DNA of 64,000 nt from a virus, in IMG/VR virus record IMGVR_UViG_3300031539_000007, positions 49,044 through 113,043 of that record. One strand, given 5' to 3'. Both the position numbers and the translations under genes were made by a program. This document shows positions 1 to 64,000 of the stretch, one piece after another. Below the pieces are notes generated by a model, which did no database searches, had not been told where the DNA came from, and saw nothing but the letters and a program-made list of their open reading frames with translations. Within the stretch, counting starts at the first letter, position 1; every line of letters begins with the position of its first letter.

Positions 1-2
1 CT

Positions 3-3000
3 GTCCCTGTGCAAGTTCATCATCATGGCGATGGTAGTTACGGAGCGTGCGCGGTAAAAGTAGAGCTTGTCGGAGTTGAATCTGTGAATACCGGATGGCT
101 AACATTTCATGGTGGAATCAATGAATTTGAGTGGGTGTCCCCAACCGTCAGCACAAATACAAACGGAAGCGCCGGTGTAGTCGTAACGCTAGAAAGCCGC
201 GCGCTTGGTGGAATAGACTTCTTCATAGACAACCTGGTACTAACTGAAGCTGGCGAGACAGAGCCGCCACCAGTCGTTCCGCCAACAGATTATGACGGGC
301 CAGTTATTACTACTGGCTCTAAAATCTTCACCGCACACACTATCGGAGAGGGCGGGACAATCGAGATGCTACAAGAAGGCCGGGCCGTGGGCGTTACATC
401 GCCTACGGTAAAGGTGTTCTTGTCAATGGGCGCGTCGGATGACATTCACGACGCAAGCCCCGACACAATCATTGTCGGGCGTGTTGATAAGGGCTGGAAC
501 GGGGATAGTATTGAAGGGGTAAACCTGTCTGGAGACTTACTGGTCGAAGCGCAACGCATTATGAATTTGGCGATGCCAGTATGGGCGCAGTTCCCCAACG
601 TGCGGTACTGGGAAATCCTCAACGAAGAAGACCCTGTGGGCGTTGACGGGCATCGGCGTATGGGTATCTTCCAGTCTCATTGTATCGACATAGCCGACGC
701 CAACGGCTACAAGCTCGCCTTGTTCTCCTACAGTTTAGGTGTGCCAGAGTGGGAAGAGTGGGAAGCGATTGTGGCGACTGGTGTATTCGCTAAAGCGAAA
801 ACGGGCGGGCACGCGCTTGCGTTGCACGAATATTCCTACCCGATGGACACCGGGTTCGGTGAAGCACTGCCAGGACAACCGGCATATCCGAATCGCGGTA
901 TACTAGCGTGTCGTTACCGCTGGTTGTACGAAGACTTCCTCAAGCCGCTGAACCAGGTTGTACCGCTATTTATCACCGAGGCACAGATAGCCCTGCCGGA
1001 CTTCCCGACACTTATCACACCAGAAGCATGGCTTGATGAACTCGCGTGGTACGACGAGCGCTTGGCAGAAGATTATTACGTGGTCGGTGCGCATTTATTT
1101 ACCCTGTCGTCTGTACCAGGATGGACAAACTTCAACTGGGTAGAGTGGCGCTCACATTTAGTTGGGTACGCACTCAGCGTCAAGGATAGACGTAACGCCC
1201 TAGCGCCAATCATCGAAGAACCTGTAGACCCGCCGCTCCCACCAGGAGAGTGTACACCTAGATTCCCGTATGCTAGGACATACATACTCATCCCGCCTCG
1301 CCACGGCAGTGAATGGGTTGGCCCATTACTTGAAAAAATCTGGAACGAGAGGCGCTTTACTATAGGATGTTCGGCTGACGATGGGGGATGGGGGCCAGGA
1401 ACGGAAAGCAGGACTGTGCTGGCACTGAATCCAGATGCGTGGGATGGGGACTTGCAAGCGTTCTTCGATGAGTGGTATCCTGGCGTGCTGTATTTCCCTA
1501 TCCATGCCGATACGCCAGAAGAATTTGCTCAGGCTGTATACGACTATTACAATCCGCCCACAGGCTTCCCGCCAGTGTGGGATGACGACATTACCTACGA
1601 CTTACCACGGCGCACAGATTGCAGCCTATTCCCAGATGGCACGTGGCCGCAGCGCACGCTGATACAGATTGACGGGGTGACTGCCCATCATGTCGGGTCT
1701 GATGCCACTCCTCTCCAGGTAGCCACGGCATATCTTCAGAAGGATGGATGCAGGCCATCTATCCCCTACACTATCTGGATTGAAAAGGATGGCACGATTC
1801 TCAAGTGTAACCCGCTCGAAGATGCCGGGCTGCACGACAACACCAGTGGGTACACGACCGTCAACACACACCTGAGCGTCGGGCTTGCGGGCGCGTTACA
1901 CATTGACTATCCTACCGAGGCGCAGTACAACGCGCTGGTAAAGGTTATCTTCTGGTGTGTAGACAATCCAGAGATGAACGTCATCAGAGAGCGGGTAAAG
2001 GGGCACATGGACTACATCAGTACACAGTGCCCTGGGTGGAAGGAGGGCAGCAATACCGGCGCGGATCGCTGGAAGTGCGAGTTGTACGGCAGGCTAGGAT
2101 GGGACATTGATGGTTGCGAGGTCGCCCCGCCGCCGTCTGGTGGTAACACTCGCGGGGTTCACGCGCACGCATCCACATCGCCACGGCTAACAACAAGCCA
2201 GATTATCGACCTGGTAGCACCTATGAACCTATCACACTACAAAATTCTCGATGAGGGTAGCCCCGCGAATGTCGAGCTGGCACTGGCACTGATGGCGAAC
2301 GACATCGAACCAGTTGTCAGGCTGTATCAGGCCGGGCAGTTCCCTGGAAGAAATACGCGCATCCCCTACATCGGTAACATGCTTGCTACTGGCGCGACGC
2401 TAATAGAGATTGGCAACGAGCCAAACCTGCCAGTCGAGTGGGTGGACGCATACAGGCCGATGGTGGATTGGCACAACACAGAGATAGTCAATGCCGTAGC
2501 GCAGAGTTGGTTGCTTGATGCGCGCCAAGTTATTTCTATGGGCGGCAGGCCAGGACTGTACGCGCTCGCCCCCACCGACAGAGGCGGGGTTAATCCGCAG
2601 TTCTCAGATGTAATGTGGTTCGAGGGGATTACTAACTGGCTACGGGCCAACGCATTGTCAGAACTGCGCGGCTGGCTTAATGATTGGATAGTATGGTTGC
2701 CGGTACACAGCGGGCGCTTCGACAAACCGCTCGACTTTAATCCGTTCCAAGCCACGTACAGGGACAGCATGTGTATGCTAGGGTACAATATTCACCAGCA
2801 GATTCTTTCTGATAAGTTTGGTGTGAGTGACGTGCTCACTATTGGCACCGAGGGGGGCTGCTACTCACCAGAATCACTGGTAAGGATGCAGTTCTCCCCT
2901 ATCTACAATGAAGCTGGTTGGGGCACGGCGGTAGTAGAGATGCACAACTTCCTGAATGCCAGGGGCGACATCGCGGCGGTGTGCTCGTGGATACTTGGAG

Positions 3001-3086
3001 TGAGTGATGATCCCACATGGGACGAGGATGCCTGGATCAGGCGCGATGGTAGTTGGCGCAGTCCAATGACAGCAATGAGGAGCTAA
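3..3086 (+). CDS. Tail-associated lysin: two glycosidase-like barrels flanking an amidase (5' partial)
   Basis: The frame is open to the left edge, so the N-terminus is missing; 1027 residues are visible. In order: a beta-sandwich-like carbohydrate-binding segment ending near residue 80 (FFIDNLVLTE); a proline linker; a TIM-barrel glycosidase-like domain with WEILNEE (Glu208) and ITEAQ (Glu326) as likely acid/base and nucleophile; a small domain near 415-520; an N-acetylmuramoyl-L-alanine amidase (PGRP/T7-lysozyme type) with zinc ligands His562, His668 and Cys676; then a second barrel with IEIGNEPN (Glu806) and IGTEGG (Glu950). The eight-residue His-Cys spacing matches T7 lysozyme. It probably cuts peptidoglycan or surface glycan during entry or lysis. 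A holin-like gene follows. Confidence 0.85.
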   Translation, partial: VPVQVHHHGDGSYGACAVKVELVGVESVNTGWLTFHGGINEFEWVSPTVSTNTNGSAGVVVTLESRALGGIDFFIDNLVLTEAGETEPPPVVPPTDYDGPVITTGSKIFTAHTIGEGGTIEMLQEGRAVGVTSPTVKVFLSMGASDDIHDASPDTIIVGRVDKGWNGDSIEGVNLSGDLLVEAQRIMNLAMPVWAQFPNVRYWEILNEEDPVGVDGHRRMGIFQSHCIDIADANGYKLALFSYSLGVPEWEEWEAIVATGVFAKAKTGGHALALHEYSYPMDTGFGEALPGQPAYPNRGILACRYRWLYEDFLKPLNQVVPLFITEAQIALPDFPTLITPEAWLDELAWYDERLAEDYYVVGAHLFTLSSVPGWTNFNWVEWRSHLVGYALSVKDRRNALAPIIEEPVDPPLPPGECTPRFPYARTYILIPPRHGSEWVGPLLEKIWNERRFTIGCSADDGGWGPGTESRTVLALNPDAWDGDLQAFFDEWYPGVLYFPIHADTPEEFAQAVYDYYNPPTGFPPVWDDDITYDLPRRTDCSLFPDGTWPQRTLIQIDGVTAHHVGSDATPLQVATAYLQKDGCRPSIPYTIWIEKDGTILKCNPLEDAGLHDNTSGYTTVNTHLSVGLAGALHIDYPTEAQYNALVKVIFWCVDNPEMNVIRERVKGHMDYISTQCPGWKEGSNTGADRWKCELYGRLGWDIDGCEVAPPPSGGNTRGVHAHASTSPRLTTSQIIDLVAPMNLSHYKILDEGSPANVELALALMANDIEPVVRLYQAGQFPGRNTRIPYIGNMLATGATLIEIGNEPNLPVEWVDAYRPMVDWHNTEIVNAVAQSWLLDARQVISMGGRPGLYALAPTDRGGVNPQFSDVMWFEGITNWLRANALSELRGWLNDWIVWLPVHSGRFDKPLDFNPFQATYRDSMCMLGYNIHQQILSDKFGVSDVLTIGTEGGCYSPESLVRMQFSPIYNEAGWGTAVVEMHNFLNARGDIAAVCSWILGVSDDPTWDEDAWIRRDGSWRSPMTAMRS

Positions 3087-3091
3087 ATAAT

Positions 3092-3334
3092 ATGGGTGAC
3101 GAAAAACCAAAGGGACGGGTAACACAAGAACTGGTAGTGGACAGGCGTATACCGGCGATTATAGCCTCTACACTGTATCTCGCGCTATCGGCGTTCAATA
3201 TGCTGTACGCTTCAGTGTTCGCAGACGGGTGGCTAGATGCCGGTAGAGCCGTCGCGTTTGCGATAATCGCATTCTTCATTGGGGTTGGGCTTCTTGGGCT
3301 GACCAGAAAGGAAAGTACGCATGTTGAGGAGTAG
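3092..3334 (+). CDS. Small two-TM membrane protein, putative holin
   Basis: 80 residues. The start ATG at 3092 has GAGGAG 9 bases upstream, inside the end of the lysin gene. Two hydrophobic segments (about 23-43 and 52-70) are followed by a short charged tail. Size, topology and position directly after a lysin gene fit a holin or a tail-tip membrane protein; this is inference from context because holins share little sequence. Its last codons overlap the next gene by 14 bp, so the two are translationally coupled. Confidence 0.7.
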   Translation: MGDEKPKGRVTQELVVDRRIPAIIASTLYLALSAFNMLYASVFADGWLDAGRAVAFAIIAFFIGVGLLGLTRKESTHVEE

Positions 3335-3797
3335 CCTCTGGCGCAAGCGCGTGGTTATGGCGCGCGATTCTGGCAAGGAGTCATTTCGCTATGATGATAT
3401 GGTTGAGTTGTGGGAGATTTCGAGGGCTGGAATCTCGGTTGCTTTGAAGCAACTTAGCGAGGAGTGCCCTGGCGGAGTTATCACTTCCAAGGACGGGCAG
3501 CGCACGGTGGTTGAGTTTGACTACGACTTACTCGTTGGAGATAATGACACGTTCGACGACGACCTGCCGCTCAATATCCCTGACTGGATGGCGAGAGAAA
3601 CGTATGATGCCGTAATGGAACGCGCTGATATTGACCTAGAGCAGTACGACATCTTTTTCTCTCATCGTGACGATGACTGGATGAGGCAATACCAAAGAGG
3701 CGGGGTTGTCATAAGCGTACACGAGAGCGGACAGAAAACGCGGTTGTACGAAGTGACGTTTAGAGTTGATAATTGTGTCGTAATAGGGGGATTTTAA
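3321..3797 (+). CDS. Unknown protein, possible winged-helix N-terminus
   Basis: 158 residues; ATG preceded by AGGAAAG. Residues 20-65 (DMVELWEISRAGISVALKQL, then a beta-hairpin-like stretch) look like a helix-turn-helix with wing, but no family is recognised. The C-terminal half is acidic and mixed alpha/beta. It lies between the holin candidate and the ribonucleotide reductase in one plus-strand operon, 2 bp before the reductase start. Function unknown. Confidence 0.7.
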   Translation: MLRSSLWRKRVVMARDSGKESFRYDDMVELWEISRAGISVALKQLSEECPGGVITSKDGQRTVVEFDYDLLVGDNDTFDDDLPLNIPDWMARETYDAVMERADIDLEQYDIFFSHRDDDWMRQYQRGGVVISVHESGQKTRLYEVTFRVDNCVVIGGF

Positions 3798-3799
3798 CG

Positions 3800-6010
3800 T
3801 TGGAAGTTGTAAAGCGTGACGGTCGGATTGTCCCGTTCGATGATAGCCGTATCTATCGGGCGATAGATAGATGCTTCGCTGGCCTTGGCTATGATGCCAA
3901 GGTAGGCCCACAAGAGCTAACGCGGCGCGCAGTGCTGGTCGTGTCTGGCAAATACGAGCGGCCTACTGTTGAGCAGATTCAGGACGTGGTAGAGAGTGTG
4001 CTGCTTGCCGCTGACGAGATCGAAGCGGCACGCGCCTACATCCGCTACAGATACGAGCACGAGAAGTCCAGGAGGGCAAGAGACGTGCCCAGTGGCGTCA
4101 GAGAGGCGTTTGCAGAGTCGGATGCGTACTTTGCTACCCCTATCCAGAAGTTTCAGTTCTACGACAAATACAGCCGCTTTGACTACTTCTTAGGTAGACG
4201 CGAAACGTGGGTGGAAACAGTGGATCGTGCGGTGGCTTTTCTTAGAAAGCTGTCCGAGAACAAGCTGCCAGAGAAAGACTACGCGCGCATCCGCGATGGC
4301 ATCCTGAATATGAAGGTGATGCCGTCAATGAGGCTGCTGGCAATGGCTGGCCCTGCGGCAGAGAGGTCTGGTCTAACAATCTACAACTGTGCCTATCTAC
4401 CAGTGGATAGCATTAGTTCATTCTATGAGGCTACCATACTGGCGATGAGTGGCTGTGGCGTTGGCTACTCTGTAGAGCGCCAGTACGTTGAGCAGTTACC
4501 CCGCGTGCAACGGCAAGGCGACGGGACTACATTTACAACGTTTGTAATACCAGACACCGCCGAGGGCTGGGCTAACGCTATACAGTACGGATTAGAGACG
4601 TGGTTCAATGGGTGGGATGTGCGCTTCGACTACTCAGAGATACGCCCCGCCGGTGCGCCGCTGATGACTAAGGGCGGGCGTAGCTCTGGCCCAGCACCCC
4701 TGCGCAAACTGCTGACATTCGCTAGAGACAAAGTGCTCAGTAGGCAAGGTGGTTTCTTGCGTCCAATTGACGCTCACGACATTATGTGCGCCATTGGCGG
4801 GTCGGTAATTAGCGGAGGCATGCGTCGCACAGCTCTCCTTTCCCTGTTCGACTTCGACGATGCTGAGATGAAGCACTGCAAAGATGGCGACTTCTGGCGC
4901 GACAACAGCCAGCGCTGGAACGCCAACAACTCGGCGGTCTGGCCCGATAGACCGCTAACGCAATCAGAGGTCGCGCACCACCTGCTAGAGATGTTCGATA
5001 GCGGTAGAGGGGAACCTGGAATATTTAATCGCAGGGCGGCGCTAAATACTATCCCAGAACGTAGGAATAAAGAATATGTTTATGGAACAAATCCTTGTGG
5101 GGAGGTCTTGCTGCGCCCTAAAATGTTGTGCAACTTATCCTCTATCATTGCTCGTAGCAACGACAATCTAGTAACGCTGCTTGAAAAGGCAGAGCTGGCT
5201 ACTATCATTGGCACTATTCAGTCAATGGCGACGAACTTCCCTGGGATGCCTGATGAGTGGCGCAAGAACTGCGAAGAAGAGCGCTTGCTGGGTGTAGACC
5301 TCAACGGCCAGTTGGACTCACCCGTGGCGATGCTGCCCGATGTACAAGCGCTACTCAAACAGCAAGTGCTCAGAATCAACGGGCGGTACGCGAAGCTGCT
5401 TGGTATCAATCGAGCGGCGGCCACAACATGCGTTAAGCCTTCTGGTAACTCGTCACTGCTGTTGGATTGTTCGTCGGGGTTGCACGCACGCTGGTCTAAA
5501 TACTACGTGCGCAACATCAGGATTAGTGCGCTCTCGCCGTTGCTTGGAGTTATGCGCGATGCTGGTGTGCCGATGTCGCCAGAGAACGGGCAAGACCCTG
5601 ATAGCTGCAATACGTGGGTGATCCACTTCCCGGTCAAATCCCCAGACAGAGCAATGACGCGCAACGACAGGACTGCAATCCAGCAATGTAATTACTGGCT
5701 ACAGAATAAGATACAGTGGACTGAGCAAAACCCGTCGGTCACTATCTCGTACAAGCCCGACGAAATCTTAGACATCATCAAGTGGGTATGGCAGAATCAA
5801 GACAACATCAACGGAATGACTTTCTTGCCTACGTTTGATGCGCTGTACGACCAGATGCCCTACGAGGAAATCACCGAGGCTGAATACAACGAGTTGGCTG
5901 CCGTGTTCCCGGAGATCGACTTCTCGAAAGTGTGGCGTTACGAGGACAAAGATTTAACTTCTGCGGCACAAGAGCTTGCGTGTATGGCGGGTTCGTGCGA
6001 ACTGGCTTGA
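3800..6010 (+). CDS. nrdJ: Class II (adenosylcobalamin-dependent) ribonucleoside-triphosphate reductase
   Basis: 736 residues from a TTG start at 3800, chosen because GGGGGA at 3786-3791 sits at good spacing and it begins exactly at an ATP-cone (EVVKRDGRIVPFDDSRIYRA). The rest is an RTPR-type catalytic domain: Cys197 in NCAYLP, Cys433 and Glu435 in NPCGEV, Cys444 in LCNLS, and a C-terminal CMAGSC redox pair. The 11-residue spacing 433-444 equals that between the thiyl Cys408 and Cys419 of the Lactobacillus enzyme. It reduces ribonucleotides to deoxynucleotides with cobalamin and is oxygen-independent. The ATP-cone, absent from the Lactobacillus enzyme, implies allosteric activity control. Host cobalamin would be required. 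Confidence 0.95.
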   Translation: MEVVKRDGRIVPFDDSRIYRAIDRCFAGLGYDAKVGPQELTRRAVLVVSGKYERPTVEQIQDVVESVLLAADEIEAARAYIRYRYEHEKSRRARDVPSGVREAFAESDAYFATPIQKFQFYDKYSRFDYFLGRRETWVETVDRAVAFLRKLSENKLPEKDYARIRDGILNMKVMPSMRLLAMAGPAAERSGLTIYNCAYLPVDSISSFYEATILAMSGCGVGYSVERQYVEQLPRVQRQGDGTTFTTFVIPDTAEGWANAIQYGLETWFNGWDVRFDYSEIRPAGAPLMTKGGRSSGPAPLRKLLTFARDKVLSRQGGFLRPIDAHDIMCAIGGSVISGGMRRTALLSLFDFDDAEMKHCKDGDFWRDNSQRWNANNSAVWPDRPLTQSEVAHHLLEMFDSGRGEPGIFNRRAALNTIPERRNKEYVYGTNPCGEVLLRPKMLCNLSSIIARSNDNLVTLLEKAELATIIGTIQSMATNFPGMPDEWRKNCEEERLLGVDLNGQLDSPVAMLPDVQALLKQQVLRINGRYAKLLGINRAAATTCVKPSGNSSLLLDCSSGLHARWSKYYVRNIRISALSPLLGVMRDAGVPMSPENGQDPDSCNTWVIHFPVKSPDRAMTRNDRTAIQQCNYWLQNKIQWTEQNPSVTISYKPDEILDIIKWVWQNQDNINGMTFLPTFDALYDQMPYEEITEAEYNELAAVFPEIDFSKVWRYEDKDLTSAAQELACMAGSCELA

Positions 6011-6011
6011 T

Positions 6012-6039
6012 TTGACTGTTACTGGCAATATGCTATACT
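6012..6039 (+). promoter_or_regulatory. sigma70-type promoter for 6072 and 6212 genes
   Basis: -35 TTGACT (6012-6017), 16-bp spacer, extended -10 TGC-TATACT (hexamer 6034-6039). It starts 2 bp after the reductase stop codon and points at two small genes that end at a terminator, forming a short independent unit. Confidence 0.8.
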
Positions 6040-6071
6040 AGGGGCATCAAATCAACTAAAAGGAGCAGTGT

Positions 6072-6191
6072 ATGTTTGTTTACAAGAACTGGGCGGATGG
6101 CCGCTATGCATGCCGTGGATGGTTTTTGTTTGGCTTAATCCCACTTGCTGTATGGAAAATCAACGCGGACGTGCCCACCAACGGCAATTGA
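6072..6191 (+). CDS. Small 39-residue protein with one hydrophobic segment
   Basis: The ATG at 6072 follows AAGGAG at 6059-6064; the GTG at 6068 opens another frame and is less likely. The peptide has aromatic residues and a short hydrophobic stretch (WFLFGLIPLAVW) that could sit in the membrane. It is the first gene after the 6012 promoter. No family recognised. Confidence 0.6.
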   Translation: MFVYKNWADGRYACRGWFLFGLIPLAVWKINADVPTNGN

Positions 6192-6211
6192 TAAATCATA
6201 AGGAGAGTGAT

Positions 6212-6685
6212 ATGACAAAGAGCGGTAATACTGTAGCTGCGGTGTGCCCGTCAAGCGGGGATTTCGTGGCGCGTGAGCCGAAGGTGTTCTTGGAAGTCAG
6301 GGACCTGTCCGAGAAGTGGACTCGGTATACGTTTAGCGAGCATGAAGAAATTGATCTGCTTGACTTTGCGGGGTTGACGGACTGTGTTACCCCGCTGGAC
6401 GTTTATGCACCGGCGGTGTGCCCAATGACGGGCGAGGCTGTTACTGAAGTCCCGGTGCTGCGCATCAAGGCGAAGGGCGGAGGTGTGGAGTTTACATTCT
6501 ACTTTTCAAGTGATGCGGAAACGGCGATTGCCGAAGAGTTCAATGTCAGCATACGCCAAGGGTATCGGTATCCGTGGAGAGGAACATACGGGTCTGTCGA
6601 ACCCTGCGGGGTCACACTCACTATTCCAGCAGGCATGTCCATGTCCGTACCGCAATTCCTTTACCCACAACCCCCGCACACGTAG
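6212..6685 (+). CDS. Unknown 157-residue protein with CPxxG pairs
   Basis: ATG at 6212 with AGGAGAG 4-10 bases upstream. Two short motifs VCPSSGD (about residue 11) and VCPMTGEAV (about residue 72) recall zinc-knuckle halves, but the second cysteine of each pair is absent. The rest is predicted beta-rich. Function unknown. The terminator at 6701 follows 15 bp after the stop. Confidence 0.75.
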   Translation: MTKSGNTVAAVCPSSGDFVAREPKVFLEVRDLSEKWTRYTFSEHEEIDLLDFAGLTDCVTPLDVYAPAVCPMTGEAVTEVPVLRIKAKGGGVEFTFYFSSDAETAIAEEFNVSIRQGYRYPWRGTYGSVEPCGVTLTIPAGMSMSVPQFLYPQPPHT

Positions 6686-6700
6686 ATTGCGGCACAAAGC

Positions 6701-6732
6701 AAAAGCCCTGGTTTAATCGCCAGGGCTTTTTT
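6701..6732. terminator. Bidirectional intrinsic terminator
   Basis: AAAAGCCCTGG, an 8-base loop, then CCAGGGCTTTTTT. The 11-bp stem has T runs on both strands. It separates the plus-strand unit from the minus-strand genes whose first stop lies at 6744, so it serves converging transcription. Confidence 0.9.
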
Positions 6733-6743
6733 GTTGCCACGAA

Positions 6744-8438
6744 TCAACTGAACAGCGAGCCTTGCACTACCTCTTCACCGTCGTCCGTGACAAACACCTC
6801 TGGTACAGCCCCTAGTCTCTGTGCTGCGTTCTTGTGCAGGTACTCGAACGAGATGTCGCATCCAATACCGTGACGACCCAGGGCACGGGCTACCTGGAGA
6901 GTAGTGCCGCTGCCTACGAACGGGTCGAAGACGATGGCTGGCACGACACAGAAATCTGTCAGCGGTTCGTCTTCCCACTGCTCTCCTTCAAAATACCACC
7001 GCGCGTCACAACTATTGCAGGGGATAAACGCGCCGCGTACCCCGCCGTGAATCCCGCTTGGTAGAAATGACATATCCCATTCGTGAGTATGATTGCTGAT
7101 ACAGTTACAAGTAGGACGCCAGCCGAGAGTTGAAAACTGGACGTGTTTAGTCACGCCGAGAGTAGACTGCTCAGTACCACCGTCAAGAGCGCCGCCACTG
7201 GCAAGGATGCGCCCTTGCGCCGCGCCAGGGTTGTGCTTGTTAGCAATGCGTGCCATCACCCTCTCGAACGGCGCGCCACATTTTACACATACGCCATATT
7301 CGCTGCTCCCAGCCTTAACGCACGGTTCAACAAGCGTGCTAGGGAATACGGCGAAGTGGCTCCCCTTGTAGCCCTTCGCGTTGACGTGCAACGCCAGTGG
7401 CTCACCATTAGTATCCAGTAGCAATCCCATATTGTCGCGTAGCCCGTACAGATAGTCCAGGTGTTCTTCGGATTGTGCGATTGCGTAATCTACCGAGTCC
7501 TTCCATACATCCGACGTGCGCCGGTTGCGCCCAGGTTCAACATCTCTGCTTTTGTCGTTAGCACGGGCTTGGTTCATTGAGTGTGGGGTTTGGCCTGGAG
7601 CACCGTCGATATTCTTGTGCGTGCTGCTGTTACCGCGCTTGGCCCTGGCGATACTCCCCGCGCTCGTGGGCATCTCTACGGCCTTTGCGTCGTAGTAGTA
7701 ATGCTCGGACTTGGAAAGCAGGAACAGGTACTCGTGCGCGGTTGTCATGCGGTCGGTGACACTTTCGGGCATACACGAGTCTTTTATCCACTGCGGATCG
7801 TTGCGTAGATACCAGCCATCAGCGCGAAGCGCGAGTGCTATAAGCCAAGGGATACCCATAAGGTCTTTGTTTTTTATATCGTATTGCGATGGCGGACGCC
7901 CCTGCATATCGCGCGAGAAATTAGCACCCTTCCACCCCATGTCGCCATCTGTTTGCATACGGGTGTACCCTTTGTGATTGTTATAACTGTCGCCAAAGTT
8001 CAAAAACACAGGCGCGTCCTGGCGCGATACTCGCCACACTTCTCTAAAGATAGCCACAATATGCCCGACGAACATCTCTGGTGTTGGCTCTAGTCCTAGC
8101 TCGCCACGCCAAGCGCCGCATTTGAGACAGATGTTGCCACTGCTCGCAGTCTGCCCTTTACCAGCAGCGTCAGCGTCCTTCCACTTCGTTTGCTCTACCT
8201 GGCCTGGATGATGCGGTGGCAAGTCGTCGCCAAACACATGCTCGCAATCTGGATCGCCAGGAATAACGATCTCTGGCAGCCACTCGATTTGCTTGTAAGT
8301 CATACCGGGCCACACAGAGCCTTGTTCGCCTTTGTATTTTCTCTTCCCGTAATACGGCGGAGAGGTCACTACACAGTGTACGCTCTTATCCGCCAGTGGG
8401 ATATGAATACCGTTAGAATTGATGAGCAGTTCCATCAC
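6744..8438 (-). CDS. DNA methyltransferase, class beta (N4-C or N6-A)
   Basis: 564 residues. Catalytic motif IV TSPPYY lies near residue 29, and the AdoMet-binding motif I (FDPFVGSGTT) comes late, near residue 505. This motif order is that of beta-class amino-methyltransferases. Two CxxC pairs (CLKCG, CVKCG) suggest a zinc finger in the central specificity region, which is longer than usual. It probably modifies phage DNA to evade host restriction; no cognate nuclease gene is seen. The start overlaps the dnaN stop by 4 bp (ATGA). Confidence 0.9.
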   Translation of the reverse strand: MMELLINSNGIHIPLADKSVHCVVTSPPYYGKRKYKGEQGSVWPGMTYKQIEWLPEIVIPGDPDCEHVFGDDLPPHHPGQVEQTKWKDADAAGKGQTASSGNICLKCGAWRGELGLEPTPEMFVGHIVAIFREVWRVSRQDAPVFLNFGDSYNNHKGYTRMQTDGDMGWKGANFSRDMQGRPPSQYDIKNKDLMGIPWLIALALRADGWYLRNDPQWIKDSCMPESVTDRMTTAHEYLFLLSKSEHYYYDAKAVEMPTSAGSIARAKRGNSSTHKNIDGAPGQTPHSMNQARANDKSRDVEPGRNRRTSDVWKDSVDYAIAQSEEHLDYLYGLRDNMGLLLDTNGEPLALHVNAKGYKGSHFAVFPSTLVEPCVKAGSSEYGVCVKCGAPFERVMARIANKHNPGAAQGRILASGGALDGGTEQSTLGVTKHVQFSTLGWRPTCNCISNHTHEWDMSFLPSGIHGGVRGAFIPCNSCDARWYFEGEQWEDEPLTDFCVVPAIVFDPFVGSGTTLQVARALGRHGIGCDISFEYLHKNAAQRLGAVPEVFVTDDGEEVVQGSLFS

Positions 8439-9511
8439 TTAACGTACCGTGGGGACAGTGCATGCACGAAGGCGGAGTCGCTGCCCGTAATTATTACCGT
8501 GCTGAGAGCGCCCTTGATGTGCATCGTGATGTCACCACTGAAAGCACGTAGCGCCTCCCTCATATACTCCGCACACATTAGCAAGCATAGCTCGGCATCG
8601 CCCTCTGCCTGTACAGCTATATCGCCGCCGCCATCAGTGCCAGCAACGCTGACGACGATGCTGCTGTTAGTGATAGCGAAGGTGATGGTGCCATCTCCCA
8701 TCCCGTCAAACATAGAAGCGCGCCTGACTGCATCCAACAACGCCGACGAATCTACGGTAACTGTACAGCGACCGTCGGTGTCGAACATCCCAGTCTCTTC
8801 TACACTGGACTGAACACCGTCGCCGTTGACAAGCTGGGTAGAGAACAGGATTGCGCCAGTGTCAAATGTCATTCGCCCGTTGCCGCAGCCAACGGTAACA
8901 ATATCAGTGCCAAGTATTTTCGACAGCTCGTTCGCAGAGCCAGGCGGAATCAGCGCCTCACAGACAGCCTCAGTGTCAGTTGTGTTCCTTGAGATGCGGT
9001 AGCCATCTAACCCCATGAACGCCAGCTTGCCATCAAGTGTGTACAACGCTACGCTATTAAGCGTCGGGCGGCTTGCGTCATGGGACGCGAAAGGGGCGCA
9101 GTATTCAAGCGCCGCCTTTAGGACAGTGCCGTCAATCTCAAACGAGAAGTCGGCAGCCCCGGCAATCAGTGGGAACATATCAGCGGGCAGGCATTTGAAT
9201 CTCACCTTCGTGTTACCGCTGACGAGCCTCAATACGTCATTGACCATCTCTAGCTGCACCGTGTCGGTATTCAGCGAGGCTACCACATCCGCGAATAGCA
9301 CCGGAACAACGGTAGCGAAGTCTTCGCCGCAATCAGCGTCCACGTACACCTCGACTGACTTCTCGAAGTCGGTGGCGCACAGGCACATAATCCCATCAAC
9401 AACTTTTAGCAGGATGTTCTGTGCGATAGGGATAGTCGTGCGTGCCGGGGCAATACGCTTGGCGATTGCTGTCCCACGCTTCAGTTCTTGGGTTGCTACC
9501 GTGATTTTCAT
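8435..9511 (-). CDS. dnaN: DNA polymerase III beta subunit (sliding clamp)
   Basis: 358 residues, close to the 366 of the E. coli clamp. The N-terminus (MKITVATQELKRGTAIAKRI) and the repeated three-domain pattern, with LNSVALYTLDGKLAFMGLDG near residue 145-165, are typical of DnaN. It should form a dimeric ring tethering the replicase to DNA. Phages of this kind usually borrow the host polymerase through such a clamp; no polymerase gene is in the window. GGAGACTG precedes the ATG. Confidence 0.93.
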   Translation of the reverse strand: MKITVATQELKRGTAIAKRIAPARTTIPIAQNILLKVVDGIMCLCATDFEKSVEVYVDADCGEDFATVVPVLFADVVASLNTDTVQLEMVNDVLRLVSGNTKVRFKCLPADMFPLIAGAADFSFEIDGTVLKAALEYCAPFASHDASRPTLNSVALYTLDGKLAFMGLDGYRISRNTTDTEAVCEALIPPGSANELSKILGTDIVTVGCGNGRMTFDTGAILFSTQLVNGDGVQSSVEETGMFDTDGRCTVTVDSSALLDAVRRASMFDGMGDGTITFAITNSSIVVSVAGTDGGGDIAVQAEGDAELCLLMCAEYMREALRAFSGDITMHIKGALSTVIITGSDSAFVHALSPRYVK

Positions 9512-9524
9512 TCAGTCTCCTTGC

Positions 9525-9725
9525 TTACCATCCGGGAAAATCTCCGAGATTCTGGAATTCAAGCTCAGACATTTCGACAATTGTGAAAGTGATTGATTCT
9601 CCAGCGTCAAGCCAATCAAGCCCGGACGGGTCTAACTCCCCTGCGGCGAAGCTTGCTGCATTTTCCAGACTACAAATGTAGAATCCGCCAGCGCAATCGC
9701 TACGGGTAACTTTAATATATTTCAC
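9525..9725 (-). CDS. Unknown 66-residue acidic protein
   Basis: GTG start at 9725 with GGAG upstream; overlaps the phosphoesterase stop by 4 bp (GTGA). It has a beta-rich N-terminal half (KYIKVTRSDCAGGFYICSL) and an acidic C-terminus. No family recognised. It lies between the phosphoesterase and dnaN in one operon. Confidence 0.75.
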   Translation of the reverse strand: MKYIKVTRSDCAGGFYICSLENAASFAAGELDPSGLDWLDAGESITFTIVEMSELEFQNLGDFPGW

Positions 9726-10315
9726 CTTAGAACTCCTTTCCGTAACTCCCTTGTGTTAATCGTAATCATCGCTTGTGCAATTGTTATTGGCGTGAAGTTT
9801 GTACAATCCACGCCCACATCTAATATCCGCTGGCCCGCTGGCGGCGCGTATGTGCCGTGGGAATGCCCGTGGAGGTGATACGCGCCGTGATGTTTCCTGT
9901 CCCACTCGGCTTGTGGATAGTGGCTCAATACAAACACGTCATCGTTCGATTCAAGCGCCACGATTGGCGGGACTGTTTGCACTTCGTATCGCCCGCCAGA
10001 AGAGAAGTAGGTGTTATTAAGAATCCAGCGCTTGTCGTGATGCCAGAAGTTATCAAGTATGTATATTTTGCCGTTAAGCAAACGAAAGAATTTGTCTGCT
10101 GCGTTTGTGCCACCAAGCGTGAAGTCGCCCAGATGAATAACTATATCATCCCGCCCGACAACACCGTTCCAGTTACTCGCCATCACAGTATCCATTTCAT
10201 CAGCGTCCGCGAACGGCCTGTTGGTGTACTTGATGATGTTCGCGTGAGAAAAGTGGTGGTCGGATGTGACAAAAACAGACAGCACCCTATCGCGCGGGAT
10301 TGTTAATCTATTCAC
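9722..10315 (-). CDS. Calcineurin-like metallophosphoesterase
   Basis: 197 residues with the full set of metal-binding motifs: DHHFSHANI (near 19), GDFTLGG (near 62), NFWHHDKRW, LSHYP and HLHGHSHG (near 150). Such phage enzymes resemble YfcE-type phosphodiesterases; substrates may be cyclic nucleotides or other phosphoesters. The exact substrate cannot be read from sequence. Its start overlaps the upstream gene by 8 bp. Confidence 0.9.
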   Translation of the reverse strand: MNRLTIPRDRVLSVFVTSDHHFSHANIIKYTNRPFADADEMDTVMASNWNGVVGRDDIVIHLGDFTLGGTNAADKFFRLLNGKIYILDNFWHHDKRWILNNTYFSSGGRYEVQTVPPIVALESNDDVFVLSHYPQAEWDRKHHGAYHLHGHSHGTYAPPAGQRILDVGVDCTNFTPITIAQAMITINTRELRKGVLR

Positions 10316-10574
10316 TGCGATAACCCCCTAAAATATGCTCGACTTCTTCGCCGTCTGATTCCCACGCGATCTCATCAATCGCGCCAAACTTCATCAACGA
10401 AGCCAGAACATCAGCCAGCACTACGGACTCTTCGCAATCTGTAAAGTGTACCAGGATGGGATTTCTATTAAAGTGGAGAGTAAGCACGTCTAGTGCCTCT
10501 TGTGCGGTTCTACACCACAGCCACTCAGGGGAAGGGGAAGGGGATTCTGTCTCGCTAATCCAAACCCTAATCAT
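10308..10574 (-). CDS. Small receiver-like domain protein
   Basis: 88 residues from the ATG at 10574, which overlaps the upstream stop (ATGATTAG); a longer frame exists but lacks an RBS. The pattern MIRVWISE...PEWLWCRTAQEALDVL resembles the start of the small receiver-fold domains seen in phages and linked to cyclic-phosphate processing, but the acidic pocket is not convincing. It neighbours a metallophosphoesterase, which fits. Tentative. Confidence 0.65.
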   Translation of the reverse strand: MIRVWISETESPSPSPEWLWCRTAQEALDVLTLHFNRNPILVHFTDCEESVVLADVLASLMKFGAIDEIAWESDGEEVEHILGGYRSE

Positions 10575-10752
10575 CCGCATCAAGCACGTCGGCGATGGCA
10601 TACAGCACGTCACAGAGCCATTCGATGTCGGGGTACTTGTCTTCGTACTCATCTTTGAGTAGCCGTACAATGCGCCGCAACTTCATAGCGAGCACGTCCG
10701 GCTTGCTGTCTGCAACCAATACGTCGTAGATGCCTAGCAAATGCTTGGTCAT
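10567..10752 (-). CDS. Unknown 61-residue helical protein
   Basis: ATG at 10752 with GGAG 7 bases upstream. Predicted mainly helical, with LRRIVRLLKDEYEDKYPDIE near the middle and an acidic C-terminus. Overlaps the next gene by 8 bp. No family recognised. Confidence 0.7.
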   Translation of the reverse strand: MTKHLLGIYDVLVADSKPDVLAMKLRRIVRLLKDEYEDKYPDIEWLCDVLYAIADVLDADD

Positions 10753-10753
10753 G

Positions 10754-10936
10754 TTACACTCCATATCCGAATATGGGCGACAGCGATACGTGGTTGTAAT
10801 GCCGCTGACACCAATCGTTGATAGCCGACTTCCTGCGCGGCGAGACCGGGTAGCGCCTGATTGTCTCGCCGCGCTTGACGCTGACGACATAACTGTTGAT
10901 AGTCACGTCGTAGCTGATGTACACGAGCCTAAACAA
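10754..10936 (-). CDS. Unknown 60-residue basic protein (TTG start)
   Basis: TTG at 10936 chosen because GGAG lies 7 bases upstream and the codon overlaps the DUF932 stop, as in neighbouring genes. It has a beta-rich first half (VYISYDVTINSYVVSVKRGE) and a basic C-terminus (YPVSPRRKSAINDW). No family recognised. Confidence 0.65.
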   Translation of the reverse strand: MFRLVYISYDVTINSYVVSVKRGETIRRYPVSPRRKSAINDWCQRHYNHVSLSPIFGYGV

Positions 10937-11993
10937 GCGCCATCTCCAACTGTTCGGCATTAACCTCTGCGGCCTCTGGATAACGATAGCCAGACTCCTT
11001 GCGCAGAATCTCACCAGACATCCTCTCCATAGCTTCCTGGAAGGTCTCGCTGTCCTGTCGTTGCGCTACATAGGTAACAGCGTTGACGACATCCATCAGA
11101 CGCGGTTCGCGTGCTCTGCCATACTCGCCAGCATTGCCAGTAGTCGCACCGACGGTTTCATCAATCACAGATTTAGACACACCATACTTCTTGGCGTAGC
11201 GCTCCAGTAATGGGCGCACTGTTTTCTGTTCGATGTGAATACTCTCGCTGGCGACAAATAAACGGGCGGCGACCTCTGACATTTGTAGCGCGGTAGCCAT
11301 TGCCGCCGCAATCATAGCCGCCATCATACTTTGGTCGTAGTAGCGATGGTTGAACACCATTGCCTCTTTACATTCCCATCCAAATACCAGCCCGTTGGTA
11401 CACACAGAGCGATATAGGCCACCGGCAATCTTCGCGCCACCATCACCAATCTCAGAGTTACGGATATAGACGCCCAAGTGCAGCCCGCCATACTTGTCCG
11501 ACAGTTCAATCTCAGGGAAGAGCACGTAAGCACGTAGGTGGTCGTCAACACTCGGACGGTGAACTACCGCGTGCGCACCGTCGATATGGTTCTCAAATAG
11601 CCCAACGAACCGGCTGTTGTCAAACACCGTGTACTCATCACTGAGTACGGCACGCACCACATCACCCTTAGAGCGCACAAGATACTCGCGCCCTTTGCCA
11701 GCTTCCTGTTGCAGCATGCGATTAAAAACCTCTGGCTCGAAATCTGGCGGGCACTTTTTTTCAAGCCAGTGAATATCAGGCCCGCCAATGCGCCCGTTAA
11801 GTTGGCGGTACGCATAATCTGACAGATAGCCAGTTAGCGTCATCTCGCGCTGGAAGAGGGTGCTCGGAACGCGGTATCGCAGCGCCTTATCGCCTACGTA
11901 CACCACATCTTTGGCGTGCGTGGTGTGGTCATAACAATCAACGGCGTACTCATCTACGCTTTCTCGTAGTGCTTGCAGCGTGCTTGCGCTCAT
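10929..11993 (-). CDS. DUF932 / TIGR03299-like phage protein
   Basis: 354 residues from ATG 11993 (GGAGG upstream); in-frame methionines further upstream lack an RBS. The body, with DYAYRQLNGRIGGPDIHWLE, YLVRSKGDVVRAVLSDEYTVFDN and a central FPEIELSDKYGGLHLGVYIRN, is typical of the DUF932 family found in phages and plasmids. The biochemical role is unsettled; a link to recombination or replication is usually inferred from gene context. Confidence 0.75.
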   Translation of the reverse strand: MSASTLQALRESVDEYAVDCYDHTTHAKDVVYVGDKALRYRVPSTLFQREMTLTGYLSDYAYRQLNGRIGGPDIHWLEKKCPPDFEPEVFNRMLQQEAGKGREYLVRSKGDVVRAVLSDEYTVFDNSRFVGLFENHIDGAHAVVHRPSVDDHLRAYVLFPEIELSDKYGGLHLGVYIRNSEIGDGGAKIAGGLYRSVCTNGLVFGWECKEAMVFNHRYYDQSMMAAMIAAAMATALQMSEVAARLFVASESIHIEQKTVRPLLERYAKKYGVSKSVIDETVGATTGNAGEYGRAREPRLMDVVNAVTYVAQRQDSETFQEAMERMSGEILRKESGYRYPEAAEVNAEQLEMALV

Positions 11994-12192
11994 CGTGTGC
12001 CTCCTCTCTGATTTCTGGAATGAATCTCTTCGCAAAGTCATCAACCGGCCCACCGTCAATGACAAACATCCTCAAAATTGCCATCGCGAACGACTTGAGA
12101 CCTGTGTGCTCTTTCGCCAATGCAATGGCAATGTCGCGGTCGCCACCTTCAAGGGTCGCGATCCACTCAGCAATCTCCTTCACGGCGAGCAT
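11950..12192 (-). CDS. Unknown 80-residue helical protein
   Basis: Helical throughout (AVKEIAEWIATLEGGDRDIA) with a basic tail. The coding region overlaps the start of the DUF932 gene by 44 bp and the end of the upstream membrane peptide by 13 bp, which suggests coupled translation. No family recognised. Confidence 0.65.
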   Translation of the reverse strand: MLAVKEIAEWIATLEGGDRDIAIALAKEHTGLKSFAMAILRMFVIDGGPVDDFAKRFIPEIREEAHDERKHAASTTRKRR

Positions 12193-12407
12193 TTACCAGC
12201 CTCCGACAGTGCGAAGATTACTGGCTCTGGTGTGTACGAGACACAGAAGAACTCATTGTTCACCTTGTACCCATGCTCAAAGCCAGCGGACTCACAAACA
12301 TTGTCCAATGAATTCCCTGCAAGGGCTGTGCCGACAACCAGGCCAAACACAAAGACCAACGCCACGAGCGCCATCACAAAAGCAAAAACTCCACCGTTGT
12401 CTTCCAT
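12180..12407 (-). CDS. 75-residue single-span membrane protein
   Basis: ATG at 12407 preceded by AGGAGGGAAACG. A strong hydrophobic segment at residues 8-32 (VFAFVMALVALVFVFGLVVG) is followed by a soluble tail with cysteines. First gene after the 12436 promoter. Function unknown. Confidence 0.75.
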   Translation of the reverse strand: MEDNGGVFAFVMALVALVFVFGLVVGTALAGNSLDNVCESAGFEHGYKVNNEFFCVSYTPEPVIFALSEAGKCSP

Positions 12408-12435
12408 CGTTTCCCTCCTATCAAGTGATAAGCCA

Positions 12436-12441
12436 AGTATA
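12436..12441 (-). promoter_or_regulatory. Extended -10 promoter, minus strand
   Basis: Read leftward: TGC-TATACT with no good -35 at normal spacing. It resembles the -10 of the promoters at 15705 and 23102. It lies 29 bp upstream of the ATG at 12407 and gives the DUF932-dnaN-methyltransferase unit its own start. Confidence 0.6.
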
Positions 12442-12478
12442 GCACATACGCGCCGCCAGCATAGTGACAAACATCACG

Positions 12479-12679
12479 TTAGTCTTTGACGTATGTTACT
12501 CTGCCAGTGTCGATCCCCACATGCCGTGCTTCTGACAAGGAGCGGGTTTGAATCATACACCGCTGCATCTTCGCGCTTACGCCAGCGCGTGTAGCACTAT
12601 ACCGCTTTGCTATCTCTATCTGCGACAAACCCTCTTCGTCGTATAGCCTTTTCAGCGTCGCGCAATCAGGTAGTTTCAA
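12479..12679 (-). CDS. Small helix-turn-helix protein
   Basis: 66 residues from TTG 12679, which overlaps the upstream TGA (TTGA) with GGAG 6 bases before it. Residues 9-40 (LKRLYDEEGLSQIEIAKRYS, then a second helix with SAKMQR) form a classic HTH as in small phage regulators. It likely binds DNA and could control the minus-strand operon, whose internal promoter lies just downstream. Confidence 0.75.
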   Translation of the reverse strand: MKLPDCATLKRLYDEEGLSQIEIAKRYSATRAGVSAKMQRCMIQTRSLSEARHVGIDTGRVTYVKD

Positions 12680-13017
12680 AGCACATCTCCCTCGCAATCC
12701 TTGCAGTACCAATTACAACCAGAGCCACGGATAGACGACACTGGATGGCCGCATAGCATTGTGCCTTCTGTGGCCTTTTCTGTGCCAGCCTCGATAACGG
12801 CCAGCATAAGCTCGGCTTGCAATACAGCTCTCGCTATGTCGAATTCCCACTCGGCAATACGCTGCACAGACGGGAAGAACAACGGGCGGATGACGCAGGC
12901 CCACGCTTTACCAATAAAGCCAATGCCGTACATAGTGTCCCTGGATTGCTCGTAAGCAGACCAGCTCGGCAGGCCAGACATCTTGACGGTGATTCCTAAA
13001 TTATTCAACCAGCTCAT
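12676..13017 (-). CDS. Unknown protein with C-terminal zinc-ribbon-like cysteines
   Basis: 113 residues; ATG 13017 preferred over 13023 because AAGGAG lies 7 bases upstream of it. The C-terminus carries CGHP and CNWYCKDC, a plausible Cys/His zinc site. The central part is helical and hydrophobic. Overlaps the FtsK-like gene end by 17 bp. Confidence 0.7.
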   Translation of the reverse strand: MSWLNNLGITVKMSGLPSWSAYEQSRDTMYGIGFIGKAWACVIRPLFFPSVQRIAEWEFDIARAVLQAELMLAVIEAGTEKATEGTMLCGHPVSSIRGSGCNWYCKDCEGDVL

Positions 13018-14383
13018 TGCCATTCTCCTTGTCATACGACGCACATTGTTCCCAAACCTTCAGCATCTCTTCTCCGTGAGGCATGAAGCTACCCGAAATA
13101 CGGGAGCTACCCATTCTACGGCCCGTCACATCAAATAGCGCTCGATTCACTTTGTCACGCCCCCATCCATCTTGGACTGCATACAGTGCCACAACGCTTT
13201 CGGCATTGTCAAAGGGCAGCGGGGCTGGCCCCGGCTTAGTATCTAATATGTCCGCCCTGTTGAACGCGGGCCAAGATTTCATGCGTGGCTCGCCGCCCCC
13301 CAGCGCTTTGGCCTGGGCTTCTGATGTGTATGCTATCAACATCCGCGTTGTCAGTGTGTCGGTACACAAGTACGCATCGCCTGAGCCTGAGAGGAAATCT
13401 GCTCGCGGGCGCACATCGCCAACAATAGCTTCGCTCTCAAAGCGGTCGGACACATTTAAGGCCAGACGTACACCAAACTGCGCGCGTGTACCTTGTCCGC
13501 TATCGCCGAACATCTTTTGCTTGGGCGACTGCGTAGCGCATAGTAGGAAGATGCTCACTTCGCGACCCATCTTCGATAGTAGAAATAGGAGGGAACTCAC
13601 CGTGTCGTCAGCCATCGTGAACATATCAAAGTCGTCAAAGATGATGTACAGCGGCGAGAACTTCTCGGCGTCCTCGTCTGTGGCGTGGTTGCGCTCGCAC
13701 ATCAGACGATAGCACCATCCCAGAGCGTTGAGCACGCTTGCGCCATCTGTCGCCATCGGCCCTACCTGTCGCGGGAGTCCATTGATTACACCCAGCCCGC
13801 GGTTCCCTTTCCCGTTCAGGAGCACGAACTCGGCGTCTTCTGCAAGCACAAGCTGCCGCAGAATTGTCCAAGTGGCTACTGTCTTTCCAGAGCCGGTGCG
13901 CCCGCCGACAAGAATGTGGTGTGCTATTTGCTGGTTGAGTGTAACCACAACTGTCCCGCCACGCCCATCAATGCCGAGCGTGAAGCTGCGCCCCTTACCA
14001 GGTCGCTGCGATAGCTCTTCAAGGCCAATGTGCGTTGTTTGTAACTCTATAGGCCATTGCGCCTCAATGTGCAGGCGTTTGCCGCTCCAATCAACGAGCG
14101 GTTCAATAGATGATACATCGTCTATCCAGGTGTCAGGGAATAGCCCGCGCGCCTTTGCGTTCTTCTGGGCGCTTAGGGCTTGGTACAAACGGTCGCCAGC
14201 GGTTCCTGGCTTAACACTGACAATCCCTGAGCGTGGCCCAGGGATGTACTTCAACTTCTCAATTGCAATTGGCGTTCCGCTATTAAAGGCGGGGTCTGAA
14301 TAACACGCCGCCCACAACGCTGCGCCCAGACTGCCGAGCAGCTTCTCGCGCTCTCTGAGTAAGAACCTACGATCCTGTGGCAT
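13001..14383 (-). CDS. FtsK/SpoIIIE/TraB-like DNA translocase ATPase
   Basis: About 460 residues. Walker A GGRTGSGKT, Walker B YIIFDDFD, and the FLLCATQSP motif define an FtsK/HerA-type motor. No N-terminal membrane segment is present; instead the genes upstream encode multi-span membrane proteins (14367, 14763, 15486, 16878). A C-terminal region after residue 395 could be a small winged helix (VQDGWGRDKVNRALFDVTGR). It should pump double-stranded DNA, for segregation, packaging-like movement or cell-to-cell transfer. The MPQDRR start (ATG 14383) is preferred to TTG 14398. Confidence 0.85.
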   Translation of the reverse strand: MPQDRRFLLREREKLLGSLGAALWAACYSDPAFNSGTPIAIEKLKYIPGPRSGIVSVKPGTAGDRLYQALSAQKNAKARGLFPDTWIDDVSSIEPLVDWSGKRLHIEAQWPIELQTTHIGLEELSQRPGKGRSFTLGIDGRGGTVVVTLNQQIAHHILVGGRTGSGKTVATWTILRQLVLAEDAEFVLLNGKGNRGLGVINGLPRQVGPMATDGASVLNALGWCYRLMCERNHATDEDAEKFSPLYIIFDDFDMFTMADDTVSSLLFLLSKMGREVSIFLLCATQSPKQKMFGDSGQGTRAQFGVRLALNVSDRFESEAIVGDVRPRADFLSGSGDAYLCTDTLTTRMLIAYTSEAQAKALGGGEPRMKSWPAFNRADILDTKPGPAPLPFDNAESVVALYAVQDGWGRDKVNRALFDVTGRRMGSSRISGSFMPHGEEMLKVWEQCASYDKENGNELVE

Positions 14384-14753
14384 TCTCTTCCACAACAATA
14401 TCTGGAACTGGAATCACTTTCGCCGTTTTGTTCTTGTCGTACACAATCACAACGAGTGCCGTCAACGTAACTACGGCGACAAAAGTTGTAATAGTAGCTA
14501 CCACAATCAACAAATAGTACGACTGTGTTGCCAGTTGCGTGTCAGTGTACACTGCATTCGCACCGGCGTTCATGAGACTCGCCTGGGCATCAAGCACGGC
14601 GCGATTCCCCTTGGCAACCTCTAGCGCCGCCTGTTGCTGGGCGCGACTCGCCGCAGCGTTATCACGAATGACACCCATGCCGCCGCCGAGGACAAGTACC
14701 AGCACAGCGACTACGACCAAGGCGATTACAATTGTTACAGGGCTGTCATTCAT
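14367..14753 (-). CDS. Two-span membrane protein
   Basis: 128 residues: TM1 about 6-27 (glycine-rich end), an Ala/Gln-rich helical stretch (SRAQQQAALEVAKGNRAVLD), then TM2 about 80-107 and a short cytoplasmic tail that overlaps the FtsK-like start. The coupling suggests a membrane partner of the translocase. No family recognised. Confidence 0.75.
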   Translation of the reverse strand: MNDSPVTIVIALVVVAVLVLVLGGGMGVIRDNAAASRAQQQAALEVAKGNRAVLDAQASLMNAGANAVYTDTQLATQSYYLLIVVATITTFVAVVTLTALVVIVYDKNKTAKVIPVPDIVVEENATGS

Positions 14754-14762
14754 AGTTTCTCC

Positions 14763-15458
14763 TTACTCAACTACCATAACTGGCGTTTCTTGCATTGGAA
14801 TATCTTCGCGTGGCTCGCGTGGGTACGTTAGCCACCGACTGTTGATAAGCAATCCGGGCGCGGCGCGCACGCTGTCGGACAGGTTGGGGAAGCCCATCTC
14901 GCGCAGGATGCGCCAGAGGATTTCCTTCGCCGTAAACGCTTCCCCGATAGGCACACAAATCGCGAGTATGAACCGTGCCGCCACCCACTCAATAGCTACA
15001 TACGTCTTCCAGATTGGCGTGTCAATCCACATAACCTGCTTGACCACATCGTAACTCACGCGCTCGCCGAAACTGTAGTTCCACTCAAACGCGCCGAGGG
15101 CCGTCAGGATAACGAAGAATACCCCGAAGGCCAGCACAATCAGCTTGGGGTATATTTTATCGTGCGGGTTCTTGATGGACATCTCGAAGCCCGCAGTAAA
15201 AACTTTTACTTTAATCCATAGCACCACGAACACCAGCAAGAGCAAGTGCCCAACATTCAGCGTCAGCGCGCCGTCGAGCAACTTGAGGTTGCCAATCAAC
15301 GCGGCGCTAATGTAGGCGCTCGTGGCATACACCAGAGTCATTATCACGTACAAGATAACGAAGAGAACGGGTTGCACGAGATTTGTGAACCACGTTTGCT
15401 TCTCGAACATATTGCCGCCACGGTTGACGGTTACTTCCCTACTACCACCATAACTCAT
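14763..15458 (-). CDS. Multi-span membrane protein next to FtsK-like gene
   Basis: 231 residues with about four hydrophobic segments in the first 150 and a soluble C-terminus. GAGGTGAACA precedes the ATG. Position in the FtsK operon suggests a role in the same envelope-bound DNA-handling apparatus. Family not recognised. Confidence 0.75.
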   Translation of the reverse strand: MSYGGSREVTVNRGGNMFEKQTWFTNLVQPVLFVILYVIMTLVYATSAYISAALIGNLKLLDGALTLNVGHLLLLVFVVLWIKVKVFTAGFEMSIKNPHDKIYPKLIVLAFGVFFVILTALGAFEWNYSFGERVSYDVVKQVMWIDTPIWKTYVAIEWVAARFILAICVPIGEAFTAKEILWRILREMGFPNLSDSVRAAPGLLINSRWLTYPREPREDIPMQETPVMVVE

Positions 15459-15485
15459 TGTTCACCTCTGACTATATCCACATAT

Positions 15486-15683
15486 TCACATCACAACAAT
15501 AAAAATCCACACAAACTCACACACGAGCATCGCCGATACTGCCAAAAACGGCCTATCAATATCTGCCGCGAAGTACAGGAATAGTCCGGCGATTGCCCCC
15601 GTTCCAAGAAACAGCAAACTCACAACGACAAAGAATACGGGGATGGACAGGATATATAGAATCGCCCTAGCAATATATTTCAT
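15486..15683 (-). CDS. 65-residue two-span membrane peptide
   Basis: Almost entirely hydrophobic (MKYIARAILYILSIPVFF; LAVSAMLVCEFVWIFIVVM) with a short polar turn. First gene after the strong promoter at 15705. Function unknown; it may assemble with the neighbouring membrane proteins. Confidence 0.75.
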   Translation of the reverse strand: MKYIARAILYILSIPVFFVVVSLLFLGTGAIAGLFLYFAADIDRPFLAVSAMLVCEFVWIFIVVM

Positions 15684-15704
15684 AGTATCACCTGCCTTGG
15701 TTAA

Positions 15705-15732
15705 AGTATAGCACCACTTGGTGTAATGTCAA
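15705..15732 (-). promoter_or_regulatory. Strong sigma70 promoter, minus strand
   Basis: Read leftward: TTGACA, 16-bp spacer, TATACT. The spacer starts TTACAC, as does that of the promoter at 23102. It drives the membrane-protein/FtsK unit. Confidence 0.88.
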
Positions 15733-15757
15733 GTTGGTTCGCGCCTTTGGTTTTTCG

Positions 15758-15865
15758 CTACAACACCGCGATAGCCGCGATGACAGCGAACAAGAAAAAC
15801 AATAAACCCACGCCCAACATAACGCATCCCAACATTCGCGCACCGTGATTGTTTGTGTCACCCAT
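15758..15865 (-). CDS. 35-residue single-span membrane peptide
   Basis: ATG at 15865 after a G-rich RBS; overlaps the upstream gene by 8 bp. A short polar head is followed by a hydrophobic helix (MLGVGLLFFLFAVIAAIAVL) to the C-terminus. Function unknown. Confidence 0.65.
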   Translation of the reverse strand: MGDTNNHGARMLGCVMLGVGLLFFLFAVIAAIAVL

Positions 15866-16100
15866 GCCACACCCCCACGGTCTTCGCCCAATGATGCTCT
15901 GCCTGTTCCAGAGCCGCCTCTTCGGGAATCTCTTTGAAGAAATGCAATACCGTGATGTACTGGTCGCTAATATTCTTATGCGCCAGCGATGCCCACACCA
16001 CTGGGTGCATGTCCTTCACAATGATATTCTGCACTGGTGCTTGTTTTGCGCCAAGCATTCGCATCTCATAGACAACGAAGTGATACACGTCAGTTACCAT
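15858..16100 (-). CDS. Unknown 80-residue protein
   Basis: ATG 16100 (MVTDVYHFVVYEMRM) chosen because GGGGG lies 6 bases upstream; the longer frame begins at TTG 16124 without an RBS. Helical, with several His and Trp. Overlaps its neighbour by 11 bp. No family recognised. Confidence 0.65.
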   Translation of the reverse strand: MVTDVYHFVVYEMRMLGAKQAPVQNIIVKDMHPVVWASLAHKNISDQYITVLHFFKEIPEEAALEQAEHHWAKTVGVWHG

Positions 16101-16467
16101 CAGTACCCCCAAGAGAATCTTCAATATCCATTACCAACATTTCAGACTCCTTATCTTGCCCAAGAAACTCTTTCTCGACTTTCTCAATGTAGCGCACTGC
16201 ATGCTCAAGAACCCCGCGATCTACAATCACTGGATCGCCAAGATTCTTTGAATGGGGAGTGTTCAATGCGGCTTCGCGGTAGCGTATATAATCATACACT
16301 ACGTTTACAATTTCGCGCAACTCACTTACGTCTATTGAGAACGATGGCTCAGACCACAGAATCTCGAAAGTCATTGTGCCGTCATCGTCAACTGTGATGC
16401 GCACGGCGTCGAACTCGATTGTCATCTTGTCACCGCGATGCTCAAGGAATTCGGATTTAGTTACCAT
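16090..16467 (-). CDS. Unknown 125-residue acidic protein
   Basis: ATG 16467 with AGGAG at 6-base spacing. The first half is beta-rich (MTIEFDAVRITVDDDGTMTF), resembling small phage proteins that carry a DDDGT turn; the second half is a long helix. No function assigned. Confidence 0.75.
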   Translation of the reverse strand: MVTKSEFLEHRGDKMTIEFDAVRITVDDDGTMTFEILWSEPSFSIDVSELREIVNVVYDYIRYREAALNTPHSKNLGDPVIVDRGVLEHAVRYIEKVEKEFLGQDKESEMLVMDIEDSLGGTDGN

Positions 16468-16675
16468 TGGCATCTCCTGTTATTTTACAAATTGCGCACC
16501 GTGAAACCAGAGGCCCGGCCTCTGTATATACACACTCTTGATAGTCTGAGCAGTTATGCCCTTCAACCGCAACGGCTTTGTCGTATGAGAAAGGGCTGCA
16601 CACATGAATCTTCTCGCCGCAATACTCAGACGGAGACACAACCTCTCTGCAACTTAGACAAACAAACGTTACCAC
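16457..16675 (-). CDS. Small zinc-ribbon-like protein
   Basis: 72 residues; GTG 16675 with GGAG upstream, itself preceded by a CTACTCA-type hairpin. Cysteines in CLSC (near 6), CGEKIHVC and CAIC are spaced to bind one or two zinc ions. No catalytic residues seen. Function unknown. Confidence 0.75.
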   Translation of the reverse strand: MVTFVCLSCREVVSPSEYCGEKIHVCSPFSYDKAVAVEGHNCSDYQECVYTEAGPLVSRCAICKITGDANGN

Positions 16676-16690
16676 TTGGGAATCTCCTTT

Positions 16691-16708
16691 CTACTCAACT
16701 ATGAGTAG
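16691..16708 (-). promoter_or_regulatory. CTACTCA-type leader hairpin
   Basis: On the minus strand CTACTCA, loop TAGT, TGAGTAG: a perfect 7-bp stem directly before the RBS of the 16675 gene. It also supplies the stop codon of the gene ending at 16699. Member of a family at 17777, 29854, 35414, 40829, 49245 and 55139. Confidence 0.7.
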
Positions 16709-16881
16709 GATTGAACAATAGCAGCGATCTCCACCAGTTGCTCTGCCGTGAAATGCACCACGCCGTTCGCACCCTTGATGTTCACGAACACCGCGCCATC
16801 AGCAGCGACGGCGAAGAACGCTACGCACTCACCGGCGTCGTTCAAGATGTTGATGTATGGACTGCTGAATGAGAGTTTCAT
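16699..16881 (-). CDS. Unknown 60-residue protein
   Basis: Start overlaps the upstream stop (ATGA). Short beta strands (FFAVAADGAVFVNIKGANGV) and a C-terminal helix; the stop codon lies within the 16691 hairpin. No family recognised. Confidence 0.75.
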   Translation of the reverse strand: MKLSFSSPYINILNDAGECVAFFAVAADGAVFVNIKGANGVVHFTAEQLVEIAAIVQSYS

Positions 16882-17645
16882 AGCGCAACCCCAGCAGACC
16901 GCAATAGTTTCAGTTTGTTCGCCACGGTTGTCCGACTGTAACCAGAGATTTCTGCTAGTAAAGACTGGGTTGCATCTGGATGCACAGAGATTGCATCGAA
17001 CACCGCTTTGGTTACACTGTCCAGCAATAAGTTGTCAAGAACTTGCTTTTGTAAATCTTCAACACTTGGTTGCGCAACCTCTGGTTTCGTTTCTCGCCTG
17101 GAAGGTTTCGAGCCATCGGCATCTTCTTTCTTGCGGTTGCGTTCGCGCATCTTGAATTCATGCTCACCTTCATTCCACTTTTCCCATCTTTCATCAAAGC
17201 TCGCATTGTAAAAGCCGAACTCCATTATGCCAGCATAGAAGTCAACCCCTGAGCACAACAGAAGCACGAGCGGCCCGTTTGCGCGCACCCACAGCAACCA
17301 CCATGCTGGCATATCGGCTAATGACACATAGACGACGAATAGATTTCCGAGTGTGGCGGCAAGTGAAACAAACAGCCCTACCCAGTCGAAAGCGTTGGTT
17401 TCATTGGCCCTAGACTTACGAAAAACCTCTGCCGCCGCCGCAAGCGTACCCGCCTCCCCGCCGAACACCATCAGCGCACTACCAAGAGCGTGCCCGTTTA
17501 GTTGTGCCATCCCTGGCACGAAAGCGTTGTGGGCATAGACAACCACGCCGACGCTATAGACGATGGCTGGCAACAGCAATGCCCACCACGCGAATCCGTG
17601 GCGTTTGGGTTCTGGCTTCCAGTATTCAAGTTCTATATTCGGCAT
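16878..17645 (-). CDS. Four-span membrane protein with C-terminal HTH (DUF2637/Spd-like)
   Basis: 255 residues from ATG 17645 (AGGAG at 5-base spacing). Four hydrophobic segments fill residues 18-150. A charged linker follows, and the last 50 residues form a winged-helix-like HTH (FDAISVHPDATQSLLAEISG YSRTTVANKLKLL, shown split). This layout is that of DUF2637 spread proteins of actinobacterial conjugative elements, although identity cannot be proven by eye. It would bind DNA at the membrane, beside the FtsK-like motor. Confidence 0.75.
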   Translation of the reverse strand: MPNIELEYWKPEPKRHGFAWWALLLPAIVYSVGVVVYAHNAFVPGMAQLNGHALGSALMVFGGEAGTLAAAAEVFRKSRANETNAFDWVGLFVSLAATLGNLFVVYVSLADMPAWWLLWVRANGPLVLLLCSGVDFYAGIMEFGFYNASFDERWEKWNEGEHEFKMRERNRKKEDADGSKPSRRETKPEVAQPSVEDLQKQVLDNLLLDSVTKAVFDAISVHPDATQSLLAEISGYSRTTVANKLKLLRSAGVAL

Positions 17646-17667
17646 ACTCACTCCTGCTCAAAGACGA

Positions 17668-17958
17668 CTAGAGCACTCCGACAAGTGCGTTCACGAGCGC
17701 CCCGCCCAATACACCGATAAGTGTTCCAATAACCGCAATTGCCAATAAAGCTACTGCCACTTTCATTGTTTTCCTCCTACTCAAAGATGAGTTGAACCCG
17801 TCAGTTTCCAATACGCTCTCTAAAAATACCCAACCATCGCCAATGACAGTTTGTGCATCAGGGTCATCGTCTTGGCACAGACAACTACAAATAGGCCACC
17901 CGCACCCAGGGCAGGGCGTCTCGTCAACCAGTCCTGATTCCGTGACATAAGTAGGCAT
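17668..17958 (-). CDS. 96-residue protein, or two genes, with C-terminal TM
   Basis: The frame runs from a Cys-rich head (CPGCGWPICSCLC) into a hydrophobic tail (MKVAVALLAIAVIGTLIGVL). Between them lies a CTACTCA hairpin followed by AGGAGG and an ATG at 17766, all in frame. The 32-residue tail may therefore also, or only, be made from its own start. Either reading gives a small membrane peptide; the hairpin family elsewhere is intergenic, which favours two overlapping products. Confidence 0.65.
   Translation of the reverse strand: MPTYVTESGLVDETPCPGCGWPICSCLCQDDDPDAQTVIGDGWVFLESVLETDGFNSSLSRRKTMKVAVALLAIAVIGTLIGVLGGALVNALVGVL
17777..17794 (-). promoter_or_regulatory. CTACTCA-type hairpin with internal RBS
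   Basis: Minus strand: CAACTCA, loop TCTT, TGAGTAG, then AGGAGG and ATG 17766. One stem pair is G-U. A second, decayed copy lies at about 17654-17671. Confidence 0.55.
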
Positions 17959-17970
17959 TGTTGTATCTCC

Positions 17971-18261
17971 TTAGTCAAGTACGCTTATTACATCCGACTG
18001 AACCACACCCTCTTCATCAATATTCCCAACTAAAACCAAGTCAATGTACAGATCGTACCCCACGCCCTTTGCCGCGTTACGGCAAGCGTCTAGCATCGGT
18101 CTGTAAAACTCCTCGATGTCGAACAACGATCCCTTGATTGTGCCATACACGATGCCGCGCGCTGTCCCCACATAATCGGCGTACACATACATTGCCTCAG
18201 CGACGGCGCGGGTGGCGTCATGGTCGTATATGAAGCTAGTTATAAATGTGTTCTCGCTCAC
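17971..18261 (-). CDS. Unknown 96-residue protein
   Basis: GTG 18261 overlaps the preceding stop (GTGA). Mixed alpha/beta with an acidic C-terminus (LVLVGNIDEEGVVQSDVISV). No family recognised. Confidence 0.75.
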   Translation of the reverse strand: MSENTFITSFIYDHDATRAVAEAMYVYADYVGTARGIVYGTIKGSLFDIEEFYRPMLDACRNAAKGVGYDLYIDLVLVGNIDEEGVVQSDVISVLD

Positions 18262-18512
18262 TGTTCCCCACCGGCGAACCTGTCCTTAGCCTCTCTCGCA
18301 GACTTCCCGTGCATCTCGGCGTACTCTTCCCATAGCTCGCCGTGGAACGGCCCGAACGCCCTGTCTACAGGCTCGTATGGGTCTGGCCCTATCCTCAGCC
18401 ACCAGTCACGGCAGAGGTTACAACGACACCAGTATTTGTGGTTAGATGCGGCCACAAACGATTCGCCAACCATGCCCGCGAAATACTGCTGTACATCTTT
18501 CAAGTCTGTCAT
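18258..18512 (-). CDS. Unknown 84-residue protein with CxxC
   Basis: ATG 18512 overlaps the upstream stop (ATGA). Contains WCRCNLCRDWW (near 28), a possible metal site, and a charged helical C-terminus. Function unknown. Confidence 0.75.
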   Translation of the reverse strand: MTDLKDVQQYFAGMVGESFVAASNHKYWCRCNLCRDWWLRIGPDPYEPVDRAFGPFHGELWEEYAEMHGKSAREAKDRFAGGEQ

Positions 18513-18661
18513 TTTCTCATCGCCTCCCGAATCTCGTCCTGGCTCATGCCCTGCGACTCGCCACTACCGCCGAATAACAGCCACACAACAATCCAGAGCA
18601 GCACGGCACACGCGCCGCCACCAAAAATAATAGCCATCAGCATTGTGAGCATGTTTTCCAT
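18509..18661 (-). CDS. 50-residue single-span membrane peptide
   Basis: ATG 18661 follows GGGGA. Hydrophobic helix at residues 4-30 with a GGG motif, then a short charged tail (SQDEIREAMRK). Overlaps the lipoprotein stop by 1 bp. Function unknown. Confidence 0.7.
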   Translation of the reverse strand: MENMLTMLMAIIFGGGACAVLLWIVVWLLFGGSGESQGMSQDEIREAMRK

Positions 18662-18813
18662 TAGTCCCCGCCTTGGCACACTGTCTGTGTACAATAGTTG
18701 TTCGGTTCAGCCATCCCCGACTCTCTGAACTCCTTGCGGCAGCGAGACACGCAGCCGTCACCGCACCCCGAAAGCACAACCACGAATACTAGCAACATCA
18801 ATAGCCTTCTCAC
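18661..18813 (-). CDS. Small lipoprotein
   Basis: 50 residues from GTG 18813 with GGGGG 6 bases upstream. Signal peptide with lipobox LSGC (VFVVVLSGC), so Cys17 would be lipidated and the mature 34 residues anchored outside the inner membrane. Five more cysteines could form disulfides. Phage-encoded small lipoproteins often act in superinfection exclusion or as outer spanins; the role here is unknown. Confidence 0.75.
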   Translation of the reverse strand: MRRLLMLLVFVVVLSGCGDGCVSRCRKEFRESGMAEPNNYCTQTVCQGGD

Positions 18814-18872
18814 TGACAACCCCCTTTACGCACTTTTAAGACCTAACTACACATACGGGTAGTTTAGTACAC

Positions 18873-19094
18873 CTACTCGCCACTTCCCTCAATCTCTGCT
18901 TCCCTGGCAACAATCTCAGCGCCACGGCCTGTCCTGTACGGGTAGATGGGGCACTTGTAATCCCAACATTTGCGTACCTCGTATTCCATGAACCCGCTAC
19001 AATCCACGCACTTCAAGTGGATCGCTTTCGCCCGCGTGAGCATGACTTCTCTCGTCCCGCCGTCCTTCGTCCTGATGGTGTGCTTAATCGCCAT
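18873..19094 (-). CDS. Conserved phage zinc-binding protein
   Basis: 73 residues with KCVDCSG (near 28), KCWDYKCPIYPYR (near 42). This CxxC...CxxxxCPxxPYR pattern is common in small phage proteins; function is not established. Four cysteines likely bind one zinc. Confidence 0.8.
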   Translation of the reverse strand: MAIKHTIRTKDGGTREVMLTRAKAIHLKCVDCSGFMEYEVRKCWDYKCPIYPYRTGRGAEIVAREAEIEGSGE

Positions 19095-19332
19095 CGTCTA
19101 GCCTCACGACTACATCCCACTCAGGATTATCGGTGAGCCATTCGTCGGCCCACTCTTGTGAATCGAACTGAATGAGCGACATGGTATTGAGCTGGTGCTT
19201 GATAACGTATGTTGGCAAGCTGTAGCAGTTTCCCCATGCCTGCACGCAACCCATGTGTGTTTCGATATTCAGATAAGCGCGACCACCAGTAGTGCTTCTC
19301 GCCTGAGCCTTGTTACCACAATCAATCGCCAT
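19084..19332 (-). CDS. Unknown 82-residue protein
   Basis: Overlaps both neighbours by 11 bp. The C-terminal half (DSQEWADEWLTDNPEWDVVV) is acidic and aromatic. No recognised family. Confidence 0.7.
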   Translation of the reverse strand: MAIDCGNKAQARSTTGGRAYLNIETHMGCVQAWGNCYSLPTYVIKHQLNTMSLIQFDSQEWADEWLTDNPEWDVVVRLDDGD

Positions 19333-19561
19333 CCTTATCCTCCTTCACCCAGAACCCATCTACTGATTCTATAGACCGACAGTACCTAATGTAATTCTTG
19401 GCAAACAATGGAACTAGCAATCTCCAGAACCATCTGCCAGGGAATAGACCCAAGTGTTGAGCGTATAGCCAAGTCCATACTATTTTCTGCCTTGTGGTAA
19501 TCCCCCATCCAGCGAGCTTCTTGTTTCTAACATGCCAAATGAAATCTTTCCAGGTTTTCAC
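19322..19561 (-). CDS. Unknown 79-residue basic, Trp-rich protein
   Basis: Rich in Trp, Arg and Lys, with amphipathic helices (FIWHVRNKKLAGWGITTRQK) and a hydrophobic middle. Overlaps the methyltransferase stop by 4 bp. Possibly membrane-associated. Function unknown. Confidence 0.7.
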   Translation of the reverse strand: MKTWKDFIWHVRNKKLAGWGITTRQKIVWTWLYAQHLGLFPGRWFWRLLVPLFAKNYIRYCRSIESVDGFWVKEDKDGD

Positions 19562-20076
19562 ACGCCCCCCAACGCCTCTATGACAATATCTCTTGGTAAG
19601 AAGTCGCTACAGAAGTAGCCACTGCTGAATGTGGTCTTCTTACTAACCGCCCCATTTACCAAAAAATGCACCCGTTTGTCAAACATCAACAACTGCATCT
19701 GCCGTCCGGCCTCTTTGAAGACCCATTTGCTATACTTGTCATTCAACCAGGTCAAGGCCATTAGCAGGCACACCGGCTTCCCAAAGCCCAGCGCCCGCTC
19801 GAATGTTTGTCGCTTTCTACTGAACGGGGGGTTGCTGATAATGCAATCCCATTCGTCTGGTTCGTGCTCATGGAAGTCTTGCCCGTTATCAATATGGCTA
19901 TGCACAACCCTGTTTGTCAAACCGATCTGCCGTACATACTCGCTGTCAGCAGTATCAAATGGACACCACACTATCCAATCACTACGAATGTACTTCAACA
20001 CCGGCGCTACTGCATACGCTGGCGTGTAGCACTCGTCTTGTACAGTGCGTCTATATAACAAATTATGGCTGTCCAT
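19558..20076 (-). CDS. Adenine-specific DNA methyltransferase-like protein
   Basis: 172 residues from ATG 20076 (GGAGG upstream). Contains ISNPPFS (near 90), the NPP[FY] catalytic motif IV of N6-adenine methyltransferases, preceded by a CPFDTADSEYV segment in place of motif I. The AdoMet loop is not canonical, so activity is uncertain. It would be the second DNA methyltransferase in the window. Confidence 0.75.
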   Translation of the reverse strand: MDSHNLLYRRTVQDECYTPAYAVAPVLKYIRSDWIVWCPFDTADSEYVRQIGLTNRVVHSHIDNGQDFHEHEPDEWDCIISNPPFSRKRQTFERALGFGKPVCLLMALTWLNDKYSKWVFKEAGRQMQLLMFDKRVHFLVNGAVSKKTTFSSGYFCSDFLPRDIVIEALGGV

Positions 20077-20117
20077 CGTCCAACCTCCAATCTCCATGTA
20101 TTCTACACCCACAAACC

Positions 20118-20147
20118 TTTATCGGACAGTGACGAATGTAACGTCAA
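20118..20147 (-). promoter_or_regulatory. Putative promoter for the 20076 gene
   Basis: Read leftward: TTGACG, 18-bp spacer, GATAAA. It lies in the 90-bp gap between the 20166 and 20076 genes. The -10 is weak. Confidence 0.45.
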
Positions 20148-20165
20148 GTACGAATGGATGTCATT

Positions 20166-20438
20166 TTATTCTCTGCGCCTGTGCCACTCGGCAGACCATT
20201 CCTTGGTAGGATTCCACTCGCTACACATCCAGCAATAAGAGCCGTCAGGATAATAGCCCATACGCCAGGCAATCTCGTCCGTGACGCTGCCGTCGCCACA
20301 CAACGCTTCCCCAAGCGCCAGTTCTATCTCGCAGTCTGGCAGTGCATCAGGGCCAAGCCGGTGCGCGCCCTTCGTACACCTGTCGCAGTTAGCCCCTACC
20401 CAGTCCATGTACTGTGTGCCATTGCTGAACGGTCTCAT
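20166..20438 (-). CDS. Conserved phage protein with Cys cluster
   Basis: 90 residues from ATG 20438 (MRPFSNGTQYMDW), with GGGAG upstream; the longer TTG start lacks an RBS. NCDRC near 18 and CWMCSEW near 76 could bind zinc. The MRPFSNGT...C..C...C start is a recurrent phage pattern of unknown role. Confidence 0.78.
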   Translation of the reverse strand: MRPFSNGTQYMDWVGANCDRCTKGAHRLGPDALPDCEIELALGEALCGDGSVTDEIAWRMGYYPDGSYCWMCSEWNPTKEWSAEWHRRRE

Positions 20439-20461
20439 GTCGTCAATCTCCCTTCCTTGGA

Positions 20462-20710
20462 TCAAAGCCTAGACAATTCCTTCCACAAGTCAGCATACTC
20501 TTGCAGAACTTCTCTGGCGGCATCTTCCCAACTACTGGATGCGCGAGCGTGGATGACGGGAGTAGTAGCGTCGGAGGAGCCCAAGTTAAAACTGTCATTC
20601 GTGGCTAGGTTTTCTATTTCAACGCTCGTCGTTTGAGACGACGGGCCAGGATAGATATTCTCGTACTGGTTAATCTCTGTCTCGTCTGTTTGCATTGCAC
20701 CGCCTTCCAT
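20462..20710 (-). CDS. Unknown 82-residue acidic protein
   Basis: Ser/Thr-rich, low-complexity N-terminus and a C-terminal helix (WEDAAREVLQEYADLWKELS). Two starts are possible: 20710, or 20695 with GGAAGG at 7-base spacing. No family. Confidence 0.65.
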   Translation of the reverse strand: MEGGAMQTDETEINQYENIYPGPSSQTTSVEIENLATNDSFNLGSSDATTPVIHARASSSWEDAAREVLQEYADLWKELSRL

Positions 20711-20730
20711 TATAAGTATCCCCTCCTACG

Positions 20731-20955
20731 TTAATCTATCTTAGAAGGATTAGCGCAGTCCAATTCACCTGGTTCCACACGGGCTATCAGCCGTACCAGT
20801 TCGCACGGCTCTGGCTCCCACTCGCCGTCAGGGTTCATGAACTCGTAGCCGCCAGGTACGCATCGCACTATCCCCATATACTCCCCCGCGTCAATTACAA
20901 CAACCCGCGCGTCTACTATCCGTTGCAATTCTTCCAAGAGCCTTGTGTCTAGCAT
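20731..20955 (-). CDS. Unknown 74-residue protein
   Basis: N-terminal helix (TRLLEELQRIVDARVVVIDA) then beta strands. Overlaps the upstream gene by 7 bp. No family recognised. Confidence 0.75.
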   Translation of the reverse strand: MLDTRLLEELQRIVDARVVVIDAGEYMGIVRCVPGGYEFMNPDGEWEPEPCELVRLIARVEPGELDCANPSKID

Positions 20956-21179
20956 GCGTCTAAACCCGCCTTCCCCTGCTCACAAGATAACCGCCGCCAT
21001 ACAGCGTACTCGTTAGGTACGGCAGCCCATACATAGAACGCCCTCTCTAACAGCCTCTCCAACTGAGCGGCAGAAGGCTCACTCCTCAGTTGCTCACTCA
21101 GCGCTTCTACTAATAGAAACATCCGCCCGTCAATCAGCCGCAGCGCGTAGCCGTCTTCTTGGAGTTCGCTTCCGTTCAT
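20949..21179 (-). CDS. Unknown 76-residue protein
   Basis: Leu/Glu-rich central helices (LLVEALSEQLRSEPSAAQLE) and a Trp/Arg C-terminus. The first gene of a tightly spaced pair with 20731. Function unknown. Confidence 0.75.
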   Translation of the reverse strand: MNGSELQEDGYALRLIDGRMFLLVEALSEQLRSEPSAAQLERLLERAFYVWAAVPNEYAVWRRLSCEQGKAGLDAC

Positions 21180-21192
21180 CTATACCCCCAAA

Positions 21193-21432
21193 TCAGAATG
21201 GAATTTCGGTATCATCATCGTCTGTGCGTGCCGTCAGGTAGCATCGGGGCTTCCCGTAATGCGCCAGGTCAATCCCGCAGTTATAACTACATACAGGGTT
21301 TGCGGAGTCTCTCCGAACCCAGACTTTTTGACCGCACCAAGCACACCTCTCCAGCGCCGGGCGGCTTTGCCACCATTTAACCAACGCCCCACATAAATCG
21401 CGGATACTCCCAAGCGTCACCTCTGTTCTCAT
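21193..21432 (-). CDS. Small zinc-finger-like protein
   Basis: 79 residues from ATG 21432, with GGAGGGGC upstream and a 4-bp overlap with the preceding stop. CAWCGQKVW (near 33) and CSYNCG (near 52) form a probable four-Cys zinc site. The C-terminus is DDDDTEIPF; an acidic DIPF-type tail recalls the SSB tip and could contact replication proteins (inference). Confidence 0.75.
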   Translation of the reverse strand: MRTEVTLGSIRDLCGALVKWWQSRPALERCAWCGQKVWVRRDSANPVCSYNCGIDLAHYGKPRCYLTARTDDDDTEIPF

Positions 21433-21665
21433 CGCCCCTCCTTTTGTGCTTCCACCAGTTCGACCGTAATAAGCTCCCAGCCTAACGGATACGCTGTGTA
21501 GCGGCGTTTCGCCCTGTCCGCTGCATAGCCAGTCACCAAGCGATCCAGCGCAGCTCTCGCCAACCCCTCGTCCAATGTCGCGTATACTATCTCGCATGGT
21601 TCGTAGTCCATGTCAGTGAAATTGTTCCCGTATACCGTCTCTTGTATCAAGTACACCACCGCCAT
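21429..21665 (-). CDS. Unknown 78-residue protein
   Basis: Beta-rich start (AVVYLIQETVYGNNFTDM) and a helix (LDEGLARAALDRLVTGYAAD). Overlaps the next gene by 4 bp (ATGA). No family recognised. Confidence 0.75.
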   Translation of the reverse strand: MAVVYLIQETVYGNNFTDMDYEPCEIVYATLDEGLARAALDRLVTGYAADRAKRRYTAYPLGWELITVELVEAQKEGR

Positions 21666-21668
21666 TGT

Positions 21669-21851
21669 CTACCCCTTGTCTTGTTCGTCGTTTGCCACGA
21701 TCAACTTGAAAAGCGCAAACTGATATTCGTATATGTTGACTTGCAATTGCGCGATAGCCAACCGCAAGGTGTCTTCTGTAAACCAGCACGGCGCGCCGTC
21801 CAGCTCAACTAGGATTCTGCCGTCTGTAATGGTTAATATTCTGATGTCCAT
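21669..21851 (-). CDS. Unknown 60-residue protein with cassette promoter
   Basis: ATG 21851 follows the G-run RBS of the element at 21856. Beta-rich (MDIRILTITDGRILVELDG) then an amphipathic helix. Function unknown. Confidence 0.75.
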   Translation of the reverse strand: MDIRILTITDGRILVELDGAPCWFTEDTLRLAIAQLQVNIYEYQFALFKLIVANDEQDKG

Positions 21852-21855
21852 TCTA

Positions 21856-21875
21856 CCCCCCTTGTCTTTAGCATA
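21856..21875 (-). promoter_or_regulatory. Promoter/RBS cassette, copy 1
   Basis: Minus strand: TATGCTAAAGACAAGGGGGG. A -10-like hexamer, a fixed AAAGACAA and a G-run RBS, 4 bp before ATG 21851. Further copies lie at 22799 and 22974. Confidence 0.6.
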
Positions 21876-21889
21876 CGTGAAAACCTGTC

Positions 21890-22033
21890 TTAAAACCCAC
21901 CTACCCACCAACTAACCACGATTTTCCCGCTCATTTCGGCTTCGATTTCTACGTATGCCTGGGCCGGTAGCTCGTCGTCTACATCTATCTGTGCCCAAGT
22001 GCAATCGTCAAATAGGATCACTATCGTTCTCAT
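21890..22033 (-). CDS. Unknown 47-residue protein
   Basis: ATG 22033 with GGAGGACGGGCG upstream, overlapping the preceding stop (ATGA). Beta-strand pattern (RTIVILFDDCTWAQIDVDDE). No family recognised. Confidence 0.7.
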   Translation of the reverse strand: MRTIVILFDDCTWAQIDVDDELPAQAYVEIEAEMSGKIVVSWWVGGF

Positions 22034-22317
22034 CGCCCGTCCTCCTCGGTTGTCAAGTCTGCGGCGCTCGTTGTCGGGCGTGCCCACCACTGCCTCCCGA
22101 TCAATGCCTCAACCGCATCAAGCGCCTCAATCATTGCTGTTGCCGCGTCGCTGATCGCGCCCACTTTCGCGTTATGCTCATCGAGGCCACAATTGCACTC
22201 AGTATCGTGGCCGCAATAATCCGGGCTTTTCGGGCACGAGTACCAGCAGTCCTCATCTAATGAAGAATGCACACGTCGCCGCAGCGACTCGATTGTTGCA
22301 AGTAGATCGTAGGTCAT
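22030..22317 (-). CDS. Unknown 95-residue Cys-containing protein
   Basis: ATG 22317, GGAGGGGC upstream. The central part has CWYSCPKSPDYCGHDTECNC, a dense Cys/His patch that could bind metal, between helices. Overlaps both neighbours by 4 bp. Confidence 0.75.
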   Translation of the reverse strand: MTYDLLATIESLRRRVHSSLDEDCWYSCPKSPDYCGHDTECNCGLDEHNAKVGAISDAATAMIEALDAVEALIGRQWWARPTTSAADLTTEEDGR

Positions 22318-22469
22318 CGCCCCTCCTTCGTGTCTGTCAAATCTGGAAGTAGCGCTCCGCACATTTCGCAGTATGGACAGTGCTCTTCGCCACCTGGCAA
22401 CTCGTCTGGTTCAAAGTAATGTTGGTAGCCGCACCCACGGCACTCTATCGATATCAGTACGTTGTTCAT
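22314..22469 (-). CDS. 51-residue zinc-ribbon protein
   Basis: ATG 22469 after GGAGGAGGGGC. Cysteines CRGCGYQH (near 10) and CPYCEMCG (near 32) give a classic zinc-ribbon spacing. First gene after the promoter at 22496. Likely a nucleic-acid- or protein-binding adaptor; function unknown. Confidence 0.75.
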   Translation of the reverse strand: MNNVLISIECRGCGYQHYFEPDELPGGEEHCPYCEMCGALLPDLTDTKEGR

Positions 22470-22495
22470 CGCCCCTCCTCCTGTCTGTTACGTCC

Positions 22496-22523
22496 ATTCT
22501 ATCACACTCGCCGTTTCTACCAA
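22496..22523 (-). promoter_or_regulatory. Promoter for the 22469-leftward unit
   Basis: Read leftward: TTGGTA, 16-bp spacer, TAGAAT, 27 bp before the ATG at 22469. Moderate match. Confidence 0.6.
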
Positions 22524-22565
22524 GTGTCATTTGTCACCCCTCCCTACGCTGAATGTTATCCCAGG

Positions 22566-22967
22566 TCACGTGAAAACCGCACTCGCCCTTCCCTCAACCG
22601 TGTACGCATTGCTGTTCTTCGCCCTCGCCCGTGCCCCAAATTCGTACACGTAGCTACCATGATATACCCTGGTGTTGAATGTGCGAAACCCTGTGAATGC
22701 TTTGTTACCAACAATTCTTAGAACTGGAAACAGTGCATTCTCTGGACTCATCAAAGGATTGTGTACCCTGATAATATCCCCTACTTGCAATCTGTCCGCC
22801 CCCCCCCTTGTCTTTAGTATAAGCAACCTAAGCACCTCGTAATCAGCATAGTCCCCCGCCGTCCCATACGCATCAAGCCACTGTAGCTCTTCGTCGTCCC
22901 TGTCGTATGGCGTTCCGTCACCACCCTCTTCGGCTATCGCTATCATCGGGTCGTCGTAGTACATCAT
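22566..22967 (-). CDS. Unknown 133-residue protein, possibly two overlapping products
   Basis: From ATG 22967 (G-run RBS) the frame has an acidic head, then passes in frame through an internal copy of the promoter/RBS cassette (22799) and continues with a beta-rich domain (LQVGDIIRVHNPLMS). A TTG at 22790 sits 8 bases after the internal G run and could start a separate 74-residue protein. One fused gene or two nested genes are both possible. Family unknown. Confidence 0.65.
   Translation of the reverse strand: MMYYDDPMIAIAEEGGDGTPYDRDDEELQWLDAYGTAGDYADYEVLRLLILKTRGGADRLQVGDIIRVHNPLMSPENALFPVLRIVGNKAFTGFRTFNTRVYHGSYVYEFGARARAKNSNAYTVEGRASAVFT
22799..22821 (-). promoter_or_regulatory. Promoter/RBS cassette, copy 2 (inside a frame)
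   Basis: Minus strand: TATACTAAAGACAA followed by nine G. Same order as copies 1 and 3 but lying inside an open frame. The G9 run is also a candidate slippage or sequencing-error site. Confidence 0.5.
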
Positions 22968-22973
22968 CCGTTA

Positions 22974-22994
22974 CCCCCCTTTGTCTTTAGTATA
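22974..22994 (-). promoter_or_regulatory. Promoter/RBS cassette, copy 3
   Basis: Minus strand: TATACTAAAGACAAAGGGGGG, 6 bp before ATG 22967. Upstream GGTTTAGACG parallels GGTTTTCACG before copy 1. Confidence 0.6.
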
Positions 22995-23101
22995 CGTCTA
23001 AACCGCACCCGCCCGCCCGCCTGAGTTCTCCGTGTGTACCCGTTAGGCGTAAAACCGCCGCTTTCCGCGCGCCTGTGCGCCCAGGCAGGCAGTCTCCCAC
23101 C

Positions 23102-23129
23102 AGTATAGCACGTACAAGTGTAATGTCAA
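23102..23129 (-). promoter_or_regulatory. Strong sigma70 promoter, minus strand
   Basis: Read leftward: TTGACA, 16-bp spacer starting TTACAC, TATACT. Nearly the same as the 15705 promoter. It drives the 22.97 kb leftward operon and bounds the origin-like region. Confidence 0.88.
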
Positions 23130-23444
23130 ATGAGATTCGTGGATTTGTTGGTGGCGAGATGACCGTATTACGCAGGGCAAGTTTTCGCTCAATGATTCGA
23201 CGTGGGGGAGGTGGCCCGTACAATTGTACATCTTCAGACTATATGCATTATGACAAGTAATCGGACATATTCGGACATTCTACGTATTGTGGCACATCAT
23301 AGCATAGCATATCATACTATATTCTAACCACAACCGCATGGTCAAGCACTGCAAAGTTGGATTGTTAGAATTAAAGCACGCTCATAAGTTATTGCACAGT
23401 TAGAATCTCATCCGCCAGGTGCATCTCACGCCCGCAGAGCCACC

Positions 23445-23550
23445 CTTACGCGTAAGTGACTTACGGCGTGGGTTGTAATTGACTTACGCAGGTGTGTGTA
23501 ATTGACTTACGTATGCTGGCGCTTACGGCGCTGGTTGTAATTGGCTTACG
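23445..23550 (+). repeat. Iteron-like TTGTAATTGACTTACG array
   Basis: CTTACG cores at 23445, 23460, 23483, 23506, 23522 and 23545. The longer unit TGTAATTGACTTACG is seen at 23474 and 23497, and with one change (TTGGC) at 23536. GACTTACG starts at 23458, 23481 and 23504, an exact 23-bp period, as in iterons of plasmid and phage origins. The first core is part of the palindrome CTTACGCGTAAG. Confidence 0.75.
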
Positions 23551-23765
23551 TGTGGTGGTTGTGGGTACAATTGCAGCATAGGCAACGCGCCACAAGGCCC
23601 TACAATGCCACTGTGGTGCATTCTAAGGCGCTGGCGTGGCATACAGGCATGTTGCTATGCTATCGCTCCACAAGCAGTGTGGGCTCGATTTGCAATTTAG
23701 TTTGAGCGTGCTTATCGGTGGTGCTCAAAACAGATTGCGTTTCATTATAATGGAAACGAGGAGTC

Positions 23766-23787
23766 AAACCACTACCGGTAGTGGTTT
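23766..23787. repeat. Perfect 22-bp palindrome around ACCGGT
   Basis: AAACCACTACC and its complement, centred on CCGGTAG. A shorter copy follows at 23856. Likely a dimeric protein site near the origin and the rightward promoter. Confidence 0.7.
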
Positions 23788-23855
23788 TGCAATATAGGCT
23801 CCCGTGGTCATAACTTTCGGCATGCTTTTAAGGTCGAGTTTCAAAAGTCGCTTAC

Positions 23856-23871
23856 CCACTACCGGTAGTGG
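23856..23871. repeat. Second ACCGGT palindrome
   Basis: CCACTACCGGTAGTGG, 16 bp perfect, 69 bp after the end of the first copy and 80 bp before the -35 of the rightward promoter. Confidence 0.7.
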
Positions 23872-23951
23872 TTCGGCGATTCACAAACCCTAGATGTGGT
23901 GGCCCTGCAATACAATGTCGCAAGGCAACTGCCATAGCAATACTAGCGTGT

Positions 23952-23979
23952 TTGACATCTTCGCAGCGTCGCTTATAGT
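23952..23979 (+). promoter_or_regulatory. Strong rightward promoter
   Basis: TTGACA (23952-23957), 16-bp spacer, TATAGT (23974-23979). It heads the 24-40 kb small-gene operon, where no comparable promoter is seen until 44744. Confidence 0.88.
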
Positions 23980-24025
23980 TAGAGTAGAAATTTTGATGAG
24001 TCGAGAGAGGCAAGGGGAGCAAGCA

Positions 24026-24274
24026 ATGGCAACGATAGATAGAACCAGAGGCAAGGCAGCGGGTAAGGGCAAGGCAAGCAAAGCAAACCCGGTGGTTACC
24101 ATAAGTAATGAGACTGTAGCATACTGGCAAGGGCGTTTAGATGATACACTGCGCACAACTGGCAAGCACACCTTCTCACGTGGCGAGAAGCAAGGGATAA
24201 AAGAAGATCGCTTCTTTACCCGGTCTGGTGAAGATAACTATCGTAGGCCATTCGGTACATTCGCACAGGAGTGA
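24026..24274 (+). CDS. Unknown 82-residue basic protein
   Basis: ATG 24026 with GGGGAG at 6-base spacing; a longer in-frame start lacks an RBS. Lys/Arg-rich N-terminus (RTRGKAAGKGKASKANP) and a polar C-terminus. First gene of the rightward operon, so possibly an early DNA-binding protein (inference from charge and position). Confidence 0.75.
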   Translation: MATIDRTRGKAAGKGKASKANPVVTISNETVAYWQGRLDDTLRTTGKHTFSRGEKQGIKEDRFFTRSGEDNYRRPFGTFAQE

Positions 24275-24277
24275 ACT

Positions 24278-24469
24278 ATGATAACTATAACGGCAGAAAA
24301 GGTAAGCGGAGATCTAGAAACTGCCATACTATATTGTACATACGCTGCACAATACTACTCACATTGTCCATTCTGTATAAATGGACAGATACAGGAATAT
24401 AGATATTTTAACAGCGACTTCCCGCAACACTTGCGGGAGAAGCTTATGCGAATTTTACGCAAACTGTAA
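24278..24469 (+). CDS. Unknown 63-residue protein with CPFC
   Basis: AGGAG precedes the ATG, 3 bp after the upstream stop. SHCPFCINGQIQEY is the only motif. The end of the gene carries a CCCGCAA/TTGCGGG hairpin near 24420-24436. Function unknown. Confidence 0.75.
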   Translation: MITITAEKVSGDLETAILYCTYAAQYYSHCPFCINGQIQEYRYFNSDFPQHLREKLMRILRKL

Positions 24470-24521
24470 CAATCTGGAACTAGTCCAGATTGCAATTCCC
24501 TCACATATAGGAGCTATTGAA

Positions 24522-24746
24522 ATGAAACAGGTAATTTTGGCAATCGCGGTTGTAGTTATTATGTTGACGTTAGCTTCACCAGTGCTTGCGTTTGACAACG
24601 CTTCGGATAATACAGTGTGCTCCTGCCCGAAGGGGAAGTGGTTCTGCTGGTGTCCAGTAAGCACATGGACGCCCGGAGCTATTAAACTGGGTGGCGCAAC
24701 ATGGTTTAAGAAAGTCTCCAAGTGGGCTTGGAACCTGGGGAAATAA
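24522..24746 (+). CDS. Small secreted Cys/Trp-rich protein
   Basis: 74 residues from ATG 24522. Signal peptide (MKQVILAIAVVVIMLTLA) with a likely cleavage after ...SPVLA, then CSCPKGKWFCWCP with four cysteines and a Trp/Lys-rich tail. Exported to the periplasm or membrane face. Could act on the envelope or in exclusion; unproven. A terminator-like hairpin follows. Confidence 0.75.
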   Translation: MKQVILAIAVVVIMLTLASPVLAFDNASDNTVCSCPKGKWFCWCPVSTWTPGAIKLGGATWFKKVSKWAWNLGK

Positions 24747-24776
24747 CTTACCACGTGGTACTCTAACATAGAGTAT

Positions 24777-24824
24777 CACCCTATACCATACAGCATAACG
24801 TTGTATGGTATAGGGTGGTATTTT
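24777..24824 (+). terminator. Intrinsic terminator-like hairpin
   Basis: CACCCTATACCATACA pairs with TGTATGGTATAGGGTG (16 bp) around an 8-10 base loop, followed by GTATTTTA. The T run is short, so it may be a partial terminator or an mRNA stability element. Confidence 0.7.
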
Positions 24825-24863
24825 ACGATCAAATTAACTTCCATAACACTATAGGAGATTGCA

Positions 24864-25361
24864 ATGTTTCAAAATCAGGTGCGTCAACTAAAATCCGTAA
24901 CAAAAAACGTCAACAAAGGCCAGGCGAAAGCCGCTGTTATCTTTGCGCAAGTCAAAACGCAGTTTCATGACGTGAAAAAGGCCAACCGGGTCAAGTGGGA
25001 GTTCTCCAATTTCTCCGAGTTTGTCACGGCAACCGGTTGGGCTCCCTCCACTGCTTACCAGTTGGCCCGTTGGGGGGCTAACGGTGGTGAACTCGCAGCA
25101 TTAGCAGTGTACGGAATCCAACACATGCAGGCGTTTGATACTGTTCGCGAGTGTACCACGCTTGACGCTTTCCTGGAAAAGTGTGAAGAGTTCCCGAACC
25201 CTTCGGATATTGGTGAACTGAAGTCATGGGCAGAAAGTGTGCAAGGCAAGGTTACAGATAGGGAAAGCTTGGAGCGCGACATCGCCAATCTGGAGAAGTC
25301 TATCGTGAATTTTACCGCGAAGCTTGCCGAAAAGAAAGCCCTACTAGCGGCCCTCCAGTAA
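24864..25361 (+). CDS. Unknown 165-residue helical DNA-binding-like protein
   Basis: ATG with AGGAG. Basic helical N-terminus, a central HTH-like stretch (SEFVTATGWAPSTAYQLARW) and a C-terminal coiled coil (about 125-165). It resembles phage proteins that combine a small HTH with a dimerisation coil. It lies right before the structured 25.4-25.7 kb region and the palindrome array and is one candidate for their regulator. No family certain. Confidence 0.75.
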   Translation: MFQNQVRQLKSVTKNVNKGQAKAAVIFAQVKTQFHDVKKANRVKWEFSNFSEFVTATGWAPSTAYQLARWGANGGELAALAVYGIQHMQAFDTVRECTTLDAFLEKCEEFPNPSDIGELKSWAESVQGKVTDRESLERDIANLEKSIVNFTAKLAEKKALLAALQ

Positions 25362-25428
25362 AAAAACAAATAGCGCGCCTTCCCTATGGGAGGCTATGCG
25401 GCCCAGCGTGAAAATACTGGACAAACGA

Positions 25429-25454
25429 CACGGGCACATGATCATGTGCCCGTG
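25429..25454. repeat. Perfect 26-bp palindrome
   Basis: CACGGGCACATG followed by its exact complement-inverse around ATCAT. As RNA it is an 11-bp stem; as DNA a large dimer site. Two more hairpins follow (about 25456-25492 and 25500-25524). Confidence 0.75.
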
Positions 25455-25561
25455 GTCATTCTATGCTATGGACTACGAAAGTGTTCTATGGTATAGAATG
25501 GCGCATGGTATTGTACCATGACGCGCGCCTGCAAGGGGAAAAAATTCTAGTCACTATAAAA

Positions 25562-25710
25562 CCCTTGTGCAAATTGGAGTGCATGACTTGTATATGGTCG
25601 GGCATGCAAGCGATTGCATGCCTAGATACTAGGGGGAGCGATGTCCGCCGATTAAGTCATGACAGTTGACCGGCAAATTTGACGGTCATGCATTGCAATT
25701 TGCACAAGGG
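25562..25710 (+). ncRNA. Structured RNA candidate with 15-bp closing stem
   Basis: P1: CCCTTGTGCAAATTG (25562-25576) with CAATTTGCACAAGGG (25696-25710). P2: CATGACTT (25582-25589) with AAGTCATG (25654-25661). P3: GGCATGCAA/TTGCATGCC (25601-25622) capped by GCGA, a GNRA loop. P4: GACCG/CGGTC (25668-25687). An alternative to P2 exists: TGCATGAC (25580-25587) with GTCATGCA (25685-25692). No reading frame fits it. It sits directly after a degenerate copy of the array palindrome, in the place of a gene. Function unknown. Confidence 0.65.
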
Positions 25711-25735
25711 GATTTTCTGGTAAAAGGGGAATGCC

Positions 25736-25939
25736 ATGAGTATGCTGCTCGATCAGTACTTTCCAAGGGATAACGGCGAAGCTTCTGTGATTATTGCCGA
25801 AGCATGCCACGGGCAATTTTCTACGCTCGGAAGGTTCAAGGAAGCGAAAAGGCAAGGGCTGGGCATGCCAAAAACCGTAAAAATTCAGGGGAGTCTGCCC
25901 ATGCCTGTGAAAAAGTACCGGGCAATCCGGTACAATTGA
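25736..25939 (+). CDS. Unknown 67-residue basic protein
   Basis: ATG after AAAAGGGGAATGCC, 25 bp after the structured element. Basic C-terminus (MPKTVKIQGSLPMPVKKYRA). First coding cassette of the array. No family recognised. Confidence 0.7.
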   Translation: MSMLLDQYFPRDNGEASVIIAEACHGQFSTLGRFKEAKRQGLGMPKTVKIQGSLPMPVKKYRAIRYN

Positions 25940-25988
25940 CTGAAAATTCTAGTCACTAGAAAGTCACGTCAAAAAAGGAGCTATTAAA

Positions 25989-26219
25989 ATGAATACGTCG
26001 TACAACATTTCCAGCATGGAAGCACTCCGCGAAAAGAAAAAGAATGGATACGCGAAAGCCATGACTGCTTGGGGAGTCCCCGAATGGCTGCGCTTGCAGT
26101 TCTGCCAGCAAATCCGCGACACACACGATTATGGCGATGTGTGCGTCATCATGGGGAAAATTGACGCCTACTCGAACGCCGCAGGGCTGAGAGCATTTTA
26201 CGAATATTCTAGTGACTAG
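25989..26219 (+). CDS. Unknown 76-residue array protein
   Basis: RBS AAAGGAG at normal spacing. Mixed helix (SMEALREKKKNGYAKAMTAW). The last codons TCT-AGT-GAC-TAG lie in the 26207 palindrome, so the protein ends SSD. No family recognised. Confidence 0.8.
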   Translation: MNTSYNISSMEALREKKKNGYAKAMTAWGVPEWLRLQFCQQIRDTHDYGDVCVIMGKIDAYSNAAGLRAFYEYSSD

Positions 26220-26231
26220 AAAGGGGGAAAA

Positions 26232-26528
26232 ATGTGTCACGTAACAAACCATGTGATGGAGGCGCACGAGCGTCATCCTTTACTCAGGAAGATCATGAGC
26301 AAGGAAAAGTTCGCCTTGCTTATCAGTATAGTGTCACAGGAAAATTTTACGTGCGATATTGCCCTTGCCGTGTACGATTGCGGCGAAATTCTTTTGAATC
26401 CCACGCAGGATGAGCGTGGGAGATTTGTTGTTCTTATCGTGCGCAACAACAAAATTGTGTGCGCATGCCTATCTCAGCGTCTCGACGCGCGCCACTTGCG
26501 CGTCGAAAAAGTTGTGAAAATATTCTAG
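26232..26528 (+). CDS. Unknown 98-residue array protein
   Basis: Starts 10 bp after the 26207 palindrome; stops at the first TAG of the 26523 palindrome. Mixed alpha/beta with a DERGRFVVLIVRNNKIVCAC strand pair. Function unknown. Confidence 0.78.
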   Translation: MCHVTNHVMEAHERHPLLRKIMSKEKFALLISIVSQENFTCDIALAVYDCGEILLNPTQDERGRFVVLIVRNNKIVCACLSQRLDARHLRVEKVVKIF

Positions 26529-26552
26529 TCACTAGAAAAAGGAGAGCTTGTA

Positions 26553-26852
26553 ATGACTATGTTTATGAAGTTTTCGCGGGGTGGAGTGTTTGAAGCGGCG
26601 GAGTTTGGCGCATACAACATGATTCCGACCGGTGAACAGGTAGCTCCACCTGTCGCGGGTGACGTTGTTTTTGTGTCCAACTATGTACCCTCCTGCGACT
26701 TTAGCGGGCAGGTAGGGAAGATGGCCGCCGCAGAATCAAGAGGTGCGGCGGAGTGGGCCGCAAGTCACGGGCTGCGGCTTGTATTCCGGGGGTTCCCCGG
26801 AGCGAACATACGTAACGCTGAGGGGTGTATGCCAGCGTTGCTTTCCGTCTAA
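26553..26852 (+). CDS. Unknown 99-residue array protein
   Basis: AAAGGAG before ATG. Beta-rich N-terminus, then a helix (MAAAESRGAAEWAASHGLR) and a Gly/Phe stretch. No family recognised. Confidence 0.75.
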   Translation: MTMFMKFSRGGVFEAAEFGAYNMIPTGEQVAPPVAGDVVFVSNYVPSCDFSGQVGKMAAAESRGAAEWAASHGLRLVFRGFPGANIRNAEGCMPALLSV

Positions 26853-26910
26853 AAACTTTCTAGTCACTAGAAAAAGTCTAGTGGCATCAAAACCCTTAAG
26901 GAGTATTAAA

Positions 26911-27171
26911 ATGACTATCCAACGCACCAAGACCGAAAAGAAGTCCGGCACATCGTTTTCCGTCGGGGTGAATATCATCCTGGCAGGCAGTAAGGCCATG
27001 ACGCCTGAGCAACAGGAAAAAGCCTTGACCGTGGCGAAAGTCCGCGTCCTTATTGTCGATGCTGACAACCCTAAGAACGTCCTGGTCGATGAGACCGCAC
27101 CGGCACGCGAATTTTCCACGGGAAGCGTGGGCTATGGGCTGAATATCCGTAGCGCAGAATTCAAGCAGTAG
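26911..27171 (+). CDS. Unknown 86-residue array protein
   Basis: ATG 26911 with AAGGAG. Lys/Thr-rich start, beta strand (GTSFSVGVNIILAGSKAM), then a helix. A GCCCTCG/CGAGGGC hairpin follows the stop. Function unknown. Confidence 0.78.
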   Translation: MTIQRTKTEKKSGTSFSVGVNIILAGSKAMTPEQQEKALTVAKVRVLIVDADNPKNVLVDETAPAREFSTGSVGYGLNIRSAEFKQ

Positions 27172-27177
27172 TGGTGT

Positions 27178-27199
27178 GCCCTCGTGCCACAGCGAGGGC
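27178..27199 (+). promoter_or_regulatory. Intercistronic hairpin
   Basis: GCCCTCG, a loop, CGAGGGC; 7-bp GC-rich stem 7 bp after a stop codon and 9 bp before the 27209 palindrome. No T run, so more likely an mRNA stability or processing element than a terminator. Confidence 0.5.
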
Positions 27200-27241
27200 G
27201 ATCAATTATTCTAGTGACTAGAAAATTTTAGGAGGATCGGG

Positions 27242-27430
27242 ATGGAATACACTATCGAGTTCAAGGAACACCTGGCGAAGAGTCTGGCGGGGCATATCGC
27301 CAGCAGCGCGGCCACTGGGCCGTACTCCGAGGTGCATTGTGTTGTCTGCGGGCGTGTGGGCGTAGTCGCCTACAACTACGCGGTCGAGAATCCCGGCGTG
27401 TGGGCCTGCGCCTACTGTAACACGGGCTAG
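27242..27430 (+). CDS. 62-residue zinc-finger-like array protein
   Basis: AGGAGG RBS. CVVCGRVGV (near 33) and CAYCNTG at the C-terminus form a four-Cys zinc site. Function unknown; a strong hairpin (27440-27467) follows. Confidence 0.8.
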   Translation: MEYTIEFKEHLAKSLAGHIASSAATGPYSEVHCVVCGRVGVVAYNYAVENPGVWACAYCNTG

Positions 27431-27439
27431 AACTCTTCT

Positions 27440-27467
27440 CCTGCCCATCATCCTCGTGATGGGCAGG
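27440..27467 (+). promoter_or_regulatory. Strong intercistronic hairpin
   Basis: CCTGCCCATCA / TGATGGGCAGG, 11-bp stem with a 6-base loop, 10 bp after a stop. Related in sequence to hairpins after the genes ending at 40124 and 40360 (shared CTCTTCCCCTGCTCATCAC). Confidence 0.6.
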
Positions 27468-27521
27468 CACGGAGAGAAAAAGGCGAAAATTATTCTAGTG
27501 ACTAGAAAGGAGAGGAGAGCT

Positions 27522-27749
27522 ATGAAAATTCAAACACTGTACGACCTGCGGGAACTGACAGGTTTTGTTAGCGGGACGGACTTGCAAGATATGTTCCACG
27601 AAATCTTGGGGGAGATGTCCCCAAGTGGCAATTGTGAAATAGGCGCCGCCGCACTTGCCAGTAACGATGTGGGCAAAGAGGCTTTGCGATTGCTAGCGGC
27701 CCCACTGGTCGACGTCATTGAGTCAATTATGACATACGGAATGTCTTGA
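27522..27749 (+). CDS. Unknown 75-resid. array protein
   Basis: ATG 27522 after AGGAGAG, 14 bp past the 27493 palindrome. Helical with LRLLAAPLVDVIESIMTYGM at the C-terminus. No family recognised. Confidence 0.78.
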   Translation: MKIQTLYDLRELTGFVSGTDLQDMFHEILGEMSPSGNCEIGAAALASNDVGKEALRLLAAPLVDVIESIMTYGMS

Positions 27750-27787
27750 AAGCTAATATTCTAGTGACTAGAAAAGGAGTGTTTGTT

Positions 27788-27985
27788 ATGGATAAAATTT
27801 ATCTCGCCTACTACATCAGTAGGCGTGGGCATCACAAAGAAATCTTATACGTTGGGACAGACAAAAACGCCGCAATATCTCGCGTTGAAAGCTTCTGCGG
27901 CAGTAACATGTATGCCCAGGAATTCCTGGGCTGTGTGGAGACATGGACGGCGGGGCGACGCATCCTGCTGGAAAGGGTTGTCTGA
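27788..27985 (+). CDS. Unknown 65-residue array protein
   Basis: ATG 27788 after AAAGGAG. Compact alpha/beta (KIYLAYYISRRGHHKEILYV). Stop is 3 bp before the 27989 palindrome. Function unknown. Confidence 0.78.
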   Translation: MDKIYLAYYISRRGHHKEILYVGTDKNAAISRVESFCGSNMYAQEFLGCVETWTAGRRILLERVV

Positions 27986-28003
27986 ATATTCTAGTGACTA
28001 GAA

Positions 28004-28072
28004 TTCCCTGGCCGCCACGAGCATAGCGCCGTGGATCACGCTTGTAGTCATCGGCGCGAAAAGTGCCGGGGA
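28004..28072. other. Gene-less spacer between two palindromes
   Basis: 69 bp between palindromes 27989 and 28073, too short for a credible gene and without an RBS-start pair. The sequence CCACG...CGTGG could form a weak hairpin. It may be the remains of a lost cassette. Confidence 0.5.
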
Positions 28073-28106
28073 TTCTAGTCACTAGGAATCTTTTGAAAGG
28101 AGAATC

Positions 28107-28250
28107 ATGATTACAATCAAAGTGGATGGGATTATCACGGTCGATACGTTTTCGTTCGAGGATGCGGTCGATATGATCGTAGAGGCGCTGGAAAAGTACG
28201 GCGTCGAGATTATGGCCGTGTATGAAAAAGTTGAAAATTCTAGTGACTAG
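28107..28250 (+). CDS. Unknown 47-residue array protein
   Basis: ATG 28107 with AAAGGAG. Beta-hairpin then helix (FEDAVDMIVEALEKYGVEIM); ends SSD with the stop inside the 28238 palindrome. Compact ferredoxin-like half-fold is possible. Function unknown. Confidence 0.75.
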   Translation: MITIKVDGIITVDTFSFEDAVDMIVEALEKYGVEIMAVYEKVENSSD

Positions 28251-28271
28251 AAAAAGTCACGAAGGAGTATT

Positions 28272-28571
28272 ATGAACAAATGTTATACACAGAAGCGGTA
28301 TTCGACATGGTATGGGGCGGCGAGGTCATTGCCGAAGAACCTGAACTCGTCGCTAGGCCCGCCCCACTTTTCAGTGGGCGATAGGGTTATACAAAAGCGC
28401 CCGGTGTGTGGCGAACGGCTAACCGGCACGATTATATCAGTCGTTTATCCGCCACTTGTACTTGACGGCGCGCAACTATTAGTGGCGGGCTACGAGGTGC
28501 AATGGGATAATGGCGACCACTGCGCAAGCGTGCGCGAGCCGTATTTGACCAAGATAAATTCTAGTGACTAG
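28272..28571 (+). CDS. Unknown 99-residue array protein (beta-barrel-like)
   Basis: Leader GTCAC-GAAGGAGT before ATG. The core (FSVGDRVIQKRPVCGERLTG...YEVQWDNGD, shown in part) looks like a small SH3-like barrel as in many phage DNA- or RNA-associated proteins. Ends SSD in the 28559 palindrome. Confidence 0.75.
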   Translation: MNKCYTQKRYSTWYGAARSLPKNLNSSLGPPHFSVGDRVIQKRPVCGERLTGTIISVVYPPLVLDGAQLLVAGYEVQWDNGDHCASVREPYLTKINSSD

Positions 28572-28592
28572 AAAAAGTCACGAAGGAGTAAC

Positions 28593-28796
28593 ATGTACAA
28601 AACCGTTGGGGACATCCCCGAAGATTATGTCCTGGTGCAGACAGACCATGAGGTTCAATCTGTACTTGAGTACATCGGCGTAACCGAAAATTATCCTTAT
28701 GTGTTTGTCAAACTTGACGAAAGTGGCGCTGATTATCTGCACGTTTATGGGTGCTACAGACTGTACCTTGGCGCTCCTGTTTACCAGGAACTATAA
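28593..28796 (+). CDS. Unknown 67-residue array protein
   Basis: Same GTCAC-GAAGGAGT leader as the previous gene. Tyr- and acid-rich beta protein. Followed after 11 bp by another gene with no palindrome between them. Confidence 0.78.
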   Translation: MYKTVGDIPEDYVLVQTDHEVQSVLEYIGVTENYPYVFVKLDESGADYLHVYGCYRLYLGAPVYQEL

Positions 28797-28807
28797 GGAG
28801 TATTATA

Positions 28808-28975
28808 ATGTGGCATTTTACAGAATCACTTGTTGGACAAAGAATGCTGGTAAAAGAAACACGCGCCGAAGTCTTTTTGACGGGCCGCCGCGTCTATGAC
28901 GGCAGTGTGTATATTTACGAGACCGACGCGGGCAACTTCCTGGGGGAAGAACTGTGCCGCGTTGGGTCAATTTAA
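28808..28975 (+). CDS. Unknown 55-residue array protein
   Basis: TAAGGAGTATTATA before ATG 28808. Beta-rich (AEVFLTGRRVYDGSVYIYET). Its stop directly abuts the 28976 palindrome. Confidence 0.75.
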   Translation: MWHFTESLVGQRMLVKETRAEVFLTGRRVYDGSVYIYETDAGNFLGEELCRVGSI

Positions 28976-29010
28976 TTCTAGTGACTAGAAAAAAGTCACG
29001 AAGGAGCAAC

Positions 29011-29226
29011 ATGAAAAACATTGCTACGGTTAAGGACGCGCTGCATAACGCAGTGCTTGAAAAGTCTGACTACGCTCGCGGTATTGTCGTGGGCGTGGTG
29101 GCTGCCATTATGGGGCAAAAGGGCTGCTTGTTTAAGACCGCCCTCAGAGAAGTCAAGCAGATGAAACCCGCAATCCATATCGAGAATCTGCCAGAATGCT
29201 GGCGTGAAGACTGGATGAAACTCTAG
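29011..29226 (+). CDS. Unknown 71-residue helical array protein
   Basis: GTCAC-GAAGGAG leader, ATG 29011. Helical with a small hydrophobic segment (GIVVGVVAAIMGQKG). Stop is the first TAG of the 29221 palindrome. Confidence 0.78.
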   Translation: MKNIATVKDALHNAVLEKSDYARGIVVGVVAAIMGQKGCLFKTALREVKQMKPAIHIENLPECWREDWMKL

Positions 29227-29258
29227 TCACTAGAAAAAAATCTCAAAAGGAGAATACA

Positions 29259-29846
29259 ATGGCTGCACATATTTTGACTGGTATCAAACAAACGATTAAG
29301 ATGCTGCGCGAAAACCCCGAAGCGGCGAAACCGCACATCGTCTGCGCCTGTGATTTGTCCTGCTGGACTGAAGACGACACTCATGTGTGGGGAAATCTCT
29401 ACGACTGGACACAAGGGAGGCTCGCCACAAGCGCGCTCATCGAGTATCTTGAATTCCAGGTGTGGCACTTCTGGGATTTGTACTACAAACTTGGCGAACC
29501 GTATACTCGCGAAGAGTGGAATCTGTCACGCTTCCACGGGCTTGAGGCACTCGCAAAATATCGCGACGAAGAAGACTCCAGGACACTGGCTATGCTTTCC
29601 GCAGAGAAAACATACATCCGACCAGGCGAAAAAGTCCTGATGGAATGTGCTTACTCTGAGGCTGCAATGCACCTTGGCGTGGCTGGCAAAGTGATGACTG
29701 TCAAGCTGCTTGAAACCGAATACCCAACGGCGCAACTATACCGCCGCAACGGGGAAGAGAAAAGCTTCCCTATCACTTACTCTGAGGCCGGGTTCTACCA
29801 GGACGAGGGTGGATTCTACTACTACCCGAAACGTTCTAGTCACTAG
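29259..29846 (+). CDS. Unknown 195-residue array protein
   Basis: AAAGGAG RBS. Helical first half rich in Trp/Glu and a beta-rich C-terminal part (VAGKVMTVKLLETEYPTAQL). Ends SSH in the 29834 palindrome. No family recognised. Confidence 0.82.
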   Translation: MAAHILTGIKQTIKMLRENPEAAKPHIVCACDLSCWTEDDTHVWGNLYDWTQGRLATSALIEYLEFQVWHFWDLYYKLGEPYTREEWNLSRFHGLEALAKYRDEEDSRTLAMLSAEKTYIRPGEKVLMECAYSEAAMHLGVAGKVMTVKLLETEYPTAQLYRRNGEEKSFPITYSEAGFYQDEGGFYYYPKRSSH

Positions 29847-29853
29847 AATAAAT

Positions 29854-29875
29854 GTCTACTCATCTCTGAGTAGAC
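29854..29875 (+). promoter_or_regulatory. CTACTCA-type leader hairpin
   Basis: GTCTACTCA, loop TCTC, TGAGTAGAC: 9-bp perfect stem between the 29834 palindrome and the AAAGGAG of the next gene. Both kinds of element are stacked here. Confidence 0.75.
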
Positions 29876-29886
29876 AAAGGAGCAAT

Positions 29887-30435
29887 ATGACTACTGTTAA
29901 AGTTATCAACACTCGCTACAATCCACGCGGCGCGAGCGTCGTCGTGGAAGCAAAGTTTGACCGCTGGACTTCGTATCTGGAAGTAAGCCACGACCAGCCA
30001 TGCGGGTATAACTATCGGCGGATGCGTCACGAAACTGACCCGCTTGCCGATTGGGTACGCCTTGAAACCGCCGAGCGCGACATCACAGCGGAAGGTGTGC
30101 GCCTGGCGAAAGACGCCATTATCGTGGCCGACAACTCTATGGAAGAGGCGTGCCGCTGGTTCAAGTACTCGCAGCTATACGAAACAATGCAGGCAGTCGT
30201 CACGGAGACCGTTAAAAACTACCAGGATGATTTCTACCTGCACGATTGTACACGTCTCGGAATGGCGCACCCATTCCCCGAAGTGCTCCGCTGGTACGTT
30301 CGTGAGAGCGGAACGTTTTTGTTCTTCGGAGAAGAGGTCGGCGAATGGGAATGTGCTGTGCGCAAACAGTGGCCCGACGCCCGCATATTCCGCTATACCT
30401 CAGAGGACGGACTGGCGGAAATTTCTAGTCACTAG
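29887..30435 (+). CDS. Unknown 182-residue array protein
   Basis: ATG 29887 after the hairpin and AAAGGAG. Beta-rich N-terminus (KVINTRYNPRGASVVVEAKF), helical middle, Trp-rich C-terminus. Ends SSH in the 30423 palindrome. Function unknown. Confidence 0.82.
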   Translation: MTTVKVINTRYNPRGASVVVEAKFDRWTSYLEVSHDQPCGYNYRRMRHETDPLADWVRLETAERDITAEGVRLAKDAIIVADNSMEEACRWFKYSQLYETMQAVVTETVKNYQDDFYLHDCTRLGMAHPFPEVLRWYVRESGTFLFFGEEVGEWECAVRKQWPDARIFRYTSEDGLAEISSH

Positions 30436-30448
30436 AAAGGAGATTGCG

Positions 30449-30583
30449 ATGACCGACAAAGAGATACTTGAAAGGTTATGTGCCATGCTCAACGGTATTA
30501 CTAAAAAGTTCGGGGTAACACTAGCGGTTGTGGAGATAAAAGGCACGATTTACTTTTTCCCTCAACTATCTTCTAGTGACTAG
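30449..30583 (+). CDS. Unknown 44-residue array protein
   Basis: ATG 30449 after AAAGGAG. One helix (DKEILERLCAMLNGITKKFG) and a beta hairpin. Ends SSSD in the 30571 palindrome. Confidence 0.72.
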   Translation: MTDKEILERLCAMLNGITKKFGVTLAVVEIKGTIYFFPQLSSSD

Positions 30584-30588
30584 AAAGT

Positions 30589-30616
30589 TTTAACAGTGTG
30601 GTGCGTCACTGTTAAA
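30589..30616 (+). promoter_or_regulatory. Intercistronic hairpin
   Basis: TTTAACAGTG / CACTGTTAAA, 10-bp stem with an 8-base loop, just after the 30571 palindrome. No T run. Confidence 0.5.
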
Positions 30617-30656
30617 TACGCACCGATTTCATTCATTCAAATAAAGGAGACTTACG

Positions 30657-30920
30657 ATGACCTGCATAGGAACAACCGCGACAACCATAGCGAAAAACTC
30701 TGTGACGTATCACGAAACGACAGTCGTTGCATTTAGCAGCGGCACAATCACCCTCGACAGCGGGGGATGGAGAACTGTGACGACCAAGAAGCGAATGAAC
30801 CAGGCCAGCACTGAATTCGGCCTTGGATACAGCGTCTTTCAGAAAGACTTCGGCTGGTTTGTTGACCTTCCGAATGGCGAGACCGTTGACTTCAAAGACG
30901 GGATGACTTTTAGTCGGTAA
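30657..30920 (+). CDS. Unknown 87-residue beta-rich array protein
   Basis: AAAGGAG before ATG. Thr-rich beta strands (TTVVAFSSGTITLDSGGWRT), FGLGYSVFQKDFGWFVDLPN. The pattern recalls small phage proteins of unknown role. Followed by the 30925 palindrome. Confidence 0.78.
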   Translation: MTCIGTTATTIAKNSVTYHETTVVAFSSGTITLDSGGWRTVTTKKRMNQASTEFGLGYSVFQKDFGWFVDLPNGETVDFKDGMTFSR

Positions 30921-30953
30921 AAGATTCTAGTCACTAGAAAAAGGAGCATTACG

Positions 30954-31646
30954 ATGGCTAAGGAAAAAGTTGTCAGAATTGGTACTGTTGATTATTACGG
31001 GAAAAGGGTTAGCGTGTTCTGCGAAATCGGCGTCAAGAATGGCGAGCTATCAATCACCGGCGTCGTCGGGCCAAAGCGAAACGGTGACGCGGAGGGCGGG
31101 TGCGGGCAAATAGACCTGAGCGAATATTCAGGGTGGGAATTCGCTGCTGGATGGGACAAAGAAACACTTGACAAATTCACGGACGTGTGGGCAAGATGGC
31201 ACTTGAACGACATGCGCCCTGGCTGTGAGCATCAGCGTGATTGGGATACTTCAGAGAAGATTGGAGTCATCCAATACACATATACCGACCTATACACAAC
31301 GCTCTCCAAGATGGAGAAAACTATGCCGGAACGTCTAACATCACTAGACAAAGAAAATCTTGCACTTGGCAAGAAAGCGTTTCGCGCCTTCCTAGGATAC
31401 GGTAACGGCACACGGGGAGACGTGCTTGAAGCATGCGAAGCAGGACTACTCAGGACGTGTGGCATCGAGGAAAAGCTTGCTGGATGGGTATACCCAACAC
31501 AGCACGAGAAAGGCTTACTCACAAAGCCATGCCCCGTATGCGGTTACAAGTACGGTTCTGCTTGGCTCAAAGAAGAGTTACCACAGGACGTGTTTGACTT
31601 CATTGACAATTTACCGCACACTGACATCGCATATCCGTGGCGATAA
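30954..31646 (+). CDS. Conserved 230-residue phage protein with C-terminal CPxCG
   Basis: AAAGGAG before ATG. Beta-rich N-terminal half (VFCEIGVKNGELSITGVVGP), helical middle, and a C-terminal KPCPVCGYKYGSAWL motif found in conserved phage hypothetical proteins. The two visible Cys of the C-terminal motif might share a metal with upstream Cys/His. Function unknown. Confidence 0.82.
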   Translation: MAKEKVVRIGTVDYYGKRVSVFCEIGVKNGELSITGVVGPKRNGDAEGGCGQIDLSEYSGWEFAAGWDKETLDKFTDVWARWHLNDMRPGCEHQRDWDTSEKIGVIQYTYTDLYTTLSKMEKTMPERLTSLDKENLALGKKAFRAFLGYGNGTRGDVLEACEAGLLRTCGIEEKLAGWVYPTQHEKGLLTKPCPVCGYKYGSAWLKEELPQDVFDFIDNLPHTDIAYPWR

Positions 31647-31675
31647 TTCTAGTCACTAGAAAATAAAGGAGCGAT

Positions 31676-32026
31676 ATGAACGGGTGGACTTACAATTACG
31701 GGGAAGAGTACGACGAACGTGCGCAGACTTCCATACTCGGTGAACCAAGCCGATTGATGATGTGCCTAACACACGACGAGCTGTGCAATATGCAGACGGC
31801 AATCGTCGTCGAAACGTGGGAACACTTCGTTGGGCGAGACGCGGCTGGTAGCAAGCGCCGAAAATATCACGCCGAGTTCGACGAGAAGGAGCGCAAGCTG
31901 GCGGGTAAACTGCACACCAGGTTCTACCGCTGGCATCTTGTAACTGGCGTGCCGCAGAAAGTCGTTATGTCTGCACGCACCATCAGCTTCGTCGAGAGGC
32001 TGGTAGCGTTCGCGGCGACAGTGTAA
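31676..32026 (+). CDS. Unknown 116-residue array protein
   Basis: AAAGGAG before ATG. Helical, charged (KRRKYHAEFDEKERKLAGKL), with TISFVERLVAF at the end. Possibly DNA-associated from charge only. No family. Confidence 0.8.
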   Translation: MNGWTYNYGEEYDERAQTSILGEPSRLMMCLTHDELCNMQTAIVVETWEHFVGRDAAGSKRRKYHAEFDEKERKLAGKLHTRFYRWHLVTGVPQKVVMSARTISFVERLVAFAATV

Positions 32027-32060
32027 ACAATCTAGTCACTAGAAAAAAGGAGCTATTAAA

Positions 32061-32738
32061 ATGACCGAGTTACAGGATTTGACCAAGAAGGCTTTGGTTC
32101 GTATGGTAGAAGTGCTAGAAGCGTCCCTGAAAAGCGCGCTGGATAACTCTGCTTTCGCGTGGCGTCAACATAACGCACTGCGCGTCGATTTGCAGCAAGA
32201 ACAAAGCAAGACGCACAGCCTTGACATTGAGTGCAAGCTGGCATTCGCGCTCTCTGAAAACCGCAGGTGGGAAGATGTTGCCGCCGACATCGTGGAACAG
32301 GAACGCGAGATGTGGCACAATGCCTCACTGCTCCACACGAGCATCGACGACGACGAATTAGGGGACAAGTTCGAGACGGCGCTAGAGCTATACGTCCGTG
32401 AATGGGTTGGCGAGAAAGAGCGAGAGATTCTTGAAAAGTTTGGGCGCAGCGTCTCTGTCTATCAATACGGACGGGGCGGGGCAACCATTTCTATAGATGG
32501 CTTCTACAGCGAAACATACCGGCGTGGTGCAAGCGATGCGAATATCCGCTACTTCGATAACGACGACCTGGACGAAGAAGAATTGATCGCCTATTACAAC
32601 GAGGACGTTCAAACCCTTGCTATCCTGGAATGGCTTGACGAGAAGGTGCGCGAAACAGTACGCGGCTTGCCCGAATGGTGGGTAGGAGAACGCGAGTATT
32701 GGACTGACGGCCTCTACACACTGTACCCGCAGTGCTGA
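32061..32738 (+). CDS. Unknown 225-residue coiled-coil array protein
   Basis: AAAGGAG before ATG. Long N-terminal coiled coil (about 1-90), then acidic segments (FDNDDLDEEELIAYYNEDVQ) and a Trp-rich end. No enzymatic motif. Function unknown. Confidence 0.8.
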   Translation: MTELQDLTKKALVRMVEVLEASLKSALDNSAFAWRQHNALRVDLQQEQSKTHSLDIECKLAFALSENRRWEDVAADIVEQEREMWHNASLLHTSIDDDELGDKFETALELYVREWVGEKEREILEKFGRSVSVYQYGRGGATISIDGFYSETYRRGASDANIRYFDNDDLDEEELIAYYNEDVQTLAILEWLDEKVRETVRGLPEWWVGEREYWTDGLYTLYPQC

Positions 32739-32810
32739 GGGAACGTGCTTGGCGCACTTGAAATGATGGCGTTGTAATTTTCTAGTGACTAGAACAAAGG
32801 AGAACAAGTA

Positions 32811-33242
32811 ATGTTATCAGAAAGCAAGTACAAAGAACTCCGCGAACGGATAGACAAGCATTACGCTTGGCTACAAGCGCGCGATTTCAAACCATACAAA
32901 ACAGAAGAATGCCCACAGGTATTGCGTGTGACGAACGAGGAGTATGGTGCTGTAGAAGTCTATGAATGGCACAATGACCCGCCAGACAAATACTTCGCTT
33001 ACGTGAAGGTCGGGTGCGTGTATGTTGATGGTGTCGGGACATACGAGGCCACGGTTACAACATGGATGGGAGATACCATCGGACACGCTGGGCTTGGATG
33101 TAAATATCGCTCCAACTTCGGTGACATCCGCGTCCCCATTTCTGTAACTGGGACTAACGACAAGCACTATTACGGAACGTACTACAAGTCAGCGGGTGAT
33201 TATTGCCGCCTGACTGCATACAAGGAGGCCCGCAATGGGTAG
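32811..33242 (+). CDS. Unknown 143-residue array protein
   Basis: AAAGGAG after the 32780 palindrome. Helical start (ESKYKELRERIDKHYAWLQA) followed by beta strands. Its end overlaps the next gene by 8 bp. Confidence 0.8.
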   Translation: MLSESKYKELRERIDKHYAWLQARDFKPYKTEECPQVLRVTNEEYGAVEVYEWHNDPPDKYFAYVKVGCVYVDGVGTYEATVTTWMGDTIGHAGLGCKYRSNFGDIRVPISVTGTNDKHYYGTYYKSAGDYCRLTAYKEARNG

Positions 33243-33642
33243 GGGTGTGGCGTTTCCGCACAGCGACGGCGCAGAGCAAATCATTGTAGACGTGCCATTC
33301 TTTGATGATGACGAATATGGCGAAGAGAAATCGTTGTGGTTTGACGACCTGAGATACCGTGTTAAACACACGCTGCCAGATTCATTCTACTTCGATGATG
33401 GCGTGGGGTGCTTCTGCTGGGAATGGAGTAGCTGCTTGCTCAAAGTGTCCCTACACGGCGAAGACACACTGGCACACATTTACATCGAAGCGCAAGAACA
33501 AGACGAGTTCCAGCATCACAAGAATCTCGCTTGGAATCACCTTGATAACCTTTACAAGAAAATCGGGAAAAAGTTGCAAGACTACGGGTATGAGTTGCGC
33601 CAGCGCACAAGCTCGTGGACAACTGGGCATCTGGATTTCTAG
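33235..33642 (+). CDS. Unknown 135-residue array protein
   Basis: Coupled to the previous gene (8-bp overlap, AAGGAGG inside it). Acidic N-terminus, Trp/Cys middle (GCFCWEWSSCLLKV), helical C-terminus. Stop is the first TAG of the 33637 palindrome. Confidence 0.8.
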   Translation: MGRGVAFPHSDGAEQIIVDVPFFDDDEYGEEKSLWFDDLRYRVKHTLPDSFYFDDGVGCFCWEWSSCLLKVSLHGEDTLAHIYIEAQEQDEFQHHKNLAWNHLDNLYKKIGKKLQDYGYELRQRTSSWTTGHLDF

Positions 33643-33651
33643 TCACTAGAA

Positions 33652-33676
33652 AGTGTGGGGCGTGCGACTCCACACT
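33652..33676 (+). promoter_or_regulatory. Intercistronic hairpin
   Basis: AGTGTGG / CCACACT, 7-bp stem with an 11-base loop, starting at the last base of the 33637 palindrome and 11 bp before an RBS. Confidence 0.45.
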
Positions 33677-33698
33677 GTCATTCACAGAAAGGAGACAC

Positions 33699-33872
33699 AT
33701 GGTGTATGTATGTTTGTCCGGTACGCTCTACGAGAACAACGTGTGCGGTGATGTGTTTGTGCATACCGTATACACAAGAGAGGAAGACGCGATAGAATGG
33801 AAGGAATACTGCGACCGTACATCACAGAGGTTGGAACGTGTGTACTGGGTTGCGGCAGTTTCTAGTCACTAG
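33699..33872 (+). CDS. Unknown 57-residue array protein
   Basis: AAAGGAG before ATG 33699. Beta-rich with charged middle (HTVYTREEDAIEWKEYCDRT). Ends SSH in the 33860 palindrome. Confidence 0.75.
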   Translation: MVYVCLSGTLYENNVCGDVFVHTVYTREEDAIEWKEYCDRTSQRLERVYWVAAVSSH

Positions 33873-33890
33873 AATAAAAGGAGACTCGTA

Positions 33891-34478
33891 ATGGATACGC
33901 AAATTAAACGTGTTGTGTCTAGCAGTAGTTGTGCCACGGTATACGAACTCGAATGTGGATTACGCCTACGCTATTTTATTATTGTCACAGGGATACCTGC
34001 CCTTGAGTACGACGACCATACATTCCCGAAAAGATTCGATGTCATCGACAAATATAATGTAGCGTGGGACAGAGCGCTCAAGCGGTATCCGTTCCAGAAG
34101 GACGGAGAACACCCAAACGTCGAAGAGATTGGCGGGCAAGCGACAATCGACGAATACATTGCAGAAACCTATTCAGAGAAATTGCTCAGCGATATTCCGT
34201 TACCAGAAAGCACACCGCCCAAAAAAGAAGCACTGCCAATGTTTAGCAATCCGACCCTAGCCAACCGATTCAGAAAAGATTTTGATATGCCACTGCTAAC
34301 ATTCACCGACCGCTTAATGACACGTATCCGTGGTTCATTCTCGTTTGATGTCATAGCGTTCGATGGATACTGCCACGAAGCCCTGGGGTATAGCGAGGAC
34401 GAGCACGGCAGCCTCAACGATTTCATCACGGCGAAGTCAGGGAAGGATATGGCAGATTTCTTACGAGGTCTGCTGTAG
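33891..34478 (+). CDS. Unknown 195-residue array protein
   Basis: AAAGGAG before ATG. Beta-rich first third, Pro/Lys linker near 110 (PLPESTPPKKEALP), helical C-terminus (LNDFITAKSGKDMADFLRGL). Followed by a small gene without a palindrome. Function unknown. Confidence 0.8.
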   Translation: MDTQIKRVVSSSSCATVYELECGLRLRYFIIVTGIPALEYDDHTFPKRFDVIDKYNVAWDRALKRYPFQKDGEHPNVEEIGGQATIDEYIAETYSEKLLSDIPLPESTPPKKEALPMFSNPTLANRFRKDFDMPLLTFTDRLMTRIRGSFSFDVIAFDGYCHEALGYSEDEHGSLNDFITAKSGKDMADFLRGLL

Positions 34479-34493
34479 CAAAGGAGTACCGCT

Positions 34494-34667
34494 ATGGAAA
34501 TTATTAGGGTGTGCAAGCAAGGATACAACCCCATCGAATTGCGCAACAACGATGGGGTGTGGGAGTACGCCGTCGGAACGTATCTGGATGGGAGCAAGCA
34601 CTGGGTGGCGATACCCCTATTAGAAGAGATTATCTTGCAGACCATCGAAGAATACAAATGTGTCTAG
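34494..34667 (+). CDS. Unknown 57-residue array protein
   Basis: AAAGGAG before ATG 34494. Beta strands then a helix (IPLLEEIILQTIEEYKCV). Stop is the first TAG of the 34662 palindrome. Confidence 0.75.
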   Translation: MEIIRVCKQGYNPIELRNNDGVWEYAVGTYLDGSKHWVAIPLLEEIILQTIEEYKCV

Positions 34668-34688
34668 TCACTAGAAAGGAGACTAACA

Positions 34689-35000
34689 ATGTTTAGCGAA
34701 ACACAGAAGAACCAGAGAAACTTAACGCCCGAAGAGAAGGCTGTAGTTGATGAGCAATCGCGTATCGCCACCGCCAAGTACAAGGCAGTATGGTACGGCG
34801 ATGACGGTGGGTACACGACGAGCGATGCGTACAGGAAAGCCAGGGGCGGAAAGAGCGTGCGCTATGGCAATGAACTGCTTGACTGCGCGCTGGCTTTGTG
34901 CGGAGACCCGTGGTACGTGATGACGGGCCGCCACTACTGCCAAGAGGCACGAGACTTCTTGGCGCTGTTCGAGCAAAAGGAGACTGACAATGTGGGCTAA
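34689..35000 (+). CDS. Unknown 103-residue array protein
   Basis: AAAGGAG before ATG. Helical, charged N-terminus (TPEEKAVVDEQSRIATAKYK) and CGDPWYVMTGRHYCQEARDF. Overlaps the next gene by 11 bp. No family. Confidence 0.78.
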   Translation: MFSETQKNQRNLTPEEKAVVDEQSRIATAKYKAVWYGDDGGYTTSDAYRKARGGKSVRYGNELLDCALALCGDPWYVMTGRHYCQEARDFLALFEQKETDNVG

Positions 35001-35388
35001 ATGGGTAGCGATAGAGTTTGACGAAACCGGATACTGGAATGAGGACTTCTTGGAAAAGTACGGCATCGAGAAGGTGCGCGCCGTGTACGTCTACAACGAA
35101 AATCTGTACGTGCATTGCTGCGAAATCACTCCGAGCTATGAGCTATGGTTTATCAATGATTATCCCGTGATGAAGAGTGAGGCAGATACAGGGCGGGAGG
35201 AAGCATGGGAAGCAGTGATGGAAGCTTCCACTGAACCAGTAGAATACCACCACGTTCAACACCTTGACCGCATTCCATTCGGGGAACACAAGAAGAGAAT
35301 GTGGAGCGAGAATATTAAGCGCGACGAGTACGATGAGCACAGAGACGATGCGATTGAGAGCGAACGCTGCAATGGCTCTTTCTGTTAA
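34990..35388 (+). CDS. Unknown 132-residue array protein
   Basis: AAAGGAG lies inside the preceding gene. Alpha/beta with a charged C-terminus (KKRMWSENIKRDEYDEHRDD). Stop is 3 bp before the 35392 palindrome. Confidence 0.78.
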   Translation: MWAKWVAIEFDETGYWNEDFLEKYGIEKVRAVYVYNENLYVHCCEITPSYELWFINDYPVMKSEADTGREEAWEAVMEASTEPVEYHHVQHLDRIPFGEHKKRMWSENIKRDEYDEHRDDAIESERCNGSFC

Positions 35389-35413
35389 ACATTCTAGTCA
35401 CTAGAAAACAATC

Positions 35414-35433
35414 CCTACTCAAAGATGAGTAGG
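35414..35433 (+). promoter_or_regulatory. CTACTCA-type leader hairpin
   Basis: CCTACTCA, loop AAGA, TGAGTAGG: 8-bp perfect stem between the 35392 palindrome and AAAGGAG of the 35449 gene. Confidence 0.75.
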
Positions 35434-35448
35434 CAAAGGAGATACACG

Positions 35449-35697
35449 ATGAAGAGCATATATATAAAACTTACTATCTGCATGTACTGGAAGAGGGCAG
35501 ACGGGGGAGAAATTAGCGACGGCGTTCGCGAAATTCTCGATGAATCCGGCACTGATAGGGCTATCGCCATGATTGGCGAGGGATACACGTCAGGCGAACT
35601 CAATGATAACATCCGTATGCACGACGACGACCCAGAAGACGGGATTGAGTACACCGGCTCGTGGAAAACAGCATACGAATCTGGAGGCACACGATGA
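35449..35697 (+). CDS. Unknown 82-residue acidic array protein
   Basis: ATG 35449 after the hairpin. Short beta start, then acidic (MHDDDPEDGIEYTGSWKTAY). Overlaps the next gene by 4 bp (ATGA). Confidence 0.78.
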   Translation: MKSIYIKLTICMYWKRADGGEISDGVREILDESGTDRAIAMIGEGYTSGELNDNIRMHDDDPEDGIEYTGSWKTAYESGGTR

Positions 35698-35858
35698 ACA
35701 TCAAAGAACGACTCGAATATCTGCGCGGAGAAATCCTAGCAGAACGGATGAGTTATGGCGACATCGTAGAGCTTGAATCACTCGCAGAACATATCGGCGA
35801 TGATGTCCTGCTCTTAGAATGGGCTGGCGTACCTGAATTCCCTGACGACGAATCCTAG
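35694..35858 (+). CDS. Unknown 54-residue acidic helical protein
   Basis: ATGA overlap start. Helical (IKERLEYLRGEILAERMSYG...VELESLAEHIG, shown in part). Small proteins of this pattern recur in phages. Stop is the first TAG of the 35853 palindrome. Confidence 0.78.
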   Translation: MNIKERLEYLRGEILAERMSYGDIVELESLAEHIGDDVLLLEWAGVPEFPDDES

Positions 35859-35879
35859 TCACTAGAAAGGAGAATAGCA

Positions 35880-36272
35880 ATGGAAATCAAGAAATTTGTT
35901 GAGCTAAACAAAATCACGATGCAATCAGAAAATGTTTTGGCGAACAAGAACATGCCCGACTGGGCAAGCGCCAGACACTACAAGGCCGTATTTAAGTACG
36001 GCAAGCGACAGATGACCACATACTTTTCTATGGGCCTCGGTCTTATTGATGCCCCGACAGTAGAAGATGTGCTGGATTGCTTGGCGTCCGATTCTGCGGG
36101 TGTCGAAAACGCCCGCGACTTCGCCGATTGGTGCAACGATTATGCCTACAACCAGTACGACAAGAAAGCCGAGAAAACATACAAGGTTTGTGTGCGTCTA
36201 GCCGAAAAGCTGGAAACGTTGCTTGGCGAAGGGTTGTACAACGAACTGCTTTGGGAAACCGAGCGGCTGTAA
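35880..36272 (+). CDS. Conserved phage hypothetical protein, 130 residues
   Basis: AAAGGAG before ATG. The core (ARHYKAVFKYGKRQMTTYFS, then PTVEDVLDCLASDSAGVENA and WCNDYAYN) matches a conserved phage family I recognise by pattern, function unknown. The C-terminus is helical. No palindrome follows it. Confidence 0.82.
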   Translation: MEIKKFVELNKITMQSENVLANKNMPDWASARHYKAVFKYGKRQMTTYFSMGLGLIDAPTVEDVLDCLASDSAGVENARDFADWCNDYAYNQYDKKAEKTYKVCVRLAEKLETLLGEGLYNELLWETERL

Positions 36273-36304
36273 ATCACAATTAACCTATCCAAAGGAGATA
36301 CACG

Positions 36305-36661
36305 ATGAAACAACAGGTTATGTTACTGGTAAACGACGACAAGAAAATATACAAACTGCCGCTGTTAGCGAGCGTGTACAACGGGCTGGCCGTTCACAAA
36401 TCATTCACCATTGAGGATGGCACGCTTGTCGAAAGAGATAAGTACTTTACTTGGGATGTCAGCCACGTAGGTACAGGGCTGCATATTGACGGGTGCGATT
36501 TCAGCAGGAAGCGCGATGCGGTTGCGTTTGCGAAAGCGTTGTCCAAAGGTGTAGACCTTGACACAGATTCGCAAGCTGAGGCTATCAAGCGCATCCTTGA
36601 GAAGTACACCCGCGAACAATGTCTTGAGATGCGGAGCGCCGCAAGGGTAGGGAAGCTATGA
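36305..36661 (+). CDS. Unknown 118-residue protein
   Basis: AAAGGAG before ATG. Beta-rich N-terminal domain (FTIEDGTLVERDKYFTWDVS), then helices ending in KYTREQCLEMRSAARV. Overlaps the next gene by 4 bp. In the palindrome-free part of the operon. Confidence 0.8.
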   Translation: MKQQVMLLVNDDKKIYKLPLLASVYNGLAVHKSFTIEDGTLVERDKYFTWDVSHVGTGLHIDGCDFSRKRDAVAFAKALSKGVDLDTDSQAEAIKRILEKYTREQCLEMRSAARVGKL

Positions 36662-36990
36662 GAGAGAGCTTTGAAACATTCGCAGAGTACATCGTCGAAG
36701 AAGTGAACGAGCTAAACGAATCAGGGAAGATGACTGATGCGCAACTGCAAACACTTACAGGAAATCTGGTGAGCACTATGGTTGAGAGCTTCGTCGAGAA
36801 GCCCACCGAGTACGACTACGACGAGCTATCGACTGGCACAATCCGCGAAGGGTTGCGCTTTCTTGAAGATGGCATCACCACCCACTTCCTATCACGCATT
36901 TTACCAGAGGCTATGGTCGATGCGGTCGTTGAAACCCTTGAAACAGTCTTGAAAGAACGCGAGAAGAGTCTCGCCAAAGGAGCACAATGA
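36658..36990 (+). CDS. Unknown 110-residue acidic helical protein
   Basis: ATGA overlap start. Helical and acidic (TFAEYIVEEVNELNESGKMT). Overlaps the next gene by 4 bp. No family. Confidence 0.8.
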   Translation: MRESFETFAEYIVEEVNELNESGKMTDAQLQTLTGNLVSTMVESFVEKPTEYDYDELSTGTIREGLRFLEDGITTHFLSRILPEAMVDAVVETLETVLKEREKSLAKGAQ

Positions 36991-37202
36991 GAACCATACA
37001 GCAAATCGAACGCAAGGCCAAGGCACTAATCGCCGCGTATCGTGAAGAGGCCAGGACAAAAGGCTACAGCGAGAACATGGGCGAGAAGTACATGCGCCAA
37101 CTCGACAAGCACGTTGGTAACTTTTATGATTACGACTGGGACAACAGGCGACAGATTCTATCTATTACAGAAGACTTGGAAAGAGTCGTCACAAATCCAT
37201 AA
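36987..37202 (+). CDS. Unknown 71-residue helical protein
   Basis: ATGA overlap start. Charged helices (QQIERKAKALIAAYREEART) and a DYDWDNRRQIL segment. Function unknown. Confidence 0.8.
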   Translation: MRTIQQIERKAKALIAAYREEARTKGYSENMGEKYMRQLDKHVGNFYDYDWDNRRQILSITEDLERVVTNP

Positions 37203-37218
37203 GGGAGAATGAATAGCA

Positions 37219-37617
37219 ATGAAACGCGAAGGGAATACCTATTGGAATATGAAAGGAAAGTATCAGGAGTACGCTTTCGCAGTCAGTGCGCTTATCCCAT
37301 ACAAGGGCAAGGCCAGTAATCTGCACCTCGACCTGTTCAGAAACACGGTACGCCTATATCACGACTACTACACCAATGGTGGCGATAACTTCGGGGATTG
37401 CTTTTACCTAGACCTCTACCATCTGATGTATCACGCCGACGAACTAGAGAGCGTGGCGGTTGACGAAGGCGAGCCGCTTATCAGCAGACTTCTTGAGCGC
37501 ATCTTCGGGGGGTTCGGCGGCAAGGTAGTTTTCAACGAGAGCCTTACCCATAACCTTGAGAAACTAGCTGACATTGTAGCACGCTATGCTTGGGAAAAGG
37601 AGCACAGCAATGACTGA
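37219..37617 (+). CDS. Unknown 132-residue protein
   Basis: GGGAGAATGAATAGCA before ATG. Helical with many Tyr/His (YLDLYHLMYHADELESVAVD). Overlaps the next gene by 8 bp. No family. Confidence 0.8.
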   Translation: MKREGNTYWNMKGKYQEYAFAVSALIPYKGKASNLHLDLFRNTVRLYHDYYTNGGDNFGDCFYLDLYHLMYHADELESVAVDEGEPLISRLLERIFGGFGGKVVFNESLTHNLEKLADIVARYAWEKEHSND

Positions 37618-37924
37618 AACATACACCATCAAAATATTAGCGGGTGGCAAGCGGTTTGACATCTACGTGTCGGACAACGAGCTTATGGAAACCGAAATCC
37701 TGTTCGAGTCCATTGACGGCGAGACCGTCGAGTTTGAATTGTGGGTCTTGCTAAACGACGAAGACGAAGTGATGCTTGTAATGCAAAGCGGTGATAAGTG
37801 TCACTTCACAGCCGAAGCTTTTCGAGATAGTATCACAGGTGAGGTCAAAGCAATGGCCTCACAACTCACGGCAAAGGAGCACGATGAGGAACACGACGAG
37901 CGAAAGAGAGACGGCAACAATTAA
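37610..37924 (+). CDS. Unknown 104-residue protein
   Basis: ATG 37610, AAAGGAG inside the preceding gene. Beta-rich (TYTIKILAGGKRFDIYVSDN), then a charged helical tail (EHDEEHDERKRDGNN). Overlaps the next gene by 41 bp. Confidence 0.78.
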   Translation: MTETYTIKILAGGKRFDIYVSDNELMETEILFESIDGETVEFELWVLLNDEDEVMLVMQSGDKCHFTAEAFRDSITGEVKAMASQLTAKEHDEEHDERKRDGNN

Positions 37925-38048
37925 AGCTCTTTATGCGGCAGCGTATGATGCCGCAATCTTTCTGAGAGCACAAGAAATAAGGGACATCGTAGAAAGCGCG
38001 ATTTATGATAACTACGATGACTACGACGCTATGTTTGAAGATTGGTGA
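37884..38048 (+). CDS. Unknown 54-residue protein
   Basis: ATG 37884 with AAAGGAG 5 bases upstream, inside the preceding gene. Helical (IKALYAAAYDAAIFLRAQEI) with an Asp/Tyr-rich end. A nested-start gene supported by its RBS. Confidence 0.7.
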   Translation: MRNTTSERETATIKALYAAAYDAAIFLRAQEIRDIVESAIYDNYDDYDAMFEDW

Positions 38049-38063
38049 AAAGGAGAACTAACA

Positions 38064-38345
38064 ATGACTGCACACGGGGAACAACTTAAAGCACTGGTAC
38101 AGCAAGCACTCGACACTCCGCCCTCGGAACTCGAAGAGTTCTACAACACGCTGTCGAATGCGGCATACAGCGAGGCCGCGCAGGAGCTTAACGCACTCGC
38201 CCAAGCCGCCGCGTTGCGTGCGGAATACCTAGAGAATATGCGCGACGGTGCGGGGCACACGCAATCGGCGAAGCTTGCCGTGTGCGTGCTCAATAAAGTA
38301 CGCAAGGCAATGGGCTATACGTACAAGAAAAACTTTAGTTTCTGA
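38064..38345 (+). CDS. Unknown 93-residue helical protein
   Basis: AAAGGAG before ATG. All helix, Ala-rich (SEAAQELNALAQAAALRAEY), basic C-terminus. The last palindrome (38351) follows its stop by 5 bp. Confidence 0.8.
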   Translation: MTAHGEQLKALVQQALDTPPSELEEFYNTLSNAAYSEAAQELNALAQAAALRAEYLENMRDGAGHTQSAKLAVCVLNKVRKAMGYTYKKNFSF

Positions 38346-38377
38346 TAAGTTTCTAGTCACTAGAAAAGGAGATTGCG

Positions 38378-38677
38378 ATGGACGAGAAACAACTTCTAAA
38401 TAATATCTTGTTGGCTCAGAAGAGAGCCGCTGAATTTATCGGAAAGCAAACGAAGCTTATCGCTCTGTTGGTAGGATTCGCGCCGACTCAAGTTGTAGAG
38501 TTCCCGGAACTCGATGTAATGCACGTGTACTCCACGCCGTTCGGTGCGAAGGTAGGTACTCCGAACGAATACACACTGAGAATCGGAGAGACATCAGCCA
38601 CGTGGGTCGGTGGGCAGCACCCGTGGGGGGGCAAGCTCAGAGACATCACCGTTGACTTACAAGGAGATACAAAATGA
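38378..38677 (+). CDS. Unknown 99-residue protein
   Basis: AAAGGAG after the last palindrome. Helical start, beta-rich end (TLRIGETSATWVGGQHPWGG). Overlaps the MutS-like gene by 4 bp, so probably coupled with it. Confidence 0.8.
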   Translation: MDEKQLLNNILLAQKRAAEFIGKQTKLIALLVGFAPTQVVEFPELDVMHVYSTPFGAKVGTPNEYTLRIGETSATWVGGQHPWGGKLRDITVDLQGDTK

Positions 38678-38991
38678 TTCACGAGCAATACACAAAACTC
38701 AAAGACGAGAATCCCAACGCCTTGTTGCTTATGAAGCTTGGCGACTTCTACGAGGCGTTCGACAAAGACGCCGACCAACTCGCGGAGGCGTGTGACCTGA
38801 CAGTCACAACAAGACGCAATAGCCCTAACAAGGAGTGGCGGATGGCAGGCTTCCCGTACCACTGGCTTGAGGGAAACATCAGGAAACTCTTGGATGCAGG
38901 GTACACGGTGGCAATTGCCGAGCAGCGGCCCAGCGACGGCGGGCGTATCGAAAGATACGTTGAACGGGTTATCAGAAAGAAAGGAGACTAA
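38674..38991 (+). CDS. Stand-alone MutS domain I-like protein
   Basis: 105 residues. MIHEQYTKLKDENPNALLLM, KLGDFYEAFDKDA, LTVTTRR, WRMAGFPYHWLEG and VAIAEQ follow the MutS mismatch-recognition domain in order. The usual Phe-x-Glu wedge of MutS lies earlier in the family; here GDFYE is kept but connector, lever, clamp and ATPase domains are absent. It might bind mismatches or branched DNA, or block host MutS. Overlaps the upstream gene by 4 bp. Confidence 0.85.
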   Translation: MIHEQYTKLKDENPNALLLMKLGDFYEAFDKDADQLAEACDLTVTTRRNSPNKEWRMAGFPYHWLEGNIRKLLDAGYTVAIAEQRPSDGGRIERYVERVIRKKGD

Positions 38992-38993
38992 CA

Positions 38994-39062
38994 ATGGCAA
39001 ATTGGATCGTATTGATATTTGTAGTGGCTTGCGTGATCGTCATCGCGCTATGCCTTGAGTAA
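38994..39062 (+). CDS. 22-residue single-span membrane peptide
   Basis: ATG 38994 with AAAGGAG. Nearly the whole peptide (MANWIVLIFVVACVIVIALC) is one transmembrane helix. Strong RBS and exact fit between neighbours support expression. Confidence 0.65.
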   Translation: MANWIVLIFVVACVIVIALCLE

Positions 39063-39093
39063 CAGCGTGACTAACCATATAGGAGAAAACGAA

Positions 39094-39570
39094 ATGAAAC
39101 AGCTAGACTACGCATTGAACGCAACGTACTTGGACGCCGTTGAAGGGGAGCGCGAGCAACAGCTCGATTGGATTGAAGAGGCCATCCAGATTCAACGCAA
39201 CCGCATTATGGTTAAGCGGCTGCGCGCCGCCGGGGTTGAGTGCTATAGCGAGACACACCACGGCGATATTCACCTCTGCTGGAACTACATCTACGTTACT
39301 ATCCCTGGGCAGCGCATACCGGCGACCATCGCCGAATGCAAGCGCTTGCTTGACACCATCCGCAATCTTCCGGTAGACATCGCGCTCGAACGGTGGGCTA
39401 CAAAAGTAGAGCCTGTCGAAGCCGAGGAGTACACCGAAGATATGGCTCGCCGTGATACCCGCGAAGCAAGGGCACAGTTGCGGCGCGATGTGGCCGCTGG
39501 CGATATTTCAGCAGATGCGTATGCGGATTTGTACCGCACGACATCGTTCATGGATTTGGCGCAGGTATGA
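39094..39570 (+). CDS. Unknown 158-residue helical protein
   Basis: ATG 39094 after AGGAG; the in-frame start at 39055 lacks an RBS. Helical and charged with a central beta part (ECYSETHHGDIHLCWNYIYV). C-terminus ...DAYADLYRTTSFMDLAQV. No family. Confidence 0.8.
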   Translation: MKQLDYALNATYLDAVEGEREQQLDWIEEAIQIQRNRIMVKRLRAAGVECYSETHHGDIHLCWNYIYVTIPGQRIPATIAECKRLLDTIRNLPVDIALERWATKVEPVEAEEYTEDMARRDTREARAQLRRDVAAGDISADAYADLYRTTSFMDLAQV

Positions 39571-39576
39571 CATTCG

Positions 39577-39620
39577 ACATCCACTACCAGGATGAATGTA
39601 ACTATCTTGGCAGTGGATGT
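39577..39620 (+). promoter_or_regulatory. Intercistronic hairpin
   Basis: ACATCCACT / AGTGGATGT, 9-bp stem extended by CCA/TGG, 6 bp after a stop codon, in the 110-bp gap before the 39681 gene. Confidence 0.55.
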
Positions 39621-39640
39621 GTGCTAGAGTAAGAATTGTG

Positions 39641-39660
39641 GGGCTGGACAAGCCAGGCCC
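39641..39660 (+). promoter_or_regulatory. GGGCTGGACAAG leader hairpin, copy 1
   Basis: GGGC-TGG, loop ACAAG, CCA-(G)-GCCC, then CACAA and AGGAGGATGCT before ATG 39681. Shares sequence and position with the copy at 39914. Confidence 0.6.
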
Positions 39661-39680
39661 ACCACAATCAGGAGGATGCT

Positions 39681-39902
39681 ATGAGAAACATTGACGTTTG
39701 GGGAAAAATGACACGGCAAGAGCGAGTGGCTTACGCGGAAAATCAGGCAACGCAGTTCGGTGGCAATGCACGCTCAGACCGCCACGTAAAAGCGTGGTTG
39801 GCTGAGGTCAGAGACAATCCCCACAATATGAATATGGATCGATTCGAGGCTGCGGTTGCCCAGGGCCTCGAAATTCGCGCAGAGATTGCAGACCAGATTT
39901 AA
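39681..39902 (+). CDS. Unknown 73-residue protein
   Basis: ATG 39681 with AGGAGG. Helical, polar (TRQERVAYAENQATQFGGNA). Lies between the two GGCTGGACAAG hairpins. No family. Confidence 0.78.
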   Translation: MRNIDVWGKMTRQERVAYAENQATQFGGNARSDRHVKAWLAEVRDNPHNMNMDRFEAAVAQGLEIRAEIADQI

Positions 39903-39913
39903 CAAACTCATAG

Positions 39914-39936
39914 GGGGGCTGGACAAGCCAGCCCCC
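39914..39936 (+). promoter_or_regulatory. GGGCTGGACAAG leader hairpin, copy 2
   Basis: GGGGGCTGG, loop ACAAG, CCAGCCCCC: perfect 9-bp stem, followed by CACAA and GGAGGATATA before ATG 39960. Confidence 0.65.
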
Positions 39937-39959
39937 ATCACCACAAAACGGAGGATATA

Positions 39960-40124
39960 ATGGCAACGTGGGATATTTACGAGGTTACGCTTCTGCGCGT
40001 ACAAGATGGAGACGTGATTGTCGGTGAGGCCGACAGTCCTACAGGGTGGGTGGCCCGCGTCAGCCAAGACGACCTTGTGTTGACCGAGGATGAACGCGCG
40101 TGGCTTGAACGCGAAACGCTATAA
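39960..40124 (+). CDS. Unknown 54-residue protein
   Basis: GGAGG before ATG 39960. Beta then acidic helix (RVSQDDLVLTEDERAWLERE). Followed by a strong hairpin. Confidence 0.75.
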   Translation: MATWDIYEVTLLRVQDGDVIVGEADSPTGWVARVSQDDLVLTEDERAWLERETL

Positions 40125-40129
40125 CCCTT

Positions 40130-40170
40130 CCCCTGCTCATCACCCGTTCCGGTGGTGGGCAGCGTAGGGG
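40130..40170 (+). promoter_or_regulatory. CCCTGCTCATCAC hairpin, copy 1
   Basis: CCCCT-GCTCATCACC pairs with GGTGGTGGGC...AGGGG, about 15 bp with G-U pairs, 5 bp after a stop. Copies near 40366 and 27440. Confidence 0.55.
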
Positions 40171-40207
40171 CGCAAGCCACAAACTAACAGTATAGGGAGG
40201 ATTGACG

Positions 40208-40360
40208 ATGAACGAACAGGAGAAAAACGCATCGCGGGAGCGGTATCTGAAAGTTTTGAGAGATATGAACGAGGCTGTTGAGGCTGTGAAGAGTGGGAAG
40301 ATGACACTGGAACAGGCTCTTGAACAGGAGAAGGCGACCCGCAATAACGGAAAGGCATAA
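40208..40360 (+). CDS. Unknown 50-residue helical protein
   Basis: GGGAGG before ATG 40208. One or two charged helices (RERYLKVLRDMNEAVEAVKS). No family. Confidence 0.72.
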   Translation: MNEQEKNASRERYLKVLRDMNEAVEAVKSGKMTLEQALEQEKATRNNGKA

Positions 40361-40365
40361 CTCTT

Positions 40366-40387
40366 CCCCTGCTCATCACGACAGGGG
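40366..40387 (+). promoter_or_regulatory. CCCTGCTCATCAC hairpin, copy 2
   Basis: CCCCTG, 10-base loop, CAGGGG. The 5' side CTCTTCCCCTGCTCATCAC repeats copy 1 almost exactly. Confidence 0.55.
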
Positions 40388-40413
40388 ATAATCTAAAACG
40401 AAAGGAGAAAACA

Positions 40414-40656
40414 ATGGACGCGAAAAATATGCGCAAGGCAGCTAACGACGAACGATACCGCTCGCTCATCGACCTAATCTTCGACCGAGCACTGGATGGG
40501 TTTGATAACGTTTCAGTGGCCCCGATGTGGGTTGCGGGCATCAAGACGCGGCTGCGCAAGGCAGGGTACACGCTATTGAAGTGGAGCGGCAGGCTCGACG
40601 ATTGGGAAGGCAACTGGGTAATGATTTCCTGGGAAGGGAAGGAGAACTCGAAATGA
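40414..40656 (+). CDS. Unknown 80-residue protein
   Basis: AAAGGAG before ATG. Helices then beta (LLKWSGRLDDWEGNWVMISW). Overlaps the next gene by 4 bp. Confidence 0.78.
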   Translation: MDAKNMRKAANDERYRSLIDLIFDRALDGFDNVSVAPMWVAGIKTRLRKAGYTLLKWSGRLDDWEGNWVMISWEGKENSK

Positions 40657-40826
40657 GGGGGAAGAAGTGTAGGTTCTGTGAATCAACCGATGGCCTTTAT
40701 GAGATTCCAGAGGAGGGATATGTCTTAGGGCATGTCTGCGCAAGGTGCTGGCACGCAATCACACACATCATACAGATGTTCCTAGACGCAAAAGACCGCC
40801 TTGCGGCAGACGACTACGACTATTAA
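40653..40826 (+). CDS. 57-residue zinc-finger-like protein
   Basis: ATGA overlap start. CRFCESTDG (near 6) and CARCWH (near 29) make a four-Cys site; C-terminal helix acidic. Function unknown. A CTACTCA hairpin follows. Confidence 0.78.
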   Translation: MRGKKCRFCESTDGLYEIPEEGYVLGHVCARCWHAITHIIQMFLDAKDRLAADDYDY

Positions 40827-40828
40827 AC

Positions 40829-40848
40829 CCTACTCATCTTTGAGTAGG
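40829..40848 (+). promoter_or_regulatory. CTACTCA-type leader hairpin
   Basis: CCTACTCA, loop TCTT, TGAGTAGG, then AAAGGAACACA and the ATG of the FtsK-like gene. Confidence 0.75.
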
Positions 40849-40859
40849 AAAGGAACACA

Positions 40860-42164
40860 ATGAAACCAGACAAAACAGACAAGATTGTTGTCGGGATTGA
40901 AACCGCACTAAAAGAACAGAAGATTCCATGCGCGGTCGTTGACGTGAAAGACGCACCACAACTTACACGTTACGAGATTGTCCCTGGATACAAAATGCTG
41001 TCACCGAACAGCAGGACGCCGCGCCAGCGCGTGCCGATTCGCGCAATTGCCAGCGCGATTCCTAACATCATGGCACAGCTACGTAGGGAAAAGATGTCGT
41101 TGTACCAAAACGGCTCAGTATACATCATCGTCCCGAAAGAGAAACGAGACCTGGTAACACTGAGGGACGTGCGCACGCTGCCTGGGTCGCTGGTGGCAAA
41201 GTTCGGCATCGACATCGACGGGAACAGTTTGGCGGGCGACATAGCAGCGATGCCACACCTGATGATTTCCGGTTCGACCGGCTCTGGTAAAAGCGTGTTT
41301 ATCTCCAGCTTGGTGACATCGCTGATCGAGCGCTACAGCGAGAGGCAATTGGGGTTTGTGATGATTGACCCCAAGAGAGTTGAGTTGCAGGCGTACAAGC
41401 GAATCAAGCATCTTCTGCTACCTGTAGTGACAGATATTGAAAACGAGGCGGGTGTGGCTATCGACTTTGTGATAGCGGAGATGATGAGCCGTTATCGGAA
41501 GATGGAAAAGGCAGAGGTAAATCTGGCGAGCCAAATCGGAATCCCGTATCTCATCTTACTCATAGACGAGTTCGCCGATATGGTAATGCGGGACGAAACG
41601 CTCCCCGCGAAGATTGCCAGCATAGCGCAAATGGGCAGGGCCGCTGGTATTCACATGATATTTGCTACACAGCGCCCCGACGCCAGGGTGGTTGACGGGA
41701 TTATCAAGGTCAACTTTCCTGCACGAGTGGCGTTTGCACTTCCAGATGGCGTGAATAGCCGTATCGCCATTGGGAAACTTGGTGCAGAGAACCTGCTAAT
41801 GCGAGGGGACGGGTTGTACGTATCTGGCGGCGGTGACACAATCCGCTTTCAAGGATGCTTTGTATCAAAGGATGAAATCAAGGCTATTGTACAGGCCAAC
41901 CTACGAGAAGGCCCGCTTCCAGGATTGTCGCCAGCGTCATCCACGCAATCACATGCATCCTCGCGGCCACGCCGAGACTACAGCCAGCATCATTGGACTG
42001 TGCAAATTGCCCTATTTGTGCTCAGGGCAATTTGGTTTATAATTAAGAATGTAGCGATAGGCATTGCGTTTGCCCTGGGCATAGTGATAGGCATAGTGGC
42101 CGGGGTGATAATGTGGGTTTTCGGTATCGACCCGCAACCCAAGAAACGGAAAAGGAGAAAGTAG
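40860..42164 (+). CDS. FtsK/SpoIIIE DNA translocase with C-terminal membrane segments
   Basis: 434 residues. Walker A GSTGSGKS (near 140), FVMIDPKRVEL, Walker B LILLIDEFADM (near 235), MGRAAGIHMIFATQRPDARV and GKLGAENLLMRGDGLY are the FtsK motor signature. Cellular FtsK has N-terminal membrane spans and a DNA-reading gamma domain; both are missing here. Instead, two hydrophobic segments lie at the C-terminus (about 375-420). It should move dsDNA at the membrane. Second FtsK-like motor in the window. Confidence 0.9.
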   Translation: MKPDKTDKIVVGIETALKEQKIPCAVVDVKDAPQLTRYEIVPGYKMLSPNSRTPRQRVPIRAIASAIPNIMAQLRREKMSLYQNGSVYIIVPKEKRDLVTLRDVRTLPGSLVAKFGIDIDGNSLAGDIAAMPHLMISGSTGSGKSVFISSLVTSLIERYSERQLGFVMIDPKRVELQAYKRIKHLLLPVVTDIENEAGVAIDFVIAEMMSRYRKMEKAEVNLASQIGIPYLILLIDEFADMVMRDETLPAKIASIAQMGRAAGIHMIFATQRPDARVVDGIIKVNFPARVAFALPDGVNSRIAIGKLGAENLLMRGDGLYVSGGGDTIRFQGCFVSKDEIKAIVQANLREGPLPGLSPASSTQSHASSRPRRDYSQHHWTVQIALFVLRAIWFIIKNVAIGIAFALGIVIGIVAGVIMWVFGIDPQPKKRKRRK

Positions 42165-42165
42165 A

Positions 42166-42381
42166 ATGCTAACCATTTACCTGAATGAAAGAATCACAAT
42201 CTGTGCAATTCTGTGGGAGTTGTGCGAGGCGCTTGGGTACGACGAAAATGTCCGCAACCTTGCCGAGAAAGCGATTGCGAAGTACGGCAAGACCAACCGC
42301 CTGGCGGTGATGGCAAACGGCAACACAGAATTACCAGATGAAGTTCTGTGGCTGCTTGAGCACACGGAGGATGACAAATGA
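42166..42381 (+). CDS. Unknown 71-residue protein
   Basis: AAAAGGAG lies in the end of the FtsK-like gene. Helical (NVRNLAEKAIAKYGKTNRLA). Overlaps the next gene by 4 bp. No family. Confidence 0.75.
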   Translation: MLTIYLNERITICAILWELCEALGYDENVRNLAEKAIAKYGKTNRLAVMANGNTELPDEVLWLLEHTEDDK

Positions 42382-42794
42382 CCACTATGCAACTCCAATC
42401 AAGCAACAGTGGTTTGGGCGTCCTGGCAATAACGGCGCTAATTGTGTTGGCGATAGTAGCTATGTTTGTATCACGCGCAGGGGAGGTTGAGCAGAGCGAT
42501 GGCATTGCCGTAGAGTATGGTGCCCACGCCGAGAGTCATGGTGTGGAAGCTAACTTGGCGCGCCGCTGCTTCGGCGAGAACGGCACAGTGGCTAAGTTCA
42601 AACAAGAAGGGCGATTCGCACGGCTATGCCAGTTCGGTGACGGCTGGGTTGCACTGCAAATCCTAGTCGAAGCCGGTGGGGTTATGCAGGAAGTCAGTTC
42701 GTACATTCCGCACCTTACAGACAGCACCTTACAAGGAGTCAAGGACTGGATGCTCAGGTGCGGATGGGTCGCCTATAACGGGGTGATCCCGTGA
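42378..42794 (+). CDS. Membrane-anchored 138-residue protein
   Basis: N-terminal TM at about 13-32 (GVLAITALIVLAIVAMFV), then a soluble domain with two Cys and C-terminal Trp residues. Likely exposed on one side of the inner membrane. Function unknown. Confidence 0.75.
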   Translation: MTTMQLQSSNSGLGVLAITALIVLAIVAMFVSRAGEVEQSDGIAVEYGAHAESHGVEANLARRCFGENGTVAKFKQEGRFARLCQFGDGWVALQILVEAGGVMQEVSSYIPHLTDSTLQGVKDWMLRCGWVAYNGVIP

Positions 42795-42985
42795 AACTCT
42801 GTGATTGCACCGAGCCTGGCAAGTACTGGATGCAGCGACCGCACTGGGACGGCAAGCTGCCAGTAAGCATCGAAGACCGTGACGGAATCTTGTACATTGT
42901 AATGAGCGGCGCGAAACCACAGCCGCTAGACCTAGTAAAATACGCCCTGACGGGGGCGGCCCTAGAAGAAAGGATGGTGTTGTAA
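42791..42985 (+). CDS. Unknown 64-residue protein
   Basis: GTG start overlapping the upstream TGA (GTGA). Short Cys-containing N-terminus, beta strands (KLPVSIEDRDGILYIVMSG), helix. No family. Confidence 0.72.
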   Translation: MKLCDCTEPGKYWMQRPHWDGKLPVSIEDRDGILYIVMSGAKPQPLDLVKYALTGAALEERMVL

Positions 42986-43365
42986 TGATTATGTGGCTTG
43001 ACAGAGACTCAGGAACAGGATATGGTGTGTGCAGTGTTGGCAATATGCTCGCGCAGAGCATGATGACGCCGCGCGAGTACAACAAGGACACTGGGCGGTA
43101 CGACGACGACTGGCCCTCAACCGTCGCGGTTAAGGGGCCGCAGGATAAATACACCCAAGAGGAGCTGGATGCTCTTAATGCGTTCGGAGCAGAGATGACG
43201 GCACGCTATGACGAGGTGTTCCGCTATCGTATGGGGTGTAACCTAATCATCATCGACAAGTACGGTGAAGATAGTTGGATGCGCAAGCGGCAATCGTGGG
43301 ATTATGGCTCGATGTTCTCGCCTACGCTGCGAGAAGCACTCGACACATTCAGAAAAGGAGTATAA
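42985..43365 (+). CDS. Unknown 126-residue protein
   Basis: The start shares a base with the upstream stop (TAATG); AAAGGATGG upstream. Mixed alpha/beta (EELDALNAFGAEMTARYDEV). Overlaps the next ATG by 1 bp. Confidence 0.75.
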   Translation: MIMWLDRDSGTGYGVCSVGNMLAQSMMTPREYNKDTGRYDDDWPSTVAVKGPQDKYTQEELDALNAFGAEMTARYDEVFRYRMGCNLIIIDKYGEDSWMRKRQSWDYGSMFSPTLREALDTFRKGV

Positions 43366-43544
43366 TGGACACCTTCACTTTCAGTACGCTATTTGCAGCG
43401 CTCTTGTACCTTGCGGGAGTGGTGATTCTGTCAGATGCGGAAACCACAGCCGCAGAAATCCTCTTCGGGGTTATCCCGCTCTTCATTGCACTCGCGTGTT
43501 TCTTCGCAATGTTGCTGGTGAGCGGCGTCGTAGGAGGAGTATAG
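43365..43544 (+). CDS. 59-residue two-span membrane protein
   Basis: AAAAGGAG before ATG 43365. Two hydrophobic helices with a short DAETTAAE loop. Function unknown. Confidence 0.75.
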   Translation: MDTFTFSTLFAALLYLAGVVILSDAETTAAEILFGVIPLFIALACFFAMLLVSGVVGGV

Positions 43545-43547
43545 GAA

Positions 43548-43916
43548 ATGAAATATAGGGTTATCACTGAGGCAGACTTACTTGCGGGCCGTCCACCAGA
43601 CCCGCCATACACACAAGAGATGCGCGATGCAGTAGAGCTGTTCAAGACCGCGCTGCAACCACGAGCAATCGGGGCGCCCGTCGAAGAGTCAAGATGCAAC
43701 TGTGGCGCAATTCATCTCCGCGCCGGGCACGTAACGGAAGTGCTCCCGCCTACAGGGAAGTACGGCGCTTACCAGCTCGCAGAATGGTATTTGTGGGCAT
43801 TCAAAGTAGAGACCGAGTGTGGACAAGTGTACTCTGTGTGCTCGTCAATCATCTTCGACACAGACGAATTCATTGCCTGGCACGCACAATACTTCAAGCC
43901 AGAATGGAGCGAGTGA
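43548..43916 (+). CDS. Unknown 122-residue Cys-containing protein
   Basis: AGGAGTATAGGAA before ATG. CNCGAIH near 50 and CGQVYSVC near 92 may bind metal. No family. Confidence 0.78.
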   Translation: MKYRVITEADLLAGRPPDPPYTQEMRDAVELFKTALQPRAIGAPVEESRCNCGAIHLRAGHVTEVLPPTGKYGAYQLAEWYLWAFKVETECGQVYSVCSSIIFDTDEFIAWHAQYFKPEWSE

Positions 43917-43920
43917 TGCT

Positions 43921-44265
43921 ATGAACTACTTGCATAGCATCGACATAGCCGAGATTGTGGAGGCGTACCTTGACAGCGAGGGGGCGGGGGAACGCTTCGT
44001 AACGTTCGCAGACCTACTCACACATGAGTTGAACGGGTTGCTTGTGTCTGTCTCTACTCGTCAAGTGAACAAGCGCGACATCGCAGACGACTGCGAGGAA
44101 CTGAAGGGAATCCTCGCAGAGCTAAGGATGTTCTCGCCGAAGATGACCGATAACGACGTGCTAGACATCCTGGCGATGTTGCGGGACTGGGGCAATACGT
44201 ATATGGGTAACAACACAAGGCTATGCAATGTCTTGGGCGCTAATCTAAAAGGAGAGACAAAATGA
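43921..44265 (+). CDS. Unknown 114-residue helical protein
   Basis: ATG 43921 just after the upstream stop. Helical (SIDIAEIVEAYLDSEGAGER), acidic. The DNA CTACTCA...TGAGTTG in it resembles the hairpin family but lies in coding sequence. Overlaps the next gene by 4 bp. Confidence 0.75.
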   Translation: MNYLHSIDIAEIVEAYLDSEGAGERFVTFADLLTHELNGLLVSVSTRQVNKRDIADDCEELKGILAELRMFSPKMTDNDVLDILAMLRDWGNTYMGNNTRLCNVLGANLKGETK

Positions 44266-44747
44266 ATAGGCGTGAATTGAAGAAAGCATTGATGGAAGGC
44301 CAGTACACTGGTAAAGTGAATGTCACGGTGCTGCAACAGGCTCCGTACACCTGTGCCACCGTCTCGTTTGTAGGAGAAGACGGCAATGAGTACGACGGTA
44401 TCGGATTCTCGAAGTGCAAACCAGGCGATGTCTTCAGCGAATCCGCAGGCATTGGCCGCGCAAAGTCGCATGCGTTTAATATGGCGATGGCGAAGATGCC
44501 ACAGCCCGCCAATAGCGAAGCCGACATAAATATGTGGCACAGCACACCCCCGCCCGCCGAGAGCGAAGAGCCGAGGATTGGCAAGGAGACGCGGCTGGTT
44601 GATAAAAAGTCTGGTGAGTTCACAGCCGTGTGGGAAGTATACGAACTGTACGGGGTGTCTGGGCCGGTGTACTTCAGAATGAAAAACGGGATGTGCCTCA
44701 CGAGAAGCGGGCTGCTTGAGAAATACGACGTAGTTGTGCCCGCTTGA
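44262..44747 (+). CDS. Unknown 161-residue protein
   Basis: ATGA overlap start, GGAGAGAC upstream. N-terminal beta-rich domain with GFSKCKPGD...GIGRAKSHAF, resembling small phage dsRBD-like proteins; C-terminal domain of unknown type. Last gene of this unit; its stop overlaps a promoter. Confidence 0.78.
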   Translation: MNRRELKKALMEGQYTGKVNVTVLQQAPYTCATVSFVGEDGNEYDGIGFSKCKPGDVFSESAGIGRAKSHAFNMAMAKMPQPANSEADINMWHSTPPPAESEEPRIGKETRLVDKKSGEFTAVWEVYELYGVSGPVYFRMKNGMCLTRSGLLEKYDVVVPA

Positions 44748-44771
44748 CACCCGGCGTAATCGTGGTAATAT
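44744..44771 (+). promoter_or_regulatory. Strong promoter with structured leader
   Basis: TTGACA (44744-44749), 16 bp, TAATAT (44766-44771). The -35 overlaps the previous stop codon. It reads into the hairpin leader at 44776-44858. Confidence 0.85.
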
Positions 44772-44775
44772 TGGT

Positions 44776-44858
44776 TTGCCAGTAGACGCTGGCAACCTCC
44801 TTTCTGAGTGCGGTGGTGGCTAGGAATGTGTCTGTCAGGGCACTAGCCACCACCGCAC
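44776..44858 (+). promoter_or_regulatory. Two-hairpin 5' leader
   Basis: TTGCCAG/CTGGCAA (44776-44795), then GTGCGGTGGTGGCTA (44808-44822) pairing perfectly with TAGCCACCACCGCAC (44844-44858). The second stem has 15 bp and a 21-base loop. An AACCTCCTTTCT stretch between them is complementary to a Shine-Dalgarno. No T run, so a leader or regulatory RNA rather than a terminator. Confidence 0.65.
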
Positions 44859-44888
44859 AAAACATTATGGTATAACCAAAGGAGAACA

Positions 44889-45065
44889 ATGAGAAACTTC
44901 GAGAATTTCGACACTAAGTTTGAGAAAGCGCAAACTCGTATTGAGAAAGCGCGGGTGTTAGCTGGTATTGTTTCGCTCATAGTCACTGTGTTGAGCGTCG
45001 TCACAGTCGCCTTCTTCTGTTGGGTAATCGTCATGGTGATGCGCCACTTCGGGATAATTATCTAG
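44889..45065 (+). CDS. 58-residue single-span membrane protein
   Basis: AAAGGAG before ATG 44889. Charged helical N-terminus (FEKAQTRIEKARVLAGIVSL) then a TM to near the C-terminus. Directly before tRNA-Thr. Function unknown. Confidence 0.75.
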   Translation: MRNFENFDTKFEKAQTRIEKARVLAGIVSLIVTVLSVVTVAFFCWVIVMVMRHFGIII

Positions 45066-45072
45066 GGTTATC

Positions 45073-45146
45073 GCTGGCGATGCTCAACAGGCAGAGCGCC
45101 CGTTTTGTAAGCGGGGATAGAGGGGGTTCGAGTCCTCCCGCCAGCT
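45073..45146 (+). tRNA. tRNA-Thr (UGU)
   Basis: Perfect 7-bp acceptor GCTGGCG/CGCCAGC, D-arm GCTC/GAGC with GG, anticodon stem CCCGT/GCGGG with loop TTTGTAA (TGT at 45106-45108), T-arm with TTCGAGT. CCA is not encoded. Confidence 0.95.
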
Positions 45147-45180
45147 TGCGAGGTTTTTGTTTAACAGAAAGGAGATACCG

Positions 45181-45579
45181 ATGGAAGACCGAGTACATAA
45201 GCTAGAGTTATACCCCGATGAGACCGAAGAGCGCTGCGACCAATACGATGACGACGAGCAAGAGTGGTACGATAGCCTAGAACCACTCGACCCATTCGGC
45301 GATGACGACGACGACTACTACTACGTGTACTACGACTACACGCCAGCGCGCTTCTGGGAATGCGAGCTGTGCGATGGCGGGCGCTTCGCCTGCGAGATTC
45401 CCTGTGAGTTGTGCGAAGATACAGGGCTGCGCTGGCGGTGGGCGCGCCAGTTCGCGGCTGTGTACTACTGGCTGCGGGCATACTGGCAGCGCATCTTCGC
45501 GCACTGTCCGTCGTGTATGAAACTAGAGTTCGTGGCTGGCAAGAGGGTAGGCAAACACGACGATTGCTGCCCATTCTAG
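45181..45579 (+). CDS. Unknown 132-residue acidic protein with Cys clusters
   Basis: ATG 45181, AAAGGAG upstream. Very acidic N-terminal half (Asp/Glu/Tyr repeats), then CELCDGG, CEIPCELC, CPSC and CC near the end: probably a DnaJ-like or zinc-ribbon set of CxxC pairs. Its charge suggests DNA mimicry, for instance an anti-restriction role (speculative). Confidence 0.75.
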   Translation: MEDRVHKLELYPDETEERCDQYDDDEQEWYDSLEPLDPFGDDDDDYYYVYYDYTPARFWECELCDGGRFACEIPCELCEDTGLRWRWARQFAAVYYWLRAYWQRIFAHCPSCMKLEFVAGKRVGKHDDCCPF

Positions 45580-45673
45580 GGAACTGTGACGCTTGGCGCG
45601 AATTTGTGTGTCAAGTGTCACTCGCTTTCTGGGATGGATGTGTTAGACTAAATAGAAAAGAAAGGAGCTTGGA

Positions 45674-45817
45674 ATGAAGACTGCAAAAGAACTATTTAGG
45701 TATATCGTTCCTCTCATGTGTGTCATCGGCGCTGTGCTAATGGCGTTCAACGGCATCGAGAATTGGGGCTTATTGTTGCTCATTGCGCTGCTGCTGCTAA
45801 CGCATCAGTTCATGTAG
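45674..45817 (+). CDS. 47-residue two-span membrane peptide
   Basis: AAAGGAG before ATG 45674. Hydrophobic helices (YIVPLMCVIGAVLMAF; LLLLIALLLLTHQFM). Function unknown. Confidence 0.7.
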   Translation: MKTAKELFRYIVPLMCVIGAVLMAFNGIENWGLLLLIALLLLTHQFM

Positions 45818-45830
45818 AAAGGAGCTTGGA

Positions 45831-46091
45831 ATGAGTACAGATATTCATATCCGCTTGGCTGCAATTACCGCAATCTCGCTTGAATCAATGAGCGACATCG
45901 TGTTGGCCGTTGCGAGTAACGCCGTGCAAGGGTTCGGCAAACTTAGTACAGAAAACATGGCCTTCTCTCATCTGCGCGAGCTTGGCTTAATCAGAGAGGA
46001 CGGTGTTCCGATGGATAAAGAGTCACTGATTGCAGCCCTGTCAGCGGTGATTAACGGCAGAGTGGAAGCCGGTACTTGGGGCAAGGAGTAG
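45831..46091 (+). CDS. Unknown 86-residue protein
   Basis: AAAGGAGCTTGGA before ATG, the same leader as the previous gene. Helical (LAAITAISLESMSDIVLAVA). No family. Confidence 0.78.
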   Translation: MSTDIHIRLAAITAISLESMSDIVLAVASNAVQGFGKLSTENMAFSHLRELGLIREDGVPMDKESLIAALSAVINGRVEAGTWGKE

Positions 46092-46092
46092 T

Positions 46093-46263
46093 ATGACTAG
46101 GAATCAAAAGGCTGGCACCGCGCTTGGTATTATCACAGTATGGTTTATGGCGAGAGTCGCACTCCAGCTAGTCATAGAGCACACTGGTGGAGCGTATGCG
46201 CTAGTCCCGAAGATAGTGTTCCTCTGCTGTCTTGTGCTATCTCTCGTCTTAATCGCCGACTAA
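46093..46263 (+). CDS. 56-residue two-span membrane peptide
   Basis: AAGGAG before ATG 46093. Two hydrophobic segments separated by EHTGGAYALVPK. Function unknown. Confidence 0.7.
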   Translation: MTRNQKAGTALGIITVWFMARVALQLVIEHTGGAYALVPKIVFLCCLVLSLVLIAD

Positions 46264-46279
46264 TACAGAAAGGAGAACA

Positions 46280-46492
46280 ATGTACACTAACGCTATGCAA
46301 CCCGATGAAGACTGCTGTGGCGTCTGGCCGCTCATCGCGTCATCTTTTGAGTGGACGACCCCGCGACTATACCCGCATCTTCTCACGACACCACATATCG
46401 TAGGGGATGATGATATTAAATACTTCGTCAACTTCTGCCCCGCTTGTGGGAAACCAGCACGCAATCGCATAATGCGCAGTGCAGTCTGGTAG
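46280..46492 (+). CDS. 70-residue Cys-containing protein
   Basis: AAAGGAG before ATG. CC near 12 and CPACGKPAR near the C-terminus could bind zinc. No family. Confidence 0.75.
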   Translation: MYTNAMQPDEDCCGVWPLIASSFEWTTPRLYPHLLTTPHIVGDDDIKYFVNFCPACGKPARNRIMRSAVW

Positions 46493-46514
46493 GGATGCCA
46501 GTAAGGAGCTAGTA

Positions 46515-46739
46515 ATGCACTGGGAACCGGTGTCGAGGCTGGACGAGATTCTTGAAGAGGGACAGGAAGCACTGTTCCGACTCGCCGACGGAGACTTCTG
46601 TAGATTCTACTGTAAGTGCTATCGTAGTCACGGTGTTCTGTACGACGAGCGCGGCGAGTACGAACTGGAGCACGAAGGTGGGTGGAAGGCAACGCACTTT
46701 ATGGTTATCGACGAGCCAGAAGGAGATACTAATGGATAG
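46515..46739 (+). CDS. Unknown 74-residue protein
   Basis: ATG 46515, AAGGAG upstream. A compact beta protein (GQEALFRLADGDFCRFYCKC), like small phage SH3-like proteins. Overlaps the next gene by 8 bp. Confidence 0.75.
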   Translation: MHWEPVSRLDEILEEGQEALFRLADGDFCRFYCKCYRSHGVLYDERGEYELEHEGGWKATHFMVIDEPEGDTNG

Positions 46740-47031
46740 CGAATCGTATAGCGATATGAAGAAATTCACCAGGGTAGAATACTTCGCTATTGAATCGGAT
46801 GACCTTGACGAAATCATTAAAGAGAACTTCGATGTGCGTAGAGATTGGACTATCATTGCCATAGAAGAACTTAGTAATGACTCAACGAAAGAGTTCTATG
46901 TTACACCAGAAAAGCTGAACCTTAAATGGCACAACCTTGACGATATGTACATAACCGCGAATCTCTTGGACGACTTGTGCTATCGAGAGCTGATTGTGCC
47001 AGGGTACTACTTAGTAAACGTCTGTTGGTGA
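46732..47031 (+). CDS. Unknown 99-residue acidic protein
   Basis: ATG 46732 within the previous gene end, AGGAG upstream. Alpha/beta (FDVRRDWTIIAIEELSNDST). No family. Confidence 0.75.
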   Translation: MDSESYSDMKKFTRVEYFAIESDDLDEIIKENFDVRRDWTIIAIEELSNDSTKEFYVTPEKLNLKWHNLDDMYITANLLDDLCYRELIVPGYYLVNVCW

Positions 47032-47058
47032 GTGTGTCCACTGGATTGCTATTAAGGT

Positions 47059-47086
47059 TTGACAACCTACAGGAATGGTATACAAT
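47059..47086 (+). promoter_or_regulatory. Promoter for the ribbon-helix-helix gene
   Basis: TTGACA (47059-47064), 16 bp, TACAAT (47081-47086), 16 bp before ATG 47103. It likely also feeds tRNA-Trp. Confidence 0.75.
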
Positions 47087-47102
47087 AGAAAGGAGTTGAC
47101 AG

Positions 47103-47294
47103 ATGAAACAGTTTCACATTAACCTACCAGATGAATTGTACGAAAAGATTGTGCGGATGGCAGAGGAAAAGGAAGTCACGATGAGCGATGTTGTCCGCGA
47201 GGGATTGACGGTGTACTTCGACAATAGCGGTAGGGGCTACGCTGATGTCGTCAAAGAAATTGCGTCACTGCTAACGGCAAGTCGCTCTCAGTAA
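47103..47294 (+). CDS. Ribbon-helix-helix DNA-binding protein (CopG/Arc type)
   Basis: 63 residues. QFHINLPDELYEKIVRMAEE then VTMSDVVREGLTVYF is a complete RHH motif: beta strand, helix A, turn, helix B. Such proteins dimerise and bind short palindromic operators, often cooperatively. It has its own promoter. It is the clearest candidate protein for binding the palindromes at 25.5-38.4 kb (inference). Confidence 0.88.
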   Translation: MKQFHINLPDELYEKIVRMAEEKEVTMSDVVREGLTVYFDNSGRGYADVVKEIASLLTASRSQ

Positions 47295-47301
47295 TACACA
47301 A

Positions 47302-47373
47302 GCGGGCATAGTTTAACTGGAAGAACGGCTGTCTCCAAAACAGCTAGTGGGAGTTCAAATCTCTCTGCTCGTG
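47302..47373 (+). tRNA. tRNA-Trp (CCA)
   Basis: Acceptor GCGGGCA/TGCTCGT (two G-U), anticodon stem GCTGT/ACAGC with loop CTCCAAA (CCA at 47335-47337), T-loop TTCAAAT. Discriminator G as usual for bacterial tRNA-Trp. No encoded CCA end. Confidence 0.93.
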
Positions 47374-47814
47374 CTACCGATCTTACCAATCGGCATACAA
47401 GAATCTCTTAGTAAACCAAGCCGCTTGCTCGCTGGTAGTCCGAGCAGGCTAACATACGAACTCAAAGGTAGGCTACCGTCTGGCAAACTCTGTGGTGAGA
47501 CCCTTCCGCCAGCAAGTTAAACGGACGTATTAGGCGAGGTGAGTGAAGCGGAGACCAGCACCGTTTGAGCCTAGTACGGGACGCTTGCAGGGGAACGACT
47601 GTTTTGAGGCAGTCGTCTAGGGGATTCTTGTATCTCGTACACAATACCTTTACGAGAAATGTCAGATGTTGTCTACTAGATGATACCTTGAATGTAATAT
47701 ATCTTCTAGTAGAGAATAATCTAGGTAGACGAGAGAAATCTTTAATCCTAACATCTGAGCGAAGCGAAGATACCGAACGTAGTGAGGTTCTTAATCCAGG
47801 AGGTATGCCACACA
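47374..47814 (+). other. Structured non-coding region before nuclease gene
   Basis: About 440 bp with no supported gene. Contains hairpins GCTTGCTCG/CGAGCAGGC (near 47430), CTGGC/GCCAG (near 47480-47515), GACTG/CAGTC (near 47599) and TCTACTAGA/TCTAGTAGA (near 47675-47710). Position between a tRNA and a nuclease gene suggests a self-splicing-intron or mobile-intron remnant, but I could not verify group I core motifs. Confidence 0.5.
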
Positions 47815-48384
47815 GTGGGTTCACACTTCCAAAGCATCATCGAGCGCGTTGTAGGCGCATGGCTATACGGATACGAAGTCAAAACAGACTATCGCCCAGA
47901 GTGGATGCATGGATTAGAACTGGACATCTACTTTCCAGAACTGAGGCTCGCCATTGAAGTACAAGGAGAACAGCACTTCCAAGATATACCAGGGATGGGC
48001 AGTTGGGGAACACAGAGAGGGCGAGACTTGGATAAGATCGAACTGTGCAAGAAGCTAAACATCTCTCTGGTATGGGTGACTCTGAAGAAGCTGACAATCG
48101 AGAACTTACGCTTGCAGATACTAGCTTGGTCTATAGACAACCCAAAGAGGGGAGCTATTAAAGCAAGAATCTCATCGCCGGTTAATCCACAAGTCCTACA
48201 AGAATTCACAGACTACGTTTCAGCATGGGGACACACGACACAGAAGCGCGGAGAAAAAGAACGCATCGCAGAGCAGAAACTCAAAGACAAAGCCCGGCGC
48301 AAAGCGGCAAGGAAATCAAGAAAGAAGCGCGTTCGCATCCGCCAAGCAGAGCAGAAAAGAGCGCGCGCTAACCACACACGTTAA
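47815..48384 (+). CDS. Homing-endonuclease-like protein (VSR/DUF559-type fold)
   Basis: 189 residues from GTG 47815, chosen because AGGAGG lies 11 bases upstream; an upstream in-frame GTG lacks an RBS. LELDIYFPELRLAIEVQGEQ HF (split) gives the D...ExQ core of PD-(D/E)xK nucleases of the VSR/DUF559 type, followed by KIELCKKLNISLVWV. The C-terminus (about 140-189) is very Lys/Arg-rich. Probably a DNA nickase or nuclease that mobilises itself or the adjacent structured region. Confidence 0.75.
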   Translation: MGSHFQSIIERVVGAWLYGYEVKTDYRPEWMHGLELDIYFPELRLAIEVQGEQHFQDIPGMGSWGTQRGRDLDKIELCKKLNISLVWVTLKKLTIENLRLQILAWSIDNPKRGAIKARISSPVNPQVLQEFTDYVSAWGHTTQKRGEKERIAEQKLKDKARRKAARKSRKKRVRIRQAEQKRARANHTR

Positions 48385-48402
48385 ACTAGAAAGGAGATTG
48401 TA

Positions 48403-48603
48403 ATGATACCAACGAGCCAGCCAACACGACAAGAAATGTTCTCAGAAATTATATCCTTGCTCAACGATGAAGGCCGCCAGTACGGGGGGCTGTGGAACTG
48501 CGGCTATGAGCTAGGCTACTGTCGCATCTTCCTAGAGGGAGGTATGTGGGAGTGTGAGTGGTTTGACGAGGCCGAGACGTTTGGTACTCTGTTGTGGATA
48601 TAA
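48403..48603 (+). CDS. Unknown 66-residue protein
   Basis: AAAGGAG before ATG. Leader CACACGTTAAACTAGAAAGGAG is nearly repeated before the next gene, pointing to local duplication. Glu/Trp/Cys-rich. No family. Confidence 0.75.
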   Translation: MIPTSQPTRQEMFSEIISLLNDEGRQYGGLWNCGYELGYCRIFLEGGMWECEWFDEAETFGTLLWI

Positions 48604-48653
48604 TGTGTTACGGCCCGCTTAACCACATACGTTAAACTAGAAAGGAGCATACG

Positions 48654-48953
48654 ATGACGCAAGCACAATTGCCAGAAGAGTTGACTTTGAAAAGACTGCG
48701 AGACTTACCAGAGGGCATGTGTTGTTTTGTTGATCCAGACGCCATGTTTGCTGGCGAAAGCGGTAGCCTATGGTTGCTCGCGGATGCGGCATACACCGAC
48801 TGTAGTTTTTACAATCGGTTGTTTATCGCAAAACACAACGGTGAATACTTCGTTGACGCAACGCGGTGTACGTATAAATGGGCGAGGACAAGTTGCACCA
48901 CATATAATGCAATTCCTGTTTCTGATTTCTATTACATTGCAACAGACGGTTGA
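48654..48953 (+). CDS. Unknown 99-residue protein, paralogue of 50432 gene
   Basis: AAAGGAG before ATG. TLKRLRDLPEGMCCFVDPDA aligns by eye with TLRDLAVGESAYTVPWA of the 50432 gene, and both end with an IPxxYxxx beta strand. Likely paralogues. Function unknown. Confidence 0.75.
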   Translation: MTQAQLPEELTLKRLRDLPEGMCCFVDPDAMFAGESGSLWLLADAAYTDCSFYNRLFIAKHNGEYFVDATRCTYKWARTSCTTYNAIPVSDFYYIATDG

Positions 48954-48974
48954 TATAACAGAAAGGAGCACACG

Positions 48975-49259
48975 ATGATTTACCAGCAATTCCAGCAGCA
49001 GTACGATGACATCCCGTTCGATTACAAGACGCAGCGTGCCGAGTACAGAGCCGCCATCAAGAATATCACCGCGCAATTCAAGGCGGCGCTTGCCGTTGAA
49101 TATCATCTCAGTGGATACAACCCTGCAATCTCTGACACAGTGTGGGAACTTGCTTGGGAGGATGGGCATAGCCACGGGTATTCCGAGGTCGAGATTCACT
49201 ATGCCGATTTCGCGGCATTCGCAGAGAAGATTGTCGCTGCGACACCTACTCAAAGATGA
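48975..49259 (+). CDS. Unknown 94-residue protein, paralogue of 49930 N-terminus
   Basis: AAAGGAG before ATG. FKAALAVEYHLSGYNPAISD...VWELAWEDG (in part) matches FKSALAVEYLDGYQNTIQDA...VWNLALEER of the 49930 gene. The stop codon lies inside the 49245 hairpin. Confidence 0.78.
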   Translation: MIYQQFQQQYDDIPFDYKTQRAEYRAAIKNITAQFKAALAVEYHLSGYNPAISDTVWELAWEDGHSHGYSEVEIHYADFAAFAEKIVAATPTQR

Positions 49260-49264
49260 GTAGG
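49245..49264 (+). promoter_or_regulatory. CTACTCA-type hairpin at a gene end
   Basis: CCTACTCA, loop AAGA, TGAGTAGG; contains the TGA stop of the 48975 gene. Unlike other copies it is followed by about 190 bp of non-coding sequence. Confidence 0.7.
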
Positions 49265-49332
49265 CGACAAGCACAAGAACCTAATCCAGCACACACTTTA
49301 CAAGCTCCCCCAGTCCGGTGACATTCATCACA

Positions 49333-49371
49333 GCAGGCTATGACATCTATCACATCACAGCCTGCTTTCTT
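49333..49371 (+). terminator. Intrinsic terminator
   Basis: GCAGGCT (49333-49339) / AGCCTGC (49359-49365), 19-base loop, then TTTCTT. Ends the 47-49 kb unit. Confidence 0.65.
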
Positions 49372-49467
49372 GTGGTAGAATGGTAGAGTAGGGTGAGGGG
49401 GAACTTTTAAGGTAAGAGCATCTAGCGTTATATCAACAAGACCTGTAGAGCAGAAAGGAGAGCACGA

Positions 49468-49761
49468 ATGGCACGCCCAACAGAAATAACCGCAGAGATT
49501 CTAGCGAAGTACTCCGATATTGATGATGGCCTCATTGCCCAAGACATCGCCGAGACAGAGCGCGAGATAGCACTAATGACAATAATGGTTGCTGGGCTTG
49601 AAGCCGAAGCAAATCTAAACACAGGGCTTCCGTCTGGCAAGATGGCTGCGTTCATGGCTGAGGCAAAGCAACAAGGTATCAATGATCGTCGCGGGTTTGT
49701 TGATTTCCTAAAGGCGTTGCAGTCAGCAAGGGGAGAAATGGCGCGCCGATACCATTCATGA
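49468..49761 (+). CDS. Unknown 97-residue protein; likely continues by +1 shift
   Basis: AAAGGAG before ATG. Helical (GRPTE start, then EANLNTGLPSGKMAAFMAEA, DRRGFVDFLKALQSARG). The natural continuation EKWRADTIHELPHRV lies in the +1 frame, so the ...EMARRYHS end may be an artefact or the short product of a frameshift pair. See next entry. Confidence 0.7.
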   Translation: MARPTEITAEILAKYSDIDDGLIAQDIAETEREIALMTIMVAGLEAEANLNTGLPSGKMAAFMAEAKQQGINDRRGFVDFLKALQSARGEMARRYHS

Positions 49762-49933
49762 ATTACCGCACAGGGTTGAGCCAGAACCTCAAACAGATGA
49801 CGACGCTGCATGGCGGGCGTGGTACGACAAACAGGGCAGCCTCAAAAGTGCCGGGCGCGACTGGCTTGATGCTCATTACCCCGAATGGCGAGACCCCAAG
49901 GCGTATCGGCAAACCAGAAAGGAGACGCGATGA
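49712..49933 (+). CDS. +1-frame continuation of the 49468 gene
   Basis: Open frame from 49712 to TGA 49931-49933 with no ATG, GTG or TTG near its start. It encodes EKWRADTIHELPHRVEPEPQ and AAWRAWYDKQGSLKSAGRDW, ending DPKAYRQTRKETR: protein-like composition, much better than the competing frame from ATG 49758. Reaching it from the 49468 gene needs one +1 shift near AGG-GGA-G (49729-49735). A programmed shift, a sequencing error in the G4 run, or a real mutation are all possible. Confidence 0.6.
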   Translation, partial: RRCSQQGEKWRADTIHELPHRVEPEPQTDDDAAWRAWYDKQGSLKSAGRDWLDAHYPEWRDPKAYRQTRKETR

Positions 49934-50412
49934 TTTACGAACAGTATGAAAAAGAGCAGCAGAACAGCGAGTTCAAATCTGCGCTTGCCGTTGAATATCT
50001 TGATGGGTACCAGAACACAATCCAAGACGCCGTATGGAATCTCGCACTAGAAGAAAGGCAAAGCTACGGGAGCTGTGGGATTGAGCTTGGCTATGCTAAA
50101 TATTCAGCATTCGCAAAGAATATTCTTGTGCATGGCGCAAAGGCTGCTGCGCCGCCCGTATGGAATGGCATCGACGATGACGATATGCACCACAAAGTAA
50201 TTTCGTTTGAGTTTGTGTTGAGCCATGTGCGCAAAGCCGGTGACGCATTGCATGTTGATATATGGTATCCATCTCAGTCTGGGGTAAAGGCAATTGAGAT
50301 TGGCCTAATTGATGTGCGGGCCGCCGACGACATTCGTGTTGAGTATGATTATCATCGTGACGGATGGGTAATCAAACGGGGCGATAAAGAAGTTTTATTT
50401 GTGGCCGAGTAG
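49930..50412 (+). CDS. Unknown 160-residue protein
   Basis: ATG 49930 with AAAGGAG, overlapping the preceding stop. N-terminal half is paralogous to the 48975 gene; the second half is beta-rich (KVISFEFVLSHVRKAGDALH). Function unknown. Confidence 0.8.
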   Translation: MIYEQYEKEQQNSEFKSALAVEYLDGYQNTIQDAVWNLALEERQSYGSCGIELGYAKYSAFAKNILVHGAKAAAPPVWNGIDDDDMHHKVISFEFVLSHVRKAGDALHVDIWYPSQSGVKAIEIGLIDVRAADDIRVEYDYHRDGWVIKRGDKEVLFVAE

Positions 50413-50431
50413 GGCAGAAAGGAGAACACTG

Positions 50432-50752
50432 ATGGATAGCAGCGAATTAAGAAAACAAATAACAATGCGACGAGATAGGTTGCCAAAGCACTTCATTCAA
50501 AAGACTCTCAGAGACCTTGCCGTTGGCGAGTCTGCATACACCGTCCCTTGGGCGATGTCTGTAGATTCAGAGGGGCGCGCATGGTTGAGCCTTGGCTTCC
50601 CTGCCGAAGACTCGCCATTCGGGACTGCCGCTATGCTAGTAGAGCGTTGCGAGGATGGTTACGGTGTAAATTTGTGGCATTGTAGAGACAGCAAGTGGAA
50701 TGCTGAATCTATACCGAGCGGATACGTCCCTGTTATGTGCATTGCTGAGTAG
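50432..50752 (+). CDS. Unknown 106-residue protein, paralogue of 48654 gene
   Basis: ATG 50432 with AAAGGAG. See the 48654 entry for the shared pattern. It follows a 48975-type gene, so the gene pair 48654+48975 appears duplicated (in the other order) here. Confidence 0.78.
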   Translation: MDSSELRKQITMRRDRLPKHFIQKTLRDLAVGESAYTVPWAMSVDSEGRAWLSLGFPAEDSPFGTAAMLVERCEDGYGVNLWHCRDSKWNAESIPSGYVPVMCIAE

Positions 50753-50772
50753 AGCAAAGGGGGGAGCTTGTA

Positions 50773-51165
50773 ATGACAATACGCGAAGAGTATGTTCTTG
50801 AAATCGCCAGGTTATCCTACGCGCAAGCCATAGGGATTGCCGAGCTACCAGCGTTCATCGACGAGCAATTCGTACAGCACTATAACTCTGCTGGCCGTGA
50901 GTATTACCTGGCATTGAATCAGCGCCAGCTCGCACGTCTCTGTAATGATGTGTGGCGCAGAGCAGAAGTGTTACGTTCTGGCGATGCAGCCAAGCTAGGA
51001 ATGTTAATCATGGAGCTGCCAGAGGTGCAGGAGAACAAGGCCATGTCCCCACTTGTGTTTGAAGTGCTTGGCGTGCTTATGAAGCGTATTGATGCAACCT
51101 TTGACGAAAATGCGTGGGGTGTCAGCGAAAGGCTGACTGTAATCGAACGCGAAGGAGGACATTGA
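50773..51165 (+). CDS. Unknown 130-residue helical protein
   Basis: GGGGGGAG before ATG. All-helical (YLALNQRQLARLCNDVWRRA). Its stop overlaps the next ATG by 1 bp. No family. Confidence 0.8.
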   Translation: MTIREEYVLEIARLSYAQAIGIAELPAFIDEQFVQHYNSAGREYYLALNQRQLARLCNDVWRRAEVLRSGDAAKLGMLIMELPEVQENKAMSPLVFEVLGVLMKRIDATFDENAWGVSERLTVIEREGGH

Positions 51166-51392
51166 TGGATAGCGACAACGATGTGGCATTGCAATTCATA
51201 GCACAGCTAATAAACGAGGGCGTGTCATCGAAGGTTGGGTATACTGCGGTGGTGCGCTGGTGGTGCCTGCGCGACGAGCTGAAAGAAAAGTATCTTGAAG
51301 AGGCTCGCTCTATGGTAACGGCGTGGCACGCCAAAGAGGACGAGGAGTTGCGCTGGGCAGAAGGGATAGAAGCAGGGGCGCGCAATGGATAG
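51165..51392 (+). CDS. Unknown 75-residue helical protein
   Basis: ATG 51165, GGAGGAC upstream. Helical, acidic/Trp-rich (LRDELKEKYLEEARSMVTAW). Overlaps the next gene by 8 bp. Confidence 0.78.
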   Translation: MDSDNDVALQFIAQLINEGVSSKVGYTAVVRWWCLRDELKEKYLEEARSMVTAWHAKEDEELRWAEGIEAGARNG

Positions 51393-51576
51393 CAAACTAA
51401 GAGAACGACTACTAGATGCGATAGCACCGTTCGTGACTGGCGCTGCGTATGCGCTGATTGTCAAGATGGAGGAGCAGCCTAACTCCAGCCTTGTTACATT
51501 CCGGGAATATGCACCCCTGAGCTTCTACGACCTACGCAGGCTGCGTGACGTGTATGAAGAGCTACTGGCGCAGTGA
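51385..51576 (+). CDS. Unknown 63-residue protein
   Basis: Coupled to the previous gene. N-terminal helix with hydrophobic patch (LLDAIAPFVTGAAYALIVKM). Function unknown. Confidence 0.75.
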   Translation: MDSKLRERLLDAIAPFVTGAAYALIVKMEEQPNSSLVTFREYAPLSFYDLRRLRDVYEELLAQ

Positions 51577-51607
51577 CATTCAGCGCCGAACGGCATGACA
51601 TCTGCCA

Positions 51608-51636
51608 TTGGCGTTATGCTGTAATGGTGATATACT
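51608..51636 (+). promoter_or_regulatory. Promoter upstream of 51666 gene and tRNA-Pro
   Basis: TTGGCG, 17 bp, TATACT. Good -10, moderate -35. It probably transcribes the 51666 gene and the tRNA-Pro/structured region. Confidence 0.7.
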
Positions 51637-51665
51637 AGGCATAGTTCAGAAAGGAGACTATAACA

Positions 51666-51854
51666 ATGATGTGGAAGATTTTAGCAGTTACTGGCGGTGG
51701 CGTTTTCTTCTGTGGTGAAGAGCATTTGGTTGAGAATCCAGAAGAAGCAAAATGGTTTGACGACATTAGCGATTTGCTAGACACGGTTCGCGATATTATG
51801 ACTCTCAACCTTGATGGTGTTGTGCAAGTAAGGCTCATTTCAGATTCGTTTTAG
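51666..51854 (+). CDS. Unknown 62-residue protein
   Basis: AAAGGAG before ATG. Beta then acidic helix (EEAKWFDDISDLLDTVRDIM). The stop is 7 bp before tRNA-Pro. Confidence 0.75.
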   Translation: MMWKILAVTGGGVFFCGEEHLVENPEEAKWFDDISDLLDTVRDIMTLNLDGVVQVRLISDSF

Positions 51855-51861
51855 GCAACAT

Positions 51862-51935
51862 CTACGTGTAGCCAAACTGGATAAGGCGCTGGCTTTGGGT
51901 GCCAGGAATTGCTGGTTCGACTCCGGCCACGTAGA
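51862..51935 (+). tRNA. tRNA-Pro (UGG)
   Basis: Acceptor CTACGTG/CACGTAG perfect, D-stem GCC/GGC, anticodon stem CTGGC/GCCAG with loop TTTGGGT (TGG at 51896-51898), T-stem GCTGG/CCGGC with TTCGACT. No encoded CCA. Confidence 0.95.
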
Positions 51936-52001
51936 CTGCGATGGTCACTGAGGGCGCTATTAAAATGCTTCGGGGAGAAACACTAGGGTGATTGGCAGCC
52001 A

Positions 52002-52067
52002 GTAGCGAGCGACCTGAGCCATTGCAAAAGAGGTTAATCTCACCTCCAATTGCGACGGCCTCGCTAC
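52002..52067 (+). ncRNA. Structured element between tRNA-Pro and tRNA-like sequence
   Basis: GTAGCGAG (52002-52009) pairs with CTCGCTAC (52060-52067), closing a 50-base region that includes GAGGT/ACCTC. It might be a tRNA-like relic or part of an intron. No coding frame supported. Confidence 0.4.
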
Positions 52068-52086
52068 AAGTAGGCCGAACGAGATA

Positions 52087-52199
52087 CCGGTGTTGGCGTT
52101 CAGGTGAAACGCAGGCGCGACATAATATCGGGAGTACACCCCCCGACGCCGAGGGCCTTTGCAACATCTGCCCACTGGGTTCGATTCCCAGACACCGAG
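52087..52199 (+). tRNA. tRNA-like sequence with enlarged anticodon arm (unassigned)
   Basis: CGGTGT (52088-52093) pairs with ACACCG (52192-52197); a D-arm-like GCG...GG...CGC follows, and a perfect T-arm CTGGG-TTCGATT-CCCAG lies before the 3' acceptor strand. The total is 113 bases, about 25-40 too many. The middle folds as GGCG/CGCC with an inner TCGGG/CCCGA, plus a GGGC/GCCC variable-arm-like stem. It could be an intron-bearing or decayed type II tRNA; the anticodon cannot be assigned. Confidence 0.5.
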
Positions 52200-52225
52200 T
52201 TATCTTTACCAGAAAGGAGCGTGTA

Positions 52226-52447
52226 GTGAAAGCTGTCCGCAGGGCTGTGTATATCGTTTTGTTTGTTTGCGTTGTGCTGCTGTTGTTTAGTGGCATTGCG
52301 CCAGGTGTGATAATCGCATCATTCTTCCAGTCCATAGGGCCAGGCGGGATGCTGGCACTCGTTGTTTTCTGTACTTGGGTAGGCTGTCGTTTTCTGTGGC
52401 GGTATCCCAGTGCCCCGGTGATTGTTGAAGTGGAGGCCGAACGATGA
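52226..52447 (+). CDS. 73-residue two-span membrane protein
   Basis: GTG 52226 with AAAGGAGCGTGTA; upstream in-frame sequence is the tRNA-like region. Two TMs (VYIVLFVCVVLLLFSGIAPG; MLALVVFCTWVGCRF). Overlaps the next ATG by 4 bp. Confidence 0.75.
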   Translation: MKAVRRAVYIVLFVCVVLLLFSGIAPGVIIASFFQSIGPGGMLALVVFCTWVGCRFLWRYPSAPVIVEVEAER

Positions 52448-52527
52448 AAAAGAAGCTTATCGCTGTTCTGTTGGCCGCGCTCGCGTGTTGTATCACGTAC
52501 TACGCCAACTTTTGCGGAGGTAGATAA
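52444..52527 (+). CDS. 27-residue signal-like peptide
   Basis: ATGA overlap start. KKK followed by a hydrophobic core (LIAVLLAALACCITYY) resembles a signal peptide or lipoprotein leader. Shares one base with the next ATG. Confidence 0.6.
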   Translation: MKKKLIAVLLAALACCITYYANFCGGR

Positions 52528-53039
52528 TGGCTCTTGTTAAAGTGACTGTAGAGAAGCTAGTCCCAGGCGAGAAGATTTACGCTCGCCATGATGACGATAT
52601 GTATCTGTATGATATAGATGCTACTACCGCCCCAATTCAAAAGGAAACTGTTTCTCGTGGATGGTATGATGAGTTAGTCAATGCCGTGATGACATCCGCG
52701 AACTACTTCCTCGAATTCGATGTTATCGTACAAGAATTCAACGGCGAGAAACTGAGCGGTGTGGCTTGGGATGTTGACGAGATCGGGCTAGATGATGCGC
52801 TTGCTATTTCTGAAAACAAGCAGTTCTATGTTGACCTGGCTATTAAGGGCGTAGAAGAATTGTGCGCCAAGCGCAAAGAGCTAGTGCCCGACAAGTGGAC
52901 GTACTCGTTCTTCACGGCCTGGGGCTTTTGGAACGACACTATTGATACAGAGATTGGCCGTGAATATGATTGCGGCTGTGAATATCTTGGCACAGTAGAC
53001 CTTGAGGAGTTCCCACTGGAGGTTGTGGAAGATGAATAA
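52527..53039 (+). CDS. Unknown 170-residue protein
   Basis: GGAGGTAGATA before ATG. Beta-rich N-terminus (LVKVTVEKLVPGEKIYARHD), helical acidic C-terminus with CGC. No family. Confidence 0.8.
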   Translation: MALVKVTVEKLVPGEKIYARHDDDMYLYDIDATTAPIQKETVSRGWYDELVNAVMTSANYFLEFDVIVQEFNGEKLSGVAWDVDEIGLDDALAISENKQFYVDLAIKGVEELCAKRKELVPDKWTYSFFTAWGFWNDTIDTEIGREYDCGCEYLGTVDLEEFPLEVVEDE

Positions 53040-53241
53040 CGAAATGCAAATTGAAACGGGGTTCTACTATTGGTACAAGCACAAGGCCGCCAGCCAGTGG
53101 AATATCGGGTATGTATACGAAACCAGTGATGACGTGCGAATGTCTCTTATTGACGGTGGCTATGTACCTATAGAGCAGATAGACCTGGAGCACTTTGAGT
53201 TTGTTAAGATTGAGCCACCACAAGGAGCAAGAAATGTGTGA
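53032..53241 (+). CDS. Unknown 69-residue protein
   Basis: ATG 53032, GGAGG upstream, 8-bp overlap. Compact beta protein (GYVYETSDDVRMSLIDGGYV), possibly an SH3-like barrel. Overlaps the next gene by 8 bp. Confidence 0.78.
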   Translation: MNNEMQIETGFYYWYKHKAASQWNIGYVYETSDDVRMSLIDGGYVPIEQIDLEHFEFVKIEPPQGARNV

Positions 53242-53374
53242 CAATCAGAAATTCTCACAACACGAAGAAAAGTATCGGTTTATTATTGAACTAGTTACCG
53301 GAGTAACATTAGAAGAGTGGAGGGAGAACAATAAAATACTTAGCAAAGCAATGTCGCGCATTGGAGGTTATTGA
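53234..53374 (+). CDS. Unknown 46-residue protein
   Basis: AAGGAG before ATG 53234. Helical and polar (HEEKYRFIIELVTGVTLEEW). Its stop overlaps the next ATG by 1 bp. Confidence 0.7.
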   Translation: MCDNQKFSQHEEKYRFIIELVTGVTLEEWRENNKILSKAMSRIGGY

Positions 53375-53595
53375 TGTTGTTACGCTACTTCACTGATTGG
53401 TTCATTACCTGCGCGCTCACTGTTGTTACAATATATTTTCTGTTGCCGTGGGTGTCTACATTCACTAACATCCAGAAGCAAATTGTTGGCGGAGCAGTCC
53501 CGCTGGCAATCTATGTGATCGTCAACGCTGTCCACATATACATCACGTTGAGGGTGCGCAAATCCCAAATAGAGAGGTACTATTATGAGCGATAA
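53374..53595 (+). CDS. 73-residue two-span membrane protein
   Basis: ATG 53374, GGAGG upstream. TM helices at about 9-28 and 40-58, basic C-terminus (RVRKSQIERYYYER). Function unknown. Confidence 0.75.
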   Translation: MLLRYFTDWFITCALTVVTIYFLLPWVSTFTNIQKQIVGGAVPLAIYVIVNAVHIYITLRVRKSQIERYYYER

Positions 53596-53806
53596 TTCAG
53601 AAATGCAAGACGTGTTTTCTTTGCTGCGCGCTATTGAAGCCGAAGAGATCGTAGACGCAATGGGTGTTGACTGGTGGCATAGCGCCGGACGCAAAACATT
53701 CGTCAAGTATGCGGATACGCTTCTCGCCCTCAATATTCCAAGCGAAGTTGTTGCTGACGTTCTCAATGGTTTGCACAGCGCGGTTGCTGGGGAGTACGGC
53801 GAATGA
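53585..53806 (+). CDS. Unknown 73-residue helical protein
   Basis: Overlaps the membrane gene by 11 bp. Helical (QDVFSLLRAIEAEEIVDAMG). Overlaps the next gene by 4 bp (ATGA). Confidence 0.78.
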   Translation: MSDNSEMQDVFSLLRAIEAEEIVDAMGVDWWHSAGRKTFVKYADTLLALNIPSEVVADVLNGLHSAVAGEYGE

Positions 53807-54087
53807 GCTGGGATCATAGAGTTGTTCGCCAAACACTACCAGACGGCAGCTATTGGTACAGTGTGCGCGAGGTATTCTACAACGATGACGGGACTATCTA
53901 TGCGTACACAGAGAACCCCGTGAATATTTCTGGCGAGTCGATTGAGGACTTGCGTGAGTACATACAGTGGATTCTTCATTGCACTTCTGAGCCAATGCTT
54001 ATTGACGGCGAGGTGGAGTTTGTAGATCACTATGACGACAATGAAGATTTTGATCTTACTGGCTACTTGGCAAAATGTTTGCTGTGA
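53803..54087 (+). CDS. Conserved phage hypothetical protein, 94 residues
   Basis: SWDHRVVRQTLPDGSYWYSV then REVFYNDDGTIYAYTENPV is a recurrent small-protein pattern in phages and prophages; function unknown. C-terminal acidic. Confidence 0.8.
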   Translation: MSWDHRVVRQTLPDGSYWYSVREVFYNDDGTIYAYTENPVNISGESIEDLREYIQWILHCTSEPMLIDGEVEFVDHYDDNEDFDLTGYLAKCLL

Positions 54088-54099
54088 AGGGGGGCGACG

Positions 54100-54516
54100 A
54101 TGAAGACTTTTGAAAGATCGTGGATAGGGGCTTTTATGATTGCCAGCTACTTGATGATAGCTTGCGTTGCTTGCGTTATAGGTATGTTGTTGGTGCCGTC
54201 AGGCTGCGATAACGTTGTAACGTTGCTTCCAACGCGCGCGGCAACCGCTATAACAGTCAGTACGCCGCCCCATACGCCAGCGCCAGTCCCTGCTGTATAT
54301 CTTCCTGTGCCAACTAACACACCGGCACTGGTGGGTGGCGTTGTTGAGCCATCAGCAGAGGCCTGCTTTTGTTTTGGCGACTCTAATTACTGTGCCGATT
54401 TTCAGTCTTACACAGAAGCGCCGTGGTGCTTTGTGCGTTGCGTTTTCACTATTGATGGTGTTGTTCATGTGCTGGATAGTGATAGCTATGGCACTGCTTG
54501 TGAGTTGTTGCCGTGA
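54100..54516 (+). CDS. Membrane-anchored surface protein with Excalibur-like domain
   Basis: N-terminal TM at about 12-32, a Pro/Thr-rich linker (about 50-80, TPPHTPAPVPAVYLPVPTNT), then CFGDSNYCADFQSYTEAP... LDSDSYGTACELLP, whose DxDxxGxxCE end resembles the calcium-binding Excalibur motif. Probably extracytoplasmic. May act in exclusion or adhesion (inference). Confidence 0.72.
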   Translation: MKTFERSWIGAFMIASYLMIACVACVIGMLLVPSGCDNVVTLLPTRAATAITVSTPPHTPAPVPAVYLPVPTNTPALVGGVVEPSAEACFCFGDSNYCADFQSYTEAPWCFVRCVFTIDGVVHVLDSDSYGTACELLP

Positions 54517-54818
54517 AAACACGAATCGCATTACTTGGCCTTACATTTCTGTTACAGATAGCCGATCTGTGGTCTACTGGTTCAGATGTGAGGATAGAGG
54601 GGAACCCGTTTATGGCCGCGCTCTGGACATCTGCCGGATACATACCCCTGGTTGCATTGAAGATGGGCGTGGCGCTGTGTCTTGTTGTGGCGTACCTCCT
54701 GCTCGCTATATGTGCGCCCAGGTACGGGAAACTCTATCTCTTGTCCCTGACTATATGTAATGTGGCAATGATTGGAGTGGTAGTACGGAATGTGTTCGTC
54801 CAGTGGTTATATTTCTGA
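54513..54818 (+). CDS. Three-span membrane protein, DUF5658-like
   Basis: GTG start overlapping the upstream TGA. Three or four hydrophobic segments; the start LLGLTFLLQIADLWSTGSDV and EGNPFMAAL resemble DUF5658-type proteins (ADxxxT...E.NP.M). Function unknown. Confidence 0.72.
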   Translation: MKTRIALLGLTFLLQIADLWSTGSDVRIEGNPFMAALWTSAGYIPLVALKMGVALCLVVAYLLLAICAPRYGKLYLLSLTICNVAMIGVVVRNVFVQWLYF

Positions 54819-54829
54819 CGAGGAGGGCG

Positions 54830-55111
54830 ATGATGGGCTGCGATCACTATTACGTGAACGACGACGAGATGATAGCGTTTTCAGAGGTTGACGATACAGT
54901 GCCGTGCTTGTGTACGTTCCCGCACGCACAGATCGACGCAGACACAGTGCTGTCCCTGGCACTGCTCGGTGCAGCCGTGGTGCTGTTGACGCACGAGGAC
55001 ATCGTTGCGCCAGCATATCTGCCGCATGCCGTTCCTGTGTGGATACGCGACGAAATCAAGCGCAATCTTGACGTTCTAAGTGTCGCACAGAACGGTGATG
55101 AATGTCACTAG
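54830..55111 (+). CDS. Unknown 93-residue protein
   Basis: ATG 54830 with GAGGAGGGC; overlapping upstream methionines lack an RBS. Acidic head, hydrophobic middle (DTVLSLALLGAAVVLLTHED), charged end. No family. Confidence 0.75.
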   Translation: MMGCDHYYVNDDEMIAFSEVDDTVPCLCTFPHAQIDADTVLSLALLGAAVVLLTHEDIVAPAYLPHAVPVWIRDEIKRNLDVLSVAQNGDECH

Positions 55112-55138
55112 CTATAAACTGGATACGTGATACAATTA

Positions 55139-55154
55139 TACTCATCTTTGAGTA
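55139..55154 (+). promoter_or_regulatory. CTACTCA-type leader hairpin
   Basis: TACTCA, loop TCTT, TGAGTA, directly followed by GGAGAGG, the RBS of the 55167 gene. A TACAAT hexamer (55131-55136) just upstream could be a -10, putting the hairpin at the very 5' end of the mRNA. Confidence 0.65.
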
Positions 55155-55166
55155 GGAGAGGATTCT

Positions 55167-55421
55167 ATGAGTGGAGTTGCCGTACATACCAATGTATCTT
55201 ATACCCTGACCGTTGACTTCGAGAACGGTTATTCGTTCTCGATGCAGTCGTTTGATATGCGTGTCTGTGCCGAAGAGTATTGCCGCCAGATGATGTGCAA
55301 CCGCAGGTTCGGTCACTACCCTTCAGAGAAGTCTGAGTGGCGGTACTTCGACGACTGCCTGGACGCCCATTACGGGCAGCGCTATTACTCGCACTGCCTC
55401 AACGAATTGGGCAAGTGCTAG
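55167..55421 (+). CDS. Unknown 84-residue Cys-rich protein
   Basis: ATG after GGAGAGGATTCT. Beta start (SYTLTVDFENGYSFSMQSFD), then Cys/Tyr/His-rich helices with five cysteines. Ends in a CTAGGAT/ATCCTAG inverted repeat (55418-55441). Confidence 0.75.
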   Translation: MSGVAVHTNVSYTLTVDFENGYSFSMQSFDMRVCAEEYCRQMMCNRRFGHYPSEKSEWRYFDDCLDAHYGQRYYSHCLNELGKC

Positions 55422-55428
55422 GATAAGG

Positions 55429-55457
55429 TTGCTCATCCTAGCCACCCGTGGTATACT
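55429..55457 (+). promoter_or_regulatory. Promoter for the ssb-helicase-Rad52 operon
   Basis: TTGCTC, 17 bp, TATACT (55452-55457), 31 bp before ATG 55489. Confidence 0.75.
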
Positions 55458-55488
55458 GATAATCCTCAAACAAACAAGGAGCTAATCT

Positions 55489-55902
55489 ATGTCTTCGTAT
55501 TCTAAAATCATTCTCGTAGGCCGACTGGGTGCCGATGTCGAACTCAGATACACAGAACAGGGCGTCCCAGTTGCAACGTTCAGCCTCGCGGTTGACGACG
55601 GCTATGGCGATAATAAACAAACGCAATGGTATCGCGTGACTGTGTGGCGCAAGACCGCCGAGTCCGCAGCACAGTATTTGTCTAAGGGTAAAGAAGTTCT
55701 TGCTGAGGGACACATGCAAGCCGACAAAGACACCGGCGGCCCGCGTATCTGGACTGACAAGCAAGGCGCAGCGCGGGCGTCGTTTGAGATGACAGCAGAC
55801 CGCATCGTGTTCCTTGGCGGACGTAGCGAGAGCGCGAGTAAGTCTGCTGACACAGGCCCCGCCGGAACAAGCGACGGCTACGGCGACGACATTCCATTCT
55901 GA
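55489..55902 (+). CDS. ssb: Single-stranded DNA-binding protein
   Basis: 137 residues. OB-fold start SKIILVGRLGADVELRYTEQ, central QWYRVTVWRKTAESAAQYLS KGKEV (split), and an acidic tip DDIPF that binds host or phage replication partners. Slightly shorter than E. coli SSB. Start of the replication block; overlaps the next gene by 1 bp. Confidence 0.95.
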   Translation: MSSYSKIILVGRLGADVELRYTEQGVPVATFSLAVDDGYGDNKQTQWYRVTVWRKTAESAAQYLSKGKEVLAEGHMQADKDTGGPRIWTDKQGAARASFEMTADRIVFLGGRSESASKSADTGPAGTSDGYGDDIPF

Positions 55903-56330
55903 TGGTAGCGCCCCACACACAACTCGCGCTGTTTTTCTGGAACGAGATACTGGGCAAGACCGAATCTGACGCTTGGAGTGACGTAACCTTCAAGCGTCAG
56001 TATCTCAGGCACGCATCTTCGGCGCTCAAAGATGGCGCTGATATTGAAATCCTCAAGTTTGCCATGCTTGACCTACGCAGAGACTACGAATCAGGAAAGA
56101 TTGACCGCATTTTCAGTATACAGCAAGCCCTTGACTGGCGCAAGCGCGGTGCCAAGGGAATGACTTACTATCAATGGGCCGAAGCCGAATTAAACGAGCA
56201 GCAGATTCCACCACCTATCTGGGACAGGTTCGCCAGAATGGAATGGGAGCTTAAAAAGGAGATTGTTGGTGGAGAATCAGTACATAGAGCAACAGAAAAC
56301 CATCGCGTACACAGTGCTGGCGCAAGCTAA
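55902..56330 (+). CDS. Unknown 142-residue helical protein before helicase
   Basis: ATG shares a base with the ssb stop. Helical and basic (VTFKRQYLRHASSALKDGAD). Position between ssb and a DnaB-like helicase suggests a helicase loader or replication accessory protein, but no ATPase motif is present. Overlaps the helicase by 62 bp. Confidence 0.75.
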   Translation: MVAPHTQLALFFWNEILGKTESDAWSDVTFKRQYLRHASSALKDGADIEILKFAMLDLRRDYESGKIDRIFSIQQALDWRKRGAKGMTYYQWAEAELNEQQIPPPIWDRFARMEWELKKEIVGGESVHRATENHRVHSAGAS

Positions 56331-57702
56331 GTCTGGTGACTTCGATGTTGTAAGAACATTAACAGATTCAGAGGGCGTAGCCCCAACCCTTTTTTCAGAC
56401 CGTCACTATGGTGCCGTGTGGAGAGCAGCACAAGATGAATATATTTCAGCAATGTCCAGTGACGAATATGTATATAGTCTTCCGGGGATACTGGGAAGGA
56501 TAGAAGAGGACTATCGCACTAACGGGCTGGCTGCGCAGGCGTCTAAACTAATGTCTGGGTGGAATATACGAGTCTCGCAGGTGAGTATGGATAACGGCGA
56601 CCCGCTACAAGCTGCGCGCATGATTAAAAACGGGCAGCTTAGGGACACCTTTAAGGCAAGGCAGCCTGGCGATGCGGAACGAGTGCGGAAGTCTGTGACC
56701 CCTGCGGTCGAAATTGCAATGATTGCTCACGAGTTGCTTGCCGCCGCGAATGATAGTGGCGAGCATGTGTCGTCATTGTACGATGCTATTGTTGAAGCAT
56801 CTAAGGCAGACCCCGTATCATGCGGAATACCGTGGATGGACTCGCACCTGTTCTGGACTGGGTACGCGAACAAGGGCGGTCTCGCAACCACGATGAATTA
56901 TGTGATTAGTGCCCCATCTGGTCATGGGAAAACGTCTATAGCGGCCACGTTTGCATCGAGTTGGGTTAAACAGGGATTGCCAGCAATTATGCTGAGTCTT
57001 GAGGAGTCTCGCCCGAATTTCACTGTTCGTATGCTAACTGCATTTACTGGATACGCCCCACATATTATTATCCAATGCGTCAAAGAGATCAGGGGAGACG
57101 GGGAGATTTCTGGTAACGCCAAGAATGTAAAAGACGCACTTGAATACCTTGAAAGATTCCTATTTATTTACGAGGTAGGGGGCGGTATAAACGAAATGGA
57201 AAGTATTGTCCGCCGCCACAGGACGCAATTCGGCAGAGATATTCCAATGATGGTATTGATCGACCATATTGGTGGTATGGATACTGGCGGGGATTCGTGG
57301 TCTCGCACACTAGAGCTTGCCGCCCATGCAATTAAACATCGTTTGGCAATGCAGTTCAACACCGCCGTATTAACATTTACACAACCTTCAAACGAAATGG
57401 AAGAACAGTTAGCGAAGAATAACTACACTACTGTATTTGAGGGGCGGGCATCAAAAGCTATTAAGCAATGGGCGGATTATTTCGTTGTCATGTGCAAACA
57501 CAACGATATGATAAACACAACGGTTGTGCAGTCTGGCAAGAACAGATTCTTGGTCGGGCAGCGGGTCGCGGAAGGTGGCGGGAAGCTGCCTGAGTGGGGC
57601 GTGTTCCAGTTCGACTTAATGACTGGGACAATAACAAATCGTTTAATAACAGATGACTTACAGGCCGAAATTAGAGCGAGCCTGGTTGGGCGAGGTAAAT
57701 AA
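56269..57702 (+). CDS. DnaB-like replicative helicase
   Basis: 477 residues from GTG 56269 (AAGGAG at 7 bases; two upstream TTG codons are too close). N-terminal helical domain to about 180, then a RecA-type motor: Walker A ISAPSGHGKTS, IMLSLEESRPN, Walker B MMVLIDHIGGM, and FTQPSNEMEEQ. Hexameric 5'-3' DNA unwinding at the fork. Adjacent to ssb and the Rad52-like gene. Confidence 0.9.
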   Translation: MENQYIEQQKTIAYTVLAQAKSGDFDVVRTLTDSEGVAPTLFSDRHYGAVWRAAQDEYISAMSSDEYVYSLPGILGRIEEDYRTNGLAAQASKLMSGWNIRVSQVSMDNGDPLQAARMIKNGQLRDTFKARQPGDAERVRKSVTPAVEIAMIAHELLAAANDSGEHVSSLYDAIVEASKADPVSCGIPWMDSHLFWTGYANKGGLATTMNYVISAPSGHGKTSIAATFASSWVKQGLPAIMLSLEESRPNFTVRMLTAFTGYAPHIIIQCVKEIRGDGEISGNAKNVKDALEYLERFLFIYEVGGGINEMESIVRRHRTQFGRDIPMMVLIDHIGGMDTGGDSWSRTLELAAHAIKHRLAMQFNTAVLTFTQPSNEMEEQLAKNNYTTVFEGRASKAIKQWADYFVVMCKHNDMINTTVVQSGKNRFLVGQRVAEGGGKLPEWGVFQFDLMTGTITNRLITDDLQAEIRASLVGRGK

Positions 57703-57706
57703 GCCA

Positions 57707-58003
57707 ATGGCGGAAATGCCGTCAGAAAATAATGACAACTTCTACGCCTACCGCAAGTGGAAAGAACACATCGCGGTTGCGGCGCGTTACGAACGAATAA
57801 AGGTCGAGTTCTCGCCAGGCTGGGCGGCGTCTACGCTTCCGTGTAGCTGCGGGGGTGAGCACAACTCAATCTTCGTGCTGGACACAAAGATGTACGTGTG
57901 TCCTATAACCCACTGGTTGCACTGGCATCGCTTGTCACTTGATGGGTTGTACGATACGCCAACACGTGATGAGTACTTTAGAATGTTGGGGAAAGGAGAG
58001 TAA
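57707..58003 (+). CDS. Unknown 98-residue protein with CSCGG
   Basis: ATG 57707, just after the helicase stop; GAGG lies in the helicase end. LPCSCGG and VCPITHW give a possible Cys/His metal site. In the replication block. No family. Confidence 0.72.
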   Translation: MAEMPSENNDNFYAYRKWKEHIAVAARYERIKVEFSPGWAASTLPCSCGGEHNSIFVLDTKMYVCPITHWLHWHRLSLDGLYDTPTRDEYFRMLGKGE

Positions 58004-58009
58004 CAAGAA

Positions 58010-58912
58010 ATGGGTATGGAAATTGTTACACTGACTGGATATACAATGTCGCAAGTAATCGAAAAACTCGACGATGCACTTGAGCCAGATGCTTACAAGA
58101 AAGTTGATGGCGTCCCTGGGAACTTTACCGACATCAGGCCCGCATGGTTGTGGCAACTCTTGAACAATGTGTTTGGCCTGTGCGGTATTGGCTGGTGGTA
58201 TACCTATGATACTATCAATACGCGCTCAGAGATGCGCCCAACATCTAGCGGAGAGAAGCTGTACTACGTAGCTGAAATTCCACGAGTTGATTTCTTCTAC
58301 AGGATGCTTGTTGATGGGGCAGAACGCGACTTTGGCCCTGTCTCGTCGCCTGGGATGTCAGATAATGTTCTCAAGCCAGAGTGGGCTGCGAAAGGCGCGG
58401 TAACGTCTGCGCTTACATCATCTGCCTCAAGACTTGGATGGCAATCGTCTGTCTATAAGGGCCATAGGTCGCACACTAATAAGGGCGCGGCTGGCGATGC
58501 GGCGTGGGATTCTGAGGGCATAGAGCAAGCTGCCCTGTCTGTTGATGACGTGGTGGCGATGAGTAACATCAAGAACCTGCGCGAGGCATCCACTGGCAAC
58601 GATGGGAAGGCGCTGCTCGCACAGTTAAAACTGTTGAAGATGGCCCTACCAGACACCCCGATGAAGAATATTAGTAGCGTTCTCGGTAAGGGCACCGACC
58701 CTTTCAAGGCAGCCCTGGAGCACGTATGCCAGGGGAGTGGCCTGGGCGAGAAAGCGTTCACCACAGTCTCTGCGGCTTTCTTTGACAGGGGCGCGTCAAC
58801 GATTGGCGAACTGCTAATCGTGTGGGATGCGCTGTGCGCCATCATCAACAGCGAGACGCTTGAAGACCGCGTTATGCTGTACAAGGGGACAGTCAGTGCC
58901 GCCGCCGATTAG
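58010..58912 (+). CDS. Rad52-like single-strand annealing protein
   Basis: 300 residues. RPAWLWQLLNNVFGLCGIGW, beta strands, ERDFGPVSSPG and WAAKGAVTSALTSSASRLGW follow the Rad52/DdrA pattern (a loaded ring-forming core, then A.KGAVT.AL..A...LGW). C-terminal half is helical and may carry interaction sites. It should anneal single strands during recombination-dependent replication, working with SSB. AGGAG upstream. Confidence 0.8.
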   Translation: MGMEIVTLTGYTMSQVIEKLDDALEPDAYKKVDGVPGNFTDIRPAWLWQLLNNVFGLCGIGWWYTYDTINTRSEMRPTSSGEKLYYVAEIPRVDFFYRMLVDGAERDFGPVSSPGMSDNVLKPEWAAKGAVTSALTSSASRLGWQSSVYKGHRSHTNKGAAGDAAWDSEGIEQAALSVDDVVAMSNIKNLREASTGNDGKALLAQLKLLKMALPDTPMKNISSVLGKGTDPFKAALEHVCQGSGLGEKAFTTVSAAFFDRGASTIGELLIVWDALCAIINSETLEDRVMLYKGTVSAAAD

Positions 58913-59876
58913 ACACACTTCTCTGGTAACGAGGGACGAAATCGAGCGCCTGCGGGCGCTCCTTTCCCCTACGTTCATCAACGAACTCGACGAGGTATTG
59001 TACCGCTTCGGTGTTAGCCTTGGCTTCCAACGTCTCGCCGAGATTTCGGCGCAGTTCTATGCCAGTTGGATAGATTGGCGTGGGTTGTGGGCTGATGCCC
59101 GTGATCGGTACTGGGAGGATTATCTCGGCGCGCGTAGATACGAGCGCAGAGAAGACGCTCCTAAAGATCGCCAGGACAAGCTGATATATAAAGACTATCA
59201 GCGCTGGCGCTCCTTCCAAGCCTTTATTGATTGGACTTGCGAAAATCTGCCCATCGGCAAAACAACGTTCTGGATGCGCAATCGGCAGATCAAGATCGAG
59301 TTGCAGTTGTGGGTGCGCGAGCACCAGACCGACGACATCCCGATTGAGGACTTCCTTAGAATTGTAGAGGGGGTCTGCATAAACAAGGCGGTAGGGTGGC
59401 AAATAACCGCCGCCCTTATGGTGGTGGAAAAAGAAAATCGCGGTGCGTCGCCCGTTATTACCGGAGTCAACCACGAGAACGTGAATAGGGTTGCCGAAAG
59501 CATGGGCGTGGGGATGCCAGACGAGCAGGACACCGCTGAATACGAGGCTGCCGCAGCCGGTGTAGCGGCGCAATATATCCAGGATCAGCGAACCCGAATA
59601 GCTGACGGTGAGGCCGCGCGCGTCGTGTTGCGCGAGACACGCCGCCATCTGCGCACATATAGGAAATGCGAAGTCAGAAGGTCTGGCGGCGATCTTTACC
59701 TTGAGTATCGTCAGCCAATAGAAGACGACGATCTAATCGACTTCGATATTGACCCGCCAGAGACATACGCGATTAAGTTTCTTGATCGCGATGGCAATAT
59801 GCTAAAAGTAGACGAGCTGCCTATTACGGTACAGGAGTGGCTGCATAACCGTCTGGTGTTCACTGCAATAAGCTAG
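58896..59876 (+). CDS. Unknown 326-residue protein at the end of the replication operon
   Basis: GTG 58896 chosen for GGGGAC 7 bases upstream; overlaps the Rad52-like gene by 17 bp. Helical, charged, with a central WMRNRQIKIELQLWVREHQT segment and an acidic C-terminal domain. Could be a replication initiator or ParB-like accessory, but no motif proves it. Its stop overlaps the minus-strand gene tail-to-tail by 4 bp. Confidence 0.78.
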   Translation: MPPPIRHTSLVTRDEIERLRALLSPTFINELDEVLYRFGVSLGFQRLAEISAQFYASWIDWRGLWADARDRYWEDYLGARRYERREDAPKDRQDKLIYKDYQRWRSFQAFIDWTCENLPIGKTTFWMRNRQIKIELQLWVREHQTDDIPIEDFLRIVEGVCINKAVGWQITAALMVVEKENRGASPVITGVNHENVNRVAESMGVGMPDEQDTAEYEAAAAGVAAQYIQDQRTRIADGEAARVVLRETRRHLRTYRKCEVRRSGGDLYLEYRQPIEDDDLIDFDIDPPETYAIKFLDRDGNMLKVDELPITVQEWLHNRLVFTAIS

Positions 59877-60640
59877 AAATCCCTTGCACCAATAATCTCA
59901 GGTATGGCAGACTCGCGTGCTTCGGTGCGCCAGACAGACCAGGTATCACGGTCGTCATCGGACGACAGGGTGTGGCAGAACGCGGCTTTAACAAGCTGTG
60001 TTTCTGCCATTTGTTTGTAGAATAGCAGATACTGTTCTGCTTTAATGCGCTTGGGCACGTTGTTATTGTGATTGTAGAACGTCACGTAGACAGGCTTGCC
60101 GTACTGCAACACTATGTTGCGCACATACCACACGCAGGCGTACATAGAAGACAGATCGCCCTCTATGCTATCCCACCTTACACTCGTCGATACAAAGTCG
60201 GCTATGTCAATAGCGTCGCGCGCCTGGCTCTCGAACACCGTGCTACTTTGACGATAATCGCCAATGTCGTCGCCGACTTCGAGCTTTGGGAATCCGAAGT
60301 AGGCCAACGGGAAACGATGACTCAGGTATTTGACTATCGCTATCCACCACATGGCAAACTCATCGCCAGAAGACCAAGCCCAGCCGTAGCCGTGCCGTTG
60401 GACATTGGGATAGGCGTGAATCTCGTAGTATGTGACGCGCGGATAGTTGATCGCGATCTGATCCACGCATCTCTGTGTATACTCAGCGAAGTTCGTGAGG
60501 TACGGGATGACAATCGCGACGGCTGATGTTGGTGGATTGGCGCACGTGGCGAGTGTGTGTACCGCCTCTATACGTGCTGTTTCAATAGTTTCCAGGTCTG
60601 CTACGGAGAAGTCTTGTAGTTTTGTTACTCCTATTTTCAT
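59873..60640 (-). CDS. Glycosidase-barrel-like tail protein (degenerate active site)
   Basis: 255 residues. Alternating strands and helices with YYEIHAYPN and VYVTFYNHNNN resemble the strand-4 and strand-7 ends of the barrels in the 1-3 kb lysin, but the catalytic glutamates of ExxNEP and TE are not both present. Likely a carbohydrate-binding or inactive barrel in the tail tip. The promoter places the start codon at the transcript's first base or two. Confidence 0.7.
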   Translation of the reverse strand: MKIGVTKLQDFSVADLETIETARIEAVHTLATCANPPTSAVAIVIPYLTNFAEYTQRCVDQIAINYPRVTYYEIHAYPNVQRHGYGWAWSSGDEFAMWWIAIVKYLSHRFPLAYFGFPKLEVGDDIGDYRQSSTVFESQARDAIDIADFVSTSVRWDSIEGDLSSMYACVWYVRNIVLQYGKPVYVTFYNHNNNVPKRIKAEQYLLFYKQMAETQLVKAAFCHTLSSDDDRDTWSVWRTEARESAIPEIIGARDF

Positions 60641-60647
60641 AGGGAAC

Positions 60648-60676
60648 AGTGTACCACATATTCAATTGAAAGTCAA
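60648..60676 (-). promoter_or_regulatory. Promoter giving a leaderless mRNA
   Basis: Read leftward: TTGACT, 17 bp, TACACT, then GTTCCCT and ATG at 60640. The expected +1 is at 60641 or 60640, leaving no room for a Shine-Dalgarno. Confidence 0.75.
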
Positions 60677-60685
60677 GCCGGTGCT

Positions 60686-60928
60686 CTACTCATCTAGCGG
60701 TGCGTCTGCAATCGGGGCGGCCTCAATAGCTTGCTCGACACGCTCAATCGACATTCTCCCTGGCGCACCAGAGATGGTGTATTCGCCATCGGGCAAGCCA
60801 AAGCTATTGCGCAGCAGTTCGATCTGCTCTTTGAATGCGGCTGACCACTCCGCGTCTGCGGACGCACGCGCATTCACCAGCGCCATCACGATTGTCTCTT
60901 GTGCTTTACTAAGGTCTCTCTTAATCAT
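60686..60928 (-). CDS. 80-residue helical protein, paralogue of 60994 gene
   Basis: AAGGAG before ATG. LSKAQETIVMALVNARASAD then LRNSFGLPDGEYTISG parallels LSKAEAKAIVALIEERRAAS and LRQELDLPEGRYDFIA of the next gene. Coiled N-half, small beta end. Probably a tail-module accessory; function unknown. Confidence 0.8.
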   Translation of the reverse strand: MIKRDLSKAQETIVMALVNARASADAEWSAAFKEQIELLRNSFGLPDGEYTISGAPGRMSIERVEQAIEAAPIADAPLDE

Positions 60929-60993
60929 ATTTCTCCTTGTGTATCCACCCGGCTGTTCCGGGCGGCCTTAACGAACTTGGGAATCTCAAATAT

Positions 60994-61251
60994 TCACCTC
61001 CGCATTAACCCAGGCGGTAGTGGCAAGATTGTGACCTTGGCCCCCCCAAACATTCTCAAGACCACCCCATCTTGATTTGCAATAAAATCATACCGTCCTT
61101 CCGGGAGGTCTAGCTCTTGCCTGAGTGCCGCCGCTTGTGCCTCAAGTGCTACATTGACTCTATCAATAACCTCTGATGCAGCACGCCGTTCTTCAATCAG
61201 CGCGACAATCGCTTTGGCTTCAGCCTTACTCAATTTATGCTCGTTCATCAC
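60994..61251 (-). CDS. 85-residue helical protein, paralogue of 60686 gene
   Basis: AGGAG before ATG. See the 60686 entry for the shared pattern. Pro-rich C-terminus. It directly follows the tail-fibre gene in transcription order. Confidence 0.8.
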   Translation of the reverse strand: MMNEHKLSKAEAKAIVALIEERRAASEVIDRVNVALEAQAAALRQELDLPEGRYDFIANQDGVVLRMFGGAKVTILPLPPGLMRR

Positions 61252-61263
61252 AGCTCCTTTAGC

Positions 61264-64000
61264 TTAGTACAGATTCTGCCACGCGCCATTGATACGCGCC
61301 ACCACATTATGCGTACTGGTGTTGTAGTATATCATTCCGTTCTGTACACCAACGGTAGGGGCTGATGCAGACTGCCCGACGCAAACGGGCGCTTGGAATA
61401 CAATATGCGTTGCCCCAGTAGACGAGATTGTACCATTGCTATCGACATTTAACCTTACATCGGTTTCGTCTACGTTGTCAATGGCCGCTACAATTGCGAC
61501 CGTGCCATTTGTCCACGGGTCGTCAGTCTCCCGCTTCGCAACCATCCACATACTGCCCTTGAACCACGCTGTAGGATAGTAGTCGCCATATACGTAGCCG
61601 AGGCGTCTGTCAGTCCCGCTGTCGTCGTATTCCCACTTCACAGTATTTGCGTCTGCGGTAGCCGTATAGTCTTCTCCGCGAATTGAAGCCCCGTCGCCGT
61701 CTATCCACACAAGCCCCTTCGCCGCGTAGAACTTACCGTCAGTTGCGTCGATCTTGGTGATCCATACATCCGACCAAAGATCATATATTCCAGTTCTATC
61801 AATCCAAATCCCCGTCCCTGAATCTACGGCTGTTGGTGGCGTTCCCCCGATAGAGATAGCACTGTTGGCTCCTGGCATTGTCAGCTTCTTGGTGATCTCT
61901 GCCCCAGCAGAAGCATCCAGCGTAATCACTGCCGCCCCGCCACTGTCTTTGATCGTAAGTATGCCAGCAGCGGTCATCCCAATGCGTTCGGTGGTGTTAT
62001 TGCGGATGCTGATAGCGCCCGAAGAAATAAGGACATTGTTTTGGTTTGCCGCGACTTCTCCAATGGTAAGTATGCCCGCTGCCGTAAGCGCTATTTTGGC
62101 CGTGGTGTTGTTGCGGATACTAATAGCGCCAGAAGAGATCAAGACGTTGTTTTGGCTGGCCGCGACTTGCCCCACTGTAATGACTCCGGTGGCATTGATT
62201 GACATATTGGTTGTTTCTACATCAAGCGGACTGACTATAATGAAATTCATTAAACCGCCAGATATTTCAACACGACTACTCCGCGTGCCAGCCTCGCCTA
62301 TTGTCAGTTTGCCTGCCGAGCCATCAAGGATGATGTGCGAGATTATCCCCTCGCGCAGCTTCAAATCGCCTTCTGAGACATCCCACAACAGGTTGGCTTT
62401 ACTTGCGCTATTATCGCCGAGCAACACATCGCCCGCCGTTACCGCCTCGCTGTTATACGTCTGCGCGTTGGCAAACACGGCCAACGTTGTAGTCGCCGGT
62501 GCGCTGATGTCACTCCCAAAGAAGGCGTCCCCGTCAGTCTCGATACCCACGGTCTGCACTGCCGTGGCGCTGTACGCGGAGATGCCGTCAGTGTCGATCT
62601 GTACCCGTGCCCCGCTCATACTGGTACGCAGGTCTATTTGCCCATCCAGGATGTACAGGCCGGGCTTGTTGAACGCCCCCATATCGGTGAGTGCGCTATT
62701 GCTTGCATAGATCGACGCGACTTCCTCAGCAGTCAGCACACGGTCGAACACTGCATACTCATCGAGTGCCCAACCGCCAGAATAACCTGCTCCCAGAGTG
62801 TATGGCCCCAGCGCCCAATCTACTACCGCAGTTGGAGCAGTTAGCGCGGTCGTGTCGGTGTCTGCTACTGCTCCATTGACGTAGATGGCATAACTATCGG
62901 CGGTGTAATCAAGTGTTATAACTATGTGTATCCAGTCGCCAGCTACAAAAGTTTGCGCTGCCGTGCCCAGTCTATCCCCAGCACTAATAAAAACTGCAAA
63001 GTAATTACCAGCAGGGTAAAATCTTAGAAGTGTGCGATTGGCGTTGTCTGCCCCGCGATAGTCCATTATGTACGCTTGGTTTGCCCCGCACGGCCAGTTA
63101 GCGTCATCAGCGTCGTATTGTGCCTGAATCCATAGCGCAAACGAGACAGTGTTGTTGTCACTCAGTAGTCCACAATGAGCATCGAGGTTGGCCGTTGTCG
63201 CCGCCCGCGTGCTTGTGCTTGCGTGTGCCGTGCCTGTCCAGGCGTAGCCTGTTCCAAGAGAGCCGTCGATGTATGACGTTGCAAATGCGGACTTCTCGAA
63301 CTGTACAGCGTCAAGATGGTACGTGTGCACGCCGGTTCCGGCGCGGGTGAATGCTGGGGATGCAAATGCAGCCGTCGCGGGACTCTCTGCCGTGATTTGA
63401 TACCGTAGCCAGCCATTTGTGATTGTCGCGGCCTGCGTTGATGTAGAAAGCACCCCGCCGCCAGCGTCGCGCCAGGTAATTCCTAATTGTCCAGCATACG
63501 ACGGTTCCCCTACAACGCGCAGGTATGCCGTGAATGTGTAATCGCTGCTTGCATCCACTGGTATTCTGGTAGTGTTGTGGATAACTACACCCGCGCCCGC
63601 AACGTCTGCCACCACAACTTCAAGGCACGCATCCCCACGTACTGCATCCGTCGTAATGCGAGTGATGGTTGTACCGGCCCCGGCCAGTGTGTAATAAGTT
63701 GTGTCTACTTCTACGGATGGGTTTTCAACCAGGTTCGTCGCTGCATCCTCCACCATCAGCGCGCGCGACTCTGCCCAGCGTCCCGCGACTTCGTGGAACG
63801 CCCCGCCGATTGTCGCCGTCTGCCCGCGCGTCGATACCCAGGACGTGGGGGATTTCTCGTAGTACGGACTCAGCAACAACAACCCGTCGGCTTGCGAGAA
63901 CAACGATTGTCCCGCGCTCTCGCTGATTGCCAACGTTGATAGCCACACTGTACCATCACCGTAGACAATAAAACGCTTGTCGCTGCTGGAAGGCCCGGCC
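61264..64000 (-). CDS. Tail fibre/baseplate protein with LamG-like domain (5' partial)
   Basis: Open to the right edge, so the N-terminus is missing (at least 911 residues visible). A carbohydrate-binding-like domain (ENPSVEVDTTYYTLAGAGTT start) is followed by a concanavalin/LamG-type domain (SFALWIQAQ, DWIHIVITLDYTADSYAIYV, WALDEYAVFDRVLTAEEV). A repetitive beta stalk follows with at least two copies of NNVLISSGAISIRNNTT. The end (PTVGVQNGMIYYNTSTHNVV ARINGAWQNLY, split) is typical of fibre tips. Probably binds host surface glycan. Confidence 0.85.
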   Translation of the reverse strand, partial: AGPSSSDKRFIVYGDGTVWLSTLAISESAGQSLFSQADGLLLLSPYYEKSPTSWVSTRGQTATIGGAFHEVAGRWAESRALMVEDAATNLVENPSVEVDTTYYTLAGAGTTITRITTDAVRGDACLEVVVADVAGAGVVIHNTTRIPVDASSDYTFTAYLRVVGEPSYAGQLGITWRDAGGGVLSTSTQAATITNGWLRYQITAESPATAAFASPAFTRAGTGVHTYHLDAVQFEKSAFATSYIDGSLGTGYAWTGTAHASTSTRAATTANLDAHCGLLSDNNTVSFALWIQAQYDADDANWPCGANQAYIMDYRGADNANRTLLRFYPAGNYFAVFISAGDRLGTAAQTFVAGDWIHIVITLDYTADSYAIYVNGAVADTDTTALTAPTAVVDWALGPYTLGAGYSGGWALDEYAVFDRVLTAEEVASIYASNSALTDMGAFNKPGLYILDGQIDLRTSMSGARVQIDTDGISAYSATAVQTVGIETDGDAFFGSDISAPATTTLAVFANAQTYNSEAVTAGDVLLGDNSASKANLLWDVSEGDLKLREGIISHIILDGSAGKLTIGEAGTRSSRVEISGGLMNFIIVSPLDVETTNMSINATGVITVGQVAASQNNVLISSGAISIRNNTTAKIALTAAGILTIGEVAANQNNVLISSGAISIRNNTTERIGMTAAGILTIKDSGGAAVITLDASAGAEITKKLTMPGANSAISIGGTPPTAVDSGTGIWIDRTGIYDLWSDVWITKIDATDGKFYAAKGLVWIDGDGASIRGEDYTATADANTVKWEYDDSGTDRRLGYVYGDYYPTAWFKGSMWMVAKRETDDPWTNGTVAIVAAIDNVDETDVRLNVDSNGTISSTGATHIVFQAPVCVGQSASAPTVGVQNGMIYYNTSTHNVVARINGAWQNLY

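Follow-up and report, generated by a model that had tools for sequence, protein, structure and literature searches.

The question raised by this phage genome is what function is served by a short array of direct repeats in a long spacer between divergent genes, which the earlier note had taken for a probable iteron-type replication origin. The stretch of DNA analysed here (the window, 64,000 nucleotides) represents bases 49044-113043 of a 113,043-bp IMG/VR virus record, and the other 49 kb of the record were also analysed, positions there being given as negative window coordinates. Both ends of the record have a 138-bp direct repeat in common (99.3% identity), suggesting a probably complete genome that is either circular or terminally redundant. 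It was assigned to a tailed phage owing to the presence of genes for a portal, major head protein, clamp, helicase, single-strand DNA-binding protein (SSB), ribonucleotide reductase (RNR) and recombinase, the large terminase gene being assigned from ATPase motifs in an alignment and not from a PHROG match. The window also carries tRNA-Thr(TGT) at 45073, tRNA-Trp(CCA) at 47302 and tRNA-Pro(TGG) at 51862. No relatives of the helicase were found in scans of viral contigs, and a host search via terminase relatives in bacterial genomes yielded none that was confirmed. All that is claimed below for the array is computational, and none of it rests on experiment.

In silico analysis of the array established that GACTTACG recurs at 23458, 23481 and 23504 in exact 23-bp steps, and that the core CTTACG is present on the + strand at 23445, 23460, 23483, 23506, 23522 and 23545 (core-to-core steps of 15, 23, 23, 16 and 23 bp), in full agreement with the coordinates and cores noted earlier. 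Counted from CTTACG, the units extend over 23460-23482, 23483-23505, 23506-23521 (the shortened unit of 16 bp) and 23522-23544, and a CTTACG at 23545 closes the array. Three array units represent near-identical semi-palindromic 15-mers of the form TGTAATTGRCTTACG (Table 1), and as the 15-mers are near-identical while the intervening bases differ, selection on the 15-mers is suggested. In these units an identical left half, TGTAATT, takes the place of the palindromic CGTAAGT, and three of the four array dyads are degenerate in one half. The overlapping palindromes CTTACGCGTAAG and CGTAAGTGACTTACG, situated at the left edge, had not been described in the earlier note.

The repeats are beyond chance by three measures. 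CTTACG occurs six times in 106 bp as compared to 0.02 expected from its genome frequency, and in Markov simulations of the spacer a 106-bp stretch with at least five occurrences of one hexamer, whichever it was, arose just once in 2000 runs. The lag-23 self-match of the array (z = 7.65, 40-bp window) was matched by none of 300 simulations and by none of 208 other segments of the same length. With a 60-bp window the observed value was equalled by six other segments, and the array is therefore called the strongest intergenic array and not the sole repeat; its TRF score of 84 is the highest of any intergenic array in the genome, and both genome occurrences of GTAATTGACTTACG lie inside it. A plain mismatch count of the array 14-mer over the window, at up to two mismatches, gave 8 matches against 4.1 expected, which alone is not significant. 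Another near-tandem pair in intergenic DNA (22 bp x 2.0, TRF score 49) is present at -10263 to -10223, near another divergent gap (on the L003/L004 side), and represents a competing origin candidate.

Table 1. Features of the array, of the spacer around it and of the genes considered with it (window coordinates).
Feature	Position	Strand	Remarks
Tandem array, 23-bp unit CTTACG-GCGNTGGTTGTAATTGR	23445-23550	+	about 4.5 units, one shortened to 16 bp
Perfect 12-bp palindrome CTTACGCGTAAG	23445-23456		left array edge; made of array half-site
Perfect 15-bp palindrome CGTAAGTGACTTACG	23451-23465		overlaps CTTACGCGTAAG palindrome; same half-site
Putative iteron 1, TGTAATTGACTTACG	23474-23488	+	
Putative iteron 2, TGTAATTGACTTACG	23497-23511	+	23 bp from iteron 1
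Half-site, core CTTACG only	23522-23527	+	after the shortened 16-bp unit
Putative iteron 3, TGTAATTGGCTTACG	23536-23550	+	
Gene-free divergent spacer holding the array	22968-24025		1.06 kb; from ORF lists and a simple hexamer-score gene caller
Leftward sigma-70-like promoter TTGACA-16-TATACT	23102-23129	-	11/12
Least stable spacer DNA, candidate unwinding element	23222-23326		top 0.16% of the genome's 100-bp windows; p = 0.09 for a random region of the same length
Weaker leftward promoter-like site TTGACC-18-TATAGT	23316-23345	-	10/12; about 100 bp from the array
Perfect 22-bp palindrome AAACCACTACCGGTAGTGGTTT	23766-23787		upstream of rightward promoter; possible regulator site
Perfect 16-bp palindrome CCACTACCGGTAGTGG, second copy	23856-23871		CCACTACCGGTAGTGG common to both spacer palindromes
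Rightward sigma-70-like promoter TTGACA-16-TATAGT	23952-23979	+	11/12
Candidate binding protein, small, HTH/coiled-coil-like	24864-25361	+	165 aa; syntenic homologue in G007
Beta-type sliding clamp	8435-9511	-	replication context
SSB	55489-55902	+	PF00436, E 2.9e-25
DnaB-like replicative helicase	56263-57702	+	phrog_19, E 1.4e-22
FtsK/SpoIIIE-like ATPases (two)	13001-14398; 40860-42164	-; +	
Protein with hydrophobic N-terminal half (predicted)	16878-17651	-	weak C-terminal winged-helix/ParB-HTH match

The spacer is flanked by genes at 22566-22967 (- strand) and 24026-24274 (+ strand). Its earlier description as the only long gene-free divergent region holds within the window, while the rest of the genome contains two shorter divergent gaps of ~700 and ~550 bp. 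Strong outward promoter-like sites are located 316 and 402 bp from the array, which lies outside the transcripts expected from them, and the DNA beside the array is only moderately AT-rich. The palindromes at 23766 and 23856 are likewise additions to what had been reported before; a search of Rfam returned a single match spanning both, to a miRNA family, which scored far under the gathering score and was taken as chance.

Two syntenic relatives, G007 (119 kb; head protein 54%) and G008 (93 kb, possibly incomplete; head protein 63%, terminase 64%), were found via the head protein, and both of them (n = 2 relatives) possess a long gene-free divergent gap at the syntenic place, as judged by gene order on either side. 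The gap of G008 harbours six 11-bp TGTTAACNNNT repeats (TGTTAAC) at 2243-2306 with a TRF score of 76, in addition to a pair of GTGACANNTGTCAC-like dyads spaced at 23 bp, and that of G007 harbours three 10-bp repeats, which are marginal (reached by 0.02-0.04 of simulations). In G007, the gap also contains the least stable 50- and 100-bp stretches of the entire genome (p = 0.006), the weak-DNA value for the G008 gap being p = 0.10. G007 has outward promoter-like sites on both sides of its gap, and G008 only on the side that faces RNR. The array pattern was absent from five RNR-bearing records, the pattern of 23-bp-spaced pairs was absent from the viral contig collection (in which records very near the window were possibly excluded), and ten relatives yielded scattered two-mismatch matches to the array pattern that were no better than a reversed-pattern control; comparison of the spacer with phages and of the array with plasmids revealed no DNA similarity. 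A fixed location with changing repeats, in this small sample of two, fits an origin that is exchanged together with its initiator, and also a fast-changing control region.

Taken together, the array is an element of a familiar kind with an unfamiliar sequence, most likely the docking site of a phage protein that starts replication and less likely a gene switch. We assign a probability of about 0.48 to its being the initiator-binding part of an iteron-type phage replication origin with a putative initiator; the weights given to this assignment and to the operator function discussed below are judgements and were not computed. The origin proposed in the earlier note thus stands as the best single reading, as semi-palindromic tandem units are unique in the genome, the spacer is outside the expected transcripts and the place is gene-free in the relatives, but it received no support from GC skew, DnaA boxes or a known initiator. 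Also counted in favour of an origin are the rank of the array as the strongest intergenic one, its distance from the strong promoters, the helicase, SSB and clamp encoded by the genome, the synteny of the G007 and G008 gaps, the array of G008 and the position of the least stable DNA of G007, while counted against it are the lack of conservation of the repeats in the relatives, the marginal array of G007, a weak-DNA signal that, taken for this genome by itself, falls short of significance (p = 0.09) and the 22-bp near-tandem pair elsewhere in the genome. If the array does function as an origin, a phage-encoded initiator would occupy the 15-mer direct repeats along one helix face (23 bp being about two turns) and would melt nearby weak DNA, the melted DNA would allow the phage DnaB-like helicase to load, and the forks would then be extended by SSB, the clamp of the phage and probably the polymerase of the host. 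The overlapping palindromes at the left edge could bind the initiator as a dimer and regulate it.

GC skew, which the earlier note had put forward as a check, was rejected as origin evidence since it tracks gene orientation. The skew minimum at 23.1 kb is not a lone turning point: the cumulative curve reverses near -13.0, 8.0 and 60.6 kb as well, and the reversals coincide with switches of gene orientation. Third-codon-position skew of the coding strand is close to zero in every block (-0.042 to +0.045 in the six blocks; -0.05 to +0.12 in sub-blocks), and no support for an origin is obtained from GC skew. The absence of a recognisable Rep gene was borne out, as searches for Rep_3, RepA_N and the DnaA C-terminal domain (DnaA_C) were negative in G000, G007 and G008 (the control for RepA_N being weak), nothing of this kind is recognisable beside the array, the genes neighbouring it gave no Pfam match, and a Pfam scan of 93 small window proteins revealed no known initiator. 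DnaA-box-like sites were not enriched, with two at one mismatch as compared to 1.56 expected, and DnaA boxes are not present in every iteron origin.

Two proteins had been named as possible initiators. The product of the 24864 gene may be a reasonable, if tentative, candidate as G007 encodes an HTH/coiled-coil homologue of it in syntenic position (E = 0.00038 by phmmer against the six-frame ORFs of ten genomes; E = 0.005 in pairwise comparison). Counted rightward from the gap, each of the two genes is the second one called, and the G007 homologue gives a weak HTH_23 match. No homologue was found in G008 and no relatives in the viral contig scans; the protein is modelled at low confidence (62.6, pTM 0.35) as all-helical, its C-terminal helix being long. 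Sequence and fold searches lent no support to the 58896 product (ORF start 58827), as sequence searches gave no function and its predicted structure (mean pLDDT 62, pTM 0.51) had no PDB match at E <= 0.001; its homologues adjoin the replication block in G007, G008 and G009. Just past the 24864 gene, at 25429-25454, is the perfect 26-bp palindrome CACGGGCACATGATCATGTGCCCGTG, the longest in the genome.

The main rival reading, possible if doubtful, is that the array instead represents a set of operators for a phage transcription regulator, putative dimers of which would occupy the 23451 dyad and the half-conserved dyads 23 bp apart. The assembly would act either on the pair of outward early promoters from a distance, by looping or as a platform for activation, or on the weaker promoters nearby without such a detour. 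Lambda-type operators are spaced 23-24 bp, and several dyads of the array are about 23 bp apart, the best of its units being a perfect 15-bp palindrome. The site is also between divergent promoters, with the weaker leftward site ~100 bp off, other perfect palindromes of the spacer resemble regulator sites, and the core AGTSACT at 23455 is common to the dispersed start-associated palindromes described below, with only five AGTSACT altogether in the genome outside the block of those palindromes. Operators of the lambda type overlap their promoters, however, whereas the array overlaps neither strong promoter and, at 310-400 bp from them, is too far away for simple repression by overlap. The left half TGTAATT, identical in three units where a dyad would have CGTAAGT, suggests an asymmetric site, and as this genome has neither an HTH_3 match nor a tyrosine integrase (HTH_3 matches in G007 and G008 being weak and below cut-off), a lambda-type switch is unlikely.

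The start-associated palindrome TTCTAGTSACTAGAA occurs in 27 copies, of which 21 are perfect and 6 carry a single mismatch, all within 25545-38365, mostly just 5' of AGGAG and a start codon and confined to the early rightward operon, whereas chance would give about one match in the window with up to three mismatches allowed. G007 has a different 17-bp palindrome, TGTAACATSATGTTACA, with 10 perfect copies, several of them just upstream of gene starts (examples at record positions 25988, 27657, 29025, 31391 and 34620, L018-L023); the same test revealed no start-associated palindromes in G008, and a search of the viral contig collection did not return the exact combination of TTCTAGTSACTAGAA and AGGAG. 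As the start-associated sequences of Cluster K are at starts and not palindromic (PMC3203893), and the 17-bp palindromes of Cluster O are not closely linked to starts (PMC4351075), TTCTAGTSACTAGAA seems to combine traits of both. The AGTSACT core common to the TTCTAGTSACTAGAA palindromes and the array palindrome is no more than suggestive, and it would be surprising if a new initiator family, comprising the 24864 protein and its G007 homologue, recognised AGTSACT-centred palindromes both in the array and in the 27 dispersed copies, thereby tying replication start to early expression in one lineage.

The lack of sequence conservation in relatives would agree with another role for the array (packaging, a recombination site or late-gene control) or with a functionless decaying repeat, but such readings are unlikely, given that three units are near-identical over 15 bp with differing bases between them and that the terminase gene is ~30 kb from the array. 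Plasmid iteron arrays can also act as centromeres and the genome encodes two FtsK/SpoIIIE-like proteins, but it is highly improbable that the array serves a plasmid-like phage for segregation or as a centromere-like element, bound by a ParB-like protein or used by FtsK-like translocases, as no ParA-type ATPase (PF13614) was detected in this genome, G007 or G008 (positive controls in 14 of 14 genomes) and the sole ParB-HTH-like match is weak, C-terminal and in a protein with a hydrophobic N-terminal half. Should the array be an origin, it would point to an uncharacterised initiator in a phage lineage of ~93-119 kb, known here from metagenome contigs alone, and the wholesale replacement of repeats between relatives at a fixed place would make this lineage a good system for joint origin-initiator exchange; an operator array would be an ordinary early-region control site.

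With respect to known systems, the array resembles lambda-type immunity operators in having dyads ~23 bp apart between divergent promoters, and differs from them in that its sites are clear of the strong promoters, three of the four dyads are half-degenerate, and HTH_3 matches and an integrase are lacking. In Cluster O mycobacteriophages, repeats beside AT-rich DNA were proposed as an origin from sequence alone (PMC4351075), and the present array, which has no demonstrated sequence resemblance to those repeats and only moderately AT-rich flanks, is alike in being a repeat-type phage origin proposed on the same basis. Unlike the iteron origins of pPS10, RepA_N plasmids and the phage satellite PLE, it lacks a recognisable rep gene next to it, a cognate initiator from a known Rep family (in such origins mostly encoded close by) and DnaA-box enrichment, and the inverted repeat derived from its half-site (CTTACGCGTAAG, CGTAAGTGACTTACG) is not at a rep promoter. 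Like these theta plasmids and PLE, however, it comprises tandem semi-palindromic noncoding repeats with an adjoining inverted repeat and a period of about two turns, within the range of about 17-23 bp of the direct repeats by which an iteron origin is recognised. The iterons of RepA_N systems are described as semi-palindromic direct repeats (PMC7145576), and RepA of pPS10 binds iterons as monomers and its inverted-repeat operator as dimers (PMC4857107). An origin is favoured by the match between these published descriptions and the direct repeats and inverted repeat of the same half-site found here.
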